Source: Aphrocallistes beatrix (taxonomy: Eukaryota; Porifera; Hexactinellida; Sceptrulophora; Aphrocallistidae). From it: 64,000 nucleotides of DNA. A program made the position numbers and the translations under genes. Numbering within the stretch: the stretch's first letter is position 1; each line of letters starts with the position of its first letter. Positions 1-64,000 of the stretch are shown piece after piece. The stretch is from the NCBI GenBank assembly GCA_963281255.1, contig OY725499.1, positions 434,001 to 498,000 of the forward strand. Direction: 5' to 3'. Below the pieces are notes generated by a model that was given only the letters and a program-made list of their open reading frames with translations, searched no databases and was not told the origin of the DNA.

Positions 1-112
1 CCTGCAATGCATTTGGGGTCACAAAGGTATAAATAGAAATGACCCCATTTTCACTTTCAGTTCACTTTCAATTTACTTTCACTTTCACTATGGGCATGCA
101 AGGGATTTATTA
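1..112. repeat. Short foldback repeat with TATA-like core, copy 1
   Basis: About 110 bases starting at the window edge. The ends are roughly self-complementary (CCTGCAATGCAT against GGGCATGCAAGG). Inside is a second hairpin, GGGGTCA..TGACCCC, whose loop contains GGTATAAATAG, followed by a run of CACTTTCA-like repeats. Related copies lie at about 5990-6100 and 58393-58497, each with different terminal stems. The inner hairpin alone recurs near 35500 and 44218. Confidence 0.55.
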
Positions 113-517
113 AGATCATTCATTACAAATTTTCCAAATATGGATTTTCCAAAATGGACAAAGTAACGAATTAGGATTTATATGACCATTGAAATTACAA
201 ATATACGGATTAAATGTGATGAGACTAAATTTGATTGACGCCTTGGTGTAATGTGCTTACACCTCTAGCTGTGTGCTTTTATTTATTTTATAATATTCAA
301 AGTACTCCCCTGGGCATTTCTTAGTAATTCAACCAATATTTATCTTAAAAGTGAAATTTTCTGAAATAGAGATCTTTTTAACTAAGAAGTAAAATATGCA
401 AAATAATGTTGTCCAGAAATCATGCGTGAAAAACATTCAATTAGTAACTGATATAGTAAATAAACTGAGTCATCATGAAATTATTTAGCCAAATTCAAAG
501 ATAACTTTATCCTTTAG
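113..517. other. Intron sequence left of the first NADAR exon
   Basis: No coding exon is visible. The stretch ends in the acceptor TATCCTTTAG that leads into the exon at 518. It is therefore read as the 3' part of an intron of NADAR gene 1, whose upstream exons lie outside the window. Confidence 0.5.
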
Positions 518-900
518 GGATAAATCGACTTGGACAACTTTTGATGCAATTACGTACTGAATTAAGTAAACAGCCTCCTCCTGTAATACAAACACCTCCA
601 CCACCTTCACCGCCACCACAGCGATACAGACGTACCTCATCTATGTCTCGCCTGGCCACATCCTCTCCTTTTGGATTTGAAGATTTCACTACTGTTATTA
701 CTTATGATGCTGACGATTCAACTCATTTCCTATCAAATTGCTATTCCACTAATTTATATTTAGAGGGAAATACTTGGCCTAGTGTTATGCATTATTTTGT
801 TGCGAAAAAGTTTGATTTGAAATCATACCATGTGAATAAAATACTGCCTCTACCTGTCAGAGATGTGCACAAATATTCAAGAGATTCAAGATGTAAATAT
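518..900 (+). CDS. NADAR gene 1 exon: tail of domain 0 and front half of domain 1
   Basis: Acceptor CCTTTAG at 511-517, donor GTAAGT at 901. It opens in phase 1 with GINRLGQLLMQLR, the usual end of a NADAR domain. A proline-rich linker (PPPPSPPPQ) follows, then THFLSNCYSTNLYLEG and SVMHYFVAKKF, the front half of the next domain. The usual Glu before HY is Met here. Exon ends in phase 0. Confidence 0.8.
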
Positions 901-3900
901 GTAAGTGATAATATCTCGATTATTTATTTGGTTAAACAAATAATATCCTTTAAGTATCTTTATTTTTAAAAGTGCTAATAATATGTACAGTCGACTCCGC
1001 TTAATAGGGTCACATCGGTTAGGGCATATTTTGACCCGATTAAGCGGAGAACCCTATTAACCGAAAAATATTTTTGTATTAGCCTCTATGTGTGAGAGCT
1101 ATTCCGGTCCTGCCAAAAGTGACCCGATTAAGCGGAGTCGACTGTATTTGGTTCACCCATTAACAAATGCACTGCAAGCAAAATTCGTATGTTATACCAA
1201 GATAACTTATTTTCAGGTCCCCAGAATGCTGATAATAGCAAATTTGATCTACAAGTAGTACAGTGGTTTTCAACCTTTTTTAGCCGTAGATCCCACCCTC
1301 CATGTTAGAAATCACTGCCCTAATAGCAGAGTTTCATCCAGCTTTCCAAAGTCATGCGCCTAAATGGGCGCCACCATTTTTTCTACGCGCTAGACTCTGC
1401 ATTTTTATATATTTCATATGCAGTTTTATGTCACGCACCTAAGTAGGCGTATGCCGCGCGCCTAGCCCAAAAAAATAATACGCCTAATTATGATCCATGG
1501 GATCAAATACGCGCCTCTAGCCGCGCCCAGTACGCCTGGATGAAAGCCTGCCTAATAGCTAGTTTAACTATGGACAAGCAAAGTTGATAGACTAACAATA
1601 TTACATTTCATTTCTGATAATAGCTCTGGTATTTGGAAAAGGGGAACTCACTATTAGTAATCATACATTTACTCCAATAGGATATCTCTATGTTCTGGGA
1701 TTTAGATAAAAAAGATGTTATGTTCAACGCTCTGAAAGTTAAGTTTGAAAATAATCCACTTAAACAGAAGCTCTTGGATACAGGAAATAAGGAAATAGTA
1801 GAGAGATCTTCATTTGACAGCTACTGGAGTCAGAATACCAATGGATCAGGTTACTCTTTTAAATCCATGTTAAATTATTAAAAAAATACAATTCGAAAAT
1901 TGCATTGCAGTTTTTTTTTTCTAGGGGTACAGGGGGTAATATGCCCCCCCTACCCTTTGCGTCTGTAAGGTACTTCCGGACTTGAAATAATACGCCTAAA
2001 GGAGCGTCTCACTCTCCTAGATAATCCCTTAATCTCAACATATTATTAATAATAGCATGAGGTAACTCTGAGGAAAACTTGGAGAAAATTGAATACCACT
2101 GATTTCGATTATTATTATTATTCTTCAATCTAGGAGAAAATATTATGGGCAAGTTGCTATCACAGCTGCGCTTTGAACTACGGTCGCTTTCTCAGTACCC
2201 ACCAACTCCAGATTTGGGTGTCAGAAATATTACAACTAAAATGTATGGAACTAGTTTATCTACTCCCCCAAGACAAACATCTCCAGACTCTATCTATTTC
2301 TCTGATTCAGGAATTCAGTCAGAATATAGCGATTTTTCTATCTTCTCAATTCATGGCTTTCGGTTGGATGATAAATATTGGCCATCACTCCAGCATTATA
2401 TACAAGCACAAAAATATATTGATAATGATTGGATAGTAAGAGATATTTTGAAAACAAGGTCTCCAAGGGAAGCATACAATGAAGGGGAATCGTTTAAAGA
2501 CGTAAGTTACAACTTGTTTGTTATTCGTTTAATTATAGATTGATAAACCTGCGTAATTTAAAATTAATTATAGGCTTGAAATACACAGTAAATAGAAAAG
2601 GTAAGTAAATCAATTTATTAACGAGGAGTATCAATCGGGAGTATAAATCCCATGATTAGATTTAATAGTTACTCTTCTCATTACTGTGGTATCAAAATCC
2701 TTTGCAGTTTTTCTGATGGTAAAATCTTTGAGGAATTATGCCATGATCAATTTCTACTTAAACATACTTATCAAAGATGGGATAATGGGAATTTGTACAA
2801 ATTACCAACTAATTCATGGGTAAACACTAACGGTTCGTTTACTTCAGCGGTTTTTAACCTTTTGGCTGTGGAACAGTTAATAAAAAATTTGAACCATGAC
2901 CATGTGGACCACTAAGGGGTCCATGGACCCCAGGGTGTGAACCACTGCGTTAGTGAAATGGATTGAAATTTTATCAAATTAACCTATCACCATAATTAAA
3001 ACTAGAATCAACTACTATTCAATATTTGTTTACTCAAATTTTGAATTTTATCTTTTCATTTTAGTATGTGAAGAAAGCTGATTGGGAAAAAAAGAGAGAA
3101 TTTGTGATGAAGAAAGCATTAAAAGCCAAATTCTCTGATTCTCAGTTAAAACAGAAGTTGTTGGACACTGGCAACAAGAAATTATTCTTTGATACTAGGG
3201 AAGATGAATTCTGGGGACTTGGAAAAAAGCAGAAAGGTTTGTATGTTCTCAGCGCATTATTGTTTTTTCAGTCATATTTTTATAGTTTTTAGTACAGATA
3301 CATAATTTGTTGCGTTTCTAATGGTTGTACATTATCCATTAAACAGTTTACCTTCTATTTTATTGTTTTATTTGATCACTGAATTGTCATCATTTTTTGT
3401 TCGGTTGTTTTATTTATGTATACATTTGATGTTTATATATCCTTGTTATTGCTATCTAGGTGAAAACAAACTTGGTATATTATTGATGGTACTCCGTGAT
3501 GAAATACGTACTGTTTCACACACAAAATCTCACTCTATTACTTCAACGACTTCTCACTCAACTCCTCCCTATCAACCATTTTACTCTACTGCTTCAATAA
3601 CAACTCACTCTACTCCTCTATATAAATCATCTTACTCTAATCCTCAAATCAATCCTTCTGTTGATCGATCTACGAAGCCTTCTGCTTATTCATCTTCCAT
3701 GTCGCATTCTGAAGACAGAGAGATCATTCATTTCTATGACAAAAGAGATCGTTATTTTGAATTCACACCTTACTCATACCATGGCTTCCATCTCGATGGA
3801 GCATATTGGAAAACACTCAATCATTATTTTCAAGCTCAAAAATTTTCGAGTTCAGATCATCGCAAAAAAATCCAACAGGCTAAAACCCCAGAGGATGCAA

Positions 3901-4526
3901 CCAACTTAGCAAAGGTAAGTACAGACTAATATTTCAAATTTATATCATTTTAGGTCTGTTTCAAGTAACAAACATGCGTAGCGTATCTGTTAATAAATTT
4001 GACAATTCTAATAGAACATATTTTATAGAATGCGGCAATGCTCAAAGACTCTGAGAAGGAAATGATAATGAGGAAAGGTCTTGAAGCCAAGTTCTCAGAA
4101 CATGGAAAGCTAGCTACATCACTTATGGAGACTGGTTCAAGAACTTTGCAATTTATACATCCTGATGATATTTTCTGGGGTACAGGGTCATTTACTATTG
4201 GTAAGATTGCATTCTTTCCTGGACAAGAGATAAATATTTTCTGGATGAATGACTCGGATATATAGTTTATAAAAATACTTTTTCTAGAAGGAAAGAATAG
4301 ACTTGGAGTTCTTTTAATGGATTTACGTGAAAAACTGAAATCTTCGAACCCTTTTAAAGCGTCCCAATCCGATCCGATATTTTCAGATGATGATACTAGT
4401 AACCAAAATAATGCTTATAATAATCCAACACAACAGAGGTCAATACGTTATCCCCCTAAAGGTAATGAACAAAATTATGGGAATCAATATATATCTGAGC
4501 GTGCTGATTTTCAATATTTTAAATAG
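518..4526 (+). CDS. Multi-domain NADAR protein, gene 1 (partial at 5' end)
   Basis: Spliced gene with exons 518-900, 1681-1849, 2134-2501, 3065-3236, 3460-3914, 4029-4200 and 4288-4526. Introns alternate phase 0 and phase 1 and all phases join. The product is a string of YbiA-type NADAR domains (DUF1768): the C-terminal tail of a domain from outside the window, three whole domains, then the start of a fourth cut by a stop. Recognised motifs are HYFQAQKF in the front half, LLDTGN and FWGxG in the middle exon, and GENKLGILLMVLRDEIR-like tails. NADAR enzymes hydrolyse N-glycosidic bonds of ribosylated riboflavin intermediates or ADP-ribosylated guanine; which substrate applies here is unknown. 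Linkers are Ser/Thr/Pro-rich and look disordered. The start codon is upstream of the window. No AATAAA is seen within 280 bases after the stop. Confidence 0.8.
988..1144. mobile_element. Tigger/pogo-like MITE, 157 bp
   Basis: Inverted ends CAGTCGACTCCGCTTAATAG on the left and the matching complement on the right, flanked by TA at 986-987 and 1145-1146. No coding capacity. Relatives at 8720-8907 and 8982-9167 lie in introns of NADAR gene 2. Confidence 0.8.
1327..1550. mobile_element. hAT-like MITE, 224 bp, with 8-bp target duplication
   Basis: Ends CAGAGTTTCATCCAG and CTGGATGAAAGCCTG are inverted repeats. The element is flanked on both sides by CCTAATAG (1319-1326 and 1551-1558). An undisturbed copy of the target, CTGCCCTAATAGCTAG, is present at about 6286-6301, which confirms the borders. 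It sits inside an older repeat that begins CAGTGGTTTTCAACC near 1261. Confidence 0.8.
1681..1849 (+). CDS. NADAR gene 1 exon: middle of domain 1
   Basis: Acceptor CCAATAG, donor GTTACT. Encodes the helical middle of the domain (VMFNALKVKFENN, KQKLLDTGNKE). The family WGxG motif is degraded to YWSQNT, so this domain may be inactive. Length 169 nt, matching the 169-172 nt of the other five middle exons. Confidence 0.72.
2134..2501 (+). CDS. NADAR gene 1 exon: tail of domain 1 and front half of domain 2
   Basis: Acceptor TTCAATCTAG, donor GTAAGT at 2502. Begins GENIMGKLLSQLRFELR, continues through a Ser/Pro linker, then FSIFSIHGFRLDDKYWPSLQ and HYIQAQKY. The Glu of the bacterial SEHYFQAQKF motif is Gln. 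Phase 1 in, phase 0 out. Confidence 0.8.
2845..2947. repeat. hAT-like repeat fragment
   Basis: CAGCGGTTTTTAACC near the left end and GTGGACCACTAAGGGG..GTGAACCACTG at the right end match a short family also found at 9532-9693 and about 60298-60353. It lies in an intron of NADAR gene 1. Confidence 0.6.
3065..3236 (+). CDS. NADAR gene 1 exon: middle of domain 2
   Basis: Acceptor CATTTTAG, donor GTTTGT. Encodes ADWEKKREFVMKKALKAKFS, KQKLLDTGNKK and EFWGLGKKQK, a good match to the NADAR middle region. 172 nt, phase 0 in, phase 1 out. Confidence 0.82.
3460..3914 (+). CDS. NADAR gene 1 exon: tail of domain 2 and front half of domain 3
   Basis: Acceptor TGCTATCTAG, donor GTAAGT at 3915. GENKLGILLMVLRDEIR closes domain 2. 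A long linker with repeated S-x-T-x-HST-P-Y units follows, then FTPYSYHGFHLDGAYWKTLN and HYFQAQKF open domain 3. The linker repeat suggests local slippage duplication. Confidence 0.83.
4029..4200 (+). CDS. NADAR gene 1 exon: middle of domain 3
   Basis: Acceptor TTTTATAG, donor GTAAGA. Encodes EKEMIMRKGLEAKFSEHGK, MET/TGS and IFWGTGS motifs. 172 nt, phase 0 in, phase 1 out. It is separated from the preceding exon by only 114 nt, the shortest intron of gene 1 apart from the 87-nt one that follows it. Confidence 0.82.
4288..4526 (+). CDS. NADAR gene 1 last exon: tail of domain 3 and truncated domain 4
   Basis: Acceptor TTTTTCTAG. EGKNRLGVLLMDLREKL closes domain 3. A disordered Asn/Ser/Gln linker follows, then YISERADFQYFK and a TAA. 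The final residues align with the first strand of the other front halves (for example IHFYDKRDRYFEFTP), so the stop cuts off a fourth domain. It may be the true C-terminus today or a decay product. Confidence 0.7.
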
Positions 4527-4912
4527 ATTATTCGTGTATTTTTGTAGTGTTCTTCTCACCGAAATCAATCTTCTTAATCCTTTTATGCTTTATTTGGTAT
4601 TTCGTTTTATCAACATTATGATTTATTACAAAATATATTTTTTTGTCCTCTATTATTTCAAATGTAAAGTATAATTTGTCATTTTGAATTAATTGCTTAG
4701 TGACTACAATACATTATTAGGTCCAATAGTATTCAATTCAAAACCTTTAAGCCTGTACAATAGAACCTTAAGTTAATATAAATACCAGGGGATGGTCGAA
4801 TTTCTATGTATTATCCTAAATTCATTTGGAGGAGAGGGCAAAGTATGTTGGAATCTAAACATACCGTACTGGATATTTGTATAGAGCTCTTTCTAACCAA
4901 ACGATTCATTTG
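4527..4912. other. Gap after NADAR gene 1
   Basis: No supported exon. From about 4825 to 4912 the sequence resembles 6953-7030, the intron end and acceptor region of NADAR gene 2 (both contain a GTAGAGCTCTTTC- or GTATAGAGCTCTTTC-like block). This suggests a rearranged gene-2-type intron fused to the duplicated exon at 4913. Confidence 0.4.
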
Positions 4913-5229
4913 CAATACAAATACTCCCACAGCCTTCACTACCACAACAACGACACAGACGTATCTCCTCTATGTCTCAGCCGGCTACACCATCTCCTTT
5001 TGAAAGAGAAGATTTCAATACTACTATTACTTATGATGCTGACGATTCAACTCATTTCCTATCGAATTGCTATCCCACAGATGTATATTTAGATGGAAAT
5101 ACTTGGCCTAGTGTTATGCATTATTTTGTTGCGAAAAAGTTTGATTTGAAATCAAACCATGTGAGGAATATCCTGGCTCTACCTGTCAGAGATGTGCACA
5201 AATATTCAAGAGATTCAAGAAATATGTAT
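4913..5229 (+). pseudogene. Duplicated NADAR front-half exon, orphaned
   Basis: Close copy of 582-900: HFLSNCYPTDVYLDGNTW, SVMHYFVAKKFDLKS and VHKYSRDSR are shared, and the frame is open. The 5' part with the previous domain's tail is missing. The donor is kept (GTAAGT at 5230), but no middle exon follows before the gene 2 start. It could be a dead duplication or a cryptic exon. Confidence 0.65.
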
Positions 5230-5277
5230 GTAAGTGTGTAATAAATCTCGATTATTAATTTGATAGAACCATAACTG

Positions 5278-6240
5278 TGCCTCACAGTAACTTGCGGATT
5301 TGGGACTAGGGATGCGGTAGATGGTTGAACTAATACATGAGCTGCCTTAAATAATTAACGAAGCACAATAGAGCTTAGGAATGTATTACCAGTATATATA
5401 AATATGGAGTCAAAGTACCCATATCCGTTGCTAGAATTTAGATTAGTCACCATATGGTTTCGTAATAGGTTATATTTGTGACAAATTTGGTGATTTTCAG
5501 AGGTCGTTTAAGGGCACTTCTAAGTGTTTTTATTACAAATTTTTCCGCATAGAGTTGAAATGTGAATGGGTTAATACGAAAAATTTGGAATTTTTTCATG
5601 GAATTCCAGTGTTGCCATGGAAACATGTTTTGGTTAGTTGAGGTTATATCTTGAAAACCACAATAACTAGACATTCAAATTCCATTTGATAGCGAATATA
5701 GTACTTCCTATTAAGCGATAATATAATTTCCACGTCTAAATTCAATGGTTTACGAGATATTCGATAAATTACCAAATGTGACCAATATGAAAAATTGTCT
5801 AATAACTCGTAAACCATTGAATTTAGACAAATAAATTATATTATCACTTAATAGGAAATAGTCTATTGACTATCAAATGGAATTAAAATGAATGTCTAGC
5901 TCTTGCGGTTTTCCAGATATGATCCCAACTGACCAAAACACGTTTTTATAGCAACATTCCATGAAAAATTCCAAATTTTTCGTAATAACCTGGAACGACT
6001 TGGGGTCAAAGGTATAAATAGGGATGACCCCAATTTCATTTTCACTTTCAGTTTACTTTCAATTAACTTTCATTTTCAATATGCCAAGTTGTTCCAGGGT
6101 TTTAACCCATTCACATCTCAGTTCTATGCGAAAAAAATTATAATCAAAACACTTAGAAGTGCCCTTAAACGACCTCTGAAAATCACTAAATTTGTCACAA
6201 ATGTAACCTATTGCGCAACGGATATGGGTACTTTTACATT
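5278..6240. repeat. Large foldback repeat, interrupted
   Basis: The left arm (about 5278-5900) contains CTTGCGGATTTGGGACTAGG, ATTACCAGTATATATAAA and GTCACCATATGG. The right arm (about 6100-6240) carries much of the same sequence inverted (CTTAGAAGTGCCCTTAAACG against the left-arm version). A short foldback repeat (about 5990-6100) has inserted between them. A more complete relative is at 51446-52040. No protein is supported in either arm. Confidence 0.6.
5990..6100. repeat. Short foldback repeat with TATA-like core, copy 2
   Basis: Ends CCTGGAACGACTTGG and CCAAGTTGTTCCAGG pair at 14 of 15 positions. The inside holds GGGGTCAAAGGTATAAATAG and TTTCATTTTCACTTTCAG, as in the copy at 1-112, but the terminal stem sequence is different. 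Confidence 0.6.
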
Positions 6241-6406
6241 CCGCGGACTCCTTAAAGTTTCTGTGGACCTCAGATTGCGAACTACTGCCCTAATAGCTAG
6301 CTGGACTACTGAAAAGCTTATATAATGTGAAATTGTTGTCAAATATTCAGTTATGAAATTTGGGAAACGAAATTAACACTATCTACTTTATAATTAATTA
6401 ATCTGA

Positions 6407-6473
6407 ACCTAGACGCCTCTGGGGACACTTTGTGTCCGCCAGTCGCGCATCGCAAGCAGGCGAAGCGCGCTTG
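6407..6473 (+). mobile_element. Helitron-like 3' end remnant
   Basis: GGGGACACTTTGTGTCCGCC forms a hairpin. It is followed by a GC-rich tail ending GGCGAAGCGCGCTTG. The same hairpin-plus-tail closes the 1191-bp Helitron-like element at 38238-39428 (opposite strand). The remnant ends about 54 bp before the start codon of NADAR gene 2. Confidence 0.6.
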
Positions 6474-6479
6474 TATTTA

Positions 6480-6512
6480 ACAATTTATAAACAGTGATAT
6501 ATAAAAAAGATT
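6480..6512 (+). promoter_or_regulatory. Possible core promoter of NADAR gene 2
   Basis: Two TATA-like stretches (TTTATAAACAG and ATATATAAAAAAG) lie 20-45 bases before the ATG at 6527. The 5' leader would be very short. The DNA just upstream is the Helitron end, so the transposon terminus abuts the promoter. Confidence 0.35.
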
Positions 6513-6526
6513 TGGTAAATAGCAAA

Positions 6527-6832
6527 ATGGCTGATGAGATTGCAAAAGAAACCTTACAAACTGGCATAATTAGCGAATCTATAAAGACTCGTCCTCCTGA
6601 ATCTCTCGCTACCTTTACTGACATACCAACATTGGAGCCCCCAAGAAATTTTCCGCCTCCACGTATCCCTCCTCCTATCCCCCTTGTCCCCACTGCAGCC
6701 CCAAGAACTCTCTCATTGACTCCCAAAATGTCCAATCCAATTCCCAACAGCCATAATAATCTGGATTACGAGTACCCAATATATTTCTGCAAAACTACTC
6801 AACCCCATTTTTGTTTCACTCCATTTTCACAA
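6527..6832 (+). CDS. NADAR gene 2 exon 1: start and first strand of domain 1
   Basis: ATG in AGCAAAATGGCT. The leader MADEIAKETLQTG is followed by a proline-rich stretch and PIYFCKTTQPHFCFTPFSQ, the start of a NADAR fold. Donor GTGAGT at 6833, phase 0. The intron here, inside the front half, is not present in the other domains. Confidence 0.7.
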
Positions 6833-9800
6833 GTGAGTTTTTTGTCTTTGTTTCTGTTTCCCTCTGACGTTTAGTTACTTATTTTAAATATTTGATTCAA
6901 CTTATTTTGTCCCCTCTTCCTCCAAAATATTAAAAATTGAAGGGGAAGGAGCAAATTATGCTGAAATCAAAAAGCTTTATTGATTATTCGTGTAGAGCTC
7001 TTTCCAACTGGACAATTCATTTTGGAAGACACTTGAGCATTACGTTCAGGCTCAGAAGTTTATTGGCCATCCTACCAAGATTAGTAAAATCCAAGCTATC
7101 GCCAAACCAGAACAAGTAGCCCACTACACAAACGACCCCGAAAACTCTAGAGTAAGTATTATCAGTTGTATCTTATCATGCAAAAGATTGGTCACAAAGA
7201 CTCGATTTAAAATTTATCATCAAAATTCCTGCTTTTCCCTGCTGTTAAATCAATAACTTAAATCTGGGGTTTCAATTTGTTTGGGCAAAGCGCCATTTAC
7301 CGTGATTTGTAAAGTTGGTACACACCTTAAACAAGTGGTCAACTGTGGAATATAGTATATGTCACTGTTAAAACGATCAGTTATTATGTGTAATGCCTGA
7401 AATTTTCTGGTATTTTTCATAATAACTCATTTGACATTCCGTTTTTTTAACCAGACCATTTTTCAAAAGTGGTCCTGGTTTAACCGGATTATTTCCATAG
7501 CCGTGGTGCCTTCGCTTTAAAATAAATATTTAGCTTTTAACTAAATATCTGCCTTTGAAACTCCTGGTTTAGAGGGTCAATTGATCCTTAAGTTTATATG
7601 AATCCCATTTTAGTTCATCAATGACATTTGGAATAAAGAAAAACGGAAGCATATGTACAGAGGTTTATACGCCAAAATGGTTCAGAATGAAAATATATTT
7701 CAAGAATTGATGGGCACAGACAATAAATACTTGATATACGAGACAGATGATGATAAGACATGGGGCATAGGCACGGATAAGTCTGGTATGTCAAATTGGT
7801 AACTGCGTTAGGGTTATGCAGATTATTAATAAACTTTGATATGTAATATATAAAGAATACGACTGATAGAGCTTTCTCATATACATACATGCCAATTGTC
7901 ACATTTTTGGCGGGACGTCTTTTTTCACTCTTCAATTGATCTTCATGAGTGTCCCGCTTTTACATGAAATTTCTTCATTATGTCCCGATTTTTTTAATTC
8001 AATGTATAATACTTTTCTATTGCGTCCCGCGAAATTCAACACCTCGTCCCGCTTTTATCATGGCTCAAGTTGGCATGTATGCATATGCCTTTGTTGAATA
8101 GATATTGTCTGATAAATATTAATAAAATAGAGTTTTTTTCCTTCTCAAATTTTATCTTTTAGCTCGATTTTTCTGGGATTTATTATGTGCTTTCTATACA
8201 ACTTTATTTTGTATCAATTTCAATTGGAATTTTCTATCTAGGTAAAAACTATCTGGGCCTCTTACTATGTCACATCCGTCTCTATTTCCTTTCTCATCCT
8301 GGTCCACACGACCAAATGCCTTCTCCAAAATTTACCTTTGACTTCATGGAGCTTCCAGAACACAGATTACCTACACCAAAGTTTTCTCCCACACATATGT
8401 TTCCTTCCAACGTGTATCCCATAACAAAACCATTAGTTGAAGGTGATACTATTAATTTCGGTGGACCAGACACTCCTTATTATGAGTTTAATAATTACTC
8501 ATTTTTCGGATTCAAGTTGGACGGTTTTTACTGGCCAACACTTAACCATTTTTATCAAGCACAAAAGTTTCAAGGTTACCCACAATTTCAGAAGGAGATT
8601 TCTGAACTTGATTCGCCAGATATAGCATGGAGCTATGCTAGAGATCATAGTGAGGTGAGCAAACTTGACTGTTAGGCTTAGTCAAGGTTGAAATCGAATA
8701 CTGATATGTTTGGTTAATACAGTCGACTCCGCTTAATAGGGTTACATCGGTCAGAGGATATTTTGCCCCGATTAAGCGGAGAATCCTATTAACCGAAAGT
8801 ATTTTGTATTAGCTTATATGTGGGAGAGCTATTCCGGTCCTGCCAAAAGTGACCCAATTAAGCGGTTGACCCGATTAACCAATGGCCTTATTAAGCGGAG
8901 TCGACTGTAGTTGTTACTAACCGATTTCACCAGGGTTTTACAGAATATAAAATTAAGTACAGTCAAAAGGTTTTTCTTATACACTTGACTCCGCTTAATA
9001 GGGTCATTGTTTAATCGGATCAACCGCTTAATCGGGACACTTTTGGCAGCGGAATAGTTCTCACACCTAGAATCCAAAACAAAATATTTTCGGTTAATAG
9101 GGGTTCTCCACTTAATTGGGTCAAAATGTCTTCTAACCGATGTGACCCTATTAAGCGGAGTCGACTGTATTTCAATATTGTTAAATATCCATATTTTGTA
9201 GTTTATTTCAAGAGATTTTGATCACAGAAAAGATTCAGTAGTGTTGCGTGGTTTAGAAGCTAAGTTTTCACAGAATAATGATCTTCTAAAACTTTTAATT
9301 GAAACTGATGGAAAGAAACTGGTGTATTCTTGTGCAGAAGATGCTTACTGGGGAATGGGAATGGAGAATAGAGGTAAACTCAAGCTTCTGATGTATTGAA
9401 TACTGAGTTTTATCGTCGATTTAAATTTACAGTTAAATTCACTTATTAGCAACTCGGGTTTCGTGCACGAAAAGTTGCTAATAAGAGAATCAAATTAGTA
9501 CAAAACCTACGAACTTTCGAATATGCTAGTGCAGCGATTTTCAACCTTTTTGGGCTTCTACCCCTTTTACAAATTTTCCTATATTCTATGAATCCCCTCC
9601 TATTAGCCGTACCACAAAATTTCGAATATGTGGACCCCCTGATATCTTCTGTGGACCACTAAGTGTCCATGGACCCCAGGTTTGGAACAACTGTGCTAGT
9701 CCATAGAGGTAAAATCTTTTTAGAAAGAAATTCATTAATTTCGAGCTTTCTTTTAACAGGAATAAATCGACTTGGTGGCCTCCTTTCGGATATACGATTA

Positions 9801-12800
9801 AAACTCAATGCCAAATATTCAAAATCACCTGCACTCTATTCATCCATCGGGATGCCAACTCTTTTCAATCCAGCTCATAATGACATCTACTTCTTTGACC
9901 CTAAAAAAGAGTATTACGAGTTCACACCTACTTCACAGCATCCTGTTTTCTTAAAAGGAAAATCATGGCCGACTGTTAGTCATTATTTTCATTGTCAGAA
10001 GTATAAAGATAGACCAGATATTATGGGACAGATAGAAAGTTGCAGCGGAGTTGATAAAGCATGGGCAATTGCTCATGATGCGAAGAATATGCAGGTAGGT
10101 TGAAGATAGAATTTCGACTTTTTTTTTGAAATATTTTCGAATATCATCCTGAATATCTCTCCTGGTTATAGCCAGTGTTTCCCGTAGCTTGCGTTTAAAG
10201 CGTTATTTAACGCGCTTAGTTAGTCGAATACGTGCTTTTGTTGTTAAATAATGCAATTTAATCGAATAAACCGCACAAAGATCACAAAATTAACGCGCTT
10301 TCCAAAAGTCCTGAGGGAAACATTAGTTATGGCCTTGACCCACCTCTAACCCTCTGATTTTAATCTCTGGCTACTTAATAATATCGTATTACCTCGAATA
10401 ATAGCTCCTCCAAAGAAGGTCTAAAGGATTTTGTTTACCACTGAATAAATAATAATGTTGAATTCTTCCCTTCTGCTATTTGTTGAATCATTCGTCGATT
10501 ATTTCCTTCTAAATTATCCTAAATCTGAAATATTAATGTTCTTTTCAGGTGGCAAATGGAGCTAAAAATTAGTAATCGCCCCGGCTACTATTCGAGTATA
10601 TACGGTGTGTAAATATAATTGTGTAAATTATCTTATTTTACATTAATGGAGTTCGGCAGGATATGATTTGCTGACTCCTGTCCTAGACTATATCACACAA
10701 CTTTTAAAACAAACACAATCTTAAGCTAACAAAACTAAGTAGTTGTTATTTCTTCTTCACGCCCAGTACATCAATCCCTTTTTAATAAGCATTGGTTTCC
10801 TCATCTCATCCCACTTTTTCAAATCTCCACCACTGGCACATGTTATTGAGCTAGAATCATCATCTTTGAAAGTTGCTGACTTTGCAGCACGTTTCGCGAC
10901 ACAATGAGCATAGTACACAGGTGCTGGAATAGACACAGCTTTGGTGCATCTAGCGTATGTATGGCATAGCTGGTAGGTTAGGGTCTGTAAGGTATCTGCG
11001 TTGAAATTATTCTCGTCCCACAATACGCGGTAATGCGTTGGGCGACTGGTGCCGTTTAGTCCGAAATGACTACAGAGGTAGAAATCGAACTCGAAAGGGT
11101 GCGTAACTTCTTTGTCTACATAAGTGCCTGGAGGGACATTTTCTGCTCTCCCTATTTGGTCCCTTATATCGCAGAACATTCTCAAGTGATGTCTTTTCTG
11201 AACACAGATGATGGTTATAGCAGGCTGGTAATTTGAATTTATCTTTCTACATGCTGCCCTCATAGCTTTCAGCTCCCATTGTAACAGATGAGTAAACTGC
11301 CCCTCCGATACTCCACTTCGATAGTATATTATCCTCTCGGGAAGATGTCCTTTGCAAAAATGTTTAAACGATTCTATTTGTTCGGTAAACATGTCACCAA
11401 ACTTGTCAATCGTTTCAAGTCTATCTTTTCTCTTGATAACTTGGCCATTCCGAGTATTGCGGGCTACAAATCTGCAATGTTTTTGAAAGCGCACAGAGCT
11501 TGCATACTTTCCAAGCCTAGAATCGAGTGAGCCGACCATAGCTGCGATGGATGGAGTATACTCATCTGCTCCTACTCCAGGATGGTTAACATTAGCACCA
11601 ATGAACATGATTGGTTTTTTGAAGAGGTCAGCACTCGGTGTACCTGCCATGTTGACAACATGATTTATTCCGCCTAGTTTCGCATTCATTTTCAGACAGA
11701 TGTTCGCAATGGTGCTTTTATTTACTCTGAAGATATTTTTTTCGCGTATACACTGTGAATTCACTCCTAGTTCCGAATCACATACAGCCTTGATATGTCC
11801 GTACATGACTGTGTTTTCTAACGGAAATGGTTTCGAATTAATGAACACAACGATCATCTGAAGACCTCTGTTCCTCTTATATATGTTAACTAGTTCAGCT
11901 CGGACCTTTTCTTTTACACGATACTCATCATCTCGCCCATCTATCCTAGGTGAGGATACATCCATCGGATCTTGAATCATCATTCCATTATTCCCGCCTA
12001 CCATCTGTATTTCGCGGATGAACTGTTCTAAATTATCCCGTCTGGCATTAATGAAATCGACAATTACCCATCTTTCCATCGATTTACTCCGGTAAAGACT
12101 ACTCCTTGAAGGTTCCAAGACCCGTCTCTTGGGACGAGGTTCTTGTTGGCATAGATAATGCTCGGAGTATCCAGCACCCGCCCCTCGACTTCAACCATCC
12201 TATTGCTCGGTTTTATGCCGTAATGGTTGAGCAAGGGATCGTTTGTTACAAACTCCTGTCTTGCAATCTGTTCAATGATCTTCTCACGTTCATGAGCAGG
12301 CTTTGTCGAGATTCCGTTTAGAGCTATCATTTGATTGTCTGTTAATTTTCCTGGTTTATGCTGACCTTGTACTATCTGACACATTTCCATTAGAATCCCA
12401 ATACTTCTATTCCTAACCATTATGCAAGGTAAATCCGGGTATTTGAGACACATATTGTATTTTTGTTGGTAATACTTTTCCGTTGTTATTTCCACCCCAC
12501 CTCTCCCTTTAACAATTTGTAGTGTTGACGACTTGCCAAAAACATCAGAATCATTTATTTTGAACACTCGGTTGAAGGCTTGATGACGTGTAGATATCTT
12601 AAGATTACACAGCAACCTCTGCAAATCACGTCTATTCTTCATCACTTCTTGTGGATTGACCGTTTTAGTGACTTCGCAAATGAAATCAATAAGATTGATA
12701 TCTTTCATCATCACACTTACAGACGTATTTAAGATAACAAACGGTTTCCATTGACCAGGTCGAATGGATTGGTAGTAACCTTCCCAGATGTCACAGCTTT

Positions 12801-15800
12801 CACTTATGTTGAAGTAATTTTCCCCTTCGCATGTTTTGAAGTAATAACTTCGCATTACGTTAACGTGACGAGATTGTGGAAGCTGTTTTAGAATCACTTC
12901 TAAAGCTCGTATTGCCGTTCTACTCTTGTCGAATTCGTCCTGGCGATCGACAGCTGTCGTATATGGCCATTTTCGGTTTATGAACTCTTGGACCATGGAT
13001 AAATCGATTTCAGATTTATGTGTTATTTCAACTCGATGCGTTCTCTTTTTCTCTCCGTTCTCGCTATCTAACCAAGTCACTCTGTATTTCTTCCTGCTGC
13101 TACCTCCCCATAAAGGCTTTTTCGTGAACAAAGCTGTTTGTCTGTCATAGACAGGCATTTCTCCTTTGAAATCTTTTCGGAAAGTCCGAATCAAATTCTC
13201 CATGACCGAGTCACACACGTATTTCTGTCTCACAGACTTATCCTCTGATTTCTTCTTGTTATCGTACACATCAACATGATACATGTGGATTTTATCTTTC
13301 GGCAGTATGATCGGAAAGAAATTTATCCGAAGCATTATCGGACGTCCTCTCGTACCGATCCCTCCTTGTGCAGGTCTCGTGGGTGGAAACAGGTCAGACC
13401 CATCTGTGAGGGATGTAGAGATACCCGTAGAGCATCCAGATGATTCGAGTAATAAAACTCGTACACATTCGCCAATTTGGGTATAGTGTTTGCTTTTTTC
13501 TATAGGGCTAGTGTCCGTAATGCTCAGATGCTTTGTCATGTTAGAGATTGGAATACAACGGTCTCTTTCGCAACCCCCTCGAGGTTCCCTCGCACCCTTA
13601 CTAGTACGTGATCTTCCGCGTGCTGCCATTCTTTGTAGTAAAATATAATAATTTCAATTTGCTAATTTATATTGAGAAATACTTAGGGCATTCAATTAGT
13701 TCGTAACCCTCGCTTTTACTTATATTGTTTAACTACATTTCTCCCATATTTGCTTCCAATTATATAGCTTATATATTCTTCTCGTAGGAGCAATTTAGTT
13801 TGATAGAATCGATTGATTATTTTCCAAGTTACGTTTTCCTAAAGATTGGCTATAGTAACCACAGAAGAATTTATGGCTTCAAAATCGAGCGAAATTTTAC
13901 TAGAGCAGAGAGCCTACATCAAAATTCGCTCATTACTCAGCGATACTCCAAGGAATATCCACCAAGATTTGGTCACCGTATTTGGGGAAGAGGCCTGTTC
14001 GGAATCGACGGTTAAGAAGTGGAGTCTTCGTTTTCGTGGAGGTAGGGAGTCGATTGAAGATGACCCTCGGATGGGACAACCCGTTACTGCTACTACCTCC
14101 AACAATATTGCTCTTGTAGCTGAAATGTGTGATTCTGATCCACATATTACAGTGGAACAGTTAGCTGGCACCCTGGACTTGTCAACGGGAAGTGTTCATA
14201 CTATCCTGACCAAGCATCTTGGTATGTCAAAGGTTTGTTCACGTTGGGTCCCACATTTCTTAACACAGGCTCAAAAGGAGAACCGACTGAGAATGGCCAA
14301 AAACTTTCTTGAAAAATATGAGCATTGCGATGAGAGGCGATTATCTGAAATATTTACCAGGGATGAAACTTGGATAGAATATTCAGAACCTCCACGCAAG
14401 CAACAGAATAAGGTATGGGTGGCAAAAGGGAGTGCTCCCCCAGGATTACCGAGACCTGATCGCTGGGCCCCCAAGGTTATGTACACGATTCTTTTTGATG
14501 CGTATGGTCCAGTGTGCCAAATCTGTGCCCCAAAGGGGCAAACAATCACTGGCAACTTCTACGCAACAATTGTTCTTCCTGAGATCCAAAAACATTATTT
14601 TAAGTGTCGACCAGCCACCGGACTCAAAGGAATAAAACTTTTGCACGATAATGCCAGACCACAAAAATCTAAGGAGGTGAAGAAAACAATTGCTTCTATG
14701 GGTCTTGAGGAGTTAGAACATCCACCATATAGTCCTGACCTAGCACCCTGCGACTTTTGGCTCTTCGATGGGCTCAAAAGACATCTAGCTAGATCAGTTT
14801 TTGAGGAAGATGTGCAAATTGAAAGGGCAATTCGTCTGTATCTCAGAGACATCCCCCAAGAGGAGTATAAGAAGACTTTTTTTAAGTGGATTGAACGTTT
14901 AAAGCTAGTAATTGAGCAGAAGGGAGACTACTTTGAACATTTAATGTAGTTTTTGATGTTTAGGTTTCCTAATAATAAAAATAATTGCAAGGTTACGAAC
15001 TAATTGAATGCCCTAAGTAATTTAGTATGGACAGGTAAATTGCATGTGTGTATGCTGGATTTTGTCCGTCTAAATAGGATTAGATTAGACAGTAGACATA
15101 ATCTGGTTGGAACGCGAAAAACTGTACAAGACCAAAGTAACTTCATATAGCAGAAGTCACTAATTAATTTATCAAAATCTGACTAGAACTGATAAAAACA
15201 GAGATATTTTATCAAGTTTTTTCAAACCAAATGCTTTAACTGAATACATTGGACAAAATGTTTTGGGCCCAGACGGTTTACCAGGTTGAAATCTAGTGGA
15301 GTTAAGACGTTTAAAAAATACAACCTAAGTCAGTCCAGCATATGAGTGCAGTGATCAATACAAACAACGAAATGGAGAGAGTTATGATTCTTCTTATTTG
15401 CTATCAAGCATTACCATTTACACATTTATACTTTAGGTAGTGCATGCTTGCTTTCTTCTTTACTGAACTTATTGGTTACAGAGTTCAAAATTTAGTCACT
15501 TTAGGACTCCATGAGATATCATATTATATTAGTACAACTGTTTGCTTACCGTTGTCTCCTATATCTTTGTCAATCAAAGTACATAAATTTACCTAATTAA
15601 ACAAGGTCTGCTTATTGCTGTCAGCAACTTCATTGTTTATTGTTTACAAAACTTCAACTACCAATCTAATTTTATTTTTTAGTGCAGCTCCTCTAGGGAT
15701 ACAGCATTATTAGCGGACAATTGGTTCTTAATAAAAACATTTAGCTAGACTTGTGAAATCACGTCTATTGGGGTTTTCACAAACTGTTATTCTGACATAC

Positions 15801-18800
15801 AGTCATTGTGTATACATATTTGTTATTCTGAACTAACCCCTGTTCCATGTTGTTAACATATGATTTATAATTATTCTAGTTCACATAATATGAAGTCTCT
15901 TTACATACATTAATACTCCGCTTGATAGGACCACCTGTCAATGAGATCAACTGCTAATTATTCTGGCCATTTATTTCCTAGAATAGAAGAGTAAAAATGT
16001 AAAGTGATGTATCGGTTGAAAAAAAGTCGCATTTGGAAGTGATAAATATTACAATCCCAATACTAAGTAATCACTATATAATGATTCATAAACACAACTA
16101 GCCATAACAAATGGTTACCTACTTTAAAATTTTCGCATCTTATATAACCCGGCGCTTATTCGAGGAAAGACGGTAATAGAAAAAAATTAGCATGTATTAT
16201 CTGCCAATAGCAGATAATACATGCTAACTTTTTTGGTTAATGAGGTTTCACGCTTAATCGGGTCAAACTACCCTCCGACCGATGTCGTCCTATTAAGCGG
16301 AGTAAAGTGATGATAAACATTGTTATAGGTGGATAATTCCTGTTCTAGAAAATATCATAAACTTTTCTAAAACCAACACAATCTTAAGCTAAATACAAAT
16401 TTAAGTAGTTTTTTACTTCAAGCCCAGTACATCAATCCCTTTTCGATAAGCATTGGTTTCCTCATCTCATCCCACTTCTCTAAATCTCCACTCCTATCAT
16501 TTGATATTGAGCTAGAATCATCATCTTTGAAAGTTGCTGACATTGCAGCACGTTTCGCGACGCAATAAGCATAGTACACAGGTGCTGGAATAGACACAGC
16601 TTTGGTGCATCTAGCGTATGTATGGCATAGCTGGTAGGTTAGGGCCTGTAGACTATCTGCATTGAAATTATTCTCGTCCCACAATACGTGGTAATGCGTT
16701 GGTCGACTAGTGCCGTTTAGTCCGAAATGACTACAGAGGTAGAAATCGAATTCGAAAGGGTGCGTAACTTCTTTGTCTACATAAGTGCCCGGAGGGACAT
16801 TTCCTGCCCTCCCTACTTGGTCCTTTCTATCACAGAACATTCTCAAGTGATGTCTTTTCTGAACGCAGATCATAGTAATAGCAGGCTGGTAGTTTGCTTG
16901 TATATTTCCACATGCTGCCCTCATAGCTTTCAGCTCCCATTGTAAAACGTGAGTGAACTGCCCTTCCGATACCCCATCTCGGTAGTAGATTATCCTCTCT
17001 GGAAGATGTCCTTTGCAAAACCATTTGAAGGAATCTATTTGTTCAGTAAACATGTCACCAAACTTGTCAATCATTTCTAGCCTATCTTTCCTCTTGATAA
17101 CTTGACCATTCCGAGTATTGTGGGCTACAGATCTGTAATGTTTTTGAAACCGTACAGAGCTTGCATACTTTGCAAGTCTAGAATCAAGCGAGCCGACCAT
17201 GGCCGCGATAGATGGAGTATACTCATCTGCTCCTACTCCTGGATGGTTAACATCAGCTCCAATGAACATGATTGGTCGTTTGAAAAGATCAGCACTAGGT
17301 GTACATGCTCTGTCGACCATGTGGTTTATTCCACCTAATTTAGCATTCATTTTCAGACAGATGTTCGCAATAGTGCTTTTATTTACTCTGAAAATATTTT
17401 TTTCCCGTATGCATTGTGAATTCACTCCTAGCTCCGAATCACATACAGCCTTGATATGTCCATACATGACTGTGTTTTCTAACGGGAATAGTTTCGAATT
17501 AATGAAAACAACGATCATCTGCAGACCTCGGTTCCTCTTATATATGTTAACTAGTTCTGCTCGGACCTTATCTTTTACACGATACTCATCGTCTCGCCCG
17601 TCTATCCTAGGTGAGGATACATCCATCGGATCTTGGATCATCATTCCACTATTCCCGCCTAACATCTGCATTTCGCGGATGAATTGTTCTAAGATATCCC
17701 GTCTGGTACCAACGAAATCGACAATTACCCATCTATCCATCTGTTTTCCTATGGGAAAGACTACCCCTTTGAGGTTCCAAGATCCCTTTCTTGGAACGAA
17801 GTTTTTATTGGCATAGATAATGCTCGGAGTGTCCAGCACTCGCCCCTCGACTTCAACCATCTTATTGCTCGGTTTTATGCCGTAATGGTTGAGCAAGGGA
17901 TCGTTTGCCACTAGCTCTTGCCTGGCAATCTGCTCAATGATCTTCTCACGTTCGAACGCTGGTTTAGCTGAGAATTTGATTACGGCCGCCGTTTGATCTC
18001 CAGTTAATTTTCCACTCTTGTGTTGACCTTGTACAATCCAGCACACTTCTAATGGAATCGCAGTACCTTTATTCCCAACTATTATGCAAGGCAGATCCGG
18101 GTATTTAAGACGCATCTTGTATTTCTCGAAGAAATATTTCTCTGTTGTCGTGTCGCCTCCGCCATCACCTTTAAAGACTTGTTGTGATGGAGGTTTACCA
18201 AAGACCTGCCTCGCACTATTATTTACTTTGCATTCTCGTTTGAAGCCTTGATGGCGTGTAGATATCTTAAGATTGCACAGCAACCTCTGCAAATCACGTC
18301 TCTTCCTCATCGCTTCGTGTGGACTGTTCGTTTTAGTCGCTTCGCAAATGAAATCAATAAGATTGATATCTTTCATCATCGCACTTACAGACGTATTTAA
18401 AACAATAAAAGGTTTCCATTGGCCAGGTCGAATGGACTGGAAATAGCCTTCCCAGATGTCACAGCCTTCACCTAAGTTGAAAGGTTCACCTTGATGCGGT
18501 TTGAAGTAGAAACTTCGCATTATGTTAACGTGACGAGATTGTGGAAGTTGTTTCAGAATCACTTCAAAAGCTTGTATTGCAGTTCTCCCCTTGTCGAATT
18601 CGTCTTGACGATCAATAGCTGTCTTATATGGTCTTTTTCGGTTTATGAATTCTTGGAGCATGGATAAATCGACTTCGGATGCATGCGCTATTTCAACTCG
18701 ATGCGTTCTCTTTCTGTCTCCATTCTCACTATCTAGCCAATTCACTGTGTGCTCTTACTTGCTGCTACCTCCCCATAAAGGTTTCTTCGTGAACAAAGCT

Positions 18801-21800
18801 GCTTGTCTATCATAGACGGGCATTTCTGCTTTGAAATCTTCTCGAAAAGTTCGAATCAAATTCTCCATGACCGAGTTGCACACGAATTTCTGTCTCACAG
18901 ACTTATCCTCTGATTTCTTGTTATCATCATACACGTCAACATGGTACATTTGAATTTTATATTTCGGCAGTATGATCGGAAAGAAATTTATCCGAAGCAT
19001 TATCGGGCGTCCTCTCGTACCGATCCCTCCTTGTGTAGGTCTCGTGGGTGGAAACAGGTCAGACGCCTCTATGAGGGGTGCAGAACCAGTTGCACCGGAT
19101 ATGGTATATCGCTCTATTATCTTGCCACCTTTAGGTTCTCGTGCGGTTGCACTTGCTCCAGGTTCAGGGGGTAACTCTGGTTCTGGAAGGAACTTCACAC
19201 CCTCGGCTAACACCACCTCTTCAGCCGGTTTAGAAGCTTGCCTCGTGGTTTCTATGGACGTAGTAGAAGGAAGTGAGTTGAGGACAAACGGTTGAGCATG
19301 TTGGAATGTTCTGATTTGAATATTTTCGCTTTGTTCTGTGGGAACAGTTTCCGTAATACTCAAGTGCTTTGTCATGTTAGAGACGCAAATACAACGGCAT
19401 TTTTCGCAATCATCTCGATGTCTCCTCCCGCTGTTGTTAGTGGGTGATTTGCCGCGGGTGGCCATTCTTTAAAGTTAAAATGTCTTTGACTAATATTTTA
19501 GAACCAAAATACTGTTTTAAACTAGACAAATGCGTAAGAAAGTGAATAATTTGGAAAACTCGATAGAATCGTTTAAAACCAGGATAGATTATTTAACCCA
19601 TCTTATCCTGTTTGATTTGTTACTTGACACATAATTTTATGGGAGTTAAAATTTGAAAAAAGCTAGTCAAGCTTAGTTATCCGAATACATAATGGCCTTT
19701 TAGTGCTGGAATAAGACTCAAATTGGTAGCATCATAGAAAATAGAATGGGCTAATGATGATGAGGAGAGAATACAGTATACATTTCCAAAATGATCGGGT
19801 TTACAAGAGATCGCCTATCCTAATGTCCTACCTTCAGCACACAGCGAATAATATGCACGAGTCCTCGAGTAAAGTCGAACTTCTCTTCGTATCACTCATT
19901 TTGCACATTTATCGTTCGAGTATATACCTATAAGGCCTAATTAGTTTCTCCTTCATTGAACTTATTAGTTATACACAGAGTTTGATATTTGATATACTAC
20001 TATGTACAGATATATCGTTAATATACTCACACAGTTGTTTGCTTATTCAATCAGTCTATATTCTTTGTTATTCAAAGTGCATGAAATTGAATTTACCTCA
20101 TCAACAAGGTTCGAATTATTATTGTTGTCGATAACTTCACATGGTTTAGTATTTACGAATAAAATTATATAATTTAATGGTGGACCAGTTGACTTGTCCC
20201 TTTTCCTTGGTCGATTTTATATCTAAATTAAGTTAAGCTACAAAGTTACATTTTCAAAAAATTACTCCTGTAAATTAGGAGACAAGTTGGTATTTGGGAC
20301 GAGTTGTAATGGTCACAATTTGTCATTCACTGGTATTCATTGAAGACTCTTTATTGTATGCCACTTTAGTTAACAACAATTTTATATTGGATTTTAGTGT
20401 AGTTGCTCTATATGAATATGTCTTTCATCTACTTATTTAATTTTACACAAATGGAGTTCGGCAGGATAAGATTTGCTGACTCCTGTTCTAGACTATATCA
20501 CACAACTTTTAAAACAAACACAATCTTAAGCTAAATACAGATTTAAATAGTTTTTTCTTCAAGCCCAGTACATCAATCCCTTTTCGATAAGCATTGGTTT
20601 CCTCATCTCGTCCCACTTCTCCAAATCTCCACAACTACCACTTGATATTGAAGTAGAATCATCATCTTTGAAAGTTGCTGACATTGCAGCACGTTTTGCG
20701 ACCCAATGAGCATAGTACACAGGTGCAGGAATAGACACAGCTTTAGTGCATTTAGCATATGTATGGCATAGCTGGTAGGTTAGGGCCTGTAGGCTATCTG
20801 CGTTGAAGTTATTCTCGTCCCACAATACGTGGTAATGCGTTGGACGACTGGTGCCCTGTAATCCGAAATGACTACATAGGTAGAAATCGAACTCGAAAGG
20901 GTGCGTAACTTCTTTGTCTACATAAGTGCCCAGGGGGACATTTCCCCCCCTCCCTACTTGATCCCTTCTATCACAGAACATCTTCAGATTATGTCTTCTC
21001 TGAACACAGATAATAGTGATAGCAGGCTGGTAGTTTGCTTGTATCTTTCCACATGCTTCCCTCATAGCTTTCAGCTCCCATTGTAACAGATGAGTGAACT
21101 GCCCCTCGGATACCCCACCTCTGTAATAGATTATCCTCTCGGGAAGATGTCCTTTGCAAAACTGTTTGAAGGATTCTATTTGTTCGATAAACATGTCCCC
21201 AAACTTCTCAATCATTTCTAGCCTATCTTTTCTCTTGATAACTTGACCATTCCGAGTATTGTGGGCTACAGATCTGGAATGTTTTTGAAAGCGTACAGAG
21301 CTTGCATACTTTGCAAGTCTAGAATCAAGCGAGCCGACCATGGCCGCGATAGATGGAGTATACTCATCTGCTCCTACTCCAGGATGGTTAACATTAGCAC
21401 CAATGAACATGATTGGTTTTTTGAAGAGGTCAGCACTCGGTGTACCTGCCATGTTGACAACATGATTTATTCCGCCTAGTTTCGCATTCATTTTCAGACA
21501 GATGTTCGCAATGGTGCTTTTATTTACTCTGAAGATATTTTTTTCGCGTATACACTGTGAATTCACTCCTAGTTCCGAATCACATACAGCCTTGATATGT
21601 CCGTACATGACTGTGTTTTCTAACGGAAATGGTTTCGAATTAATGAACACAACGATCATCTGAAGACCTCTGTTCCTCTTATATATGTTAACTAGTTCAG
21701 CTCGGACCTTTTCTTTTACACGATACTCATCATCTCGCCCATCTATCCTAGGTGAGGATACATCCATCGGATCTTGAATCATCATTCCATTATTCCCGCC

Positions 21801-24800
21801 TACCATCTGTATTTCGCGGATGAACTGTTCTAAATTATCCCGTCTGGCATTAATGAAATCGACAATTACCCATCTTTCCATCGGTTTTACTCCGGTAAAG
21901 ACTACTCCTTGAAGGTTCCAAGACCCGTCTCTTGGGACGAGGTTCTTGTTGGCATAGATAATGCTCGGAGTATCCAGCACCCGCCCCTCGACTTCAACCA
22001 TCCTATTGCTCGGTTTTATGCCGTAATGGTTGAGCAAGGGATCGTTTGTTACAAACTCCTGTCTTGCAATCTGTTCAATGATCTTCTCACGTTCAAATGC
22101 TGGTTTAGCTGAGAATCTGATGACGGCCGCCGTTTGATCTCCAGTTAATTTTCCACTCTTGTGTTGACCTTGCACAATCCAGCACACTTCTAATGGAATC
22201 GCCGTACCTTTATTCCCAACCATTATGCAAGGCAAATCCGGGTATTTGAGACGCATCTTGTATTTCTCGGCGAAATATTTCTCTGTTGTTGTGTCGCCTC
22301 CGCCATAATCTTTAAAGACTTGTTCTGATGGAGGTTTGCCAAAAACCTGCCTCGCAGTATTATTTACTTTGCATACTCGTTTGAAGCCTTGATAGCGTGT
22401 AGATATCTTAAGATTGCACAGCAACCTCTGCAAATCACGTCTCTTCCTCATCGCTTCGTGTGGACTGTTCGTTTTAGTAGCTTCGCAAATGAAATCAATA
22501 AGATTGATATCTTTCATCATCGCTTTTACAGACGTATTTAAGACAATAAAAAGTTTCCATTGGCCAGGACGGATGGATTGGTAGTAACCTTCCCAGATGT
22601 CACAGCCTTCTCCCAAGTTGAAAGGTTCACCAAGATTCGGTTTGAAGTAGTAACCTCGCTTTACTCTAACGTGACGAGATTGTGGAAGCTGTTTCAGAAT
22701 CACTTCTAAAGCGTTTATTGCAGTTCTTCCCTTGTCGAATTCGTCCTGACGATCGACAGCTGTCGTATATGGCCTTTTTCGGTTTATGAATTCTTGAACC
22801 ATGGATAAATCGATTTCGGATGCATGCGCTATTTCAACTCGATTCATTCTCTTTCTGTCTCCATTCTCATTATCTAACCAATTCACTGTGTACTCCTTAC
22901 TGCTACTACCTCCCCATAAAGGTTTCTTCGTGAACAAAGCTGCTTGTCTATCATAGACTGGCATTTCTCCTTTGAAATCTTCTCGAAAAGTCCGAATCAA
23001 ATTCTCCATGACCGAGTTGCACACGAATTTCTGTCTCACAGACTTATCCTCTGATTTCTTGTTGTCATCATACACGTCAACATGGTACATGTGGATTTTA
23101 TATTTCGGCAGTATGATCGGAAAGAAATTTATCCGAAGCATTATCGGGCGTCCTCTCGTACCGATCCCTCCTTGTGCAGGTCTCGAGGGTGGATACAGGT
23201 TAGATCTCTCTATGAGGGGTGCAGAACTAGTTGCACCGGATATGGTATATCGCTCTATTATCTTGCCACCTTTAGGTTCTCTTGCGGTTGCACTTGCTCC
23301 AGGTTCAGGAGGTAACTCTGGTTCCGGAAGGAACTTCACTCCCTCGGCTAACACCACCTCTTCAGCCGGTTTAGAAGCTTGCCTCGTGGTTTCTTTGGAC
23401 ATCGTAGAAAGAAATGGAGTGGGTACAAACGGTTCAGCATGTTGGAATGTTCTGATTTGGGTATTTTCGCTTTGTTCTGTGGGAACAGTTTCCGTAATAC
23501 TCAAGTGCTTTGTCATGTTAGAGACGCAAATACAACGGCATTTTTCGCAATCATCTCGATGTCTCCTCCCGCTGTTGTTAGTGGGTGATTTACAGCGGGT
23601 GACCATTCTTTAAAGTTAAAGAAGTATTTGACTAATATCTGTTAACTGATGAACAGAGTTTTGTCCTTAGAAATATACTTGAGTGGGACAGTAGGCCGAA
23701 TGTCGAATACAGGATAAAGTAAACAAAACCAAAATACTATTTTTAAAACTAAATAAATTAGTAAGAAAGTGAATAATTTTGAAAACTCTACATAATTGTT
23801 TAAAACCAAGATAGATTATTTAAAAAATCTTATTTTATGTGACTAACAACCACTGACTGGACAAATTGGATAAACCTTATCAACCCTGCATATTAGTAAA
23901 TATGACCTTCAACTAGGGCATTTGTCGATCTTGGAAAAGAAGATCGCGATCGCAATCAAGATCAAATTTTCAGAACGGAACTCAATCCCAATCTCGATCA
24001 TTTTTCCGATTGATTTTATTACTTGACACGTAATTTTTATCATGAATAAATTTCGAAAAAACAATATCAAGCTTCTCTGTCAGAATACATAATATTCTTT
24101 TAGTGCTAGAAGAAGACACAGATTGTTAACATCATAGAAAAATAGATTAGATTAATGACGGTGAGGAGAGAAGACAGTACAAATTTCCAAAAATGATCGG
24201 GTTTACAAAAGATCGCCGATCTTAATGTCTTACCTGAGTATAGTAGAAAATTATATTCGTATCACTCATTTTGCACATTTAGAGTTGAGTATATATATAT
24301 AAGGCTTACTTTCTCCTTCATTGTACTTACTAGTTACAGAGTTTGATATTTGATATATGTACCTATATATCAATATTATACTCGCAATTGTTTGCTTATT
24401 CAATCAGTCTATATTCTTTGTTATTCAAAGTGCATGAAATTGAATTTACCTCATCAACAAGGTTCGAATTATTATTGTTGTTAATGACTTCATTCATGGT
24501 TTAGTGTTTACGAATAAAATTATATAATTTAATGGTGGATCAGTTGACTTGTCCCTTTTCCTTGGTCGATTTTATATCTAAATTAAGTTAAGCTACAAAG
24601 TTACATTTTCAAAAAATTACCCCTGTAAATTAGGAAACAAGTTGGTATTTGGGACGAGTTGTAATGGTCACAATTTGTCATTCACTGGTATTCATTGAAG
24701 ACTCTTTATTGTATGTCACTTTAGTAAACAACAATTTTATATTGGATTTTAGTGTAGCTCTATATGAATATGTCTTTCATCTACTTATTTGTTAAATTTT

Positions 24801-27800
24801 ATTTTATTTTACATAAATGGAGTTCGGCAGGATATGATTTGCTGACTCCTGTTCTAGAATATATCACACAACTTTTAAAACAAACACAACCTTAAGCTAA
24901 ATACAGATTTAAATAGTTTTTTCTTCAAGCCCAGTACATCAATCCCTTTTCGATAAGCATTGGTTTCCTCATCTCATCCCACTTCTCTAAATCTCCACTA
25001 CTACCACTTGATATTGAAGTAGAATCATCATCTTTGAAAGTTGCTGACATTGCAGCACGTTTCGCGACCCAATGTGCATAGTACACAGGTGCTGGACCAG
25101 ATATAACTCTAGTGCATTTAGCGTATGTATGGCATAGCTGGTAGGTTAAGGTCTGCAGGCTATCTGCGTTGAAGTTATTCTCGTCCCACAATACGTGGTA
25201 ATGCGTTGGACGACTGGTACCCTGTAATCCGAAATGACTACAGAGGTAGAAATCAAACTCGAAAGGGTGCGTAACTTCATTGTCTACATAAGTGCCCGGG
25301 GGGACATTTCCTCCCCTCCCTACTTGATCCCTTCTATCGCAGAACATCTTCAGATTATGTCTTCTCTGAACACAGATAATAGTGATAGTAGGCTGGTAGT
25401 TTGTTTGTATCTTTCCACATGCTTCCCTCATAGCTTTCAGCTCCCATTGCAAAACATGAGTGAACTGCCCCTCCGATACCCCACCTCTGTAGTAGATTAT
25501 CCTTTCGGGAAGAAGTCCTTTGCAAAACTGTTTGAATGATTCTATCTGTTCTGTAAACATGTCACCAAATTTGTCAATCATTGCAAGCCTATCTTTCCTC
25601 TTGATAACTTGGCCATACCAGGAATTATGAGCGACTGATCTAGGATGTTTTTGAAAGCGTACAGAACTTGCATACTTTCCAAGTCTAGAATCAAGCGAAC
25701 CGACCATGGCCGCGATAGATGGAGTATACTCATCTGCCCCGACTCCAGGATGGTTAACATCAGCACCAATGAACATGATTGGGCGTTTGAAGAGGTAAGC
25801 ACTGGGCGTAGGTGCCGTGTCGACAATGTGGTTTATTCCTCCTAATTTTGCATTCATTTTCAGACAGATGTTCGCAATAGTGCTTTTATTTACTCTGAAA
25901 ATATTTTTTTCGCGTACACACTGTGAATTCACGCCTAGCTCCGAATCACATACAGCCTTGATGTGTCCGTACATGACTGTGTTTTCTAACGGAAATGGTT
26001 TCGAATTAATAAACACAACGATCATCTGAAGATCTCTGTTCCTCTTATATATGTTAACTAGCTCAGCTCGGACCTTTTCTTTTACACGATACTCATCGTC
26101 TCGCCCATCTATCCTAGGCGAAGATATATCCATCGGATCTTGAATCATCATTCCACTATTCCCGCCTACCATCTGTACTTCTCGGATGAATTGTTCCAAG
26201 TTATCCTGTTTGGTACCAACGAAATCGACAATTACCCATCTTTCCATCTGCCTTCCTCCAGGAAAGACTACCCCCTGGAGGTTCCAAGATCCGTCTCTTG
26301 GAACGAGGTTCCTGTTTTGATAGACAATGCTCGGAGTATTCAGCACCCGTCCCTCGACTTCGACCATCTTATTGCTCGGTTTTATGCCGTAATGGTTGAG
26401 CAAGGGATCGTTTGTGACTAACTCTTGCCTGGCAATCTGTTCAATGATCTTCTCACGTTCAAACGCTGGTTTAGCTGAAAATCTGATGATGGCCGCCGTT
26501 TGATCTCCAGTTAATCTTCCACTCTTGTGTTGACCTTGCACAATCCAGCACATTTCCAATGGAATCGCCGTACCTTTATTCCCAACCATTATGCAAGGCA
26601 AATCCGGGTATTTGAGACGTATCTTGTATTTCTCGGCAAAATATTTCTCTGTTGTCGTGTCGCCTCCGCCATCACCTTTAAAAACTTGTTGTAATGGAGG
26701 TTTGCCAAAAACCTGCCTTGCACTATTATTTACTTTGCATACTCGTTTGAAGCCTTGATGGCGTGTAGATATCTTAAGATTGCACAGCAACCTCTGCAAA
26801 TCACGTCTCTTCCTCATCGCTTCGTGTGGACTATCCGTTTTAGTAGCTTCGCAAATGAAATCAATTAGATTGATATCTTTCATCATCGCACTTACAGACA
26901 TATTTAAGACAATAAAAGGTTTCCATTGGCCAGGTCGAATGGATTGGAAATAGCCTTCCCAGATGTCACAGCCTTCACCTAAGTTGAAAGGTTCACCTTG
27001 ATGCGGTTTGAAGTAGAAACTTCGCATTATGTTAACGTGACGAGATTGTGGAAGCTGTTTTAGAATCACTTCAAAAGCTTGTATTGCAGTTCTTCTCCGA
27101 TTGAATTCGTCCTGACGATCGACAGCTGTCGTATATGGCCTTTTTCGGTTTATGAATTCTTGGAGCATGGATAAATCGACTTCGGATGCATGCGCTATTT
27201 CAACTCGATTCATTCTCTTTCTGTCTCCATTCTCGCTATCTAACCAATTCACTGTATACTCTTTCTTGCTGCTACCTCCCCATAAAGGTTTCTTCGTGAA
27301 CAAAGCTGCTTGTCTATCATAGACAGGCATTTCTCCTTTGAAATCGTCTCCGCACAGACTTATCTTCTGATTTCTTGCTGTCATCATACACGTCAACATG
27401 GTACATGTGAATTTTATCTTTCGGCAGTATGATCGGAAAGAAATTTATCCGAAGCATTATCGGTCGTCCTCTCGTACCGATCCCTCCTTGTGTAGGTCTC
27501 GAGGGTGGATACAGGTCAGACCCCTCTATGAGGGGTGCAGAACTAGTTGCACCGGATATGGTATATCGCTCTATTATCTTGCTATCTTTAGGTTCTTGTG
27601 CGGTTGCACTTGCTCCAGGTCCAGGAGGTAACTCTGGTTCCGGAAGAAACTTCACTCCCTCGGCCAACCTCATCTCTTCAGCCGGTTTAGAAACTTGTCT
27701 CGTGGTTTCTATGGACATGGTAGAAGGAAATGGGTTGGGAACAAATGGTTCAGCATGTTGGAATGTCCTGGTTTGAGTATTTTCGCTTTGTTCTGTGGGA

Positions 27801-30790
27801 TCAGTTTCCGTAATACTCAAGTGCTTTGTCATGTTAGAGACGCAAATACAACGGCATTTTTCGCAATCATCTCGTCTCCTCCCGCTGTTGTTAGTGAGTG
27901 ATTTGCCGCGGGTGGCCATTCTTTAAAGTTAAAGAAGTCTTTGACTAATATTGTAAGAATATAATTCAGTAGGACAGTAGGCAGAATTTACAAAACAGGA
28001 TAAAGTTAGCAAAACCAAAATACTGTTTTTAAACTAGACAAATGCGTAAGAAAGTGAATAATTTGGAAAACTCGATAGAATCGTTTAAAAACAGGATAGA
28101 TTATTTAACGCATCTTATCCCGATTGATTTTGTTACTTGACACATAATCTTTATGGGAGTTAAAATTCGAAAAATGCTAGTCAAGCTTAGTTATCCGAAT
28201 ACGTAATAGCCTTTTAGTGCTAGAATAAGACTCAAATTGGTAGCATCATAGGAAATAGAACAAGCTAATGATGGTGAAGAGAGAATACAGTATACATTTC
28301 CAAAAATGATCGGGTTTACAGAAGGTCGCCGATCTTAATGTCCTACCTTCAACACACAACGAATAATATGCACGAGTCCTCGAGTAAGGTGGAAACCTAT
28401 CTTCGTATCACTCATTTTGCACATTTATAGTTCGAGTATATATAAGGCCTAATTAGTTTATCCTTCATTGAACTTATTAGTTACAGAGTTTGATATTTGA
28501 TATATGTACATATATATCGATATTATACTCGTAGTCATCAACAAGGTTCGAATTATTATTGTTGTCGATAACTTCATTCATGCTTTAGTGTTTACGAATA
28601 AAATTATATAATTTAAAGGGACCAGTCAACTTGTCCCTATTTTTTGGTCGATTTTATATCTAAATTTTAAAAGTTACATTTTCAAAAAAATTACCCCTGT
28701 AAATTCGGAAACAAGTTGGTATTTGGGACTAGTTGGTATATGGTAAAAGTTGTAATGAGTGCAATTTGGCATTCACTGGTATTCATTGAAGACTCTTTAT
28801 TGTATGCCACTTTAGTAAACAACAATTTTATATTGGATTTTAGTGCAGCTCTATATGAATATATCCTTATGGCATGGATAGTGTACTACGTCCGTCAGTA
28901 CATTCGTACGCTCTAAGCTGTTAAATCGACAGACAATTTTACTAAATTTGTTATGTAGGATTCCTTTATGGTGTAAATGTGCGTCATCTACTTTTTGTTA
29001 AATTTATCTCGTCCGATTTTTTAAGTCGAACATTTGAAATAGTAATTGTATATATATCTGTATTGTAGGCATACTTTACTCGAACTTATTGAACACTCGG
29101 TATGTTCATATATTCGGAAATAGTACATATTTTAATAATTCCTTTTCTAGTTAATGCCTAAAAACTGGGATGAAATCAGAGATAGAATAATGTATGAGGC
29201 ATTTGAAGCCAAGTTTGAGCAGCACCAAGATGTCTTGACTAAGCTTATAGAGACTGAAAATAGAAGACTGCTATTTGCTGCTGAGAATGAACACTGGGGC
29301 ATCGGAAAGGATAAAAAGGGTAATGATGGTAGTTTCACACTGTAATATTTGAAGCTAAGTTGACTAATTCATTGAAATATGATGAAGAATTATGAATTAT
29401 TCAATTAATGATTTATTCAAAATCTCAAACATTAGTGCAGATTCTATGCCCAAAAGTGGTTTAAAGGTTTATCATGTTATATACCTCTAACATTGCTCAG
29501 TCCCTAAGCGAAATATCAAATATTTTTTTCATTATTTTAGTTTCAAATTTTGAGTAATTCGTTGATAATTTATGAATTAGTCAACTTAGATTAGAAGTGT
29601 AAATAATTTTTGAATTTACCGTTTTGCACAATTAGAATAGTGTAGCTATCGTCCTAGAATTTCGGTCCCGGAATTTTGGTCACCAGAATGGCCTGTTCAG
29701 TTCTTAGCTATTTCCCAATCATTTTCACCCTTATTTTCAACTCTACACTCCAATCCAAAAGCCTCAACTGCTACCAAACTTCCATATTTGTTCCCGTTTA
29801 TTTTAACTCTAATAAACCAAATTCCCATGAAACGAAATTTCCAGAGACAAAATTTCCCAGGACAACTCCGTGATGAAAAATGCAGGGTTAAAAATTCCAG
29901 GGACGAATGTTCCGCTACCAGCAGCACAATTGATCCATTCAATGTTTATAGGTGAGAACAAAATAGGGAAAATCTTAATGGAGATTCGTAGAAAGTGCTT
30001 TCCCTCAATGAAGTCTCTTTCAATGATGACTCCATCAGCATCACCAGCACCTTTTCAACTCATCAACAAACCTATTCCAAACAAACAGAAACATGACGAG
30101 AATGCGATATATTTTTTTGAGAAAGGTTCTTCCCACTATCCCCTCACAAGTTTTGCGCCTTACCCTTTTTATATGGATGGGAAACAATGGCCTACTGTCA
30201 ACCACTATTTTCAAGCTCAGAAATTCCAAAGCCAGCCAAGTATACAGGATATGATCAGACAAGCTGAAACACCATTTCTAGCACTTGAACTTGCACAAGA
30301 TAGCAATGAGGTATTTTCATTCATTTTTGTTTTTATTGTTGAAAAATTATGCATAGTTGTAGGATTTCTAGAGCCTGTGAGTCGATTCTAGAAGAGACAA
30401 TTATTACAGGAAACTTTTGTAAAATCAAGATACAAGGGTAACAAAAATAAATAATACAGTCAGGGTCATTTATTATGAACTAACCTCCTGGTCCCAATTT
30501 CATTTTTTATATAAAACTTGTATTGAATCAAGTTCGCTTAATATGAAGTATCTCTAGTATGAACATGTTTTTTGGTCCCCTGGTGGTTCACAATAAGCGA
30601 CCCTGACTGTACTTTTTCTAAGTTTAATTCATTTTTGCTATCCTTGTATATCAATTTTATGAAATTTCCCTGCAATTTTTGTCTCTTCTTCTCAATCGAT
30701 GTTTCTTTTTTAAAGTTATTTAACAAACCCAGACATTTAGACAAACTGAATATTGTGATTTTCATTTAATAGTATGTCTTGGAAAAATAA
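6527..30790 (+). CDS. Multi-domain NADAR protein, gene 2, with a 19-kb intron holding the Argonaute array
   Basis: Exons 6527-6832, 6996-7151, 7614-7785, 8242-8654, 9202-9373, 9760-10094, 29151-29319, 29952-30310 and a doubtful last mini-exon 30773-30790. All junctions keep frame with the same phase 0 / phase 1 alternation as gene 1. The product has three whole NADAR domains and the front half of a fourth. The ATG at 6527 sits in AAAATGG and starts an acidic, proline-rich leader (PPRIPPPIPLVP). The sixth intron (10095-29150) contains four minus-strand Argonaute copies. If that intron is no longer spliced, the gene is split into two fragments. AATAAA signals occur at 30824 and 30828. Confidence 0.68.
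6996..7151 (+). CDS. NADAR gene 2 exon 2: rest of front half of domain 1
   Basis: Acceptor ATTCGTGTAG, donor GTAAGT. Encodes SSFQLDNSFWKTLEHYVQAQ and KFIGHPTKISKIQ, ending VAHYTNDPENSR. This is the only domain of the window that keeps Glu before HY, as in E. coli YbiA. 52 codons, phase 0 at both ends. Confidence 0.75.
7614..7785 (+). CDS. NADAR gene 2 exon 3: middle of domain 1
   Basis: Acceptor CCCATTTTAG, donor GTATGT. Encodes IWNKEKRKHMYRGLYAKMVQ, ELMGTDNKYLIYE and TWGIGTDKS. 172 nt, phase 0 in, phase 1 out. Confidence 0.8.
7877..8088. mobile_element. MITE of about 212 bp
   Basis: Inverted ends CATATACATACATGCCAA and TTGGCATGTATGCATATG. The interior has several copies of GTCCCGC / GCGGGAC. 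No coding capacity. Exact borders and target duplication are not clear. Confidence 0.55.
8242..8654 (+). CDS. NADAR gene 2 exon 4: tail of domain 1 and front half of domain 2
   Basis: Acceptor TTTCTATCTAG, donor GTGAGC. GKNYLGLLLCHIRLYF closes domain 1. A Pro/Thr-rich linker follows, then YYEFNNYSFFGFKLDGFYWP and TLNHFYQAQKF. The Glu position is Asn. Phase 1 in, phase 0 out. Confidence 0.82.
8720..8907. mobile_element. Tigger/pogo-like MITE, 188 bp
   Basis: Left end CAGTCGACTCCGCTTAATAG and inverted right end, TA on both sides (8718-8719, 8908-8909). Same family as 988-1144. Confidence 0.78.
8982..9167. mobile_element. Tigger/pogo-like MITE, 186 bp
   Basis: Second member 74 bp after the previous one in the same intron. 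The left end is slightly changed (CACTTGACTCCGC) and the right end is the canonical GCGGAGTCGACTG before TA. Confidence 0.72.
9202..9373 (+). CDS. NADAR gene 2 exon 5: middle of domain 2
   Basis: Acceptor TATTTTGTAG, donor GTAAAC. Encodes DSVVLRGLEAKFSQNNDLLK, LLIETDGKK and AYWGMGMENR. 172 nt. It starts 34 bases after the second Tigger-like MITE, which has left the acceptor intact. Confidence 0.8.
9532..9693. mobile_element. hAT-like MITE, 162 bp
   Basis: CAGCGATTTTCAACC at the left and GTTTGGAACAACTG at the right, flanked by TGCTAGTG and TGCTAGTC, an 8-bp duplication with one mismatch. Internal GTGGACCACTAAGTGTCC block is shared with 2900 and 60298. Confidence 0.7.
9760..10094 (+). CDS. NADAR gene 2 exon 6: tail of domain 2 and front half of domain 3
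   Basis: Acceptor TTTTAACAG (the only CAG acceptor of the locus), donor GTAGGT at 10095. GINRLGGLLSDIRLKL closes domain 2. Then IYFFDPKKEYYEFTPTSQHP and TVSHYFHCQKY open domain 3. The Glu position is Ser. The second half of this domain lies 19 kb away, beyond the Argonaute array. Confidence 0.8.
10173..10325. mobile_element. hAT-like MITE, 153 bp
   Basis: Starts CAGTGTTTCCC and ends GGGAAACATTA. Flanking 8-mers GTTATAGC and GTTATGGC differ at one base. It lies at the left end of the giant intron, before the Argonaute array. Confidence 0.6.
10326..10756. other. Left border of the Argonaute array
   Basis: No coding sequence. From about 10645 the sequence (ATGGAGTTCGGCAGGATATG and CTGACTCCTG) matches the 3' flanks of copies C (about 20450) and D (about 24817), so the duplicated unit begins near here. 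Confidence 0.5.
10757..13629 (-). pseudogene. Argonaute copy A, broken by a one-base frameshift
   Basis: N-terminal frame 13629-12064 (N, L1, PAZ, L2) and C-terminal frame 12118-10757 (MID, PIWI, ending GLMYWA). The break is at about 12079-12084, where copy C has one base more (CGGTTTTAC against CGATTTAC). Slicer positions are Asn (GANVNHPG), Glu (RLETID), Ser (YRSGVSEG) and His (YYAHCV). The tetrad is therefore incomplete even without the frameshift. It is the most divergent copy at the N-terminus: the acidic-proline linker is shorter and the Cys cluster is reduced (CERDRC). A 743-nt stretch (11550-12292) is otherwise identical to copy C. The start ATG lies 52 bp from a mariner insertion. 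Confidence 0.85.
13682..15017 (+). mobile_element. Complete mariner-family transposon, 1336 bp
   Basis: Perfect 27-bp inverted repeats at 13682-13708 and 14991-15017, starting CTTAGGGCATTCAATTAG. TA at 13680-13681 and 15018-15019 is the target duplication. It holds one uninterrupted transposase frame. Perfect ends plus an open frame point to a recent insertion. Its ends resemble those of the 721-bp non-autonomous element at 57018-57738 (CTTAGGTCATTTCATAAG). Confidence 0.95.
13873..14949 (+). CDS. Mariner transposase (DD34D)
   Basis: 358 residues from the ATG at 13873; an in-frame TTG further upstream is unlikely to be used. Two N-terminal helix-turn-helix regions are followed by a mariner linker with WVPHFLTQ (residues 126-133). 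The catalytic Asp residues are 164 (FTRDETWIEY), 259 (LLHDNARPQ) and 294 (LAPCDFWLF), with 34 residues between the last two, the mariner spacing. SPDLAPCDFWLF is the classic family signature. The length is close to the usual 340-350. No stop or frameshift is present, so the enzyme may be active. It cuts and pastes its own element at TA sites in the nucleus. Confidence 0.95.
   Translation: MASKSSEILLEQRAYIKIRSLLSDTPRNIHQDLVTVFGEEACSESTVKKWSLRFRGGRESIEDDPRMGQPVTATTSNNIALVAEMCDSDPHITVEQLAGTLDLSTGSVHTILTKHLGMSKVCSRWVPHFLTQAQKENRLRMAKNFLEKYEHCDERRLSEIFTRDETWIEYSEPPRKQQNKVWVAKGSAPPGLPRPDRWAPKVMYTILFDAYGPVCQICAPKGQTITGNFYATIVLPEIQKHYFKCRPATGLKGIKLLHDNARPQKSKEVKKTIASMGLEELEHPPYSPDLAPCDFWLFDGLKRHLARSVFEEDVQIERAIRLYLRDIPQEEYKKTFFKWIERLKLVIEQKGDYFEHLM
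15020..16417. other. Spacer between Argonaute copies A and B
   Basis: Mostly the 5' flank of the copy A unit, related to 19490-20440. It contains a degraded Tigger-like element (about 15908-16306) whose ends carry CTCCGCTTGATAGGAC and GTCCTATTAAGCGGAG. Inside that is a perfect hairpin at 16187-16227. No open coding region is supported. Confidence 0.5.
16187..16227. repeat. Perfect 17-bp hairpin
   Basis: TTAGCATGTATTATCTG at 16187-16203 and its exact complement at 16211-16227, with a 7-base loop CCAATAG. It lies in the A-B spacer inside the degraded Tigger-like repeat. Confidence 0.7.
16418..19465 (-). pseudogene. Argonaute copy B, one in-frame stop
   Basis: Same frame throughout, from the ATG at 19465 (GAATGGCC context) to GLMYWA at 16418, 1015 codons apart from the stop. 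The only lesion is a TAA at 18755-18757, where copies C and D have a Lys/Ser-Lys codon after WGGSS. Slicer positions are Asp (GADVNHPG), Glu (RLEMID) and Asp (YRDGVSEG), but the final His is Tyr (YYAYCV). It is thus the copy with the best catalytic site yet interrupted early, in the N domain. An internal start downstream would lack the N domain. Readthrough or a very recent mutation is possible. Confidence 0.85.
19466..20558. other. Spacer between Argonaute copies B and C
   Basis: Homologous to 23607-24924 and 27920-28870. It holds the 5' flank of B and the 3' flank of C. No open frame is supported. The block just 5' of each ATG (ATATTAGTCAAA and CTTTAACTTTAAAGA on the coding strand) is kept in B, C and D. 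Confidence 0.5.
20559..23606 (-). CDS. Argonaute copy C, the only intact copy; slicer residues lost
   Basis: 1015 residues, one exon. Residues 1-150 are a disordered leader with a Cys cluster (CEKCRCIC, 20-27). The Argonaute N domain follows at about 150-295, L1 about 318-362, PAZ about 366-485 (YPDLPCIMVGN, PLEVCWIVQGQ), L2 about 500-555, MID about 575-710 and PIWI about 730-990. The C-terminus GLMYWA matches the usual YFA-type end. Compared with human AGO2, the 5'-phosphate pocket Tyr, Lys, Gln, Lys is kept at 668, 672, 684 and 705. The slicer tetrad reads Asn738, Glu797, Gly830, His967 instead of Asp-Glu-Asp-His. The protein should bind guide RNA but not cut. The sequence belongs to the AGO rather than the PIWI clade by its motifs (CLKMNAKLGG, FDFYLCSH). 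The start is in TTTAAAGAATGG, shared with B and D. Confidence 0.92.
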   Translation of the reverse strand: MVTRCKSPTNNSGRRHRDDCEKCRCICVSNMTKHLSITETVPTEQSENTQIRTFQHAEPFVPTPFLSTMSKETTRQASKPAEEVVLAEGVKFLPEPELPPEPGASATAREPKGGKIIERYTISGATSSAPLIERSNLYPPSRPAQGGIGTRGRPIMLRINFFPIILPKYKIHMYHVDVYDDNKKSEDKSVRQKFVCNSVMENLIRTFREDFKGEMPVYDRQAALFTKKPLWGGSSSKEYTVNWLDNENGDRKRMNRVEIAHASEIDLSMVQEFINRKRPYTTAVDRQDEFDKGRTAINALEVILKQLPQSRHVRVKRGYYFKPNLGEPFNLGEGCDIWEGYYQSIRPGQWKLFIVLNTSVKAMMKDINLIDFICEATKTNSPHEAMRKRRDLQRLLCNLKISTRYQGFKRVCKVNNTARQVFGKPPSEQVFKDYGGGDTTTEKYFAEKYKMRLKYPDLPCIMVGNKGTAIPLEVCWIVQGQHKSGKLTGDQTAAVIRFSAKPAFEREKIIEQIARQEFVTNDPLLNHYGIKPSNRMVEVEGRVLDTPSIIYANKNLVPRDGSWNLQGVVFTGVKPMERWVIVDFINARRDNLEQFIREIQMVGGNNGMMIQDPMDVSSPRIDGRDDEYRVKEKVRAELVNIYKRNRGLQMIVVFINSKPFPLENTVMYGHIKAVCDSELGVNSQCIREKNIFRVNKSTIANICLKMNAKLGGINHVVNMAGTPSADLFKKPIMFIGANVNHPGVGADEYTPSIAAMVGSLDSRLAKYASSVRFQKHSRSVAHNTRNGQVIKRKDRLEMIEKFGDMFIEQIESFKQFCKGHLPERIIYYRGGVSEGQFTHLLQWELKAMREACGKIQANYQPAITIICVQRRHNLKMFCDRRDQVGRGGNVPLGTYVDKEVTHPFEFDFYLCSHFGLQGTSRPTHYHVLWDENNFNADSLQALTYQLCHTYAKCTKAVSIPAPVYYAHWVAKRAAMSATFKDDDSTSISSGSCGDLEKWDEMRKPMLIEKGLMYWA
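23607..24924. other. Spacer between Argonaute copies C and D
   Basis: Same spacer family as 19466-20558, with an extra stretch of about 200 bases near 23640-24000 that the other spacer lacks. No coding sequence is supported. Confidence 0.5.
24925..27919 (-). pseudogene. Argonaute copy D, broken by a 50-base deletion
   Basis: The N-terminal frame starts at 27919 and runs out of frame near 27346. The downstream frame covers DFKGEMPVYDRQ to GLMYWA (24925). Alignment with copy C shows 50 bases missing between GAAATC (27345) and CACAGACT (27353), within the N domain; 50 is not a multiple of three. Slicer positions are Asp (GADVNHPG), Ala (RLAMID in place of RLEMID), Gly (YRGGVSEG) and His (YYAHWV), so two catalytic residues are lost. 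L1, PAZ, MID and PIWI are otherwise intact and would make an 800-residue protein if started internally. Confidence 0.85.
28871..29150. other. Right border of the Argonaute array and end of the giant intron
   Basis: Homology to the array spacers fades near 28870. The rest is plain intron ending in the acceptor TTCCTTTTCTAG before the NADAR exon at 29151. Confidence 0.5.
29151..29319 (+). CDS. NADAR gene 2 exon 7: middle of domain 3
   Basis: Acceptor CCTTTTCTAG, donor GTAATG. Encodes NWDEIRDRIMYEAFEAKFEQ, VLTKLIETENRR and EHWGIGKDKK. Phase 0 in, phase 1 out, exactly what the donor at 10095 needs. The open frame and intact splice sites argue that the domain is still made despite the 19-kb intron. 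Confidence 0.78.
29952..30310 (+). CDS. NADAR gene 2 exon 8: tail of domain 3 and front half of domain 4
   Basis: Acceptor ATGTTTATAG. GENKIGKILMEIRRK closes domain 3. AIYFFEKGSSHYPLTSFAPY, FYMDGKQWPTVN and HYFQAQKFQSQ open domain 4. The Glu position is Asn. Donor GTATTT at 30311, phase 0. Confidence 0.78.
30457..30609. mobile_element. MITE, CAGTCAGGGTC family, 153 bp
   Basis: Inverted ends CAGTCAGGGTC and GACCCTGACTG-like (GCGACCCTGACTG), flanked by TA. A second member is at 63327-63516. Confidence 0.75.
30773..30790 (+). CDS. Possible last mini-exon of NADAR gene 2
   Basis: Acceptor TTTAATAG followed by TAT GTC TTG GAA AAA TAA. The first codons resemble the start of the middle exon at 3065 (TAT GTG AAG AAA). 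The end of gene 2 may therefore be a middle exon that acquired an early stop. AATAAA signals follow 34-38 bases later. The call rests on short sequence only. Confidence 0.3.
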   Translation, partial: YVLEK

Positions 30791-30823
30791 AAATACACTT
30801 TATATAGAAAAATTGTATAATCA

Positions 30824-30833
30824 AATAAATAAA
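30824..30833 (+). terminator. Candidate polyadenylation signals of NADAR gene 2
   Basis: Two overlapping AATAAA hexamers (30824-30829, 30828-30833) shortly after the last possible stop of gene 2, and before the convergent receptor gene ending at 30975. Confidence 0.4.
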
Positions 30834-30974
30834 ATCACAGAATAATATTAAAAAACAAATATATGTATAGAAATATAACTTGACTAAAAATCATATGTAT
30901 TATAATCCTTTAATTTGAAGAGTTGATAATTAAGCTCATAATACTTGTATTTATACAAATGATAGTAATGAATC

Positions 30975-32114
30975 TCAGTTATTTCTCTGATATGCTGCGT
31001 TCTGACGTTGAATCAGTCGAGTAATCAGACTTGGATTGGAATATAAATTATTATTTCTGAAATGGTATTTTTCCATCAATCGAATGTAGAGTTGTCCTAA
31101 ACTGAATATAATGTATGGAAAAATCAAAAAAACTGATCCGATAGTGGTTGATATACTTATAATGATACCCCAGCAATATTGGAGATAGTTTACAACTATA
31201 TGTAATATATACGGTACGTTTGGCAATAGAGATTCCAGGACATAGACTTGTGGTGCGATCGATAGAATAATAAATATAATAACATGACAAGAGATGGAAA
31301 TCGCGATTGTAATAGAAGTCATTTTATAACTCCTGTGAACTTTTCTGTAGTAAATTCTCACCCACTTCTCTCTGTATTCATGATGCTGTGAATCGAAATA
31401 ACGTTTGTAGAGACAGCTGTTTAACTTGATTGAAGTTCTTATATACACAACATACTCTGTGATTAATAGAATTGGATAGAGAATACTTTGTATTAAGATT
31501 GAATAACTGAAAATTCCTAATCCGAATATGACTGCACTTGCAATGAAAAAATATATTAACTTTTGTCTTAACCGAAAATATTCTTCAAAATAGCTATAAT
31601 GACTGTGTAAGTATTGTGTTGTTATTCTTACTAAGATCAGTAAAGAGAGAAAACAAGTCAAAGACGAAGAGTTAATCACTCTGAATGTCAGATATTTATT
31701 TGCATGTACTTGATTGTACCCAACATATTGCATATCAAATATTGATAATGATGGCTTTTGTCCAGATTTTAAACTTTTTCCAATCAGACCTTGTAATATG
31801 ATATTGAACATAAGAACATTTTCACACATACAGATAGCCAACATAAGTAAATATTTATTTCTATTCATTTGGTAATTTCTCTCTCGAGATTTTCCATAAT
31901 CAGGTGTTGTTGATATTGCCAATTTGTGTATTTTAGACATGGAGATCAACTTAAGTATTAGATACATTCCCCATAGTGTAGATAGTAGAATTGTTATTGG
32001 TATCTCGAATTCTATGAACCAACAAGATATAATGCTTAGATCAGCCGAAATATTATTAAATAATATTATTGTAGTGTTTGATTCAGGATGTTTGTTAATG
32101 ATAATGGGATACAT
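30975..32114 (-). CDS. Seven-transmembrane protein 1 (receptor-like)
   Basis: 379 residues from the family start Met-Tyr-Pro; an ATG two codons upstream (32120) is also possible. Hydrophobic segments stand at the same seven places as in protein 3 (39481). The N-terminus differs from the others (NKHPESNTTIILFNN) and carries two N-glycosylation sequons. The C-terminus stops at RNN, three residues short of the family end. It runs convergent to NADAR gene 2, leaving about 140 bases between the two transcription units. I do not recognise a named receptor family; a chemoreceptor role is inferred from copy number. Confidence 0.8.
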   Translation of the reverse strand: MYPIIINKHPESNTTIILFNNISADLSIISCWFIEFEIPITILLSTLWGMYLILKLISMSKIHKLAISTTPDYGKSRERNYQMNRNKYLLMLAICMCENVLMFNIILQGLIGKSLKSGQKPSLSIFDMQYVGYNQVHANKYLTFRVINSSSLTCFLSLLILVRITTQYLHSHYSYFEEYFRLRQKLIYFFIASAVIFGLGIFSYSILIQSILYPILLITEYVVYIRTSIKLNSCLYKRYFDSQHHEYREKWVRIYYRKVHRSYKMTSITIAISISCHVIIFIILSIAPQVYVLESLLPNVPYILHIVVNYLQYCWGIIISISTTIGSVFLIFPYIIFSLGQLYIRLMEKYHFRNNNLYSNPSLITRLIQRQNAAYQRNN

Positions 32115-33813
32115 TTTCAAAAAAGCAATGCAAAAAGGATACTTTTGATTCTGTTAACGAACTATATATATATTTATTGATGGTGTACTTTACGATTCCT
32201 TCCGAGTATAAAGATAGATTTCATCATTCTATGAGATAATACTAAATCCCTATTTAAGTTTCCTATTAGTAGAGTGGATGATTAATGGTATTATTTTGTA
32301 GCTTATCAGCTGTAGACATTATTTCCATACATTGATCTAATACTTTCAATCATTCCCAGACTAAATTACGTAATTGGTTCCTTTCAAATCGTAATTTCTC
32401 CTTAAAATTACCTAAATTATTTGATATTGCATATTATATATACGTAATATAGGTTTCTTTACCGTACTTTGCCCTTTTACAAAGCAGTATCGAGATATCG
32501 AATCGTATTCGAATTGATTTTTCTTCACTTAGAGTCCCTGTGATTTAACACACGAACTAATGAATTAAAGATTATTTAATTTGTATTGTCGAGGATTTAC
32601 TATTTGTTCATTGATGAGGATAAACTAACGATGCTAGATTAGATTTAGATTGAAATGATAGTTTTTCTAATTCCTTCGCGGCAGAGGCGTAGCGAGGGTG
32701 CAGCCATGCGGCCAAGGCATCACCCCAATAATCTTGTGATGAACCCCCACCAAGCACAAAAGTTCTTCGCTTAAAACAGTTGTCTTCAAACTTTTTGCTT
32801 TGAATGCCACTTAGTAACTTTTCATTACAACCCCAAGCCACAATTTGAAGAACCATGAAAAGCATGCAGTATTCTTAATTAAAAAATCTATTTCAAATTA
32901 TGTATCACATAACGAAATAGATTTTTGTGAAGTCACAAACAAATGTAATTCTAGCAAATTTCACGATGGAACTGAGTAGACATAATATACATAAATTAAA
33001 CCGATAAAACTACAAAAATAAACATTGGATTGACGAATGTGAGAGCCATGCACAACATTGCGAGGCATAGTTTGAAGACTGACCTGGTCTAAAACGAGGC
33101 TATTTTAAGATTCTGTCCTTTTACAAACCTTTGAGGCGTTGGAGCATTACGTCACGATTGAGTGTGGTCAATATTTATAACCCTTCTATGGGGAAAAGGT
33201 GTTAATTAATATGTCCTCAATAATTTTTCTGTTTATTAATTTTTTAAATTTGAAACCCACCGGATATCGCTTGAGCAAATTTACTATTATTTTAGGTTGA
33301 ATCATAGCCTACTCTAATAATGCCTCACAATAGACTGAAAATTATGGACTAGGGATGAAGTACTGGTAGCCGAATAGATAAATTCTCGATTAGCCTAGAA
33401 TCGTTAACCATGCAGAATAGGCGTTAAGAAAGTATTACCAGCATATATAAACATGGCATCAAAGTACATATATCCGTTGGAAAATGCGCAACAGGTCATT
33501 CTAAAGACATTTTTAGCGATTTTCTAAGCTGTTTTACCCTATTTCTAAATGCTATTAAGGTGTGATTTTTGTGTAAAACAAAGATTAGTACGAGTTGATT
33601 TGAAAAATTTAGAATTTTCAGTTGGCTATGGTTGAATCATTTATTAAAAATGTCATAAAAATACATAACATTGTATTATATAAATTTTGTATTTCAAGCA
33701 TTATTCAGTTTATATAACAAAATACTACCTCTAACAAAATCAAATTTAATAACTTATTTACAGTTTCTTAATGAAGCATATACAGGTAATGTATGTAATA
33801 ATAAATAGAATTC
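32115..33813. other. Spacer between receptors 1 and 2
   Basis: No supported gene. Block 32200-33760 is repeated with small changes at about 36810-38230, including a GCAGAGGCGTAGCGAGGGTG motif (about 32681), an ATTACCAGCATATATAAACA motif and a conserved run before the next receptor. This shows duplication of a whole gene-plus-flank unit. Confidence 0.55.
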
Positions 33814-34959
33814 TCAGTTAAAGTAATTATTTCTCTGATATGCTGCATTCTGATGTTGAATCAGTCGAGTAATCAGACTTGGATTGGAATATAAATTCTT
33901 ATATTTGAAATGGTATCTTTCCTTCATTCGAATGTAGAGTTGTCCTAAACTGAATATGATGTATGGAAAAATACTGAATAAAAATCCGATAGTGGCTGAT
34001 ATGCTTAGAATAATATCACAGCAATCTTCGAGATAGCTAATAGCTATGCCTAATATATACGGCACGTTTGGCAATACAGATTCCAGGACATAGAATTGTG
34101 GTGCGATTGATAGAGTTATAAATAGGATGACATGACAGGAGATGGAAATCGAGATTGTAATAGAAGTCAATTTAAAACTCCTGTGAACTTTCCTGTAGTA
34201 ATTTCTCACCCACTTCTCTCTGTATTCATGATGTTGTGAATCGAAATAACGTTTGTAGAGACAGCTGTTTAACTTGATTGAAGTTCTTATATACACAACA
34301 TACTCTGTGATTAATAGAATTGGATAGAGAATACTTTGTATTAAGATTGAATAACTGAAAATTCCTAATCCGAATATGACCGCACTTGCACTGCAAAAAT
34401 ATATTAGCTTATGTTTTAACCGAAAATATTCTTCAAAATAGCTATAATGACTGTGTAAGTATTGTATTGTTATTCTTACTAAGATCAGTAAAGAGAGAAA
34501 ACTAGTAAAAGTTGAAGAGTTAAGCACTCTGAATATCAAATATGAATTTGCATGTACTTGATTGTATCCAACATATTGCATATCAAATATTGATAATGAT
34601 GGCTTTAGTCCAAATTTTATGCTTTTTCCAATCAAACTTTGTAATATAACATTGAGCATTAGGACATTTTCACATATGCAGATAGCCAACAAAAGTAAAT
34701 ATTTATTTTTATTCATTTGATAATTTCTCTCTCGAGATTTTCCATCATCAGGTGTTGTTGATATTTCCAGTTTGTGTATTTTAGACATGGAGATCAATTT
34801 AAGTATTAAGAATATTCCCCACAATGTCGACAGTAGATTGATTATTGGTATCTCAAATGATATGAACCAACCTATTATTTTGCTTAGATCAACCGTAATA
34901 TTATGAAATATTCGTTGAGCAGAGTTTGAGTCAAGATGTGTAATGATAATGGGATGCAT
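33814..34959 (-). CDS. Seven-transmembrane protein 2 (receptor-like)
   Basis: 381 residues starting MHPIIITHLDSN, one exon, ending RNNYFN. Helices are as in protein 3. The loop before helix 7 (NVPYILGIAISYLEDCCDII) is variable relative to other members, while YFDSQHHEYREKWVRN is identical. The C-terminal tail differs slightly (MKERYHFKYKN). A TATA box and initiator-like block lie 28-60 bases upstream of the ATG. Confidence 0.85.
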   Translation of the reverse strand: MHPIIITHLDSNSAQRIFHNITVDLSKIIGWFISFEIPIINLLSTLWGIFLILKLISMSKIHKLEISTTPDDGKSRERNYQMNKNKYLLLLAICICENVLMLNVILQSLIGKSIKFGLKPSLSIFDMQYVGYNQVHANSYLIFRVLNSSTFTSFLSLLILVRITIQYLHSHYSYFEEYFRLKHKLIYFCSASAVIFGLGIFSYSILIQSILYPILLITEYVVYIRTSIKLNSCLYKRYFDSQHHEYREKWVRNYYRKVHRSFKLTSITISISISCHVILFITLSIAPQFYVLESVLPNVPYILGIAISYLEDCCDIILSISATIGFLFSIFPYIIFSLGQLYIRMKERYHFKYKNLYSNPSLITRLIQHQNAAYQRNNYFN

Positions 34960-36272
34960 TTTTACGATAAGATGTAAATTTTGGATTATTGATTCTGTTC
35001 TGTAACAGTACTTTATATATGATTTTTACTGTGCTTATCGAATATGACAATAATGGTTACATTTGAGAGTTTAGGTTCATTTTCAAGGGATGATAACCTC
35101 TTGATAACCTGAAGTATAAGTTCAGTTGTTTTGGGAAGTTTTTAAAATCTACTTACATACCTCATCATTTTATTTTTCCTCTGATTCACTATTTACATAT
35201 TTACAATCAGCAACGATGATTAACGGCGAAGTTAAACCATGAAGAAAGGTAATATTTATTTTGATTCAGGAATATAAACATATATATTATCATTCAAAAT
35301 TAAGACAGCAATTGTTCATAAAATATGCGTATACATATATTCTATTGAACCAGCTTTAGCTAGGAATGTGAGATTCTACCTTGGCCTAGTATTTTAGGTA
35401 ATACTCTTTAAGACAGACTTTCCCGTACGATAGAAATGTTTATGCTTACTCATTTCTGGTTTAAGCTCTTTTGGGCGGGACACCATAGAAATTTAGGGTT
35501 ATTGCTATAAATGGAAATGACCCCAGTTGTTCCCAGGTAATTAACTCATTTCCGGCTGAGGCATATTGTTGTTACCAATTCGTACTATCGAATTGGTTCT
35601 TTGTTATAACTCGAATCGGCCAATTGTGGTCTATATGTAGAGTTGAGGCGATTTGAGTGAAATTTGAAGATGCATTCCAAATCTACTTGTGTGTTCTTAT
35701 AAAAGCAATTGGGCAATGTGTACCATATACTCTTATATAATGGAGATTTGAAACTCGATGTTAATTCTAAATCGGAATTGCACAATTCCTACAGATTGGA
35801 ATAGTATCGACTATCAAGTTGGTATTTAAGATTGAAGTTATTTGACCGCTCAAATTATTTAACAGCAATTATTCCTGTATTTGAAACAAATGCTGTTACT
35901 TTTTCTGGCTAACATCCTGTTTTGGGGTTCCAGAAGTGTCACATGGATCTAGTAAAGTACAACTTTTGAAGTGGATTCTGTCGCAAAATTTCCATCCTCC
36001 ATCCTTTGTGGCTCCATTTCTCCAATGCGTTTTCTAGCTATCTTAAATTATCAATGGGAATTGGTGGAGAATTATCTCATCTTTCTGATGAATGACGCAG
36101 AATCGTGTTTTAAATTTGAAATTATCCCAAATTTTTGAAGTGTTTAAACTTCATAATTCGCAAAAATGGCACAAAAATGGAATTGCTGTTGGATTTTTTT
36201 TCGGAAAAATCCATTTCAAATTTTTTGAATTTTTTAAACATTTTGGCAGCAGGGTTTCCTACTGATAATAAC
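34960..36272. other. Spacer between receptor 2 and the hAT-like element
   Basis: Homologous to 43090-45125 (both contain AAGACAGCAATTGTTCATAA and the hairpin around TATAAAT..ATGACCCCAGTTG), but without the 558-bp palindrome inserted there. No open gene is supported. Confidence 0.5.
34987..35019 (-). promoter_or_regulatory. Core promoter of receptor 2
   Basis: On the coding strand TATATAAAG (35019-35011) is followed about 20 bases later by AACAGAATCAATAA (35000-34987), which is the likely start region. The ATG is 28 bases further. The same pair precedes receptors 3, 4, 5 and 6. Confidence 0.6.
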
Positions 36273-36715
36273 CAGGGTTGGCAGGTTTTGTCCACTTGGA
36301 CAAAACCTAGTGGTTTTAACCAGGTTAAAACCGTCCTGTCCAAAACCTCTTGGGTGGACAAAACTGGACAAAACTGGACAAAACCTCAAAATTTAATTTA
36401 ATTCATAAATTCACAGTTATATCCAAGTTTTGTCCAAGTTTTGTCCAAGTCTTGTCCAGGTTTTGTCCAAGTGTTGTTCGTGGCTTCCATGATAAATCGA
36501 ATACAAAATATAGTTATGGTAATAAACAGGAGTTAGCAAGAAAATCCATTCATTGTCCTCGCTCTCTTTCCATCCTAAACTGTTTCGTACCCACTGCAAT
36601 GATTTACATTTTCCATTAGGTTTTGTCCAGTTTTATCCGGTTTTAACCGGTTAAAACCAGGTTTTGTCCACTGCCCTGTCCAAAACCTGTTTTGGACGGA
36701 CAAAACCCAACCCTG
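36273..36715. mobile_element. hAT-like MITE, 443 bp, perfect 8-bp target duplication
   Basis: Starts CAGGGTTGGCAGGTTTTGTC and ends ACAAAACCCAACCCTG. Flanked by ATAATAAC at 36265-36272 and 36716-36723. The interior repeats TTTTGTCCA many times on both strands. The undisturbed target CTGATAATAACTGAACTG is present near 45110-45127. Confidence 0.88.
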
Positions 36716-36744
36716 ATAATAACTGAACTGATAACATTGGTCCG

Positions 36745-36789
36745 TTTCAGACTCCTGTGAACTTGTTTGTAGTAATTTCTCACCCACTA
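36745..36789 (-). pseudogene. Receptor gene scrap
   Basis: About 45 bases matching the intracellular loop region (ACTCCTGTGAACTT and AATTTCTCACCCACT on the plus strand). It is all that is left of a receptor copy between the two duplicated spacers. A similar scrap is at 45149-45187. Confidence 0.5.
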
Positions 36790-38237
36790 GATAGATAGAT
36801 AGATATGTACTTTTTAATTCCTTCGAGTATGAAGATAGATTTCATCATTCTATGAGATAATATAGAATCCCTATTTAAGTCTCCTATTAGAATGGATGAT
36901 TAATGGTATTATTTTGTAGCTTATCAGCTATAGACATTGTTTCCATACATTGATCTAATACTTTCAATCATTTCGAGACTAAATTACGTAATTGGGTCCT
37001 TTCAAATCGTAATTTATCCTTAAAATTACCTAAATTATTTGATATTGCATATTATATATACGTAATATAGGTTTCTTTACCGTACTTTGCCCTTTTACTA
37101 TTTGCTCATTGATGTGGATAAACTAACGATGCTAGATTAGATTTTAGATTGAAATGATAGTTTTTCTAATTCCTTCGCGGCAGAGGCGTAACGAGGGTCT
37201 AGCCATGCGGCCAAGTCATCATCCCAATAATCTTGTGATGAACCTCCACCAAGCACATAAGTTCTTTGCTTAAAACAGTTCTCTTCAAACTTTTGCTTTG
37301 AATGCCACTTAGTAACTTTTCATTACAACCCCAAGCCACAGTTTGCAGACCCATGAAAAGCATACAGTATTCTTAATTAAAAAATCGATTTCAAATTAGG
37401 TATCACAGAACGAAATAGATTTTTGTCACAAACAAATGTAATTCTAGTGAATTTAACAATGGAACTGAATAGACATAATATACATAAGTTAAACCAATGA
37501 AACTTTAACAAAAGTAAACATTGGATTGGCGAATGTCGAGAGCCGCGCACAACATTGCGAGCCAAAATTTGAAGACTGACCTGGTCTAAAACGAGGCTAT
37601 TTTAAGATTCTGTCCTTTTACAAACCTTTGAGGCGTTGGAACGTTACGTCACGTTTTAGTGTAGTCAAAATGTTTAATGGGGAAGGGTAACTATGTCCTC
37701 AATATTTTCTTTCTGTTTATTAATTTTTCTATTTGAAACCCACCGGATATCGCTTGAGCAAATTTACTATTATTTTAAGTTGAATCATAGCCTACTCTAA
37801 TAATGCCTCACAATAGACTGAAAATTATGGACTAGGGATGAAGTAGTAGCCGAATAGATAAATACTCGATTAGCCTAGAATCGTTGACCATACAGAATAG
37901 GCGTTAAGAAAGTATTACCAGCATATATAAACATGGTATCAAAGTACATCTATCCGTTGGAAAATGCGCACAACAGGTCATTCTAAAGACATTTTTAGCG
38001 ATTTTCTAAGCTGTTTTACCCTATTTCTAAATGCTATTAAGGTGTGATTTTTGTGTAGAACAAAGATTAGTACGAGTTGATTTAAAAATTTAGAATTTTC
38101 AGTTGGCTATGGTTGAATCATTTATTCGAAATGTCATAAAAATACATTGCATTGTATTATATAAATTTTGTATTTCAAGCATTATTCAGTTTATATAATA
38201 AATCACTACCTCTAACAAAATCAAATTTAATAACTTA

Positions 38238-39428
38238 CAAGCACGCTTCGCTTGCTTGCGCTGCGCGGCTTGCGGACACTGTGTGTCCGCAGAGTCACCC
38301 TGCGGGTGCCTGAAGTTACTCAATCTAACATATTTTGGGATTTTTTTCCTTTATATAAATCTTTTAAACAAAGGTCAACGAAAGATTTCTCATATGGATC
38401 CGAAAATATAATATTCGAAATCTAATCAGCACTAAAAACCCCATGTCAACCGTTGGAAGCTAGTCTCTGGCCTATTTTTGTAATTTGTTTACTTTATGTA
38501 TCTATTGTAAACAAAAGTAAACAAAATTTATCATATCGATCTGAAAATTTGATATTCGAAATCTACACCCCTAAAAAACCCATGTCAACCGTAGGAAGCT
38601 AGCCTCTAGCCTATTTTTGTAATTTGTTTACTTTATGTATCTATTGTAAACAAAAGTAAACAAAATTTATCATATCGATCTGAAAATATGATATTCGAAA
38701 TCTACACCCCAAAAAACCCCATATCAACCGTTGGAAGCAATTTTCTAGCATATTTTTGAGATTTGTTTACTTTATGTATCTATTGTAAACAAAAGTAAAC
38801 AAATTGATCATCAAATTTACTCGAAAATATGATATTCGAAATCTACACCCCTGAAAACCCCATATCAACCGTCGGAAGCAAGTTTCTAGCATATTTTTGA
38901 GATTTGTTTACTTTATGTATCTATTGTAAACAAAAGTAAACAAATTGATCATCAAATTTACTCGAAAATATTATATTCGAAATCTACACCCCTGAAAACC
39001 CCATGTCAACCGTTGGAAGCTAGTCTCTAGCATTATTTTCAAAATTCATCAAATGGTGTGAAAATATGTATATAAAGGTGTGAAAATATGCAGATAATCT
39101 TTTTTATTGCCAAATACTATAATACATTTAAGATATCAAACATAAGTTGTGGCTTTGAAATATTAATAACAATGACGATCTATTGTAGAGTCATACAATG
39201 ATTTCTATTATGATAGTGTAGTCATTTATTTTGTATAGAAAAGGTGTGAAAATTTGTTTTCCATTTTTTTTGCAGAGTTGTGAAAATTTCGCTTAGATTT
39301 TCGAACTTAATCCTAGATTCATCATTTGACACCTACATGCCAATTTTCGTATCTCTACGACTTGCCAATTCTTCAATCAATTCGGACAAACAAACAAAAA
39401 AAAAATCCTAGCATTTTAATATATAAGA
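38238..39428 (-). mobile_element. Non-autonomous Helitron-like element, 1191 bp
   Basis: Read on the minus strand it starts TCTTATATATTAAAATGC and ends GGCTTGCGC..GCGTGCTTG. A hairpin GCGGACAC/GTGTCCGC lies near the 3' end (38272-38290). It sits between A and T with no target duplication. The empty site TAACTTATTTACAG is present upstream of receptor 2 (about 33752). The terminal four bases CTTG deviate from the usual CTRR. No Rep/helicase frame is present. Internal tandem repeats fill 38350-39035. Confidence 0.75.
38350..39035. repeat. Tandem repeat of about 140 bp, five copies
   Basis: The block TTTGTTTACTTTATGTATC recurs at about 38484, 38624, 38762 and 38903, spacing 138-141. Each unit also has GATATTCGAAATCTACACCC and CCCATGTCAACCGT-like blocks. 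A degraded first unit starts near 38350. It lies inside the Helitron-like element. Confidence 0.85.
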
Positions 39429-39480
39429 TTTACAGTTTCTTAATGAAGCATATACAGGTAATGTAGAATAATTTGAATTC

Positions 39481-40626
39481 TCAGTTAAAGTAATTATTTC
39501 TCTGATATGCTGCGTTCTGACGTTGAATCAGTCGAGTAATCAGGCTTGGATTGGAATATAAATTCTTATATCTGAAATGGTATTTTTCCTTCAATCGAAT
39601 GTAGAGTTGTCCCAGACTGAATATAATGTATGGAAAAATACTAAATAAAAATCCGATAGTTCCTGATATGCTTAGAATAATATCACAGCAATATTCGAGA
39701 TAGCTGATAGCTATGTCTAATATATACGGCACGTTTGGCAATAGAGATTCCAGGACATAGATTTGTGGTACGATTGATATAGTTATAAATACAATAACAT
39801 TGCTGGAGATAAAAATCGCGATTGTAATAGAAGTCAATTTAAAACTCCTGTGGACTTTTCTGTAGTAATTTGTCACCCACTTCTCTCTGTATTCATGATG
39901 TTGTGAATCGAAATAACGTTTGTAGAGACAGCTGTTTAACTTGATTGAAGTTCTTATATACACAACATACTCTGTGATTAATAGAATTGGATAGAGAATT
40001 CTTTGTATTAAGATTGAATAACTGAAAATTCCTAATCCGAATATGACTGCACTTGCACTGCAAAAATATATTAACTTATGTTTTAGGCAAAAATATTCCT
40101 CAAAATAGCTATAATGACTGTCTAAGTATTGTGTTGTTATTCTTACTAAGATCAGTAAGGAGAGAAAACTAGTGAAAATTGAAGAGTTAAGCACTCTGAA
40201 TATCAAATATGAATTTGCATGTATTTGATTGTACCCAACATATTGCATATCAAATATTGATAATGATGGCTTTTGTCCAAATTTTAGGCTTTTTCCAATC
40301 AAACTTTGTAGTATAACATCGATCATTAGGACATTTTCACATAAACAGATAACCAACAGAAGTAAATATTTATTTCTATTCATTTGGTAATTTCTCTCTC
40401 GAGATTTTCCATAATCAAGCGTTGTTGATATTTCCAGTTTATGTATTTTAGACATGGAGATCAATTTAAGTATTAGGAATATTCCCCACAGTGTAGACAG
40501 TAGAATGATTATTAGTATCTCGAATATTATGAACCAACCTGTTATGTCGCTTAGATCAACCGAAATATTGTGAAATAATCGTAGAACAGAGTTTGAATCA
40601 AGATGTGAAATGATAATAGGATACAT
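39481..40626 (-). CDS. Seven-transmembrane protein 3 (receptor-like)
   Basis: 381 residues, one exon, MYPIIISHLDSN to RNNYFN. Hydrophobic segments are at about 30-55, 86-109, 148-168, 185-205, 207-227, 264-291 and 310-341. An N-glycosylation sequon NIS at 20-22 supports an outside N-terminus. Residues 228-262 (LNSCLYKRYFDSQHHEYREK) form a charged loop, probably cytoplasmic, almost invariant between members. The C-terminal tail after residue 342 is basic and Ser/Asn-rich. There is no DRY motif, but VRITTQY follows helix 3. The family is unknown to me; it looks like a lineage-specific chemoreceptor-like group. Confidence 0.85.
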   Translation of the reverse strand: MYPIIISHLDSNSVLRLFHNISVDLSDITGWFIIFEILIIILLSTLWGIFLILKLISMSKIHKLEISTTLDYGKSRERNYQMNRNKYLLLLVICLCENVLMIDVILQSLIGKSLKFGQKPSLSIFDMQYVGYNQIHANSYLIFRVLNSSIFTSFLSLLILVRITTQYLDSHYSYFEEYFCLKHKLIYFCSASAVIFGLGIFSYSILIQRILYPILLITEYVVYIRTSIKLNSCLYKRYFDSQHHEYREKWVTNYYRKVHRSFKLTSITIAIFISSNVIVFITISIVPQIYVLESLLPNVPYILDIAISYLEYCCDIILSISGTIGFLFSIFPYIIFSLGQLYIRLKEKYHFRYKNLYSNPSLITRLIQRQNAAYQRNNYFN

Positions 40627-40653
40627 TTTAGCGAAGAATTACAATTTTGTGGA

Positions 40654-40687
40654 TTATTGATTCTGTTCCGTAGCAGCACTTTATATA
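40654..40687 (-). promoter_or_regulatory. Core promoter of receptor 3
   Basis: TATATAAAG (40687-40679) and AACAGAATCAATAA (40667-40654) on the coding strand, 28 bases before the ATG, in the same arrangement as receptor 2. Confidence 0.6.
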
Positions 40688-41053
40688 TGATTTACTATGC
40701 TTATCGAGTATGACAATGATGATTACATTTGGTAGTTTAGTTCCATTTCCAAGGGATGATACCCTCACTGTTTCTGCCCAACTTTACACAATACTATTGA
40801 TTTAGACTAGGATTGCTAGTAAGCATCTTTACATTACCTACTTTCAGAGGTAATTATGTAATTTGATTGAGTATAAGTCCAGTTGTTTTGGGAAGTTTTA
40901 AAAATCTACTTACATATCTCATCATTTTATTTTGTCCGCTGATTCACTATTACGTAATCTATGACTCTTAAACCATAATGTAGTTCCATTACTTGAAGTA
41001 ATTACATGAAACTTGTTCATCGTTCGTAACATGTCCTGTAATAAACACACAAT

Positions 41054-41366
41054 AAGGTGAAAAAGGTGATGGCCGCTATAGACAGGTGGTGGCCATTATA
41101 GACAGGTAGTGGCCGTTATACACAGGTGATGGCCGTTATACACAGTTTAAGGGTCAGTAAGGGACTACAAAAGGGTGGCCGCTGGCCGCGTTGAGCAAGT
41201 ATATATACAGTCGAACCTGCTATAACGGCCACTCTATATAACGGTCAGCTGTCTATAGCGGTCACCAATGAACAGTCCCGTCCGAAATTCCATAATATTG
41301 AATCTGTGTATAGCGGTCATCTGCTCAACGCGGCCAGCGGCCACCCGTTTATAGTCCCTTACTGAC
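41054..41366. repeat. Minisatellite plus palindromic MITE
   Basis: 41066-41150 holds about four units of roughly 22 bp (GGTGATGGCCGTTATACACA-like). Then GGGTCAGTAAGGGACTA..GGTGGCCGCTGGCCGCGTTG (41151-41197) is repeated inverted at 41310-41366. In the centre is a TA-flanked end CAGTCGAACCTGCTATAACG typical of a Tigger/mariner MITE. No protein. Confidence 0.65.
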
Positions 41367-41881
41367 CCTAAACTTTAGTAGTAAGGATATTTAACATATA
41401 ACAATAAAGAATCCTGTCAAGACAAATTTGTTTTAGATATCACAGGTTAATTGTGGTCTCAGGTAGCTTTGATTACATATGTTGATAATGAAACAATGCC
41501 CCAGGCCAGATAAATTCATCTCGCGGGCCTGAGTTTGCCGACCCCTGACTTAGCCTATTATTTTCGGTCGTATTCTTTGAGATTAGTAATTTTTAATACA
41601 GGAAAAACTGGATTATGCTTACTCATTTCTGGTTTAAGCCACTTTTATTATATTTCAATTTTAAACCCATCCGACGACAGATTGCTTTTGCTTTAGGTAT
41701 ATTCATTTGTTTTAAAGGTCATAAAAAACCCACATTATACGTATTATATAAATTTGCATTTCAAGACTGTACAGTTTATATGCACTAAACAACACTATCT
41801 CTAATAAAATCAAATATAATAACTAATATTTACAGTTTATAATGCATATACAGGTAATGTATGTATTAATATATTGAATTC
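41367..41881. other. Spacer between the MITE and receptor 4
   Basis: No coding sequence is supported. It contains a short hAT-like end (CGGGCCTGAGTTTGCCGACC near 41524) and the 3' flank shared by all receptor copies. Confidence 0.45.
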
Positions 41882-43027
41882 TCAGTTAAAGTAATTATTT
41901 CTCTGATATGCTGCGTTCTGACGTTGAATCAGTCGAGTAATCAGACTTGGATTGGAATATAAATTATTTTTTCTGAAACGGTATTTTTCCTTCAATCGAA
42001 TGTAGAGTTGTCCCAGACTGAATATAATGTATGGAAAAATGAAAAAAACTGATCCGATAGTGGCTGATATATTTGTAACGATCTTACAGCAAAATTCGAG
42101 GTAGTTGGCAAATATGTCTAATATGTACGGCACGCTTGGTAATAAAGATTCCAGGACATAGACTTGTGGTATAGTTGATGCAATTACAAATACAATAACA
42201 TGGCAGGAGATAAAAATCGCGATTATAATAGAAGTCAATTTATAACTCCTGTGAACTTTTCTGTAGTAATTTCTCACCCACTTCTCTCTGTATTCATGAT
42301 GTTGTGAATCGAAATAACGTTTGTAGAGACAGCTGTTTAACTTGATTGAAGTTCTTATATACACAACATACTCTGTGATTAATAGAATTGGATAGAGAAT
42401 ACTTTGTATTAAGATTGAATAACTGAAAATTCCTAATCCGAATATGACTGCACTTGCACTGCAAAAATATATTAACTTATGTTTTAACCGAAAATCTTCT
42501 TCAAAATAGCTATAATGACTGTGTAAGTATTGTGTTGTTATTCTTACTAAGATCAGTAAAGAGAGAAAACTAGTAAACAATGAAGAGTTAAGCACTCTGA
42601 ATGTTAGATATTTATTTGCATGTATTTGATAGTACCCAACATATTGCATATCAAATATTGATAATGATGGCTTTTGTCCAAATTTTAGGCTTTTTCCAAT
42701 CAAACTTTGTAGTATAACATTGATCATTAGGACATTTTCACATAAACAGATAACCAACAGAAGTAAATATTTATTTTTAATCATTTGGTAATTTCTCTCT
42801 CGAGATTTTCCATAATCAGGTGTTGCTGATATTTCCAGTTTATGTATTTTAGACATGGAGATCAACTTAAGTAATATGAATATTCCCCACACTGTAGACA
42901 ATGTAATGATTGTTGGTATCTCGAATGATATGAACCAACCTGTTATGTCGCTTAGATCAACCGTAATATTATAAAATAATCGTGGGACAGAGTTTGAATC
43001 AAGATGTGTAATGATAATGGGATACAT
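41882..43027 (-). CDS. Seven-transmembrane protein 4 (receptor-like)
   Basis: 381 residues from MYPIIITHLDSNSV; six codons more (MHFFAK) are open upstream, but the shorter start matches all relatives. Distinct features are VQYVGYYQIH-type change in the second outer loop, SVPYILDIFANYLEFCCKIV before helix 7, and EKYRFRKNNLY in the tail. Everything between helix 4 and the charged loop is nearly identical to protein 3. Confidence 0.84.
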   Translation of the reverse strand: MYPIIITHLDSNSVPRLFYNITVDLSDITGWFISFEIPTIITLSTVWGIFILLKLISMSKIHKLEISATPDYGKSRERNYQMIKNKYLLLLVICLCENVLMINVILQSLIGKSLKFGQKPSLSIFDMQYVGYYQIHANKYLTFRVLNSSLFTSFLSLLILVRITTQYLHSHYSYFEEDFRLKHKLIYFCSASAVIFGLGIFSYSILIQSILYPILLITEYVVYIRTSIKLNSCLYKRYFDSQHHEYREKWVRNYYRKVHRSYKLTSIIIAIFISCHVIVFVIASTIPQVYVLESLLPSVPYILDIFANYLEFCCKIVTNISATIGSVFFIFPYIIFSLGQLYIRLKEKYRFRKNNLYSNPSLITRLIQRQNAAYQRNNYFN

Positions 43028-43054
43028 TTTTGCGAAGAAATGCAAATTTGTGGA

Positions 43055-43089
43055 TTATTGATTCTGTTCTGTAACAGGACTTATATATA
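43055..43089 (-). promoter_or_regulatory. Core promoter of receptor 4
   Basis: TATATATAAG-like box (43089-43080) and AACAGAATCAATAA (43068-43055), 28 bases before the ATG. Confidence 0.55.
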
Positions 43090-43440
43090 AATGTCTTTAC
43101 TATGCTTATCGAATCTGACAATGATGATTACATTTGGGAGTTTAGGTTCATTTCCAAAGGATAATACCCTCACTCTTAAGTAAAACTTTACTAATACTAT
43201 TGATGTAGACTAGGATTGCTAGTTAGCATCTTTACATTACCTACTTTCAGTAGGTAATTATGTAATTTGATGAAGTATAAGTTCAGTTATTTTGGAAAGT
43301 TTTTAAAATCTACTTACATATCTCATCATTTTATTTTTTCTGCTGATTCACTGTTTACATATTTACAATCAGCAACGATGATCAGCGGCGAAGTTAAACC
43401 ATGAAGAAAGGTAATATTTATTTTGATTCAGGAATATATA

Positions 43441-43998
43441 TGTCATGGGGAAACTTCAAATCTGGTGGAATTTTAAATTCCCCTAGTGGAAATTAAAATT
43501 GGAGTTTCCACTGGGGGGAATTTCAATTGGAGTTTTCCCTAGTGGAAATTTAAATCTCCCTAGTGGGAACTCTAATTTGAATTTGCCCTGGGGGAGTTTA
43601 AATTTCTAAAGACTAGATTTTGCCGTACAAAAATTGGAGTTTCCCCTAGTGGAACTTTAAATTTCCCTAGTGGGAACTCTAATTAGGGACAATTTAAAGT
43701 TTCACCAGTGGGACACCCAATTGTAAACGGCAAAATTTAGTCATTTGATTTTAAGTACCCCCAGGGCAAATTCAAATTGGAGTTCCCACTAGGGGAATTC
43801 AAATTTCCACTAGGGGAAACTCCAATTTTTTGTACGGAAAAATCTAGTCTTTAGAAATTTAAATTCCCCCAGGGCAAATTCAAATTGGAGTTCCCACTAG
43901 GGGCAACTCCAATTGAAATTCTCCCCAGTGGAACCTCCAATTTTAATTTCCCCTGGGGGAGCTTCAAATTCCCCCAGATTTGAAGTTTCCCCATGACA
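43441..43998. repeat. 558-bp near-perfect palindrome (foldback element)
   Basis: Ends TGTCATGGGGAAACTTCAAA and its complement. The inside is built from alternating blocks such as GGAGTTTCCCCTAGTGG and AAATTCCCCCAGGGC in both directions, so the whole element can fold on itself. It is flanked by TATA. The homologous spacer at about 35270 (CAGGAATATAAAC) lacks it. No coding capacity. Confidence 0.85.
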
Positions 43999-45441
43999 TA
44001 TACATTATCATTCAAAATTAAGACAGCAATTGTTCATAAAATATGAGCATATATTCTATTGAACCAGGTTTAGCTAGGAATGTGAGATTCTTTGGCCTAT
44101 TATTTTAGGTGATACTCTTTAAGACTAGGAATTTTCTGTACAAGAAAAAAAACACTTGTAATTATCCTTACTCATTATCGGTTTAAGCCATTTTGGGCGG
44201 GAAGCCATATAAATTTAGGGTCATTGCTATAAATAAAAATGACCCCAGTTGTTCCCAGGTAATTAACTCATTTCCGGCTGAGGCATTTGTGTTGGTTCTT
44301 TGTTATAATTCGAATCGGCCAATTGTGGTCTATATGTAGAGTTGAGGCGATTTGAATTGAATTTAAAGATGCGTGGGAATTCCAAATCTACTTGTGTGTT
44401 CTTGTAAAACTATAGCGCAATGTGTACCATATATACATTATATAGTGGAGATTTGAATCTGGGTGCAAATTCTGGATCGGAATTGCGTAATTTCTACAGA
44501 TTGGAATTTTGATCAAAACTTCGATATATGAAAGCGAAACGTATAAGAATTTGCACTGGACATTATTTAAGTAAATAATGTTATATTATCTGTAATGATT
44601 TAACAACTTCTATGTTATAGCCAATGATGGATAGATAGTATCGACTATCAAGTATGTGTATAACATTGAAGTCATTTGACCACTCAAATTATTGCTGTTA
44701 CTTTTTCTGGCTAAAATCATGTTTTGGGGTGCCAGAATTGTCACATAGATCAACAACCTTTGAAATGGATTTTTTCGCAAAATATCCATCCTTTGTGGCA
44801 GCATTTCTCCAATGAATTTTCTAGCTATCTTAAATTTTCGACGGGAATTGATGGAGAATTGTCTCAGCTTTCTGATGAATGACGCAGAATCGTGTTTTAA
44901 ATTTAAAATTATCCCAAATTTCTGAGGTGTTTAAACTTCATAATTCGCAAAAACGGCCTCGATCACAGTTATCCATCATTCTCATGAAACTCAAGATATT
45001 TTGAAAACTGGTTGAGTTGTGCTGTCACAAATGAATGGCCTTTGGATTTTTCGAAAAAAAAATCCATTTCAAAATGGTTGAATTTTTTAGCATTTTGGCA
45101 GGGTTTTCTCCTGATAATAACTGAACTGATAATAGTGGTCAGTTTCAAACTCCTGTGAACTTGTCTGAGTAATTTCTCACCCACTTCTCTCTACATGTAT
45201 TGATATGAGTTTAGTAACCAACCATAGCCATAAAGCTTAACTAGTAGTTTAGTTCGTTCTAGCTCATAACATTTATATCCTATGACTTATTTGTTAGTTC
45301 TAATTCATTGATACAGTCTACCAGTATCTTGTCCGAATAAGCTCTCTCGTTCGCTCAACAGTATTCATGATGTTGTGAATCGGAATAACGTTTGTAGAGA
45401 CAGCTGTTTAAACTTGATTTATTATATAGTTATTATATATA
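43999..45441. other. Spacer with receptor scraps
   Basis: Homologous to 35280-36270 and 36716-36790. It contains two short receptor remnants, 45149-45187 and 45362-45420 (GTTGTGAATCGGAATAACGT and CTGTTTAAACTTGATT), the second with an extra base. No open gene is supported. Confidence 0.5.
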
Positions 45442-46383
45442 CTGGTAAACCTCCCAAAGCGGCACCCATCGGGAGAATGATTTTGTGCCGCTACTTGGAG
45501 GTTGCTCGTATACACCCTTAATATATTATTCAAAAGCTAAAATAGCATATATTGATACTAATACAGTAGTAATCAGTTATATGAATCTAAATTGGTTATA
45601 AAGACGTTTTCTCTACTTCCGATGCTCTTATAACCGATTACTACTGGGGGCCTAATTAATATGGCAACAAGTTAATGTGCTGTTAAGTTGGAAATGTTAG
45701 AAATCAAATCATTTGTGAGAGGTTACCATGCTTATATGGATATTTGGACTCCAGAGGAATGAGAACGTTTGAACTTAATCCGGGAGCCAGACAATATTAA
45801 AGATAAGTATGCAGTATCAGTTATGAAAGACGGCCTGGTTGTAGGCCATGTCCCTTATAATCTAGCACCAAGAATTTCACAATTTTTGAAGAGAGACATA
45901 AACAAAGCCTTTGCTGAGGTTGAATCTAAACCAATAAACCGAGGAGCAGGTTTTGGCCTAGAGATTTCGTGTGTCTATTATCTGTATGGACCCAAGATTT
46001 ACATAGATAAAATGAAGGAAATTGTGGATGCCCTTTCTTCAGCAGGACTCCTCTAATAACTTAATTTCCTACAATCATGTAATATAGATGATATGTTATA
46101 AATATGTATATATTTTAACTTCTTATTTGAAACGTTCTTAAAGAATGGCATGTAGTATATGAGTGATTGTTACATATACATCTGATTGGTGCCGTATCTC
46201 GGAGGTATTTTGTATTAAAAATTTCAATCGGGAGTTCACTTAACTGCCGTATGTCAGAGGTTGCCGTTACTCAGAGGTTGAAGAAGTACTATTAGTATAG
46301 GAAAATCAATCGGTGGAATGGGATGATGCCGCTTCTCGGAGAATTGCCGCTACTCGGAGGTGCCGCTTTGGGAGGTTTACCTG
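45442..46383. mobile_element. TIR element of 942 bp carrying a HIRAN frame
   Basis: 24-bp inverted ends at 45442-45465 and 46360-46383, starting CTGGTAAACCTCCCAAAGCG on the left and matching with one mismatch on the right. TA lies on both sides (45440-45441, 46384-46385). Near both ends the sequence GCCGCT..CTCGGAGG recurs. A smaller palindrome (about 45565-45648, CAGTAGTAATCAGTTAT) is nested within. The only protein-like content is the HIRAN reading frame; no transposase is seen. Confidence 0.75.
45694..46056 (+). pseudogene. HIRAN-domain protein, one in-frame stop
   Basis: 120 codons from the ATG at 45694 to the stop at 46056, interrupted by TGA at 45760-45762. Homology continues in the same frame on both sides: FVRGYHAYMDIWTPEE before it; LNLIREPDNIKDKYAVSV, VVGHVPYNLAPRISQFLKR and ISCVYYLYGP after it. 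HIRAN domains bind DNA ends in HLTF/Rad5-type helicases; here the domain stands alone with no helicase. One base change explains the stop, so decay is recent or the codon is misread. It sits in the middle of a TIR-bounded element. Confidence 0.8.
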
Positions 46384-46541
46384 TATACAGTATTCTCAAT
46401 ACTTAAGTTAATAATACTTTTTTTTTTCATGCAATTACTGTACAGTTTATAAGCAACAACAAAAAGGAAATTAAATTTAATAACTTATTTACAGTTTCTT
46501 AATGGGTGATACAGTTAATATATGTAGAAAAAATTGAATTC

Positions 46542-47681
46542 TCAGTTAAAGTAATTATTTCTCTGATATGCTGTGTTCTGACGTTGAATCAGTCGAGTAA
46601 TCAGACTTGGATTGGAATATAAATTCTTATATCTGAAATGGTATTTTTCCTTCAATCGAATGTAGAGTTGTCCCAAACTGAATATGATGTATGGAAAAAT
46701 GAAAAAAACTGATCCGATAGTGGTTGTTATACTTATAATTATCCTACAACTGTCTGCGAGATACCTGACAACTATGTGTAATATTGGCTTTGGCAATAGA
46801 AATTCCAGGACATAGACTTGTGGTACGATTGATAGACTTATAAATACAATAACATGGCAGGAGATAAAAATCGCGATTGTAGTAGAAGTAATTTTAAAAC
46901 TCCTGTGAACTTTTCTGTAGTAATTTATCACCCATTTCTCTCTGTATTCATGATGTTGTGAATCAAAATAACGTTTGTAGAGACAGCTGTTTAACTTGAT
47001 TGAAGTTCTTATATATACAACATACTCTGTGATTAATAGGATTGGATAGAGAATACTTTGTATTAAGATTGAATAACTGAAAATTCCTAATCCGAATATG
47101 ACTGCACTTGCACTGTAAAAATATATCAGCTTATGTTTTAACCGAAAATATTCTTCAAAATAGCTATAATGACTGTGTAAGTATTGTGTTGTTATTCTTA
47201 CTAAGATCAGTATAGAGAGAAAACTAGTCAAAAACGAAGAATTAAGCACTCTGAATGTCAGATATTTATTTGCATGTACTTGATTGTATCCAACATATTG
47301 CGGATGAAATATTGATAATGATGGCTTTTATCCAAATTTTAAGCTTTTTCCAATCAGACTTTGTAATATAAAATTGAACATAAGGACATTTTCACACATA
47401 CAGATAGCCAACAGAAGTAAATATTTGTTTTTATTAATTTGATAATTCCTCTCTCGAGATTTTCCATAATCAGCCGTTGTTGATATTTCCAGTTTATGTA
47501 TTTTAGACATGGAGATCAATTTAAGTATTAGGAGTATTCCCCACAATGTAGACAGTAGAATGATTATTAGTATCTCGAAATCAATGAACCAACCTAATAT
47601 GTCGCTTAGATCAACCGAAATATTATAAAATAATCGTGGAACAGAGTTTGAGTTCAGATGTGTAATGATAATTGGATACAT
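46542..47681 (-). pseudogene. Seven-transmembrane protein 5, one in-frame stop
   Basis: Same frame from the start at 47681 (MYPIIITHLNSNSV) to RNNYFN at 46542, about 379 codons. The only lesion is TAA at 47328-47330, replacing the Gln codon of FGQKPSLS. The outer loop has HPQYVGYNQ like protein 6, and the segment before helix 7 is one residue shorter (LPKPILHIVVRY). The promoter pair is intact, so inactivation is recent. Confidence 0.85.
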
Positions 47682-49105
47682 ATTACGATGAAATGTAAAT
47701 TTGTGGATTATTGATTCTGTTCTGTAACAGTACTTTATATATGATTTTACTATGTTTATCGACTATGCCAATAACGATTACAGATGCGAGTTAAAGATTA
47801 TTTCCAAAGGATAATACTATCATATTTGACCAAATTGCTAATTCTATCAATTTAGAAATTGAGATTGTTAGCATTTGTACAATGTACATTACCTACTTTG
47901 TAATTGTGTAATTTGATGAAATATGTGTGTAGTTGTTTAGGAAGTTTTTAACGTTTGTAGAGACAGCTGTTTAACTTGATTGAAGTTCTTATATACACAA
48001 TATACTCTGTGATTAATAGAATTGGATAGAGAATACTTTGTATTAAGATTGAATAATTAAAAATTCCTAATCCGAATACAATCGCACTTGCGCTGCGAAA
48101 ACATTTTTGCTTTGTGTAAAAATTTTCTTCAAAATAAAATCCGTATTTAGGTTTCCCATTAGAATGAATGATTAATGATTTTAGTTTGTAGGTAATCAGT
48201 TATATAATTTACGGATGATCTAATATTTTCATCATTTTTGTAAAACGTATTTTTATCTTTATAATAATAATGTAAGTTAATTTTCGAAATATCACATATT
48301 GTGATACGTGATGTAGGTCTCTTTCCCATACTTTCCCCTTTAAAGAGATATCGACAGTCTATATCTAAATCCTAAAATGGTAGGACTATGCACTCACTAT
48401 GTAGAAAGTTTTCTTTACAGCCACAAACAGTAGATTTTATATTCGAATTGCTAATGTTATCATTTACAGTTCCAATGTGTAAACACATGAAACTAATGAC
48501 TTCACTATTAATTGAAATGTATTGCGTATCCTTTGGCTCATTGGCGAAAATCAACCAAAATGGTAGAACCTACGCACTCACTATGTTGAAAGTTTTGTTT
48601 GCAGCCACAAACAGTATTTTTATATTCGAATTGCTAAGGTTATCATTTACAGTTCCACAATGATCCAATGAACACATGCAAACTAATGACTGCACTATTA
48701 ATTGAGATGTATTGTCTAGCCTTTGGCTCATTGACGAAAATAAATTAACGATATATATTGGATTATATTAAAATTGAGAATACTTTTCTCAATTCCTTCG
48801 CGTCAAAGGCGTAGCGAGGGTGCAATAAATGTGATCAGACCTAAACCCAACAATATTGTGCTGCACCAAAACACAATTCTAAATGATTGATTCCCATCCG
48901 ACGTAACTCAAAAGATAATTACTGTAGCTTTGAGTTGAATAATTTGTTTAAAGCTCATATAATTAAATACATACATTGTATTTCAAGTACTGTTCAGTTT
49001 ATATACAAAAACAATATAATATATCTAATGTAATCAAATTAAATCATTATTTACAGTTTCTTAGTGATGCATATACAGGTATGTAGTAATAATTATATTG
49101 AATTC
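47682..49105. other. Spacer with receptor scrap
   Basis: Receptor fragment at about 47950-48110 (AACGTTTGTAGAGACAGCTG onward). A direct repeat of about 170 bp follows (48385-48540 and 48560-48720), both with TGGTAGAAC..CTATG and TTCCA..TGAACACATG-like blocks. The motif AAAGGCGTAGCGAGGGTGCA is near 48804. No open gene. Confidence 0.5.
47708..47741 (-). promoter_or_regulatory. Core promoter of receptor pseudogene 5
   Basis: TATATAAAG (47741-47733) and AACAGAATCAATAA (47721-47708), same spacing as the intact copies. Confidence 0.55.
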
Positions 49106-50251
49106 TCAGTTAAAGTAATGATTTCTCTGATATGCTGCGTTCTGACGTTGAATCAGTCGAGTAATCAGACTTGGATTGGAATATAAATTCTTATATCTGA
49201 AATGGTATTTTTCCTTCAATCGAATGTAGAGTTGTCCCAGACTGAATATAATGTATGGTAAAATGAAAAAAACAGATCCGATAGTGGTTGAAGTACTTAT
49301 GATAACATTGCAACAGTCTCCGAGATAGCTGATGAATAGGTGTAATATATACGATGGGTTTGGCAAAAGAGATTCCACGACATAGACTTGTGGTACGGTT
49401 GATAGGATTATAAATACAATAACATTGCTGGAGATAAAGATCGCGATTGTGATAGAAGTCAGTTTAAAACTCCTGTAAACTTTTCTGTAGTAATTTCTCA
49501 CCCACTTTTCTCTGTATTCATGATGCTGTGAATCGAAATAACGTTTGTAGAGACAGCTGTTTAACTTGATTGAAGTTCTTATATACACAACATACTCTGT
49601 GATTAATAGAATTGGATAGAGAATACTTTGTATTAAGATTGAATAACTGAAAATTCCTAATCCGAATATGACCGCACTTGTACTGCAAAAATATATTAGC
49701 TTATGTTTTAACCGAAAATATTCTTCAAAATAGCTATAATGACTGTGTAAGTATTGAGTTGTTATTCTTACTAAGATCAGTAAAGAGAGAAAACTAGTAA
49801 ACAATGAAGAGTTAAGCACTCTGAATGTTAGATATTTATTTGCATGTATTTGATTGTATCCAACATATTGCGGATGAAGTAATGATAATGATGGCTTTTG
49901 TCCAAATTTTAGGCTTTTTCCAATCAAACTTTGTAGTATCAAATTGATCATAAGGACATTTTCGCACAGACATATAGCCAACAGAAGTAAATATTTATTT
50001 TTATTCATTTGATAATTTCTCTCTCGAGATCTTCCATAATCAGGTGTTGTTGATATTGCCGATTTGTGTATTTTAGACATGGAGACCAATTTAAGTATTA
50101 AGAATATTCCCCACGATGTAGACAGTAGAATGGTTATTAGTATCTCGAATGCTATGAAACAACTTGTTATCTGGCTTAGATCAGTCGATATATTATGAAA
50201 TAATCCTATAACAGAGTTTGAGTCAAGATGTGTAATGAAAATTGGATGCAT
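49106..50251 (-). CDS. Seven-transmembrane protein 6 (receptor-like)
   Basis: 381 residues, MHPIFITHLDSNSVIG to RNHYFN. It differs from its relatives in the outer loop (SLSLLHPQYVGYNQ in place of IFDMQYV) and before helix 7 (NPSYILHLFISYLGDCCNVI). The intracellular loop reads KVYRSFKLTS. Its promoter is the TATA-plus-initiator pair at 50279-50312. Confidence 0.85.
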   Translation of the reverse strand: MHPIFITHLDSNSVIGLFHNISTDLSQITSCFIAFEILITILLSTSWGIFLILKLVSMSKIHKSAISTTPDYGRSRERNYQMNKNKYLLLLAICLCENVLMINLILQSLIGKSLKFGQKPSLSLLHPQYVGYNQIHANKYLTFRVLNSSLFTSFLSLLILVRITTQYLHSHYSYFEEYFRLKHKLIYFCSTSAVIFGLGIFSYSILIQSILYPILLITEYVVYIRTSIKLNSCLYKRYFDSQHHEYREKWVRNYYRKVYRSFKLTSITIAIFISSNVIVFIILSTVPQVYVVESLLPNPSYILHLFISYLGDCCNVIISTSTTIGSVFFILPYIIFSLGQLYIRLKEKYHFRYKNLYSNPSLITRLIQRQNAAYQRNHYFN

Positions 50252-51445
50252 TTTTACGATGAAATGTAAATTTGTGGATTATTGATTCTGTTCTGTAACA
50301 GTACTTTATATATGATTTTTCTATGCTTATCGACTATGTCAATAATGATTACAGATGCGAGTTAAAGGTTATCTCCAAGGGATAATACCTATCATATTTG
50401 TCCAATTTGCTAACCTTATTAATTCAGAAATTGAGATTGTTAGCATTCGTACAATGTGCATGACCTACTTTATAGGTAATTACATAATTTGATGAAATTT
50501 GTGTATAGTTGTTTGGGAAGTTTAATGTTTGTAGAGACAGCTGTTTAACTTGATTGAAGTTCTTATATACACAACATACTCTGTGATTAATAGAATTGCA
50601 TAGAGGATTTGTGCTGCAAAAACATATTAGCTTTTGCTTGAATTGAAAATATTCTCCAAAATATAATCCCTATTTAGGTTTTCTATTAGATTGGGTGATT
50701 ACTGATTTTATCTATTTTTGTAGGTAATCAGTATATAATTTACAGATGATCTAATAGTTTGATCATTTTTGTAAATGTATTTTTATCTTTATAATTATGT
50801 AAGTTAACTTTCGGAATATCACATATTGTATTACGTAATAGTTCTCTTTCCCATACTTTTCCCCTTTGGAAGGATATCTACAGTCTTTATCTAAATCCTA
50901 AAATGGTAGAACTACGCAGTTACTATGTTGAAAGTTGTTTGCAGCCACAAACAGTAATATTTTATATTCGAATTACTAAGGTTATCTTTAAAGGTTATTT
51001 TCAATGTTATCATTTTCATTGTTATCATTTTCATTGTTATCATTTACAGTTCCAGTGAGTGAACACATGCAACCTAATAACACTATTATTTGAGATGTAT
51101 TGTCTAGCCTTTGGCTCATTGACAAGAATAAATTAACGATGTATGTTGGATTACTAAGTATATTAAAATTGAGGATAGTTTTCTCAATGCCTTCGCGTCA
51201 TAGGCGTAGCGAGGGTGCAACAAATGTGGTCAAGACTTGAACCCAACAATGTTGTTCTGCACCAAAACACAATTCTAAATGGTTGATTCACATCCGACAT
51301 AACTCAAAAGATAATTACTGTAGCTTTGAGTTGAATCATTTGTTTAAAGCTCATAAAAATACATACATTGTATTTCAAGTACTGTCCAGTTTATATGTAA
51401 TAACAATATAATATGTCTAATCATTGCCTACTGTAGATAAGACCT
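50252..51445. other. Spacer with receptor scrap
   Basis: A receptor fragment lies at about 50527-50640 and is joined to spacer sequence like that before receptor 7. A short direct repeat TGTTATCATTTTCAT occurs three times near 51005-51045. The empty target GAGATGTATTGTCTAGCC for the 53166 element is at about 51090. Confidence 0.5.
50279..50312 (-). promoter_or_regulatory. Core promoter of receptor 6
   Basis: TATATAAAG (50312-50304) and AACAGAATCAATAA (50292-50279), 28 bases before the ATG. Confidence 0.6.
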
Positions 51446-52040
51446 CACAGTAACTTGCGGATTTGGGACTAGGGATGCGGTAGAAGATGGATGAACGAAT
51501 ACATGAGCTACCTTAAATCATTAACGAAGCACAATCGAGCTTGGGAATGTATTACCAGCAAATATAAATATGTTGTCAACGTACCCATATCCGCTGTTAA
51601 AATTTAGATTAGTCACCATATGGTTGCGCAATAGGACATATTTGTGACAATTTCGTATTTTGATTTTCAGAGGCCTTTTAGGGGCATTTCTAAGTGTTTT
51701 TATTATAAAATGTTTCGCATAGAACTGAGATGTGAATGTAAAACCCATTCACATCTCAGTTCTGTGCGAAAATTTTTGAATTTTTTTCACGGAATGTTCT
51801 ACATTCCAGTGTTGCTATGTAAACGTGTTTTGGTCATTGAATAGAATTGAATTGAATAATTGTTCGTCATATATCAATGAATTAGTCAACTTAGGTCTGA
51901 ATTTTATATGGGTACTTTGACACCATATATATATGCTGGTAATACATTCCTCGATTATGCTTTGTTAATGATTTAAGGCAGCTCATGTATCAATTCGTCC
52001 ATCTTCTACCGCATCCCTATTACAAAATCCGCAAGTTGAG
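51446..52040. repeat. Foldback element, about 595 bp
   Basis: The left arm has CTTGCGGATTTGGGACTAGG and GGTAGAAGATGG; the right arm has CCATCTTCTACCGCATCCC and AATCCGCAAGTTGAG. Internal ATTACCAGCAAATATAAATA and its inverted partner ATATATATGCTGGTAATAC are present. The 5278-6240 repeat is a relative. Confidence 0.7.
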
Positions 52041-52146
52041 TCCTTATATACAGTAAGCTATGATTTAATATAATCAAATTTAATAACTTATTTACAGTTT
52101 CTTAATGATGCATATACAGGTAATGTATGTAGAATAAATAGAATTC

Positions 52147-52765
52147 TCAGTTAAAGTAATTATTTTTCTGATATGCTGCGTTCTGACGTTGAATCAGTCG
52201 AGTAATCAGACTTGGATTGGAATATAAATTCTTATATCTAAAATGGTATTTTTCCTTCGATCGAATGTAGAGTTGTCCTAAACTGAATATAATGTATGGA
52301 AAAATAGAAAAAACTGATCCAATAGCAGTTGATATGGTTGTAACGATCTTACAACAATCTTCGAGATAGTGGATAACTATATGTAATATATATGGTGGAT
52401 TTGGCAATAGAGATTCCAGGACATAGACTTGTGGTACGGTTGATAGAATTATAAATATAATAACATGGCAGGAGATAAAAATCGCGATTGTAATAGAAGT
52501 CAATTTATAACTCCTGTAAACTTTTCTGTAGTAATTTCTCACCCACTTCTCTCTGTATTCATGATGTTGTGAATCGAAATAACGTTTGTAGAGACAGCTG
52601 TTTAACTTGATTGAAGTTCTTATATACACAACATACTCTGTGATTAATAGAATTGGATAGATAATACTTTGTATTAAGATTGAATAACTGAAAATTCCTA
52701 ATCCGAATATGACCGCACTTACACTGCAAAAATATATTAGCTTTCGCTTTAATCAAAAATATTCT
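52147..52765 (-). pseudogene. Seven-transmembrane protein 7, 5'-truncated
   Basis: Only the second half remains, from the helix 3-4 loop to RNNYFN. Upstream homology ends near 52770 at TTTGAAGAATATTTT, followed by TGA where Arg is normal. The upstream sequence is unrelated spacer, also found next to the scrap at 50640. The remaining frame from helix 4 on is open but has no proper start. Confidence 0.8.
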
Positions 52766-53165
52766 TCAAAATATAATCCCTATTTAGGTTTTCTATTAGA
52801 TTGGGTTATTGCTGATTTTGTCTTTTTTTGTCAGTAATTCTGTTATATAATTTACAGATGATCTAATAGTTGGATCATTTTTGTAAAACATATTTTTATC
52901 CTTATGATAATGTAAGTTAATTTTCGAAATATTACATATTGTAATCACGTGATGTAGGTCTCTTTCCCGTACTTTCCCCTTCAAAAGAGATATCGACAGT
53001 CTTTATCTAAATCCTAAAATGGTAGAACTACGCAGTCGACTATGTTGAAAGTTTTGTTTGCAGCCACAACCAGTAAGATTTATTAATCGAATTGCTAAGG
53101 TTATCATTTACATTTCCAGTGAGTGAACATATGAAATTAACAACTTAACTATTATTTGAGATGTA

Positions 53166-53920
53166 CAGGGTGGCCCATAAGTTCTTTCCCAAGCTTCATC
53201 AGGTATAAATTTTGTATTCTCAAACAATCTTAGTTATTATGGTCCTTAGAGATTGTAATTCAAAATTCTCAATGACTCTAAAAGATTTTTCGAGTCTAGG
53301 ACCTGGAACTGTGTTTTGTATGGCGAGTTTAAAAGAGAATAAAATGTGTCCTGACACACAGTGAAAAACGAGAATCAAGGACCACTGCTTTTCAAATTAT
53401 CTTTCTAGAGTCTTCAAATTATAGGACAAATTATTTCTCACATTTTCCCTAAACACTCTAAATTTGTAGAAATATAGGACGTTTAGATCAGTATAGTATA
53501 TTGAGAACTATTTGGATCAGATTTTTGGTGACGTGAAAAAAAAGTGCCATTTTGGGTGATTTTGCAAAATGTGGCTAATTTGATCTCGTGAAATAATAAC
53601 TTTATCTCGTTTCCGATAATGAATCCAGTGGATTTGTGAAATATTTCCATGGTGAATGAAAGGTATCTAGTGCTAAATCGTCATAGAACATTGATTATAG
53701 AGACATTTTTTACAGAAGCAGTGGCCATGATTCTCGATTTTCACTGCGTGCCAGGACACATTTTTCCATAAAACTCACCAAACAAAACACAGTTCCAGGA
53801 CTCTAAATATCTTTGAGAATTTTCGAATAACAATCTCTAAAGACCATAATAACTAAGATTGTTTGAGTATAAAAAATGTATACCTAAAGAAGCTTGGGAC
53901 AGAACTAATGGGCCACCCTG
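53166..53920. mobile_element. Mariner-like foldback MITE, 755 bp, with proven empty site
   Basis: Ends CAGGGTGGCCCATAAGTT and its near complement, TA at 53164-53165 and 53921-53922. The arms pair over at least 100 bases (AACAATCTTAGTTATTATGG and its complement). The paralogous spacer near 51090 reads GAGATGTATTGTCTAGCC with no insertion. No open transposase frame. Confidence 0.88.
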
Positions 53921-54314
53921 TATTGTCTAGCCTTTGGCTCATTGACAAGAATAAATTAATGATATAGTATATTGGATTATATTAGATTTGAGGATATTTT
54001 TCTCAATGCCTCCGCGTCAAAGGCGTAGCGAGGGTGCAACAAATGTGATCAGACCTAAATCCAACAATATTGTGCTGTACCAAAACACAATTCTAAATGA
54101 TTGATTCCCATCCGACATAACTCAAAAGATAACTACTGTAACTTTGAGTTGAATCATTTATTTAATGCGCATAAAAATACATACATTGTATTTCAAGTAC
54201 TATCCAGTTTATATACAATAACAATATAATATATCTGATGGAATGAAATTATCATTTATTTACAGTTTCTTAATAATGCATATACAGGTAATGTATGAGT
54301 AATTAATTGAATTC

Positions 54315-55460
54315 TCAGTTAAAGTAATGATTTCTCTGATATGCTGCGTTCTGACGTTGAATCAGTCGAGTAATCAGACTTGGATTGGAATATAAATTCT
54401 TATATCTGAAATGGTATTTTTCCTTCAATCGAATGTAGAGTTGTCCCAGACTGAATATAATGTATGGAAAAATGAAAAAAACAGATCCGATAGTGGTTGA
54501 TGTACTTATGATAACATTAGTGAAGTCTACGAGATACCTGATAAATATGTGTAATATATACGATGGGTTTGGCAATAGCGATTCAAGGACATAGACTTGT
54601 GGTGCGATTGATAGGATTATAAATACAATAACATGACAGGAGATAAAGATCGCGATTGTAATAGAAGTCATTTTAAAACTCCTGTGAACTTTCCTGTAGT
54701 AATTTGTCACCCACTTCTCTCTGTATTCATGATGTTGTGAATCGAAATAACGTTTGTAGAGACAGGTGTTTAACTTGATTGAAGTTCTTATATACACAAC
54801 ATACTCTGTGATTAATAGAAATGGATAGAGAATACTTTGTATTAAGATTGAATAACTGAAAATTCCTAATCCGAATATGACTGCACTTGCACTGCAAAAA
54901 TATATTGACTTATGTTTTAACCGAAAATACTCTTCAAAGTAGCTATAATGACTGTGTAAGTATTGTGTTGTTATTCTTACTAAGATCAGTATAGAGAGAA
55001 AAGAAGTGAGCGACAAAGAGTTAATTACTCTGAATGTCAGATATTTATTTGCATGTACTTGATTGTACCCAACATATTGTATATTATGAATTGATAATGA
55101 TGGCTTTTGTCCAAATTCTAAGCTTTTTCCAATCAGAACTTGTAATATAATATTGAACATAAGGACAAATTCACACATACAAATTCCCAACAGAAGTAAA
55201 TTTTTGTTTTTATTCATTTGGTATTTACTCTCTCGAGATTTTCCATAATCAGGTGTTGTTGATACTACCAATTTGTGTATTTTAAACATGGAGACCAATT
55301 TAAGTATTAGATATATTCCCCACAATGTAGACAGTAGAATAATTATAAATACCTCGAATATTATGAAAAAACCTGTTATGTGGCTTAAATCAGCCGAAAT
55401 ATTATGAAATAAATCTGGAACAGAGTTTGAGTCAAGATGTGTAATGGTAATAGGATACAT
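54315..55460 (-). CDS. Seven-transmembrane protein 8 (receptor-like)
   Basis: 381 residues from the family start MYPITITHLDSNSVPD; the frame is open 47 codons further upstream, but that part has no counterpart in relatives and overlaps the promoter. Distinct points are FKIHKLVVSTT after helix 1, HNIQYVGYNQ in the outer loop, and LNTCLYKRYF (Thr for Ser). Its 5' flank is copied in inverted orientation in front of pseudogene 10, and the two lie head to head. Confidence 0.83.
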   Translation of the reverse strand: MYPITITHLDSNSVPDLFHNISADLSHITGFFIIFEVFIIILLSTLWGIYLILKLVSMFKIHKLVVSTTPDYGKSRESKYQMNKNKNLLLLGICMCEFVLMFNIILQVLIGKSLEFGQKPSLSIHNIQYVGYNQVHANKYLTFRVINSLSLTSFLSILILVRITTQYLHSHYSYFEEYFRLKHKSIYFCSASAVIFGLGIFSYSILIQSILYPFLLITEYVVYIRTSIKLNTCLYKRYFDSQHHEYREKWVTNYYRKVHRSFKMTSITIAIFISCHVIVFIILSIAPQVYVLESLLPNPSYILHIFIRYLVDFTNVIISTSTTIGSVFFIFPYIIFSLGQLYIRLKEKYHFRYKNLYSNPSLITRLIQRQNAAYQRNHYFN

Positions 55461-56452
55461 TTTAACAATGCAATGCAAATATGATACTATTGATTCTGTA
55501 GAAAAACTATGCTTGTATCTTAAATACTTTATGATTTGATTCGGAGATATTTTTGATAAGATGATAAAAAATCTTTTTTTATATCTCTTGTTGAAATGCA
55601 TGATTAATGTGTCTATTAGCAGCTAGCTAATCGGTATATATTTTCCAGAAGATGATCTAAGACTTTCAACCATTTCGAGATTATATTACGCAATTTGAGT
55701 CCTTTTCAACTGTAATTTATATTTAAATTCATGTAAATTAATATGCATTATATAGGTCTCTTGTACTTTTCTCTTTTAAAATAGATTTATCGACAGTTTT
55801 TATTTAAAACCCAATCGATAGACCTTAGATCAGTGCTAGAAACTGATGGTTTCAAAATTTAAAGATTAGTCACCAAATTGCTGAGTGTGGTAGCTAATTT
55901 GGTGGATTAGTTAGCCACCGCGCTCAGGAATTTTGTGGTTTATCGTTAAATTGAAGAGAAATACTGATCTATTTATTTCGCGTATTTAGAATTTGGTGGC
56001 TATTAACCACCAGACAAAGTAAAATTGTGGTTAATAAAGCCACCACTATATTTAGAATTTGTCGAACACTGCCTTACGTAATCACTTATAGACAGTATTC
56101 GAATTGATATGAGTGCTAGTGATTTAACACATACAAACTAATGAATGATATCTTATATGATTTATTTTATTTTATGAAATTTTTGCTCTTTGTTGAGGCA
56201 TAGCCTACTCTAATAATGCCTCACAGTAGACTGAAAATTATGGACTAGGGATGAAATAGTAGCCGATTGAAATAATACTTAATTATCCTAAAATCGTTGC
56301 CATGCAGAATATACCTTAAGAATGTATTACCAGCACCAGCATATATAAACATGATGTCAGAGTACATAAATTTGTTGGTAAAATGTGATTATTCATCATA
56401 TCATTACTAAATGTTATTAAGCTGTGATTTTTGAGTAAAATCAAGATTAGTA
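55461..56452. other. 5' flank of receptor 8, left part of an inverted duplication
   Basis: 55610-56130 matches 58600-59190 on the other strand, including the CCACCAAATTAGCTACC and CTGAGCGTGGTGGCTA-like blocks that form their own small inverted repeats (55900-56060 against 58680-58860). From 56195 the foldback family with ATGCCTCACAGTAGACTG begins. No gene. Confidence 0.6.
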
Positions 56453-56622
56453 CAGTAAAACCTCTAAAAAGTGAACACCGTTTGGACCAGAAAAAATGTT
56501 CACTTTTCGTGATTTATCATAAGTTATTCTAACAGAATGGGAAAAATTTGGGACTGAGAAAAAGTGTTCATATTTTGGAGGTGTTCACTTGTTAGAAGTG
56601 TTCACTTTTGTAGGTTTTACTG
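56453..56622. mobile_element. Tigger/mariner-like MITE, 170 bp
   Basis: Ends CAGTAAAACCTCTAAAAAGT and AGGTTTTACTG, TA on both sides. Repeats of GTGTTCACTT lie within. The related spacer at about 38066 (AGATTAGTACGAGTTG) shows the empty site. Confidence 0.8.
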
Positions 56623-57017
56623 TACTAGTTGTATTGGAAAATTTAGAAATATGTTGTTGCATTCCTGCGTTGAATGGTAAAGCATTTTGGTCAGTTTGGG
56701 CCATTTCGTGCAAACTGTAGCAATTAGATCCTGGCTCAAACCGATCAAAATGCTTTACCATAGCAACGTAAGAATGCAACAACATTCCATTGAATAATTC
56801 TAAATTTTTCGAATCAACTAGTAGTAATCTTAATTCTACACAAAAATTCTACCTTAATAGCGTTTAGAAGTAGGGTTAAAACAGCTTAGAAAACGCCAAA
56901 ATCGTGCTTAAAATAACCTGTTGCGCAATGATATGATGACAAATCTAAATTTTGACAATACATTCTTAATTAATGCCTATTCTACATGGTTAACAATTTT
57001 AAGCTAATCGTGTATTA

Positions 57018-57738
57018 CTTAGGTCATTTCATAAGTACTGAGCTGTTATCTGTATTCAAAAGTTAGTGGAATTATCCTATTTTCGATTTGTCCATTGTAT
57101 AGCTCAGGGGATCAGCTTTCGATTTGCATACAGAATTACTGTGATAGGACAATTATTGTGGTTCCTACATCCAATTTAAGTACATCAGTTTAGGATACTG
57201 CCTTCAAACGTGAATTTTGAATTTTTAAGGCTGTATTTCATTTCTGAGCAAATTTGGATTAAAACTGATCTTTCCATTAAAATATACATATAAAAACCCC
57301 CATAAATATTGATTTATTTGTAGCATTATGGTTTTAGGCTGGGGAATAAATTGTTTATGAAATGGTATACTACCACTTTTGTCCCATTTTTAGGGGGAGA
57401 AAATTGGGAAAAAAATCCACGTAAAGTTGCATAATTACTTTTTATCACAGGTTATTGTACTGAACACCTCCCGTTTACTTCATCACACATATGTTCTTAA
57501 TTATTTGACCTTTTAATGATCTGATTCCACGAATTCAAAAAATATCACCAAATTCATTTTAAAGCCATTTTCAATGGGGAGATTCCAATTTTTCAACAGT
57601 CACCTAACCCATGTATATAAATCGAACGTACCAATCACCATAATTGTTCTATCACAACAATCCTATATGCAAATCGAAAGCTGATCCCCTCAGCTATACA
57701 ATACATATCACGGCTCAGTACTTATGAAATGACCTAAG
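57018..57738. mobile_element. Mariner-like foldback MITE, 721 bp
   Basis: Ends CTTAGGTCATTTCATAAG and its complement, TA at 57016-57017 and 57739-57740. The arms pair further inward (GGGGATCAGCTTTCGATTTG and its complement near 57680). The tips resemble those of the complete mariner at 13682-15017 but the interior does not. No transposase frame. Confidence 0.82.
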
Positions 57739-58000
57739 TAATCCATTCGGTTATTACTGCATTCTTGGCTATTTACTGTGAGGCATTATTAGAGTAGGCT
57801 ATGGACACGGTGATCCTAGAAATAGAATATGATATGGAATCAAAATAGAACCAAATCATCATGTTTTGTGAAATATCATTCTGCAATAGGAAGTACAAGT
57901 TGCATAATATTAGATCAGAGCTTGCTAAGGCTTCTAAGCGGATGTCTCAGAATTTCACGCAAGTTGTACATCCATGGTTCCTGTTATATCAGTGCCTCAG

Positions 58001-58130
58001 AGTTAGGACAACTCTACATTCGATGAAGGAACATTATCATCTCAGATATAAGAATTTATATTCCAATCCAAGTCTGATTACTCGACTGCTTCAACGTCAG
58101 AACGCAGCATATCAGAGGAATAACTGTTAA
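58001..58130 (+). pseudogene. Receptor C-terminal fragment (copy 9)
   Basis: Covers the end of helix 7 and the tail: LRYKNLYSNPSLITRL, LQRQNAAYQRNN. One base is missing after ACTCTACATTCGAT relative to intact copies. Plus strand, opposite to most copies. Confidence 0.75.
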
Positions 58131-58392
58131 TTCAATTTAATTACATGCATTACCAGTATATGCATTATTAATAAACTATAAATAAGTGATTATATTAGAG
58201 ATAATATTTTGTTATTGCATTATAAACTGGATAGTTGAAATACAAAATTTATAAAATACAATGTATGTATTTTACAAAGTATGACATTTAAAACGAATGA
58301 TTTAACTCAAAGTTGACCCCATGTGTTACACCCTCACTACACCTCTGATGTGAAGGCATTGAGAAAAACTATAATCTCAATTTTAATTACCC

Positions 58393-58497
58393 TCGCCTGG
58401 CTAGGTCTCTAAAGTATAAATAGAGAAAACCCCACTTTCATTTTCACTTTCAATGTACTTTCATTTTCACTTTCAACATTCCTAGCCAACCGCGGGT
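58393..58497. repeat. Short foldback repeat with TATA-like core, copy 3
   Basis: Ends CCTCGCCTGGCTAGG and CCTAGCCAACCGCGGG pair. The interior has AAAGTATAAATAGAG and TTTCATTTTCACTTTCAA as in the copies at 1-112 and 5990-6100, but a different terminal stem. Confidence 0.6.
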
Positions 58498-59280
58498 TTT
58501 AATGTAATCCAACGCAGATCATTAATTATCCTCATCAATGAGCAAATTTTTCTTAAAATAATATAAATCTAGCAAATAAGATATCATTCATTGGTTTGTA
58601 TGTGTTAAGTCACTGGAAATCATATAAATTCGAATACTGTCTATAAGTGATTACGTAAGGCAGCCCTCGACAAATTCTAAATATAGTGGGGCCATCTTAA
58701 CCACCATTTTACCTTTTCTGGTGGTTAATAGCCACCAAATTCTAAATACTTGAAATAAATAGATCAGTTCTTCTCTTCAATTTAACGATAAACCACAAAC
58801 TTCCTGAGCGTGGTGGCTAACTAATCCACCAAATTAGCTACCATGCTCAGGAATTTGATGGCGTATTGTTAAATTTTAAGATTCGTTGAGCACTGAACTA
58901 AGGTCTATTGATTAGGTTTTAAATAAAGACTGTCGATATATCTATATTTAAAAAGGGAAAAAGTACAGTAAAGAAACTTACTATATTATGCATATTAATT
59001 TACATGAATTTAAATATAAATTGCAGTTTAAAAGGACTCAAATTGCGTAATTTAATCTCGGAATGATTGGAAGTCTTAGATCATCTCCTGGAAATATATA
59101 ACTGATTAGCTAGCTGCTACTAAATCCATTAATCATGATTTCAACAAGATATTGAAAAGAAATTTTATTATCTTGTCAAATATATCTCCAAATCAAATCA
59201 TAAAGTATTTAAGATACAAGTACTATAGTTCGTTTACAGAATAGAATCAATAGTATCATATTACCATTGCTTTGTTGAAA
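58498..59280. other. 5' flank of receptor pseudogene 10
   Basis: Inverted copy of 55461-56130. The block GTTTACAGAATAGAATCAATA near 59233 corresponds to the initiator-like element of the intact genes. No other gene. Confidence 0.5.
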
Positions 59281-60156
59281 ATGTATCCTATTATCATTAC
59301 ACATCTTGACTCAAACTCTGTTCCAATATTATTTCATAATATTTCGGGCGATCTAAGCCAGATAACAAGTTGTTTCATAATATTCGAGATGCTAATAATC
59401 ATTCTACTGTCTACATTGTGGGGAATATTCTTAATACTTAAATTGATCTCCATGTCTAAAATACACAAACTTGCAGTATCAACAACACCTGATTATGGAA
59501 AATCTCGAGAGAGAAATTATCAAATGAATAGAAATAAATATTCACTTTTATTAGCTATCTGTATGTGTGAAAATGTCCTTATGTTCAATGTTATTCTACA
59601 AATTCTGATTGGAAAAAGCGTAGAATCTGGACAAAAGCCATCATTATCACTTCATAATATACAATATGTTGGATACAATCAAGTACATGCAAATAAATAT
59701 CTGACATTCAGAGTGCTTAACTCTTCAACTTTTACTAGTTTTCTCTCTTTACTGATCTTAGTAAGAATAACAACACAATACTTACACAGTCATTATAGCT
59801 ATTTTGAAGAATATTTTCGGTTAAAACATAAGCTAATATATTTTTGCAGTGCAAATGCGGTCATATTCGGATTAGGAATTTTCAGTTATTCAATCTTAAT
59901 ACAAAGAATTCTCTATCCAATTCTATTAATCACAGAGTATGTTGTGTATATAAGAACTTCAATCAAGTTAAACAGCTGTCTCTACAAACGTTATTTCGAT
60001 TCACAACATCATGAATACAGAGAGAAGTGGGTGAGAAATTACTACAGACAAGTTCACAGGAGTTTTAAATTGACTTCTATTACAATCGCGATATTCCAAT
60101 CCAAGTCTGATTACTCGACTGATTCAACGTCAGAACGCAGCATATCAGAGAAATAA
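59281..60156 (+). pseudogene. Seven-transmembrane protein 10, internal deletion
   Basis: Intact for the first 270 or so codons (MYPIIITHLDSNSVPI to TSITIAI). A jump from GCGATA to TTCCAATCCAAG removes about 86 codons (helix 6 end, helix 7 and the start of the tail) and shifts frame, giving a foreign end SKSDYSTDSTSERS. The true tail is still readable in another frame. Plus strand, head to head with protein 8. AATAAA is at about 60216. Confidence 0.85.
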
Positions 60157-60869
60157 TTACTTTAACTGAGAATTCAATTTATTCTGCATAATACATCACC
60201 TGTATATGCATTATTAATAAACTGTAAATAAGTGATAATTTTAAATTTCTTAAAGATAGAATTTGGTTATCCCCCTTCTATTAACCATAATACAAAGTTT
60301 CGAATCATGTGGACCACTAAGGGATCCATGGATCCCAAGTTGGGAACCACTGCTTTTAACAAACAATCCAAAATGGTTGATACCAGGGGCAGAACTAGCT
60401 CGGCATCACTGGTGATGTACAGCCTATTTAAAGTGGGGCACACATATCTTGAATTTTGTTTTCTGATAACTGTTATCTTTTTACGGTGGATTTGGATAGT
60501 TTTTGTCCTGTAGCAAAACGGGACTTTGTGATGGCGGAACATTATTCGACGATTTGCCATTATATTATGTTGTTTTGGAACACTCGAATTATCCTGGGCG
60601 TGTGTCCCACCTGGTCTCACCCTCTCGCTACCACTGGTTGATACCCATCCGACAACTTAAATGATAATTACTGTCGTTTTATCATTTATTTTCAAGATCA
60701 TAGAAACACATACGTACATTGTATTATAGAATTTTTTTATTTCATGCAAGTACTGTTCAGTTTATAAGTAATAACAAAATGGTATCTCTAAGGAAATTAA
60801 ATATAATCACTTATTTATAGTTTATTAATAATGCATTTACAGGTAATGTATGTAGAAAAAATTGAATTC
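60157..60869. other. Spacer with repeat remnants
   Basis: The right end of the GTGGACCACTAAGGGATCC hAT-like family is at about 60298-60353. Downstream about 250 bases have no recognisable content. The GGTTGATACC motif occurs at both 60378 and 60637, suggesting an insertion between them. Confidence 0.4.
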
Positions 60870-61972
60870 TCAGTTAAAGTAATTATTTCTCTGATATGCT
60901 GTGTTCTGACGTTGAATCAGTCGAGTAATCAGACTTGGATTGGAATATAAATTCTTATATCTGAAATGGTATTTTTCCCTCAATCGAATGTAGAGTTGTC
61001 CCAAACTGAATATAATGTATGGAAAAATGAAAAATACTGATCCGATAATGATTGTTATACTCATTATGATATTAGTGCAGTATATGAGATCGTTGATGGC
61101 TATGTGTAATATATAATGTCCGTTCAGCAATAGAGATTCCAGGACATAGACTTGTGGTGTGGTTGATAGAGTTATAAATAGAATGACATGACAGGAGATG
61201 GAAATCGCGATTGTAATAGAAGCCAGTTTATAACTCCTGTGAACTTTTCTGTAGTAATTTCTCACCCACTTCTCTCTGTATTCATGATGTTGTGAATCGA
61301 AATAACGTTTGTAGAGACAGCTGTTTAACTTGATTGAAGTCTTATATACACAACATACTCTGTGATTAATAGAATTGGATAGAGAATACTTTGTATTAAG
61401 ATTGAATAACTGAAAATTCCTAATCCGAATACGACTGCACTTGCACTGCAAAAATATTCTTCAAAATAGCTATAATGACTGTGTAAGTATTGTGTTGTTA
61501 TTCTTACTAAGATCAGTAAAGAGAGAAAACTAGTAAAAAACGAAGAATTAAGCACTCTGAATGTCAGATATTCATTTGCATGTATTTGATTGTATCCAAC
61601 ATATTGCATATCAAATATTGATAATGATGGCTTTTGTCCAGATTTTAAGCTTTTTCCAATTAGAATTTGTAGTATAGTATTGAATGTAAGGACATTTTCA
61701 CACATACAGATAGCCAACAGAAGTAAATTTTTATTCCTATTCATTTGATAATTTCTCTCTCGAGATTTTCCATAATCAGGTGTTGTTGATTCTGCCAAGT
61801 TGTGTATTTTAGACATGGAGATCAATCTACATATTAAGAATATTCCCCACAATGTAGACAGTAGAATGATTATTAGTATCTCAAACCATAAAAAATAATT
61901 TGATGTGATACCCAGATCAAATAACCACAGAGTAATGTTTGATTCAAGATTTTTAGTGATATTTGGATACAT
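60870..61972 (-). pseudogene. Seven-transmembrane protein 11, frameshift and small deletion
   Basis: Starts MYPNITKNLESN. Two lesions are seen. A 27-base in-frame loss between the two AAATAT repeats removes RLKHKLIYF after FEEYF. A one-base loss near 61340 (GAAGTCTTATATAC for GAAGTTCTTATATAC) ends the first frame at LQSS. The rest is open in the shifted frame to RNNYFN. The N-terminus (NLESNITLWLFDLGITSNYF) is the most divergent of the family. Confidence 0.83.
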
Positions 61973-62002
61973 TTTCAACAAAGCAATGAGAATAAGATAC
62001 AA

Positions 62003-62481
62003 TTGATTCTTTAAACGAACTATATGCGTCTTATATACTTTATAACCCCTCGAGTATGAAGATTTATTTCATAATTACATAAGACAATATAAAATCTCTA
62101 CTGAAGTTTCCCATTAAAATGGATGACTAATTATTTTGGCTTGTCGCTTGTCATTTGTATACTATTTTTCATATGATCTAATACTATCATTCATTTCAAG
62201 ACTAAATTATACAATTAAGTTATTTTAAACTGTAATTTATCCTTAAAATTACATAAATTCATTGACGTAATATTACATAATGTAATTAAGTAATATATGA
62301 TGTCTCTTTACTATAATTTGCCCTTTTATTTAAGAGATATAGACAGTCTTTATCTAAATCCCAATCGGTAGAATTCCCCAATCACTAAAATATTAAGTTT
62401 GGCTTACATACTACACACAGTAAGAATTTATATTCGATTTGATGGTTTATCACATGCGAACTAATGACTTAATAATATTAC
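62003..62481. other. 5' flank of receptor pseudogene 11
   Basis: Spacer of the type found before receptors 1 and 8 (GAATGGATGA and CTTTCAATCATT-like blocks). No gene. Confidence 0.4.
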
Positions 62482-62482
62482 A

Positions 62483-63118
62483 GTACACCTTCGCGAATCC
62501 GACCAGCTCTGTTCCAATGTTCGAAAAAATCGTTCGGATTAGTGAATATGTTCCGATTAGTCAATTAACACTAATTCAATAGGACATTAATTATAATAAA
62601 TTTGTATTACAGTACACCCTCGCTAATCCGAACAGCTCTGTGCCAATGATCGAAAAAATCGTTCGGATTAGTGAATTTGTTCCGATTAGTGAAATAACAC
62701 TAACTCAATGGAGTATTGACTATAAAAAATTTGAATTGTTAGAATATTAAGGATAATATTTGGTTATAATTGCTTCTTTAATGAGGTTTCTCATTAGGAT
62801 TGAAGTGTATAATATTATAAACGTTGATTTAAAGCATAGATGCGAAAAAGATTATATTTCGGGTGTTCGGATTGTAAGAATGAAGTGTTCGGATTAGCGA
62901 GGGTGCACTGTATTGTTAGAATATTAAGGATATTATTTCGCTATGATTGCTTATTTAACGAGGTTTCTCAATCTTAATGATATATATAAGTTTATAAATG
63001 TTTATTCAAAGCATAGAGGCGAATAAAATTTTATTTTGGGTGTTCGGATTTTAAGAATGAAGTGTTCGGATTAGCGAGGGTTCGGATTGGCGAGGTTCGG
63101 ACTATCGATGGTGGACTG
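62483..63118. mobile_element. Nested or tandem MITE, CAGTACACCCTCGC family
   Basis: Left ends CAGTACACCTTCGCGAATCC (62483) and CAGTACACCCTCGCTAATCC (62614). Right ends GATTAGCGAGGGTGCACTG (about 62910) and GGTGGACTG (about 63118). Two copies of one TA-inserting element are overlapped or inserted into each other. Confidence 0.65.
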
Positions 63119-63326
63119 TATTTGAGATGTATTGTCTACTCTTTGGCTCATTGATGAGGATTAATCAACGATGTATATTGGATTATATTAAAATTGAGGA
63201 TAGTTTTCTCAATGCCTTCACGGCAGAGGCGTAGCGGGGGTGCTGCCATGGGCCAAGATCGAAACCCAACAATATTGTGCTGCACCCCCTCCACCCTAAT
63301 GATATCCTCAGCATTACATCAATGTA

Positions 63327-63516
63327 CAGTCAGGGTCGCTTATTGTGAACCACCAGGGGACCAAAAATTTGTTCATAATAGAGATACTTCATATTAAGCG
63401 AACTTGATTCGATACAATCCGTATATTAAAATGAAATTAGGACCAGCTGCAGGAGGTTAGTTCATAATAAACGAATGTTCATATTAAACGGGTTGATATT
63501 AAGCGACCCTGATTGT
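63327..63516. mobile_element. MITE, CAGTCAGGGTC family, 190 bp
   Basis: Ends CAGTCAGGGTCGCTTATTGT and GCGACCCTGATTG between TA dinucleotides. It is a relative of 30457-30609 in opposite internal orientation. Confidence 0.75.
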
Positions 63517-64000
63517 ATATAGATTCATGCAGAGGCAGCCTTAAATGGAGACGAGTAGGACGACTGCCCGGGGCTCAGCTCCATGGGGGGCGCTCAAAAC
63601 CTTTTTGTCGGCATCATAGCCGCCGAACCCGGAAGGTCTAAAGGTTGATTAAGGCCAAACAGGTTTGATTATTACAGCTAATACAATAATGCATATGAAC
63701 ACCCTCTCATTCAATGTACTAGCTACAGTTCCTGTATTTAAGGTTCTAACTTGTCAATTTGAAACTCTATAAGTCAACCGCTTGATTTATCAAACGCTAT
63801 ATTGAAATTCTCAAAGAAGGAAGAAATTAATGTAGCTGAGCTGAGACATAAACATATTAGCTTTGACATGGCTATCAGGATTCCATTCTTAAGGGGGCGC
63901 CGGAATTTTCGCGAGGTCCGGTCCTGGATCCATAAATAGAGTTTGGTTATTAATATTTGATTAACATTTATCATTATTGGATTTATGTAAAGCCAATAAT
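63517..64000. other. Right window end
   Basis: Contains GC-richer repeat remnants (GCCCGGGGCTCAGCTCC near 63570, GGGGGCGCCGGAATTTTCGC near 63894) typical of old DNA transposon ends. No supported gene. Confidence 0.4.

Follow-up and report, generated by a model that had tools for sequence, protein, structure and literature searches.

A tandem array of intronless Argonaute genes with altered catalytic tetrads in the hexactinellid sponge Aphrocallistes beatrix

Layout of the array and its surroundings

The window analyzed here is a 64,000-nucleotide stretch of the Aphrocallistes beatrix genome that corresponds to positions 434001-498000 of contig C13, within a 100.5 Mb genome of 28 contigs. On the minus strand, at 10757..27919 of the window, lie four intronless AGO-type Argonaute genes in tandem, designated copies A, B, C and D (Table 1). 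The coordinates, strand and residues given in the original prediction were all correct on rechecking, and so was its claim that C is the only open copy: C is open over 1015 amino acids, and the frames of A, B and D are damaged. A search of the genome for SL1 RNA gave no match, and the control genomes gave none either.

Table 1 Positions of the Argonaute copies, their tetrad codons, shared tracts and neighboring features in the window
Feature	Position	Strand	Details
AGO copy A	10757..13629	-	tetrad N-E-S-H (AAT/GAA/AGT/CAT at D597/E637/D669/H807); 1-nt deletion near 12080; 174-nt in-frame deletion near 13445
AGO copy B	16418..19465	-	tetrad D-E-D-Y (GAT/GAA/GAT/TAT at D597/E637/D669/H807); premature stop 18755-18757
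AGO copy C	20559..23606	-	open, 1015 aa; tetrad N-E-G-H (AAT/GAA/GGT/CAT at D597/E637/D669/H807)
AGO copy D	24925..27919	-	tetrad D-A-G-H (GAT/GCA/GGT/CAT at D597/E637/D669/H807); 50-nt deletion near 27350
D597 codon	C 21393..21395	-	AAT Asn in C; A 11591-11593 Asn; B 17252-17254 Asp; D 25759-25761 Asp
E637 codon	D 25582..25584	-	GCA Ala in D; A 11414-11416, B 17075-17077, C 21216-21218 Glu
D669 codon	C 21117..21119	-	GGT Gly in C; D 25483-25485 Gly; A 11315-11317 Ser; B 16976-16978 Asp
H807 codon	B 16565..16567	-	TAT Tyr in B; A 10904-10906, C 20706-20708, D 25072-25074 His
A-C tract	C 21352..22095	-	nearly identical to A 11550-12292; contains N597
C-D tract	C 20637..21170	-	about codons 803-980; D 25003-25536; common derived changes including the G669 codon
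B-C spacer	19466..20558		shares homology with 23607-24924 (C-D spacer) and with 27920-28868 (upstream of D)
Mariner-type element	13677..15022	+	inverted ends; 367-aa transposase ORF 13846-14949

Copy C is a eukaryotic AGO-clade Argonaute by its domain order and guide pocket. The domains follow the order N, L1, PAZ, L2, MID, PIWI, with ArgoN, ArgoL1, PAZ, ArgoL2 and Piwi above the Pfam cut-offs and ArgoMid, at a score of 25.3, just under its cut-off of 27.5. By phmmer it aligns with human AGO3 over residues 139-988 (E 1e-163) and AGO2 over residues 130-988 (E 3e-162). An AlphaFold2 prediction of copy C from six sequences gave a mean pLDDT of 42 and a pTM of 0.27, and this model was unusable.

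A question raised by this layout is how did the array originate? The B-C and C-D spacers share homology with each other and with the DNA upstream of D, and the repeated unit therefore takes in upstream DNA. The spacers are distinct and the array copies differ by 7-15% in DNA. The intronless frames suggest retroposition. They do not settle it, because the array spacers match the loci of the intact relatives on contigs C16, C8 and C11 in short stretches only, and because the DNA around 3’ fragments on contigs C8 and C1 has matches to C8 or C16 flanking sequence as well.

A mariner-type element with an open transposase frame sits upstream of copy A, 47 nt from its start. The longest genomic copies of this element are 90-98% identical, so it has probably been active recently. 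Exons encoding NADAR domains flank the Argonaute array in tandem (window positions 2145-10103 and 29870-30391). Five of the six ORFs tested around the array match the domain, two of them above the Pfam cut-off, and a genome search returned 37 NADAR matches with groups on contigs C12 (including 1391572-1454268), C8, C13 and C18. At window positions 30975-62002, 11 related ORFs form a further array; the longest are mostly 381-428 aa, and the ORFs resemble multi-pass membrane proteins; neither of the two tested gave a Pfam match.

Catalytic residues, guide pocket and relatives

The catalytic DEDH sites are taken here to be D597, E637, D669 and H807 of human AGO2. A slicing Argonaute is defined by a DEDX tetrad in which X is H or D, and none of the four array copies has one: the residues read NESH in A, DEDY in B, NEGH in C and DAGH in D, as originally called and now confirmed at the codon level. 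In copy C, phmmer had matched the glutamate of AGO2/AGO3 to a different residue, beside an insertion. This placement was overruled by the paralog alignment, which has E at the originally assigned column in seven of seven other proteins. Across the array, seven tetrad residues are changed, through at least four different inactivating replacements (N597, A637, G669 and Y807). Each tetrad residue survives in at least one array copy, and on this basis the losses are probably later than formation of the array.

The original prediction held that each copy lost the tetrad in a different way. The four patterns do differ, but the losses are not all independent, since N597 in A and C and G669 in C and D lie within shared tracts. 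The A-C tract contains identical runs of 531 and 210 nt, and no other stretch of identity between A and C exceeds 53 nt. Within the tract A and C cluster with the C16 gene; by this pattern it is a recent gene conversion that carried N597. Together with the derived changes common to C and D, these tracts indicate from sequence that gene conversion has moved a dead active-site variant between tandem copies. The history of site 669 is uncertain because the second base of the G669 codon of C and D is also found in A’s Ser codon, and the Ser of A may be either a further step from Gly or a separate event. Over codons 537-740, the MID tract, A and C group with C16 with a support of 95, whereas C16 is distant from the array at the gene ends, a pattern suggestive of gene conversion across the two contigs, C13 and C16.

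The guide 5’-phosphate pocket is presumably formed by the residues equivalent to Y529, K533, Q545, K566, K570 and R812 of AGO2. The four array copies and the relatives on C16 and C8 have the same residue at all six positions. Pocket residues Tyr668, Lys672, Gln684 and Lys705 had been singled out in copy C; they are present as described, but they are not specific to C, since every copy keeps the pocket. For this reason, pocket conservation in C was dropped as proof of selection and used as a rate test only, in which the absence of any change at the six pocket codons in any array copy departs from neutrality (p=0.0015).

A genome search for PIWI domains returned 24 matches, 11 of which cover the domain in one frame (four in the array and seven outside it). 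The tetrad was scored in these 11 genes, the other 13 matches being partial or split by introns. All seven genes outside the array keep DEDH (five) or DEDD (two). They lie outside the window on other contigs, by which they are named here: C16, C8, C11, C3, C7-AGO and the PIWI-type genes on C1 and C7. The genes C16 (L011), C8 (L009) and C11 (L010) belong to the intronless AGO family of the array, all with DEDH, and share 90%, 83% and 51% protein identity with copy C, respectively; copy C and C16 are 86.6% identical in DNA. The C3 (L014) and C7-AGO (L015) genes are likewise intronless AGO genes, with DEDD in place of DEDH. C16 is open and strongly constrained (omega about 0.1), with a less constrained MID tract (two silent and six replacing private changes). 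The C8 gene (C8:812500-820500) is relaxed and lacks 138 nt in the PAZ region, yet DEDH is intact and none of its 113 invariant PIWI codons is changed. By sequence, C8 is the opposite pattern and a natural contrast to the array.

Selection on the tetrad and on the remainder of the array

Rates were estimated on the array branches with a codon model of three segments, each with its own tree. The tetrad evolves with an omega of 1.13, which does not differ from 1 (p=0.79), whereas the other 110 invariant PIWI codons give 0.093 and the 190 variable PIWI codons 0.278; fixing the tetrad at these two rates is rejected with p=4.7e-5 and p=0.009, respectively. Leaving out one tetrad codon at a time gives values of 0.78-1.65. 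On a coarse grid, the tetrad value (1.0) was attained by random four-codon sets in 120 of 20000 draws from the other invariant PIWI codons and in 714 of 20000 draws from all other PIWI codons, permutation frequencies (0.006 and 0.036) that make a weaker case than the likelihood ratio. Because the tetrad evolves at the neutral rate, the pattern argues for release from selection and not for active disarming.

Counts of changed codons also point beyond chance. The invariant set comprises PIWI codons invariant among C16, C11, C3 and C7-AGO, and excludes the catalytic histidine, for which some paralogs have Asp. Within this set, all three catalytic codons changed in some copy compared with eight of the other 110 (Fisher p=0.0007), and among invariant D, E and H codons between codons 150 and 1005 the counts are three of three versus two of 25 (p=0.003). 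Relative to C16, the PIWI changes of A and B clearly avoid invariant codons. The avoidance is not significant in C (five of 113 invariant versus 16 of 191 variable codons, p=0.14) or in D (six of 113 versus 22 of 191, p=0.051), catalytic changes included in both, and in D five of the 13 private PIWI replacements hit invariant codons, close to the 0.37 expected by chance. A comparison of PAZ and MID with PIWI had been proposed as a check. It showed no relaxation of PIWI: omega within the array is 0.17-0.18 for PIWI, 0.14-0.22 for MID and 0.18-0.43 for PAZ.

Did constraint persist once a catalytic residue had been lost? On the branches of the C-D tract that follow the shared D669G change, omega is 0.234 for C and D together (p=2.8e-4 against 1), 0.079 for C alone (p=0.0018) and 0.197 over codons 803-935 (p=9.8e-4), with tract ends that were picked after the data were seen. 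For C and D together, p ranges from 0.0003 to 0.003 unmasked, and masking of possible conversion sites weakens the test, with an omega of 0.228-0.358 and p of 0.014-0.044 across four choices of tract ends; a small second conversion limited to codons 819-820 is also possible. Strict private counts give five replacements among 12 changes for codons 803-935 (p=0.016) and 10 among 18 for codons 803-980 (p=0.063). Taken by itself, D does not fall clearly under the neutral rate (p of 0.089 and 0.060). Overall, these tests lend moderate support to purifying selection having continued in C and D after the shared loss of D669.

Frame damage provides a further measure of timing. In the frame of C16, B carries a single stop and the other three copies carry none, compared with 11-15 stops expected per lineage had the copies been dead since they split; this deficit indicates that the frames broke late. 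Private omega is 0.11 for C16, 0.31 for D, 0.32 for B, 0.58 for C, 0.59 for C8 and 0.78 for A, of which the value for C rests on just 16 sites (six silent and 10 replacing changes). The N-to-L2 part of copy C has an omega of 0.59 and fits neutrality (p=0.25 against 1), and copy C itself may therefore be at the onset of decay.

Interpretation and comparison with known systems

The original prediction proposed that selection kept guide binding but not slicing. The neutral rate at the tetrad, the constrained invariant PIWI codons, the unchanged pocket and the moderately supported constraint after loss of D669 speak for this proposal; the pocket as evidence specific to C and the full independence of the losses had to be given up. 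We hypothesize that a tandem array of intronless AGO-clade genes arose from a DEDH family whose intact relatives sit on other contigs, and that the catalytic site in the array was freed from selection and collected at least four inactivating replacements, partly spread by gene conversion, while the fold, the remaining PIWI domain and the guide 5’-end pocket would have been held under purifying selection. The products would have loaded small-RNA guides without cleaving, whether they formed a silencing complex that does not slice or kept guides from intact slicers, before the frames of A, B and D were broken late, which would make C the last open copy. That the array lost slicing and was kept for non-cleaving guide binding, with recent breakage of A, B and D, is a reading to which we give an even chance, and three broken frames out of four and sequence from a single species count against it. 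What the analysis demonstrates is the gene sequences, the intact relatives, the mosaic structure of the copies and the patterns of selection; that the products are expressed, load guides, do not slice or serve in silencing or as decoys is inferred. It is doubtful, if conceivable, that disarmed Argonautes are evolving here as an array, passing dead residues by gene conversion, with guide-binding non-cutters that compete with intact slicers of the same family.

The main rival, which is a tentative but serious possibility, is the birth and death of redundant duplicates, in which copies that sliced normally until recently were no longer needed, the tetrad was hit by chance early in their decay and C is simply not yet broken. 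Such a history would account for the damage to A, B and D, for the few stops that mark this breakage as recent, for the high private omega of A, for an N-to-L2 part of C that cannot be told from neutral and for the lack of clear protection of invariant PIWI codons in C or D, and the dispersed, constrained and open DEDH gene C16 could do the work. However, chance decay should not prefer catalytic codons over other invariant PIWI codons, the loss of D669 seems older than part of the constrained history of C and D, and C8 decays by another route that spares every invariant PIWI codon. An improbable alternative is selection against slicing, such that cleavage by extra copies was harmful and every copy came to favor disarmed variants, which gene conversion then spread; this agrees with the four or more distinct inactivating replacements, which affect four codons, and with the presence of N597 and G669 in two copies each, within shared tracts, but the tetrad rate is not above neutral and relaxation suffices. 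It is more improbable still that the array acts as RNA, with transcripts or antisense small RNAs from broken copies regulating the intact relatives. Copy C and C16 have 86.6% DNA identity, and pseudogene-antisense small RNAs are described in C. elegans (PMC10101689), but this role leaves the protein-level constraint and the tetrad-specific release unexplained. Least probable of all are assembly or base-calling errors or allele mixing behind some breaks or residues, for which it speaks that A has a break of just 1 nt and that the array is a repeat; the copies, however, are well separated in DNA with distinct spacers, and read errors would hardly produce a 50-nt deletion or alter seven tetrad residues.

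If the array was kept for non-cleaving guide binding, natural evolution would have separated slicing from guide binding inside one genome, with near-copies disarmed and close relatives intact. Copy C and C16, with 90% protein identity and a dead versus an intact tetrad, would, if C is expressed, be a ready comparison for cleavage-free AGO function.

Non-cleaving Argonautes are well known; the nematode WAGO proteins, a separate clade, are not known to carry the tetrad, and human AGO4 has Gly at the third tetrad position. The slicing-poor human AGO4 and AGO1 are like the array in their AGO-clade domain order and changed PIWI tetrad, but in the array the tetrad differs in every copy, partly via gene conversion, three of four copies are broken and DEDH relatives persist. 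Native human AGO4 is thought to be slicing incompetent (PMC6987405), and copy C, if expressed, could act likewise in a non-slicing silencing complex or could sequester guides as do plant AGO18 and AGO10. Rice AGO18 and Arabidopsis AGO10 provide a precedent for proteins that function through guide binding without slicing, and a catalytic mutant of AGO18 mostly complements where a small-RNA-binding mutant does not (PMC4358150). Unlike the array, rice AGO18 retains its catalytic triad; these are plant proteins, and sequestering by the array is putative. Nematodes, like this genome, have an expanded Argonaute set. The tetrad is present in relatively few AGOs (PMC10101689), and its loss in this genome was seen in one array of an AGO-clade family. 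The Drosophila obscura group shares repeated recent AGO duplication with the array, in its case of Ago2 and thought to be due to parasite conflict; adaptive change and sex-biased expression are described for these duplicates in the abstract, which leaves tetrad loss unmentioned (PMC6505081). Among titles in the open-access literature, none on such a disarmed Argonaute array was found, and the available portion of PMC6211395 contains nothing on AGO catalytic residues.

An additional AGO is present in separate pieces on contig C19, and one of its exons closely resembles human AGO2 along an 80-residue stretch. Two AGO classes are described in sponges and cnidarians (PMC5569025; PMC6085071), and the C19 gene beside the intronless family resembles this arrangement, a likeness at the level of sequence. 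The C19 AGO would fit a miRNA-class partner beside the intronless family.
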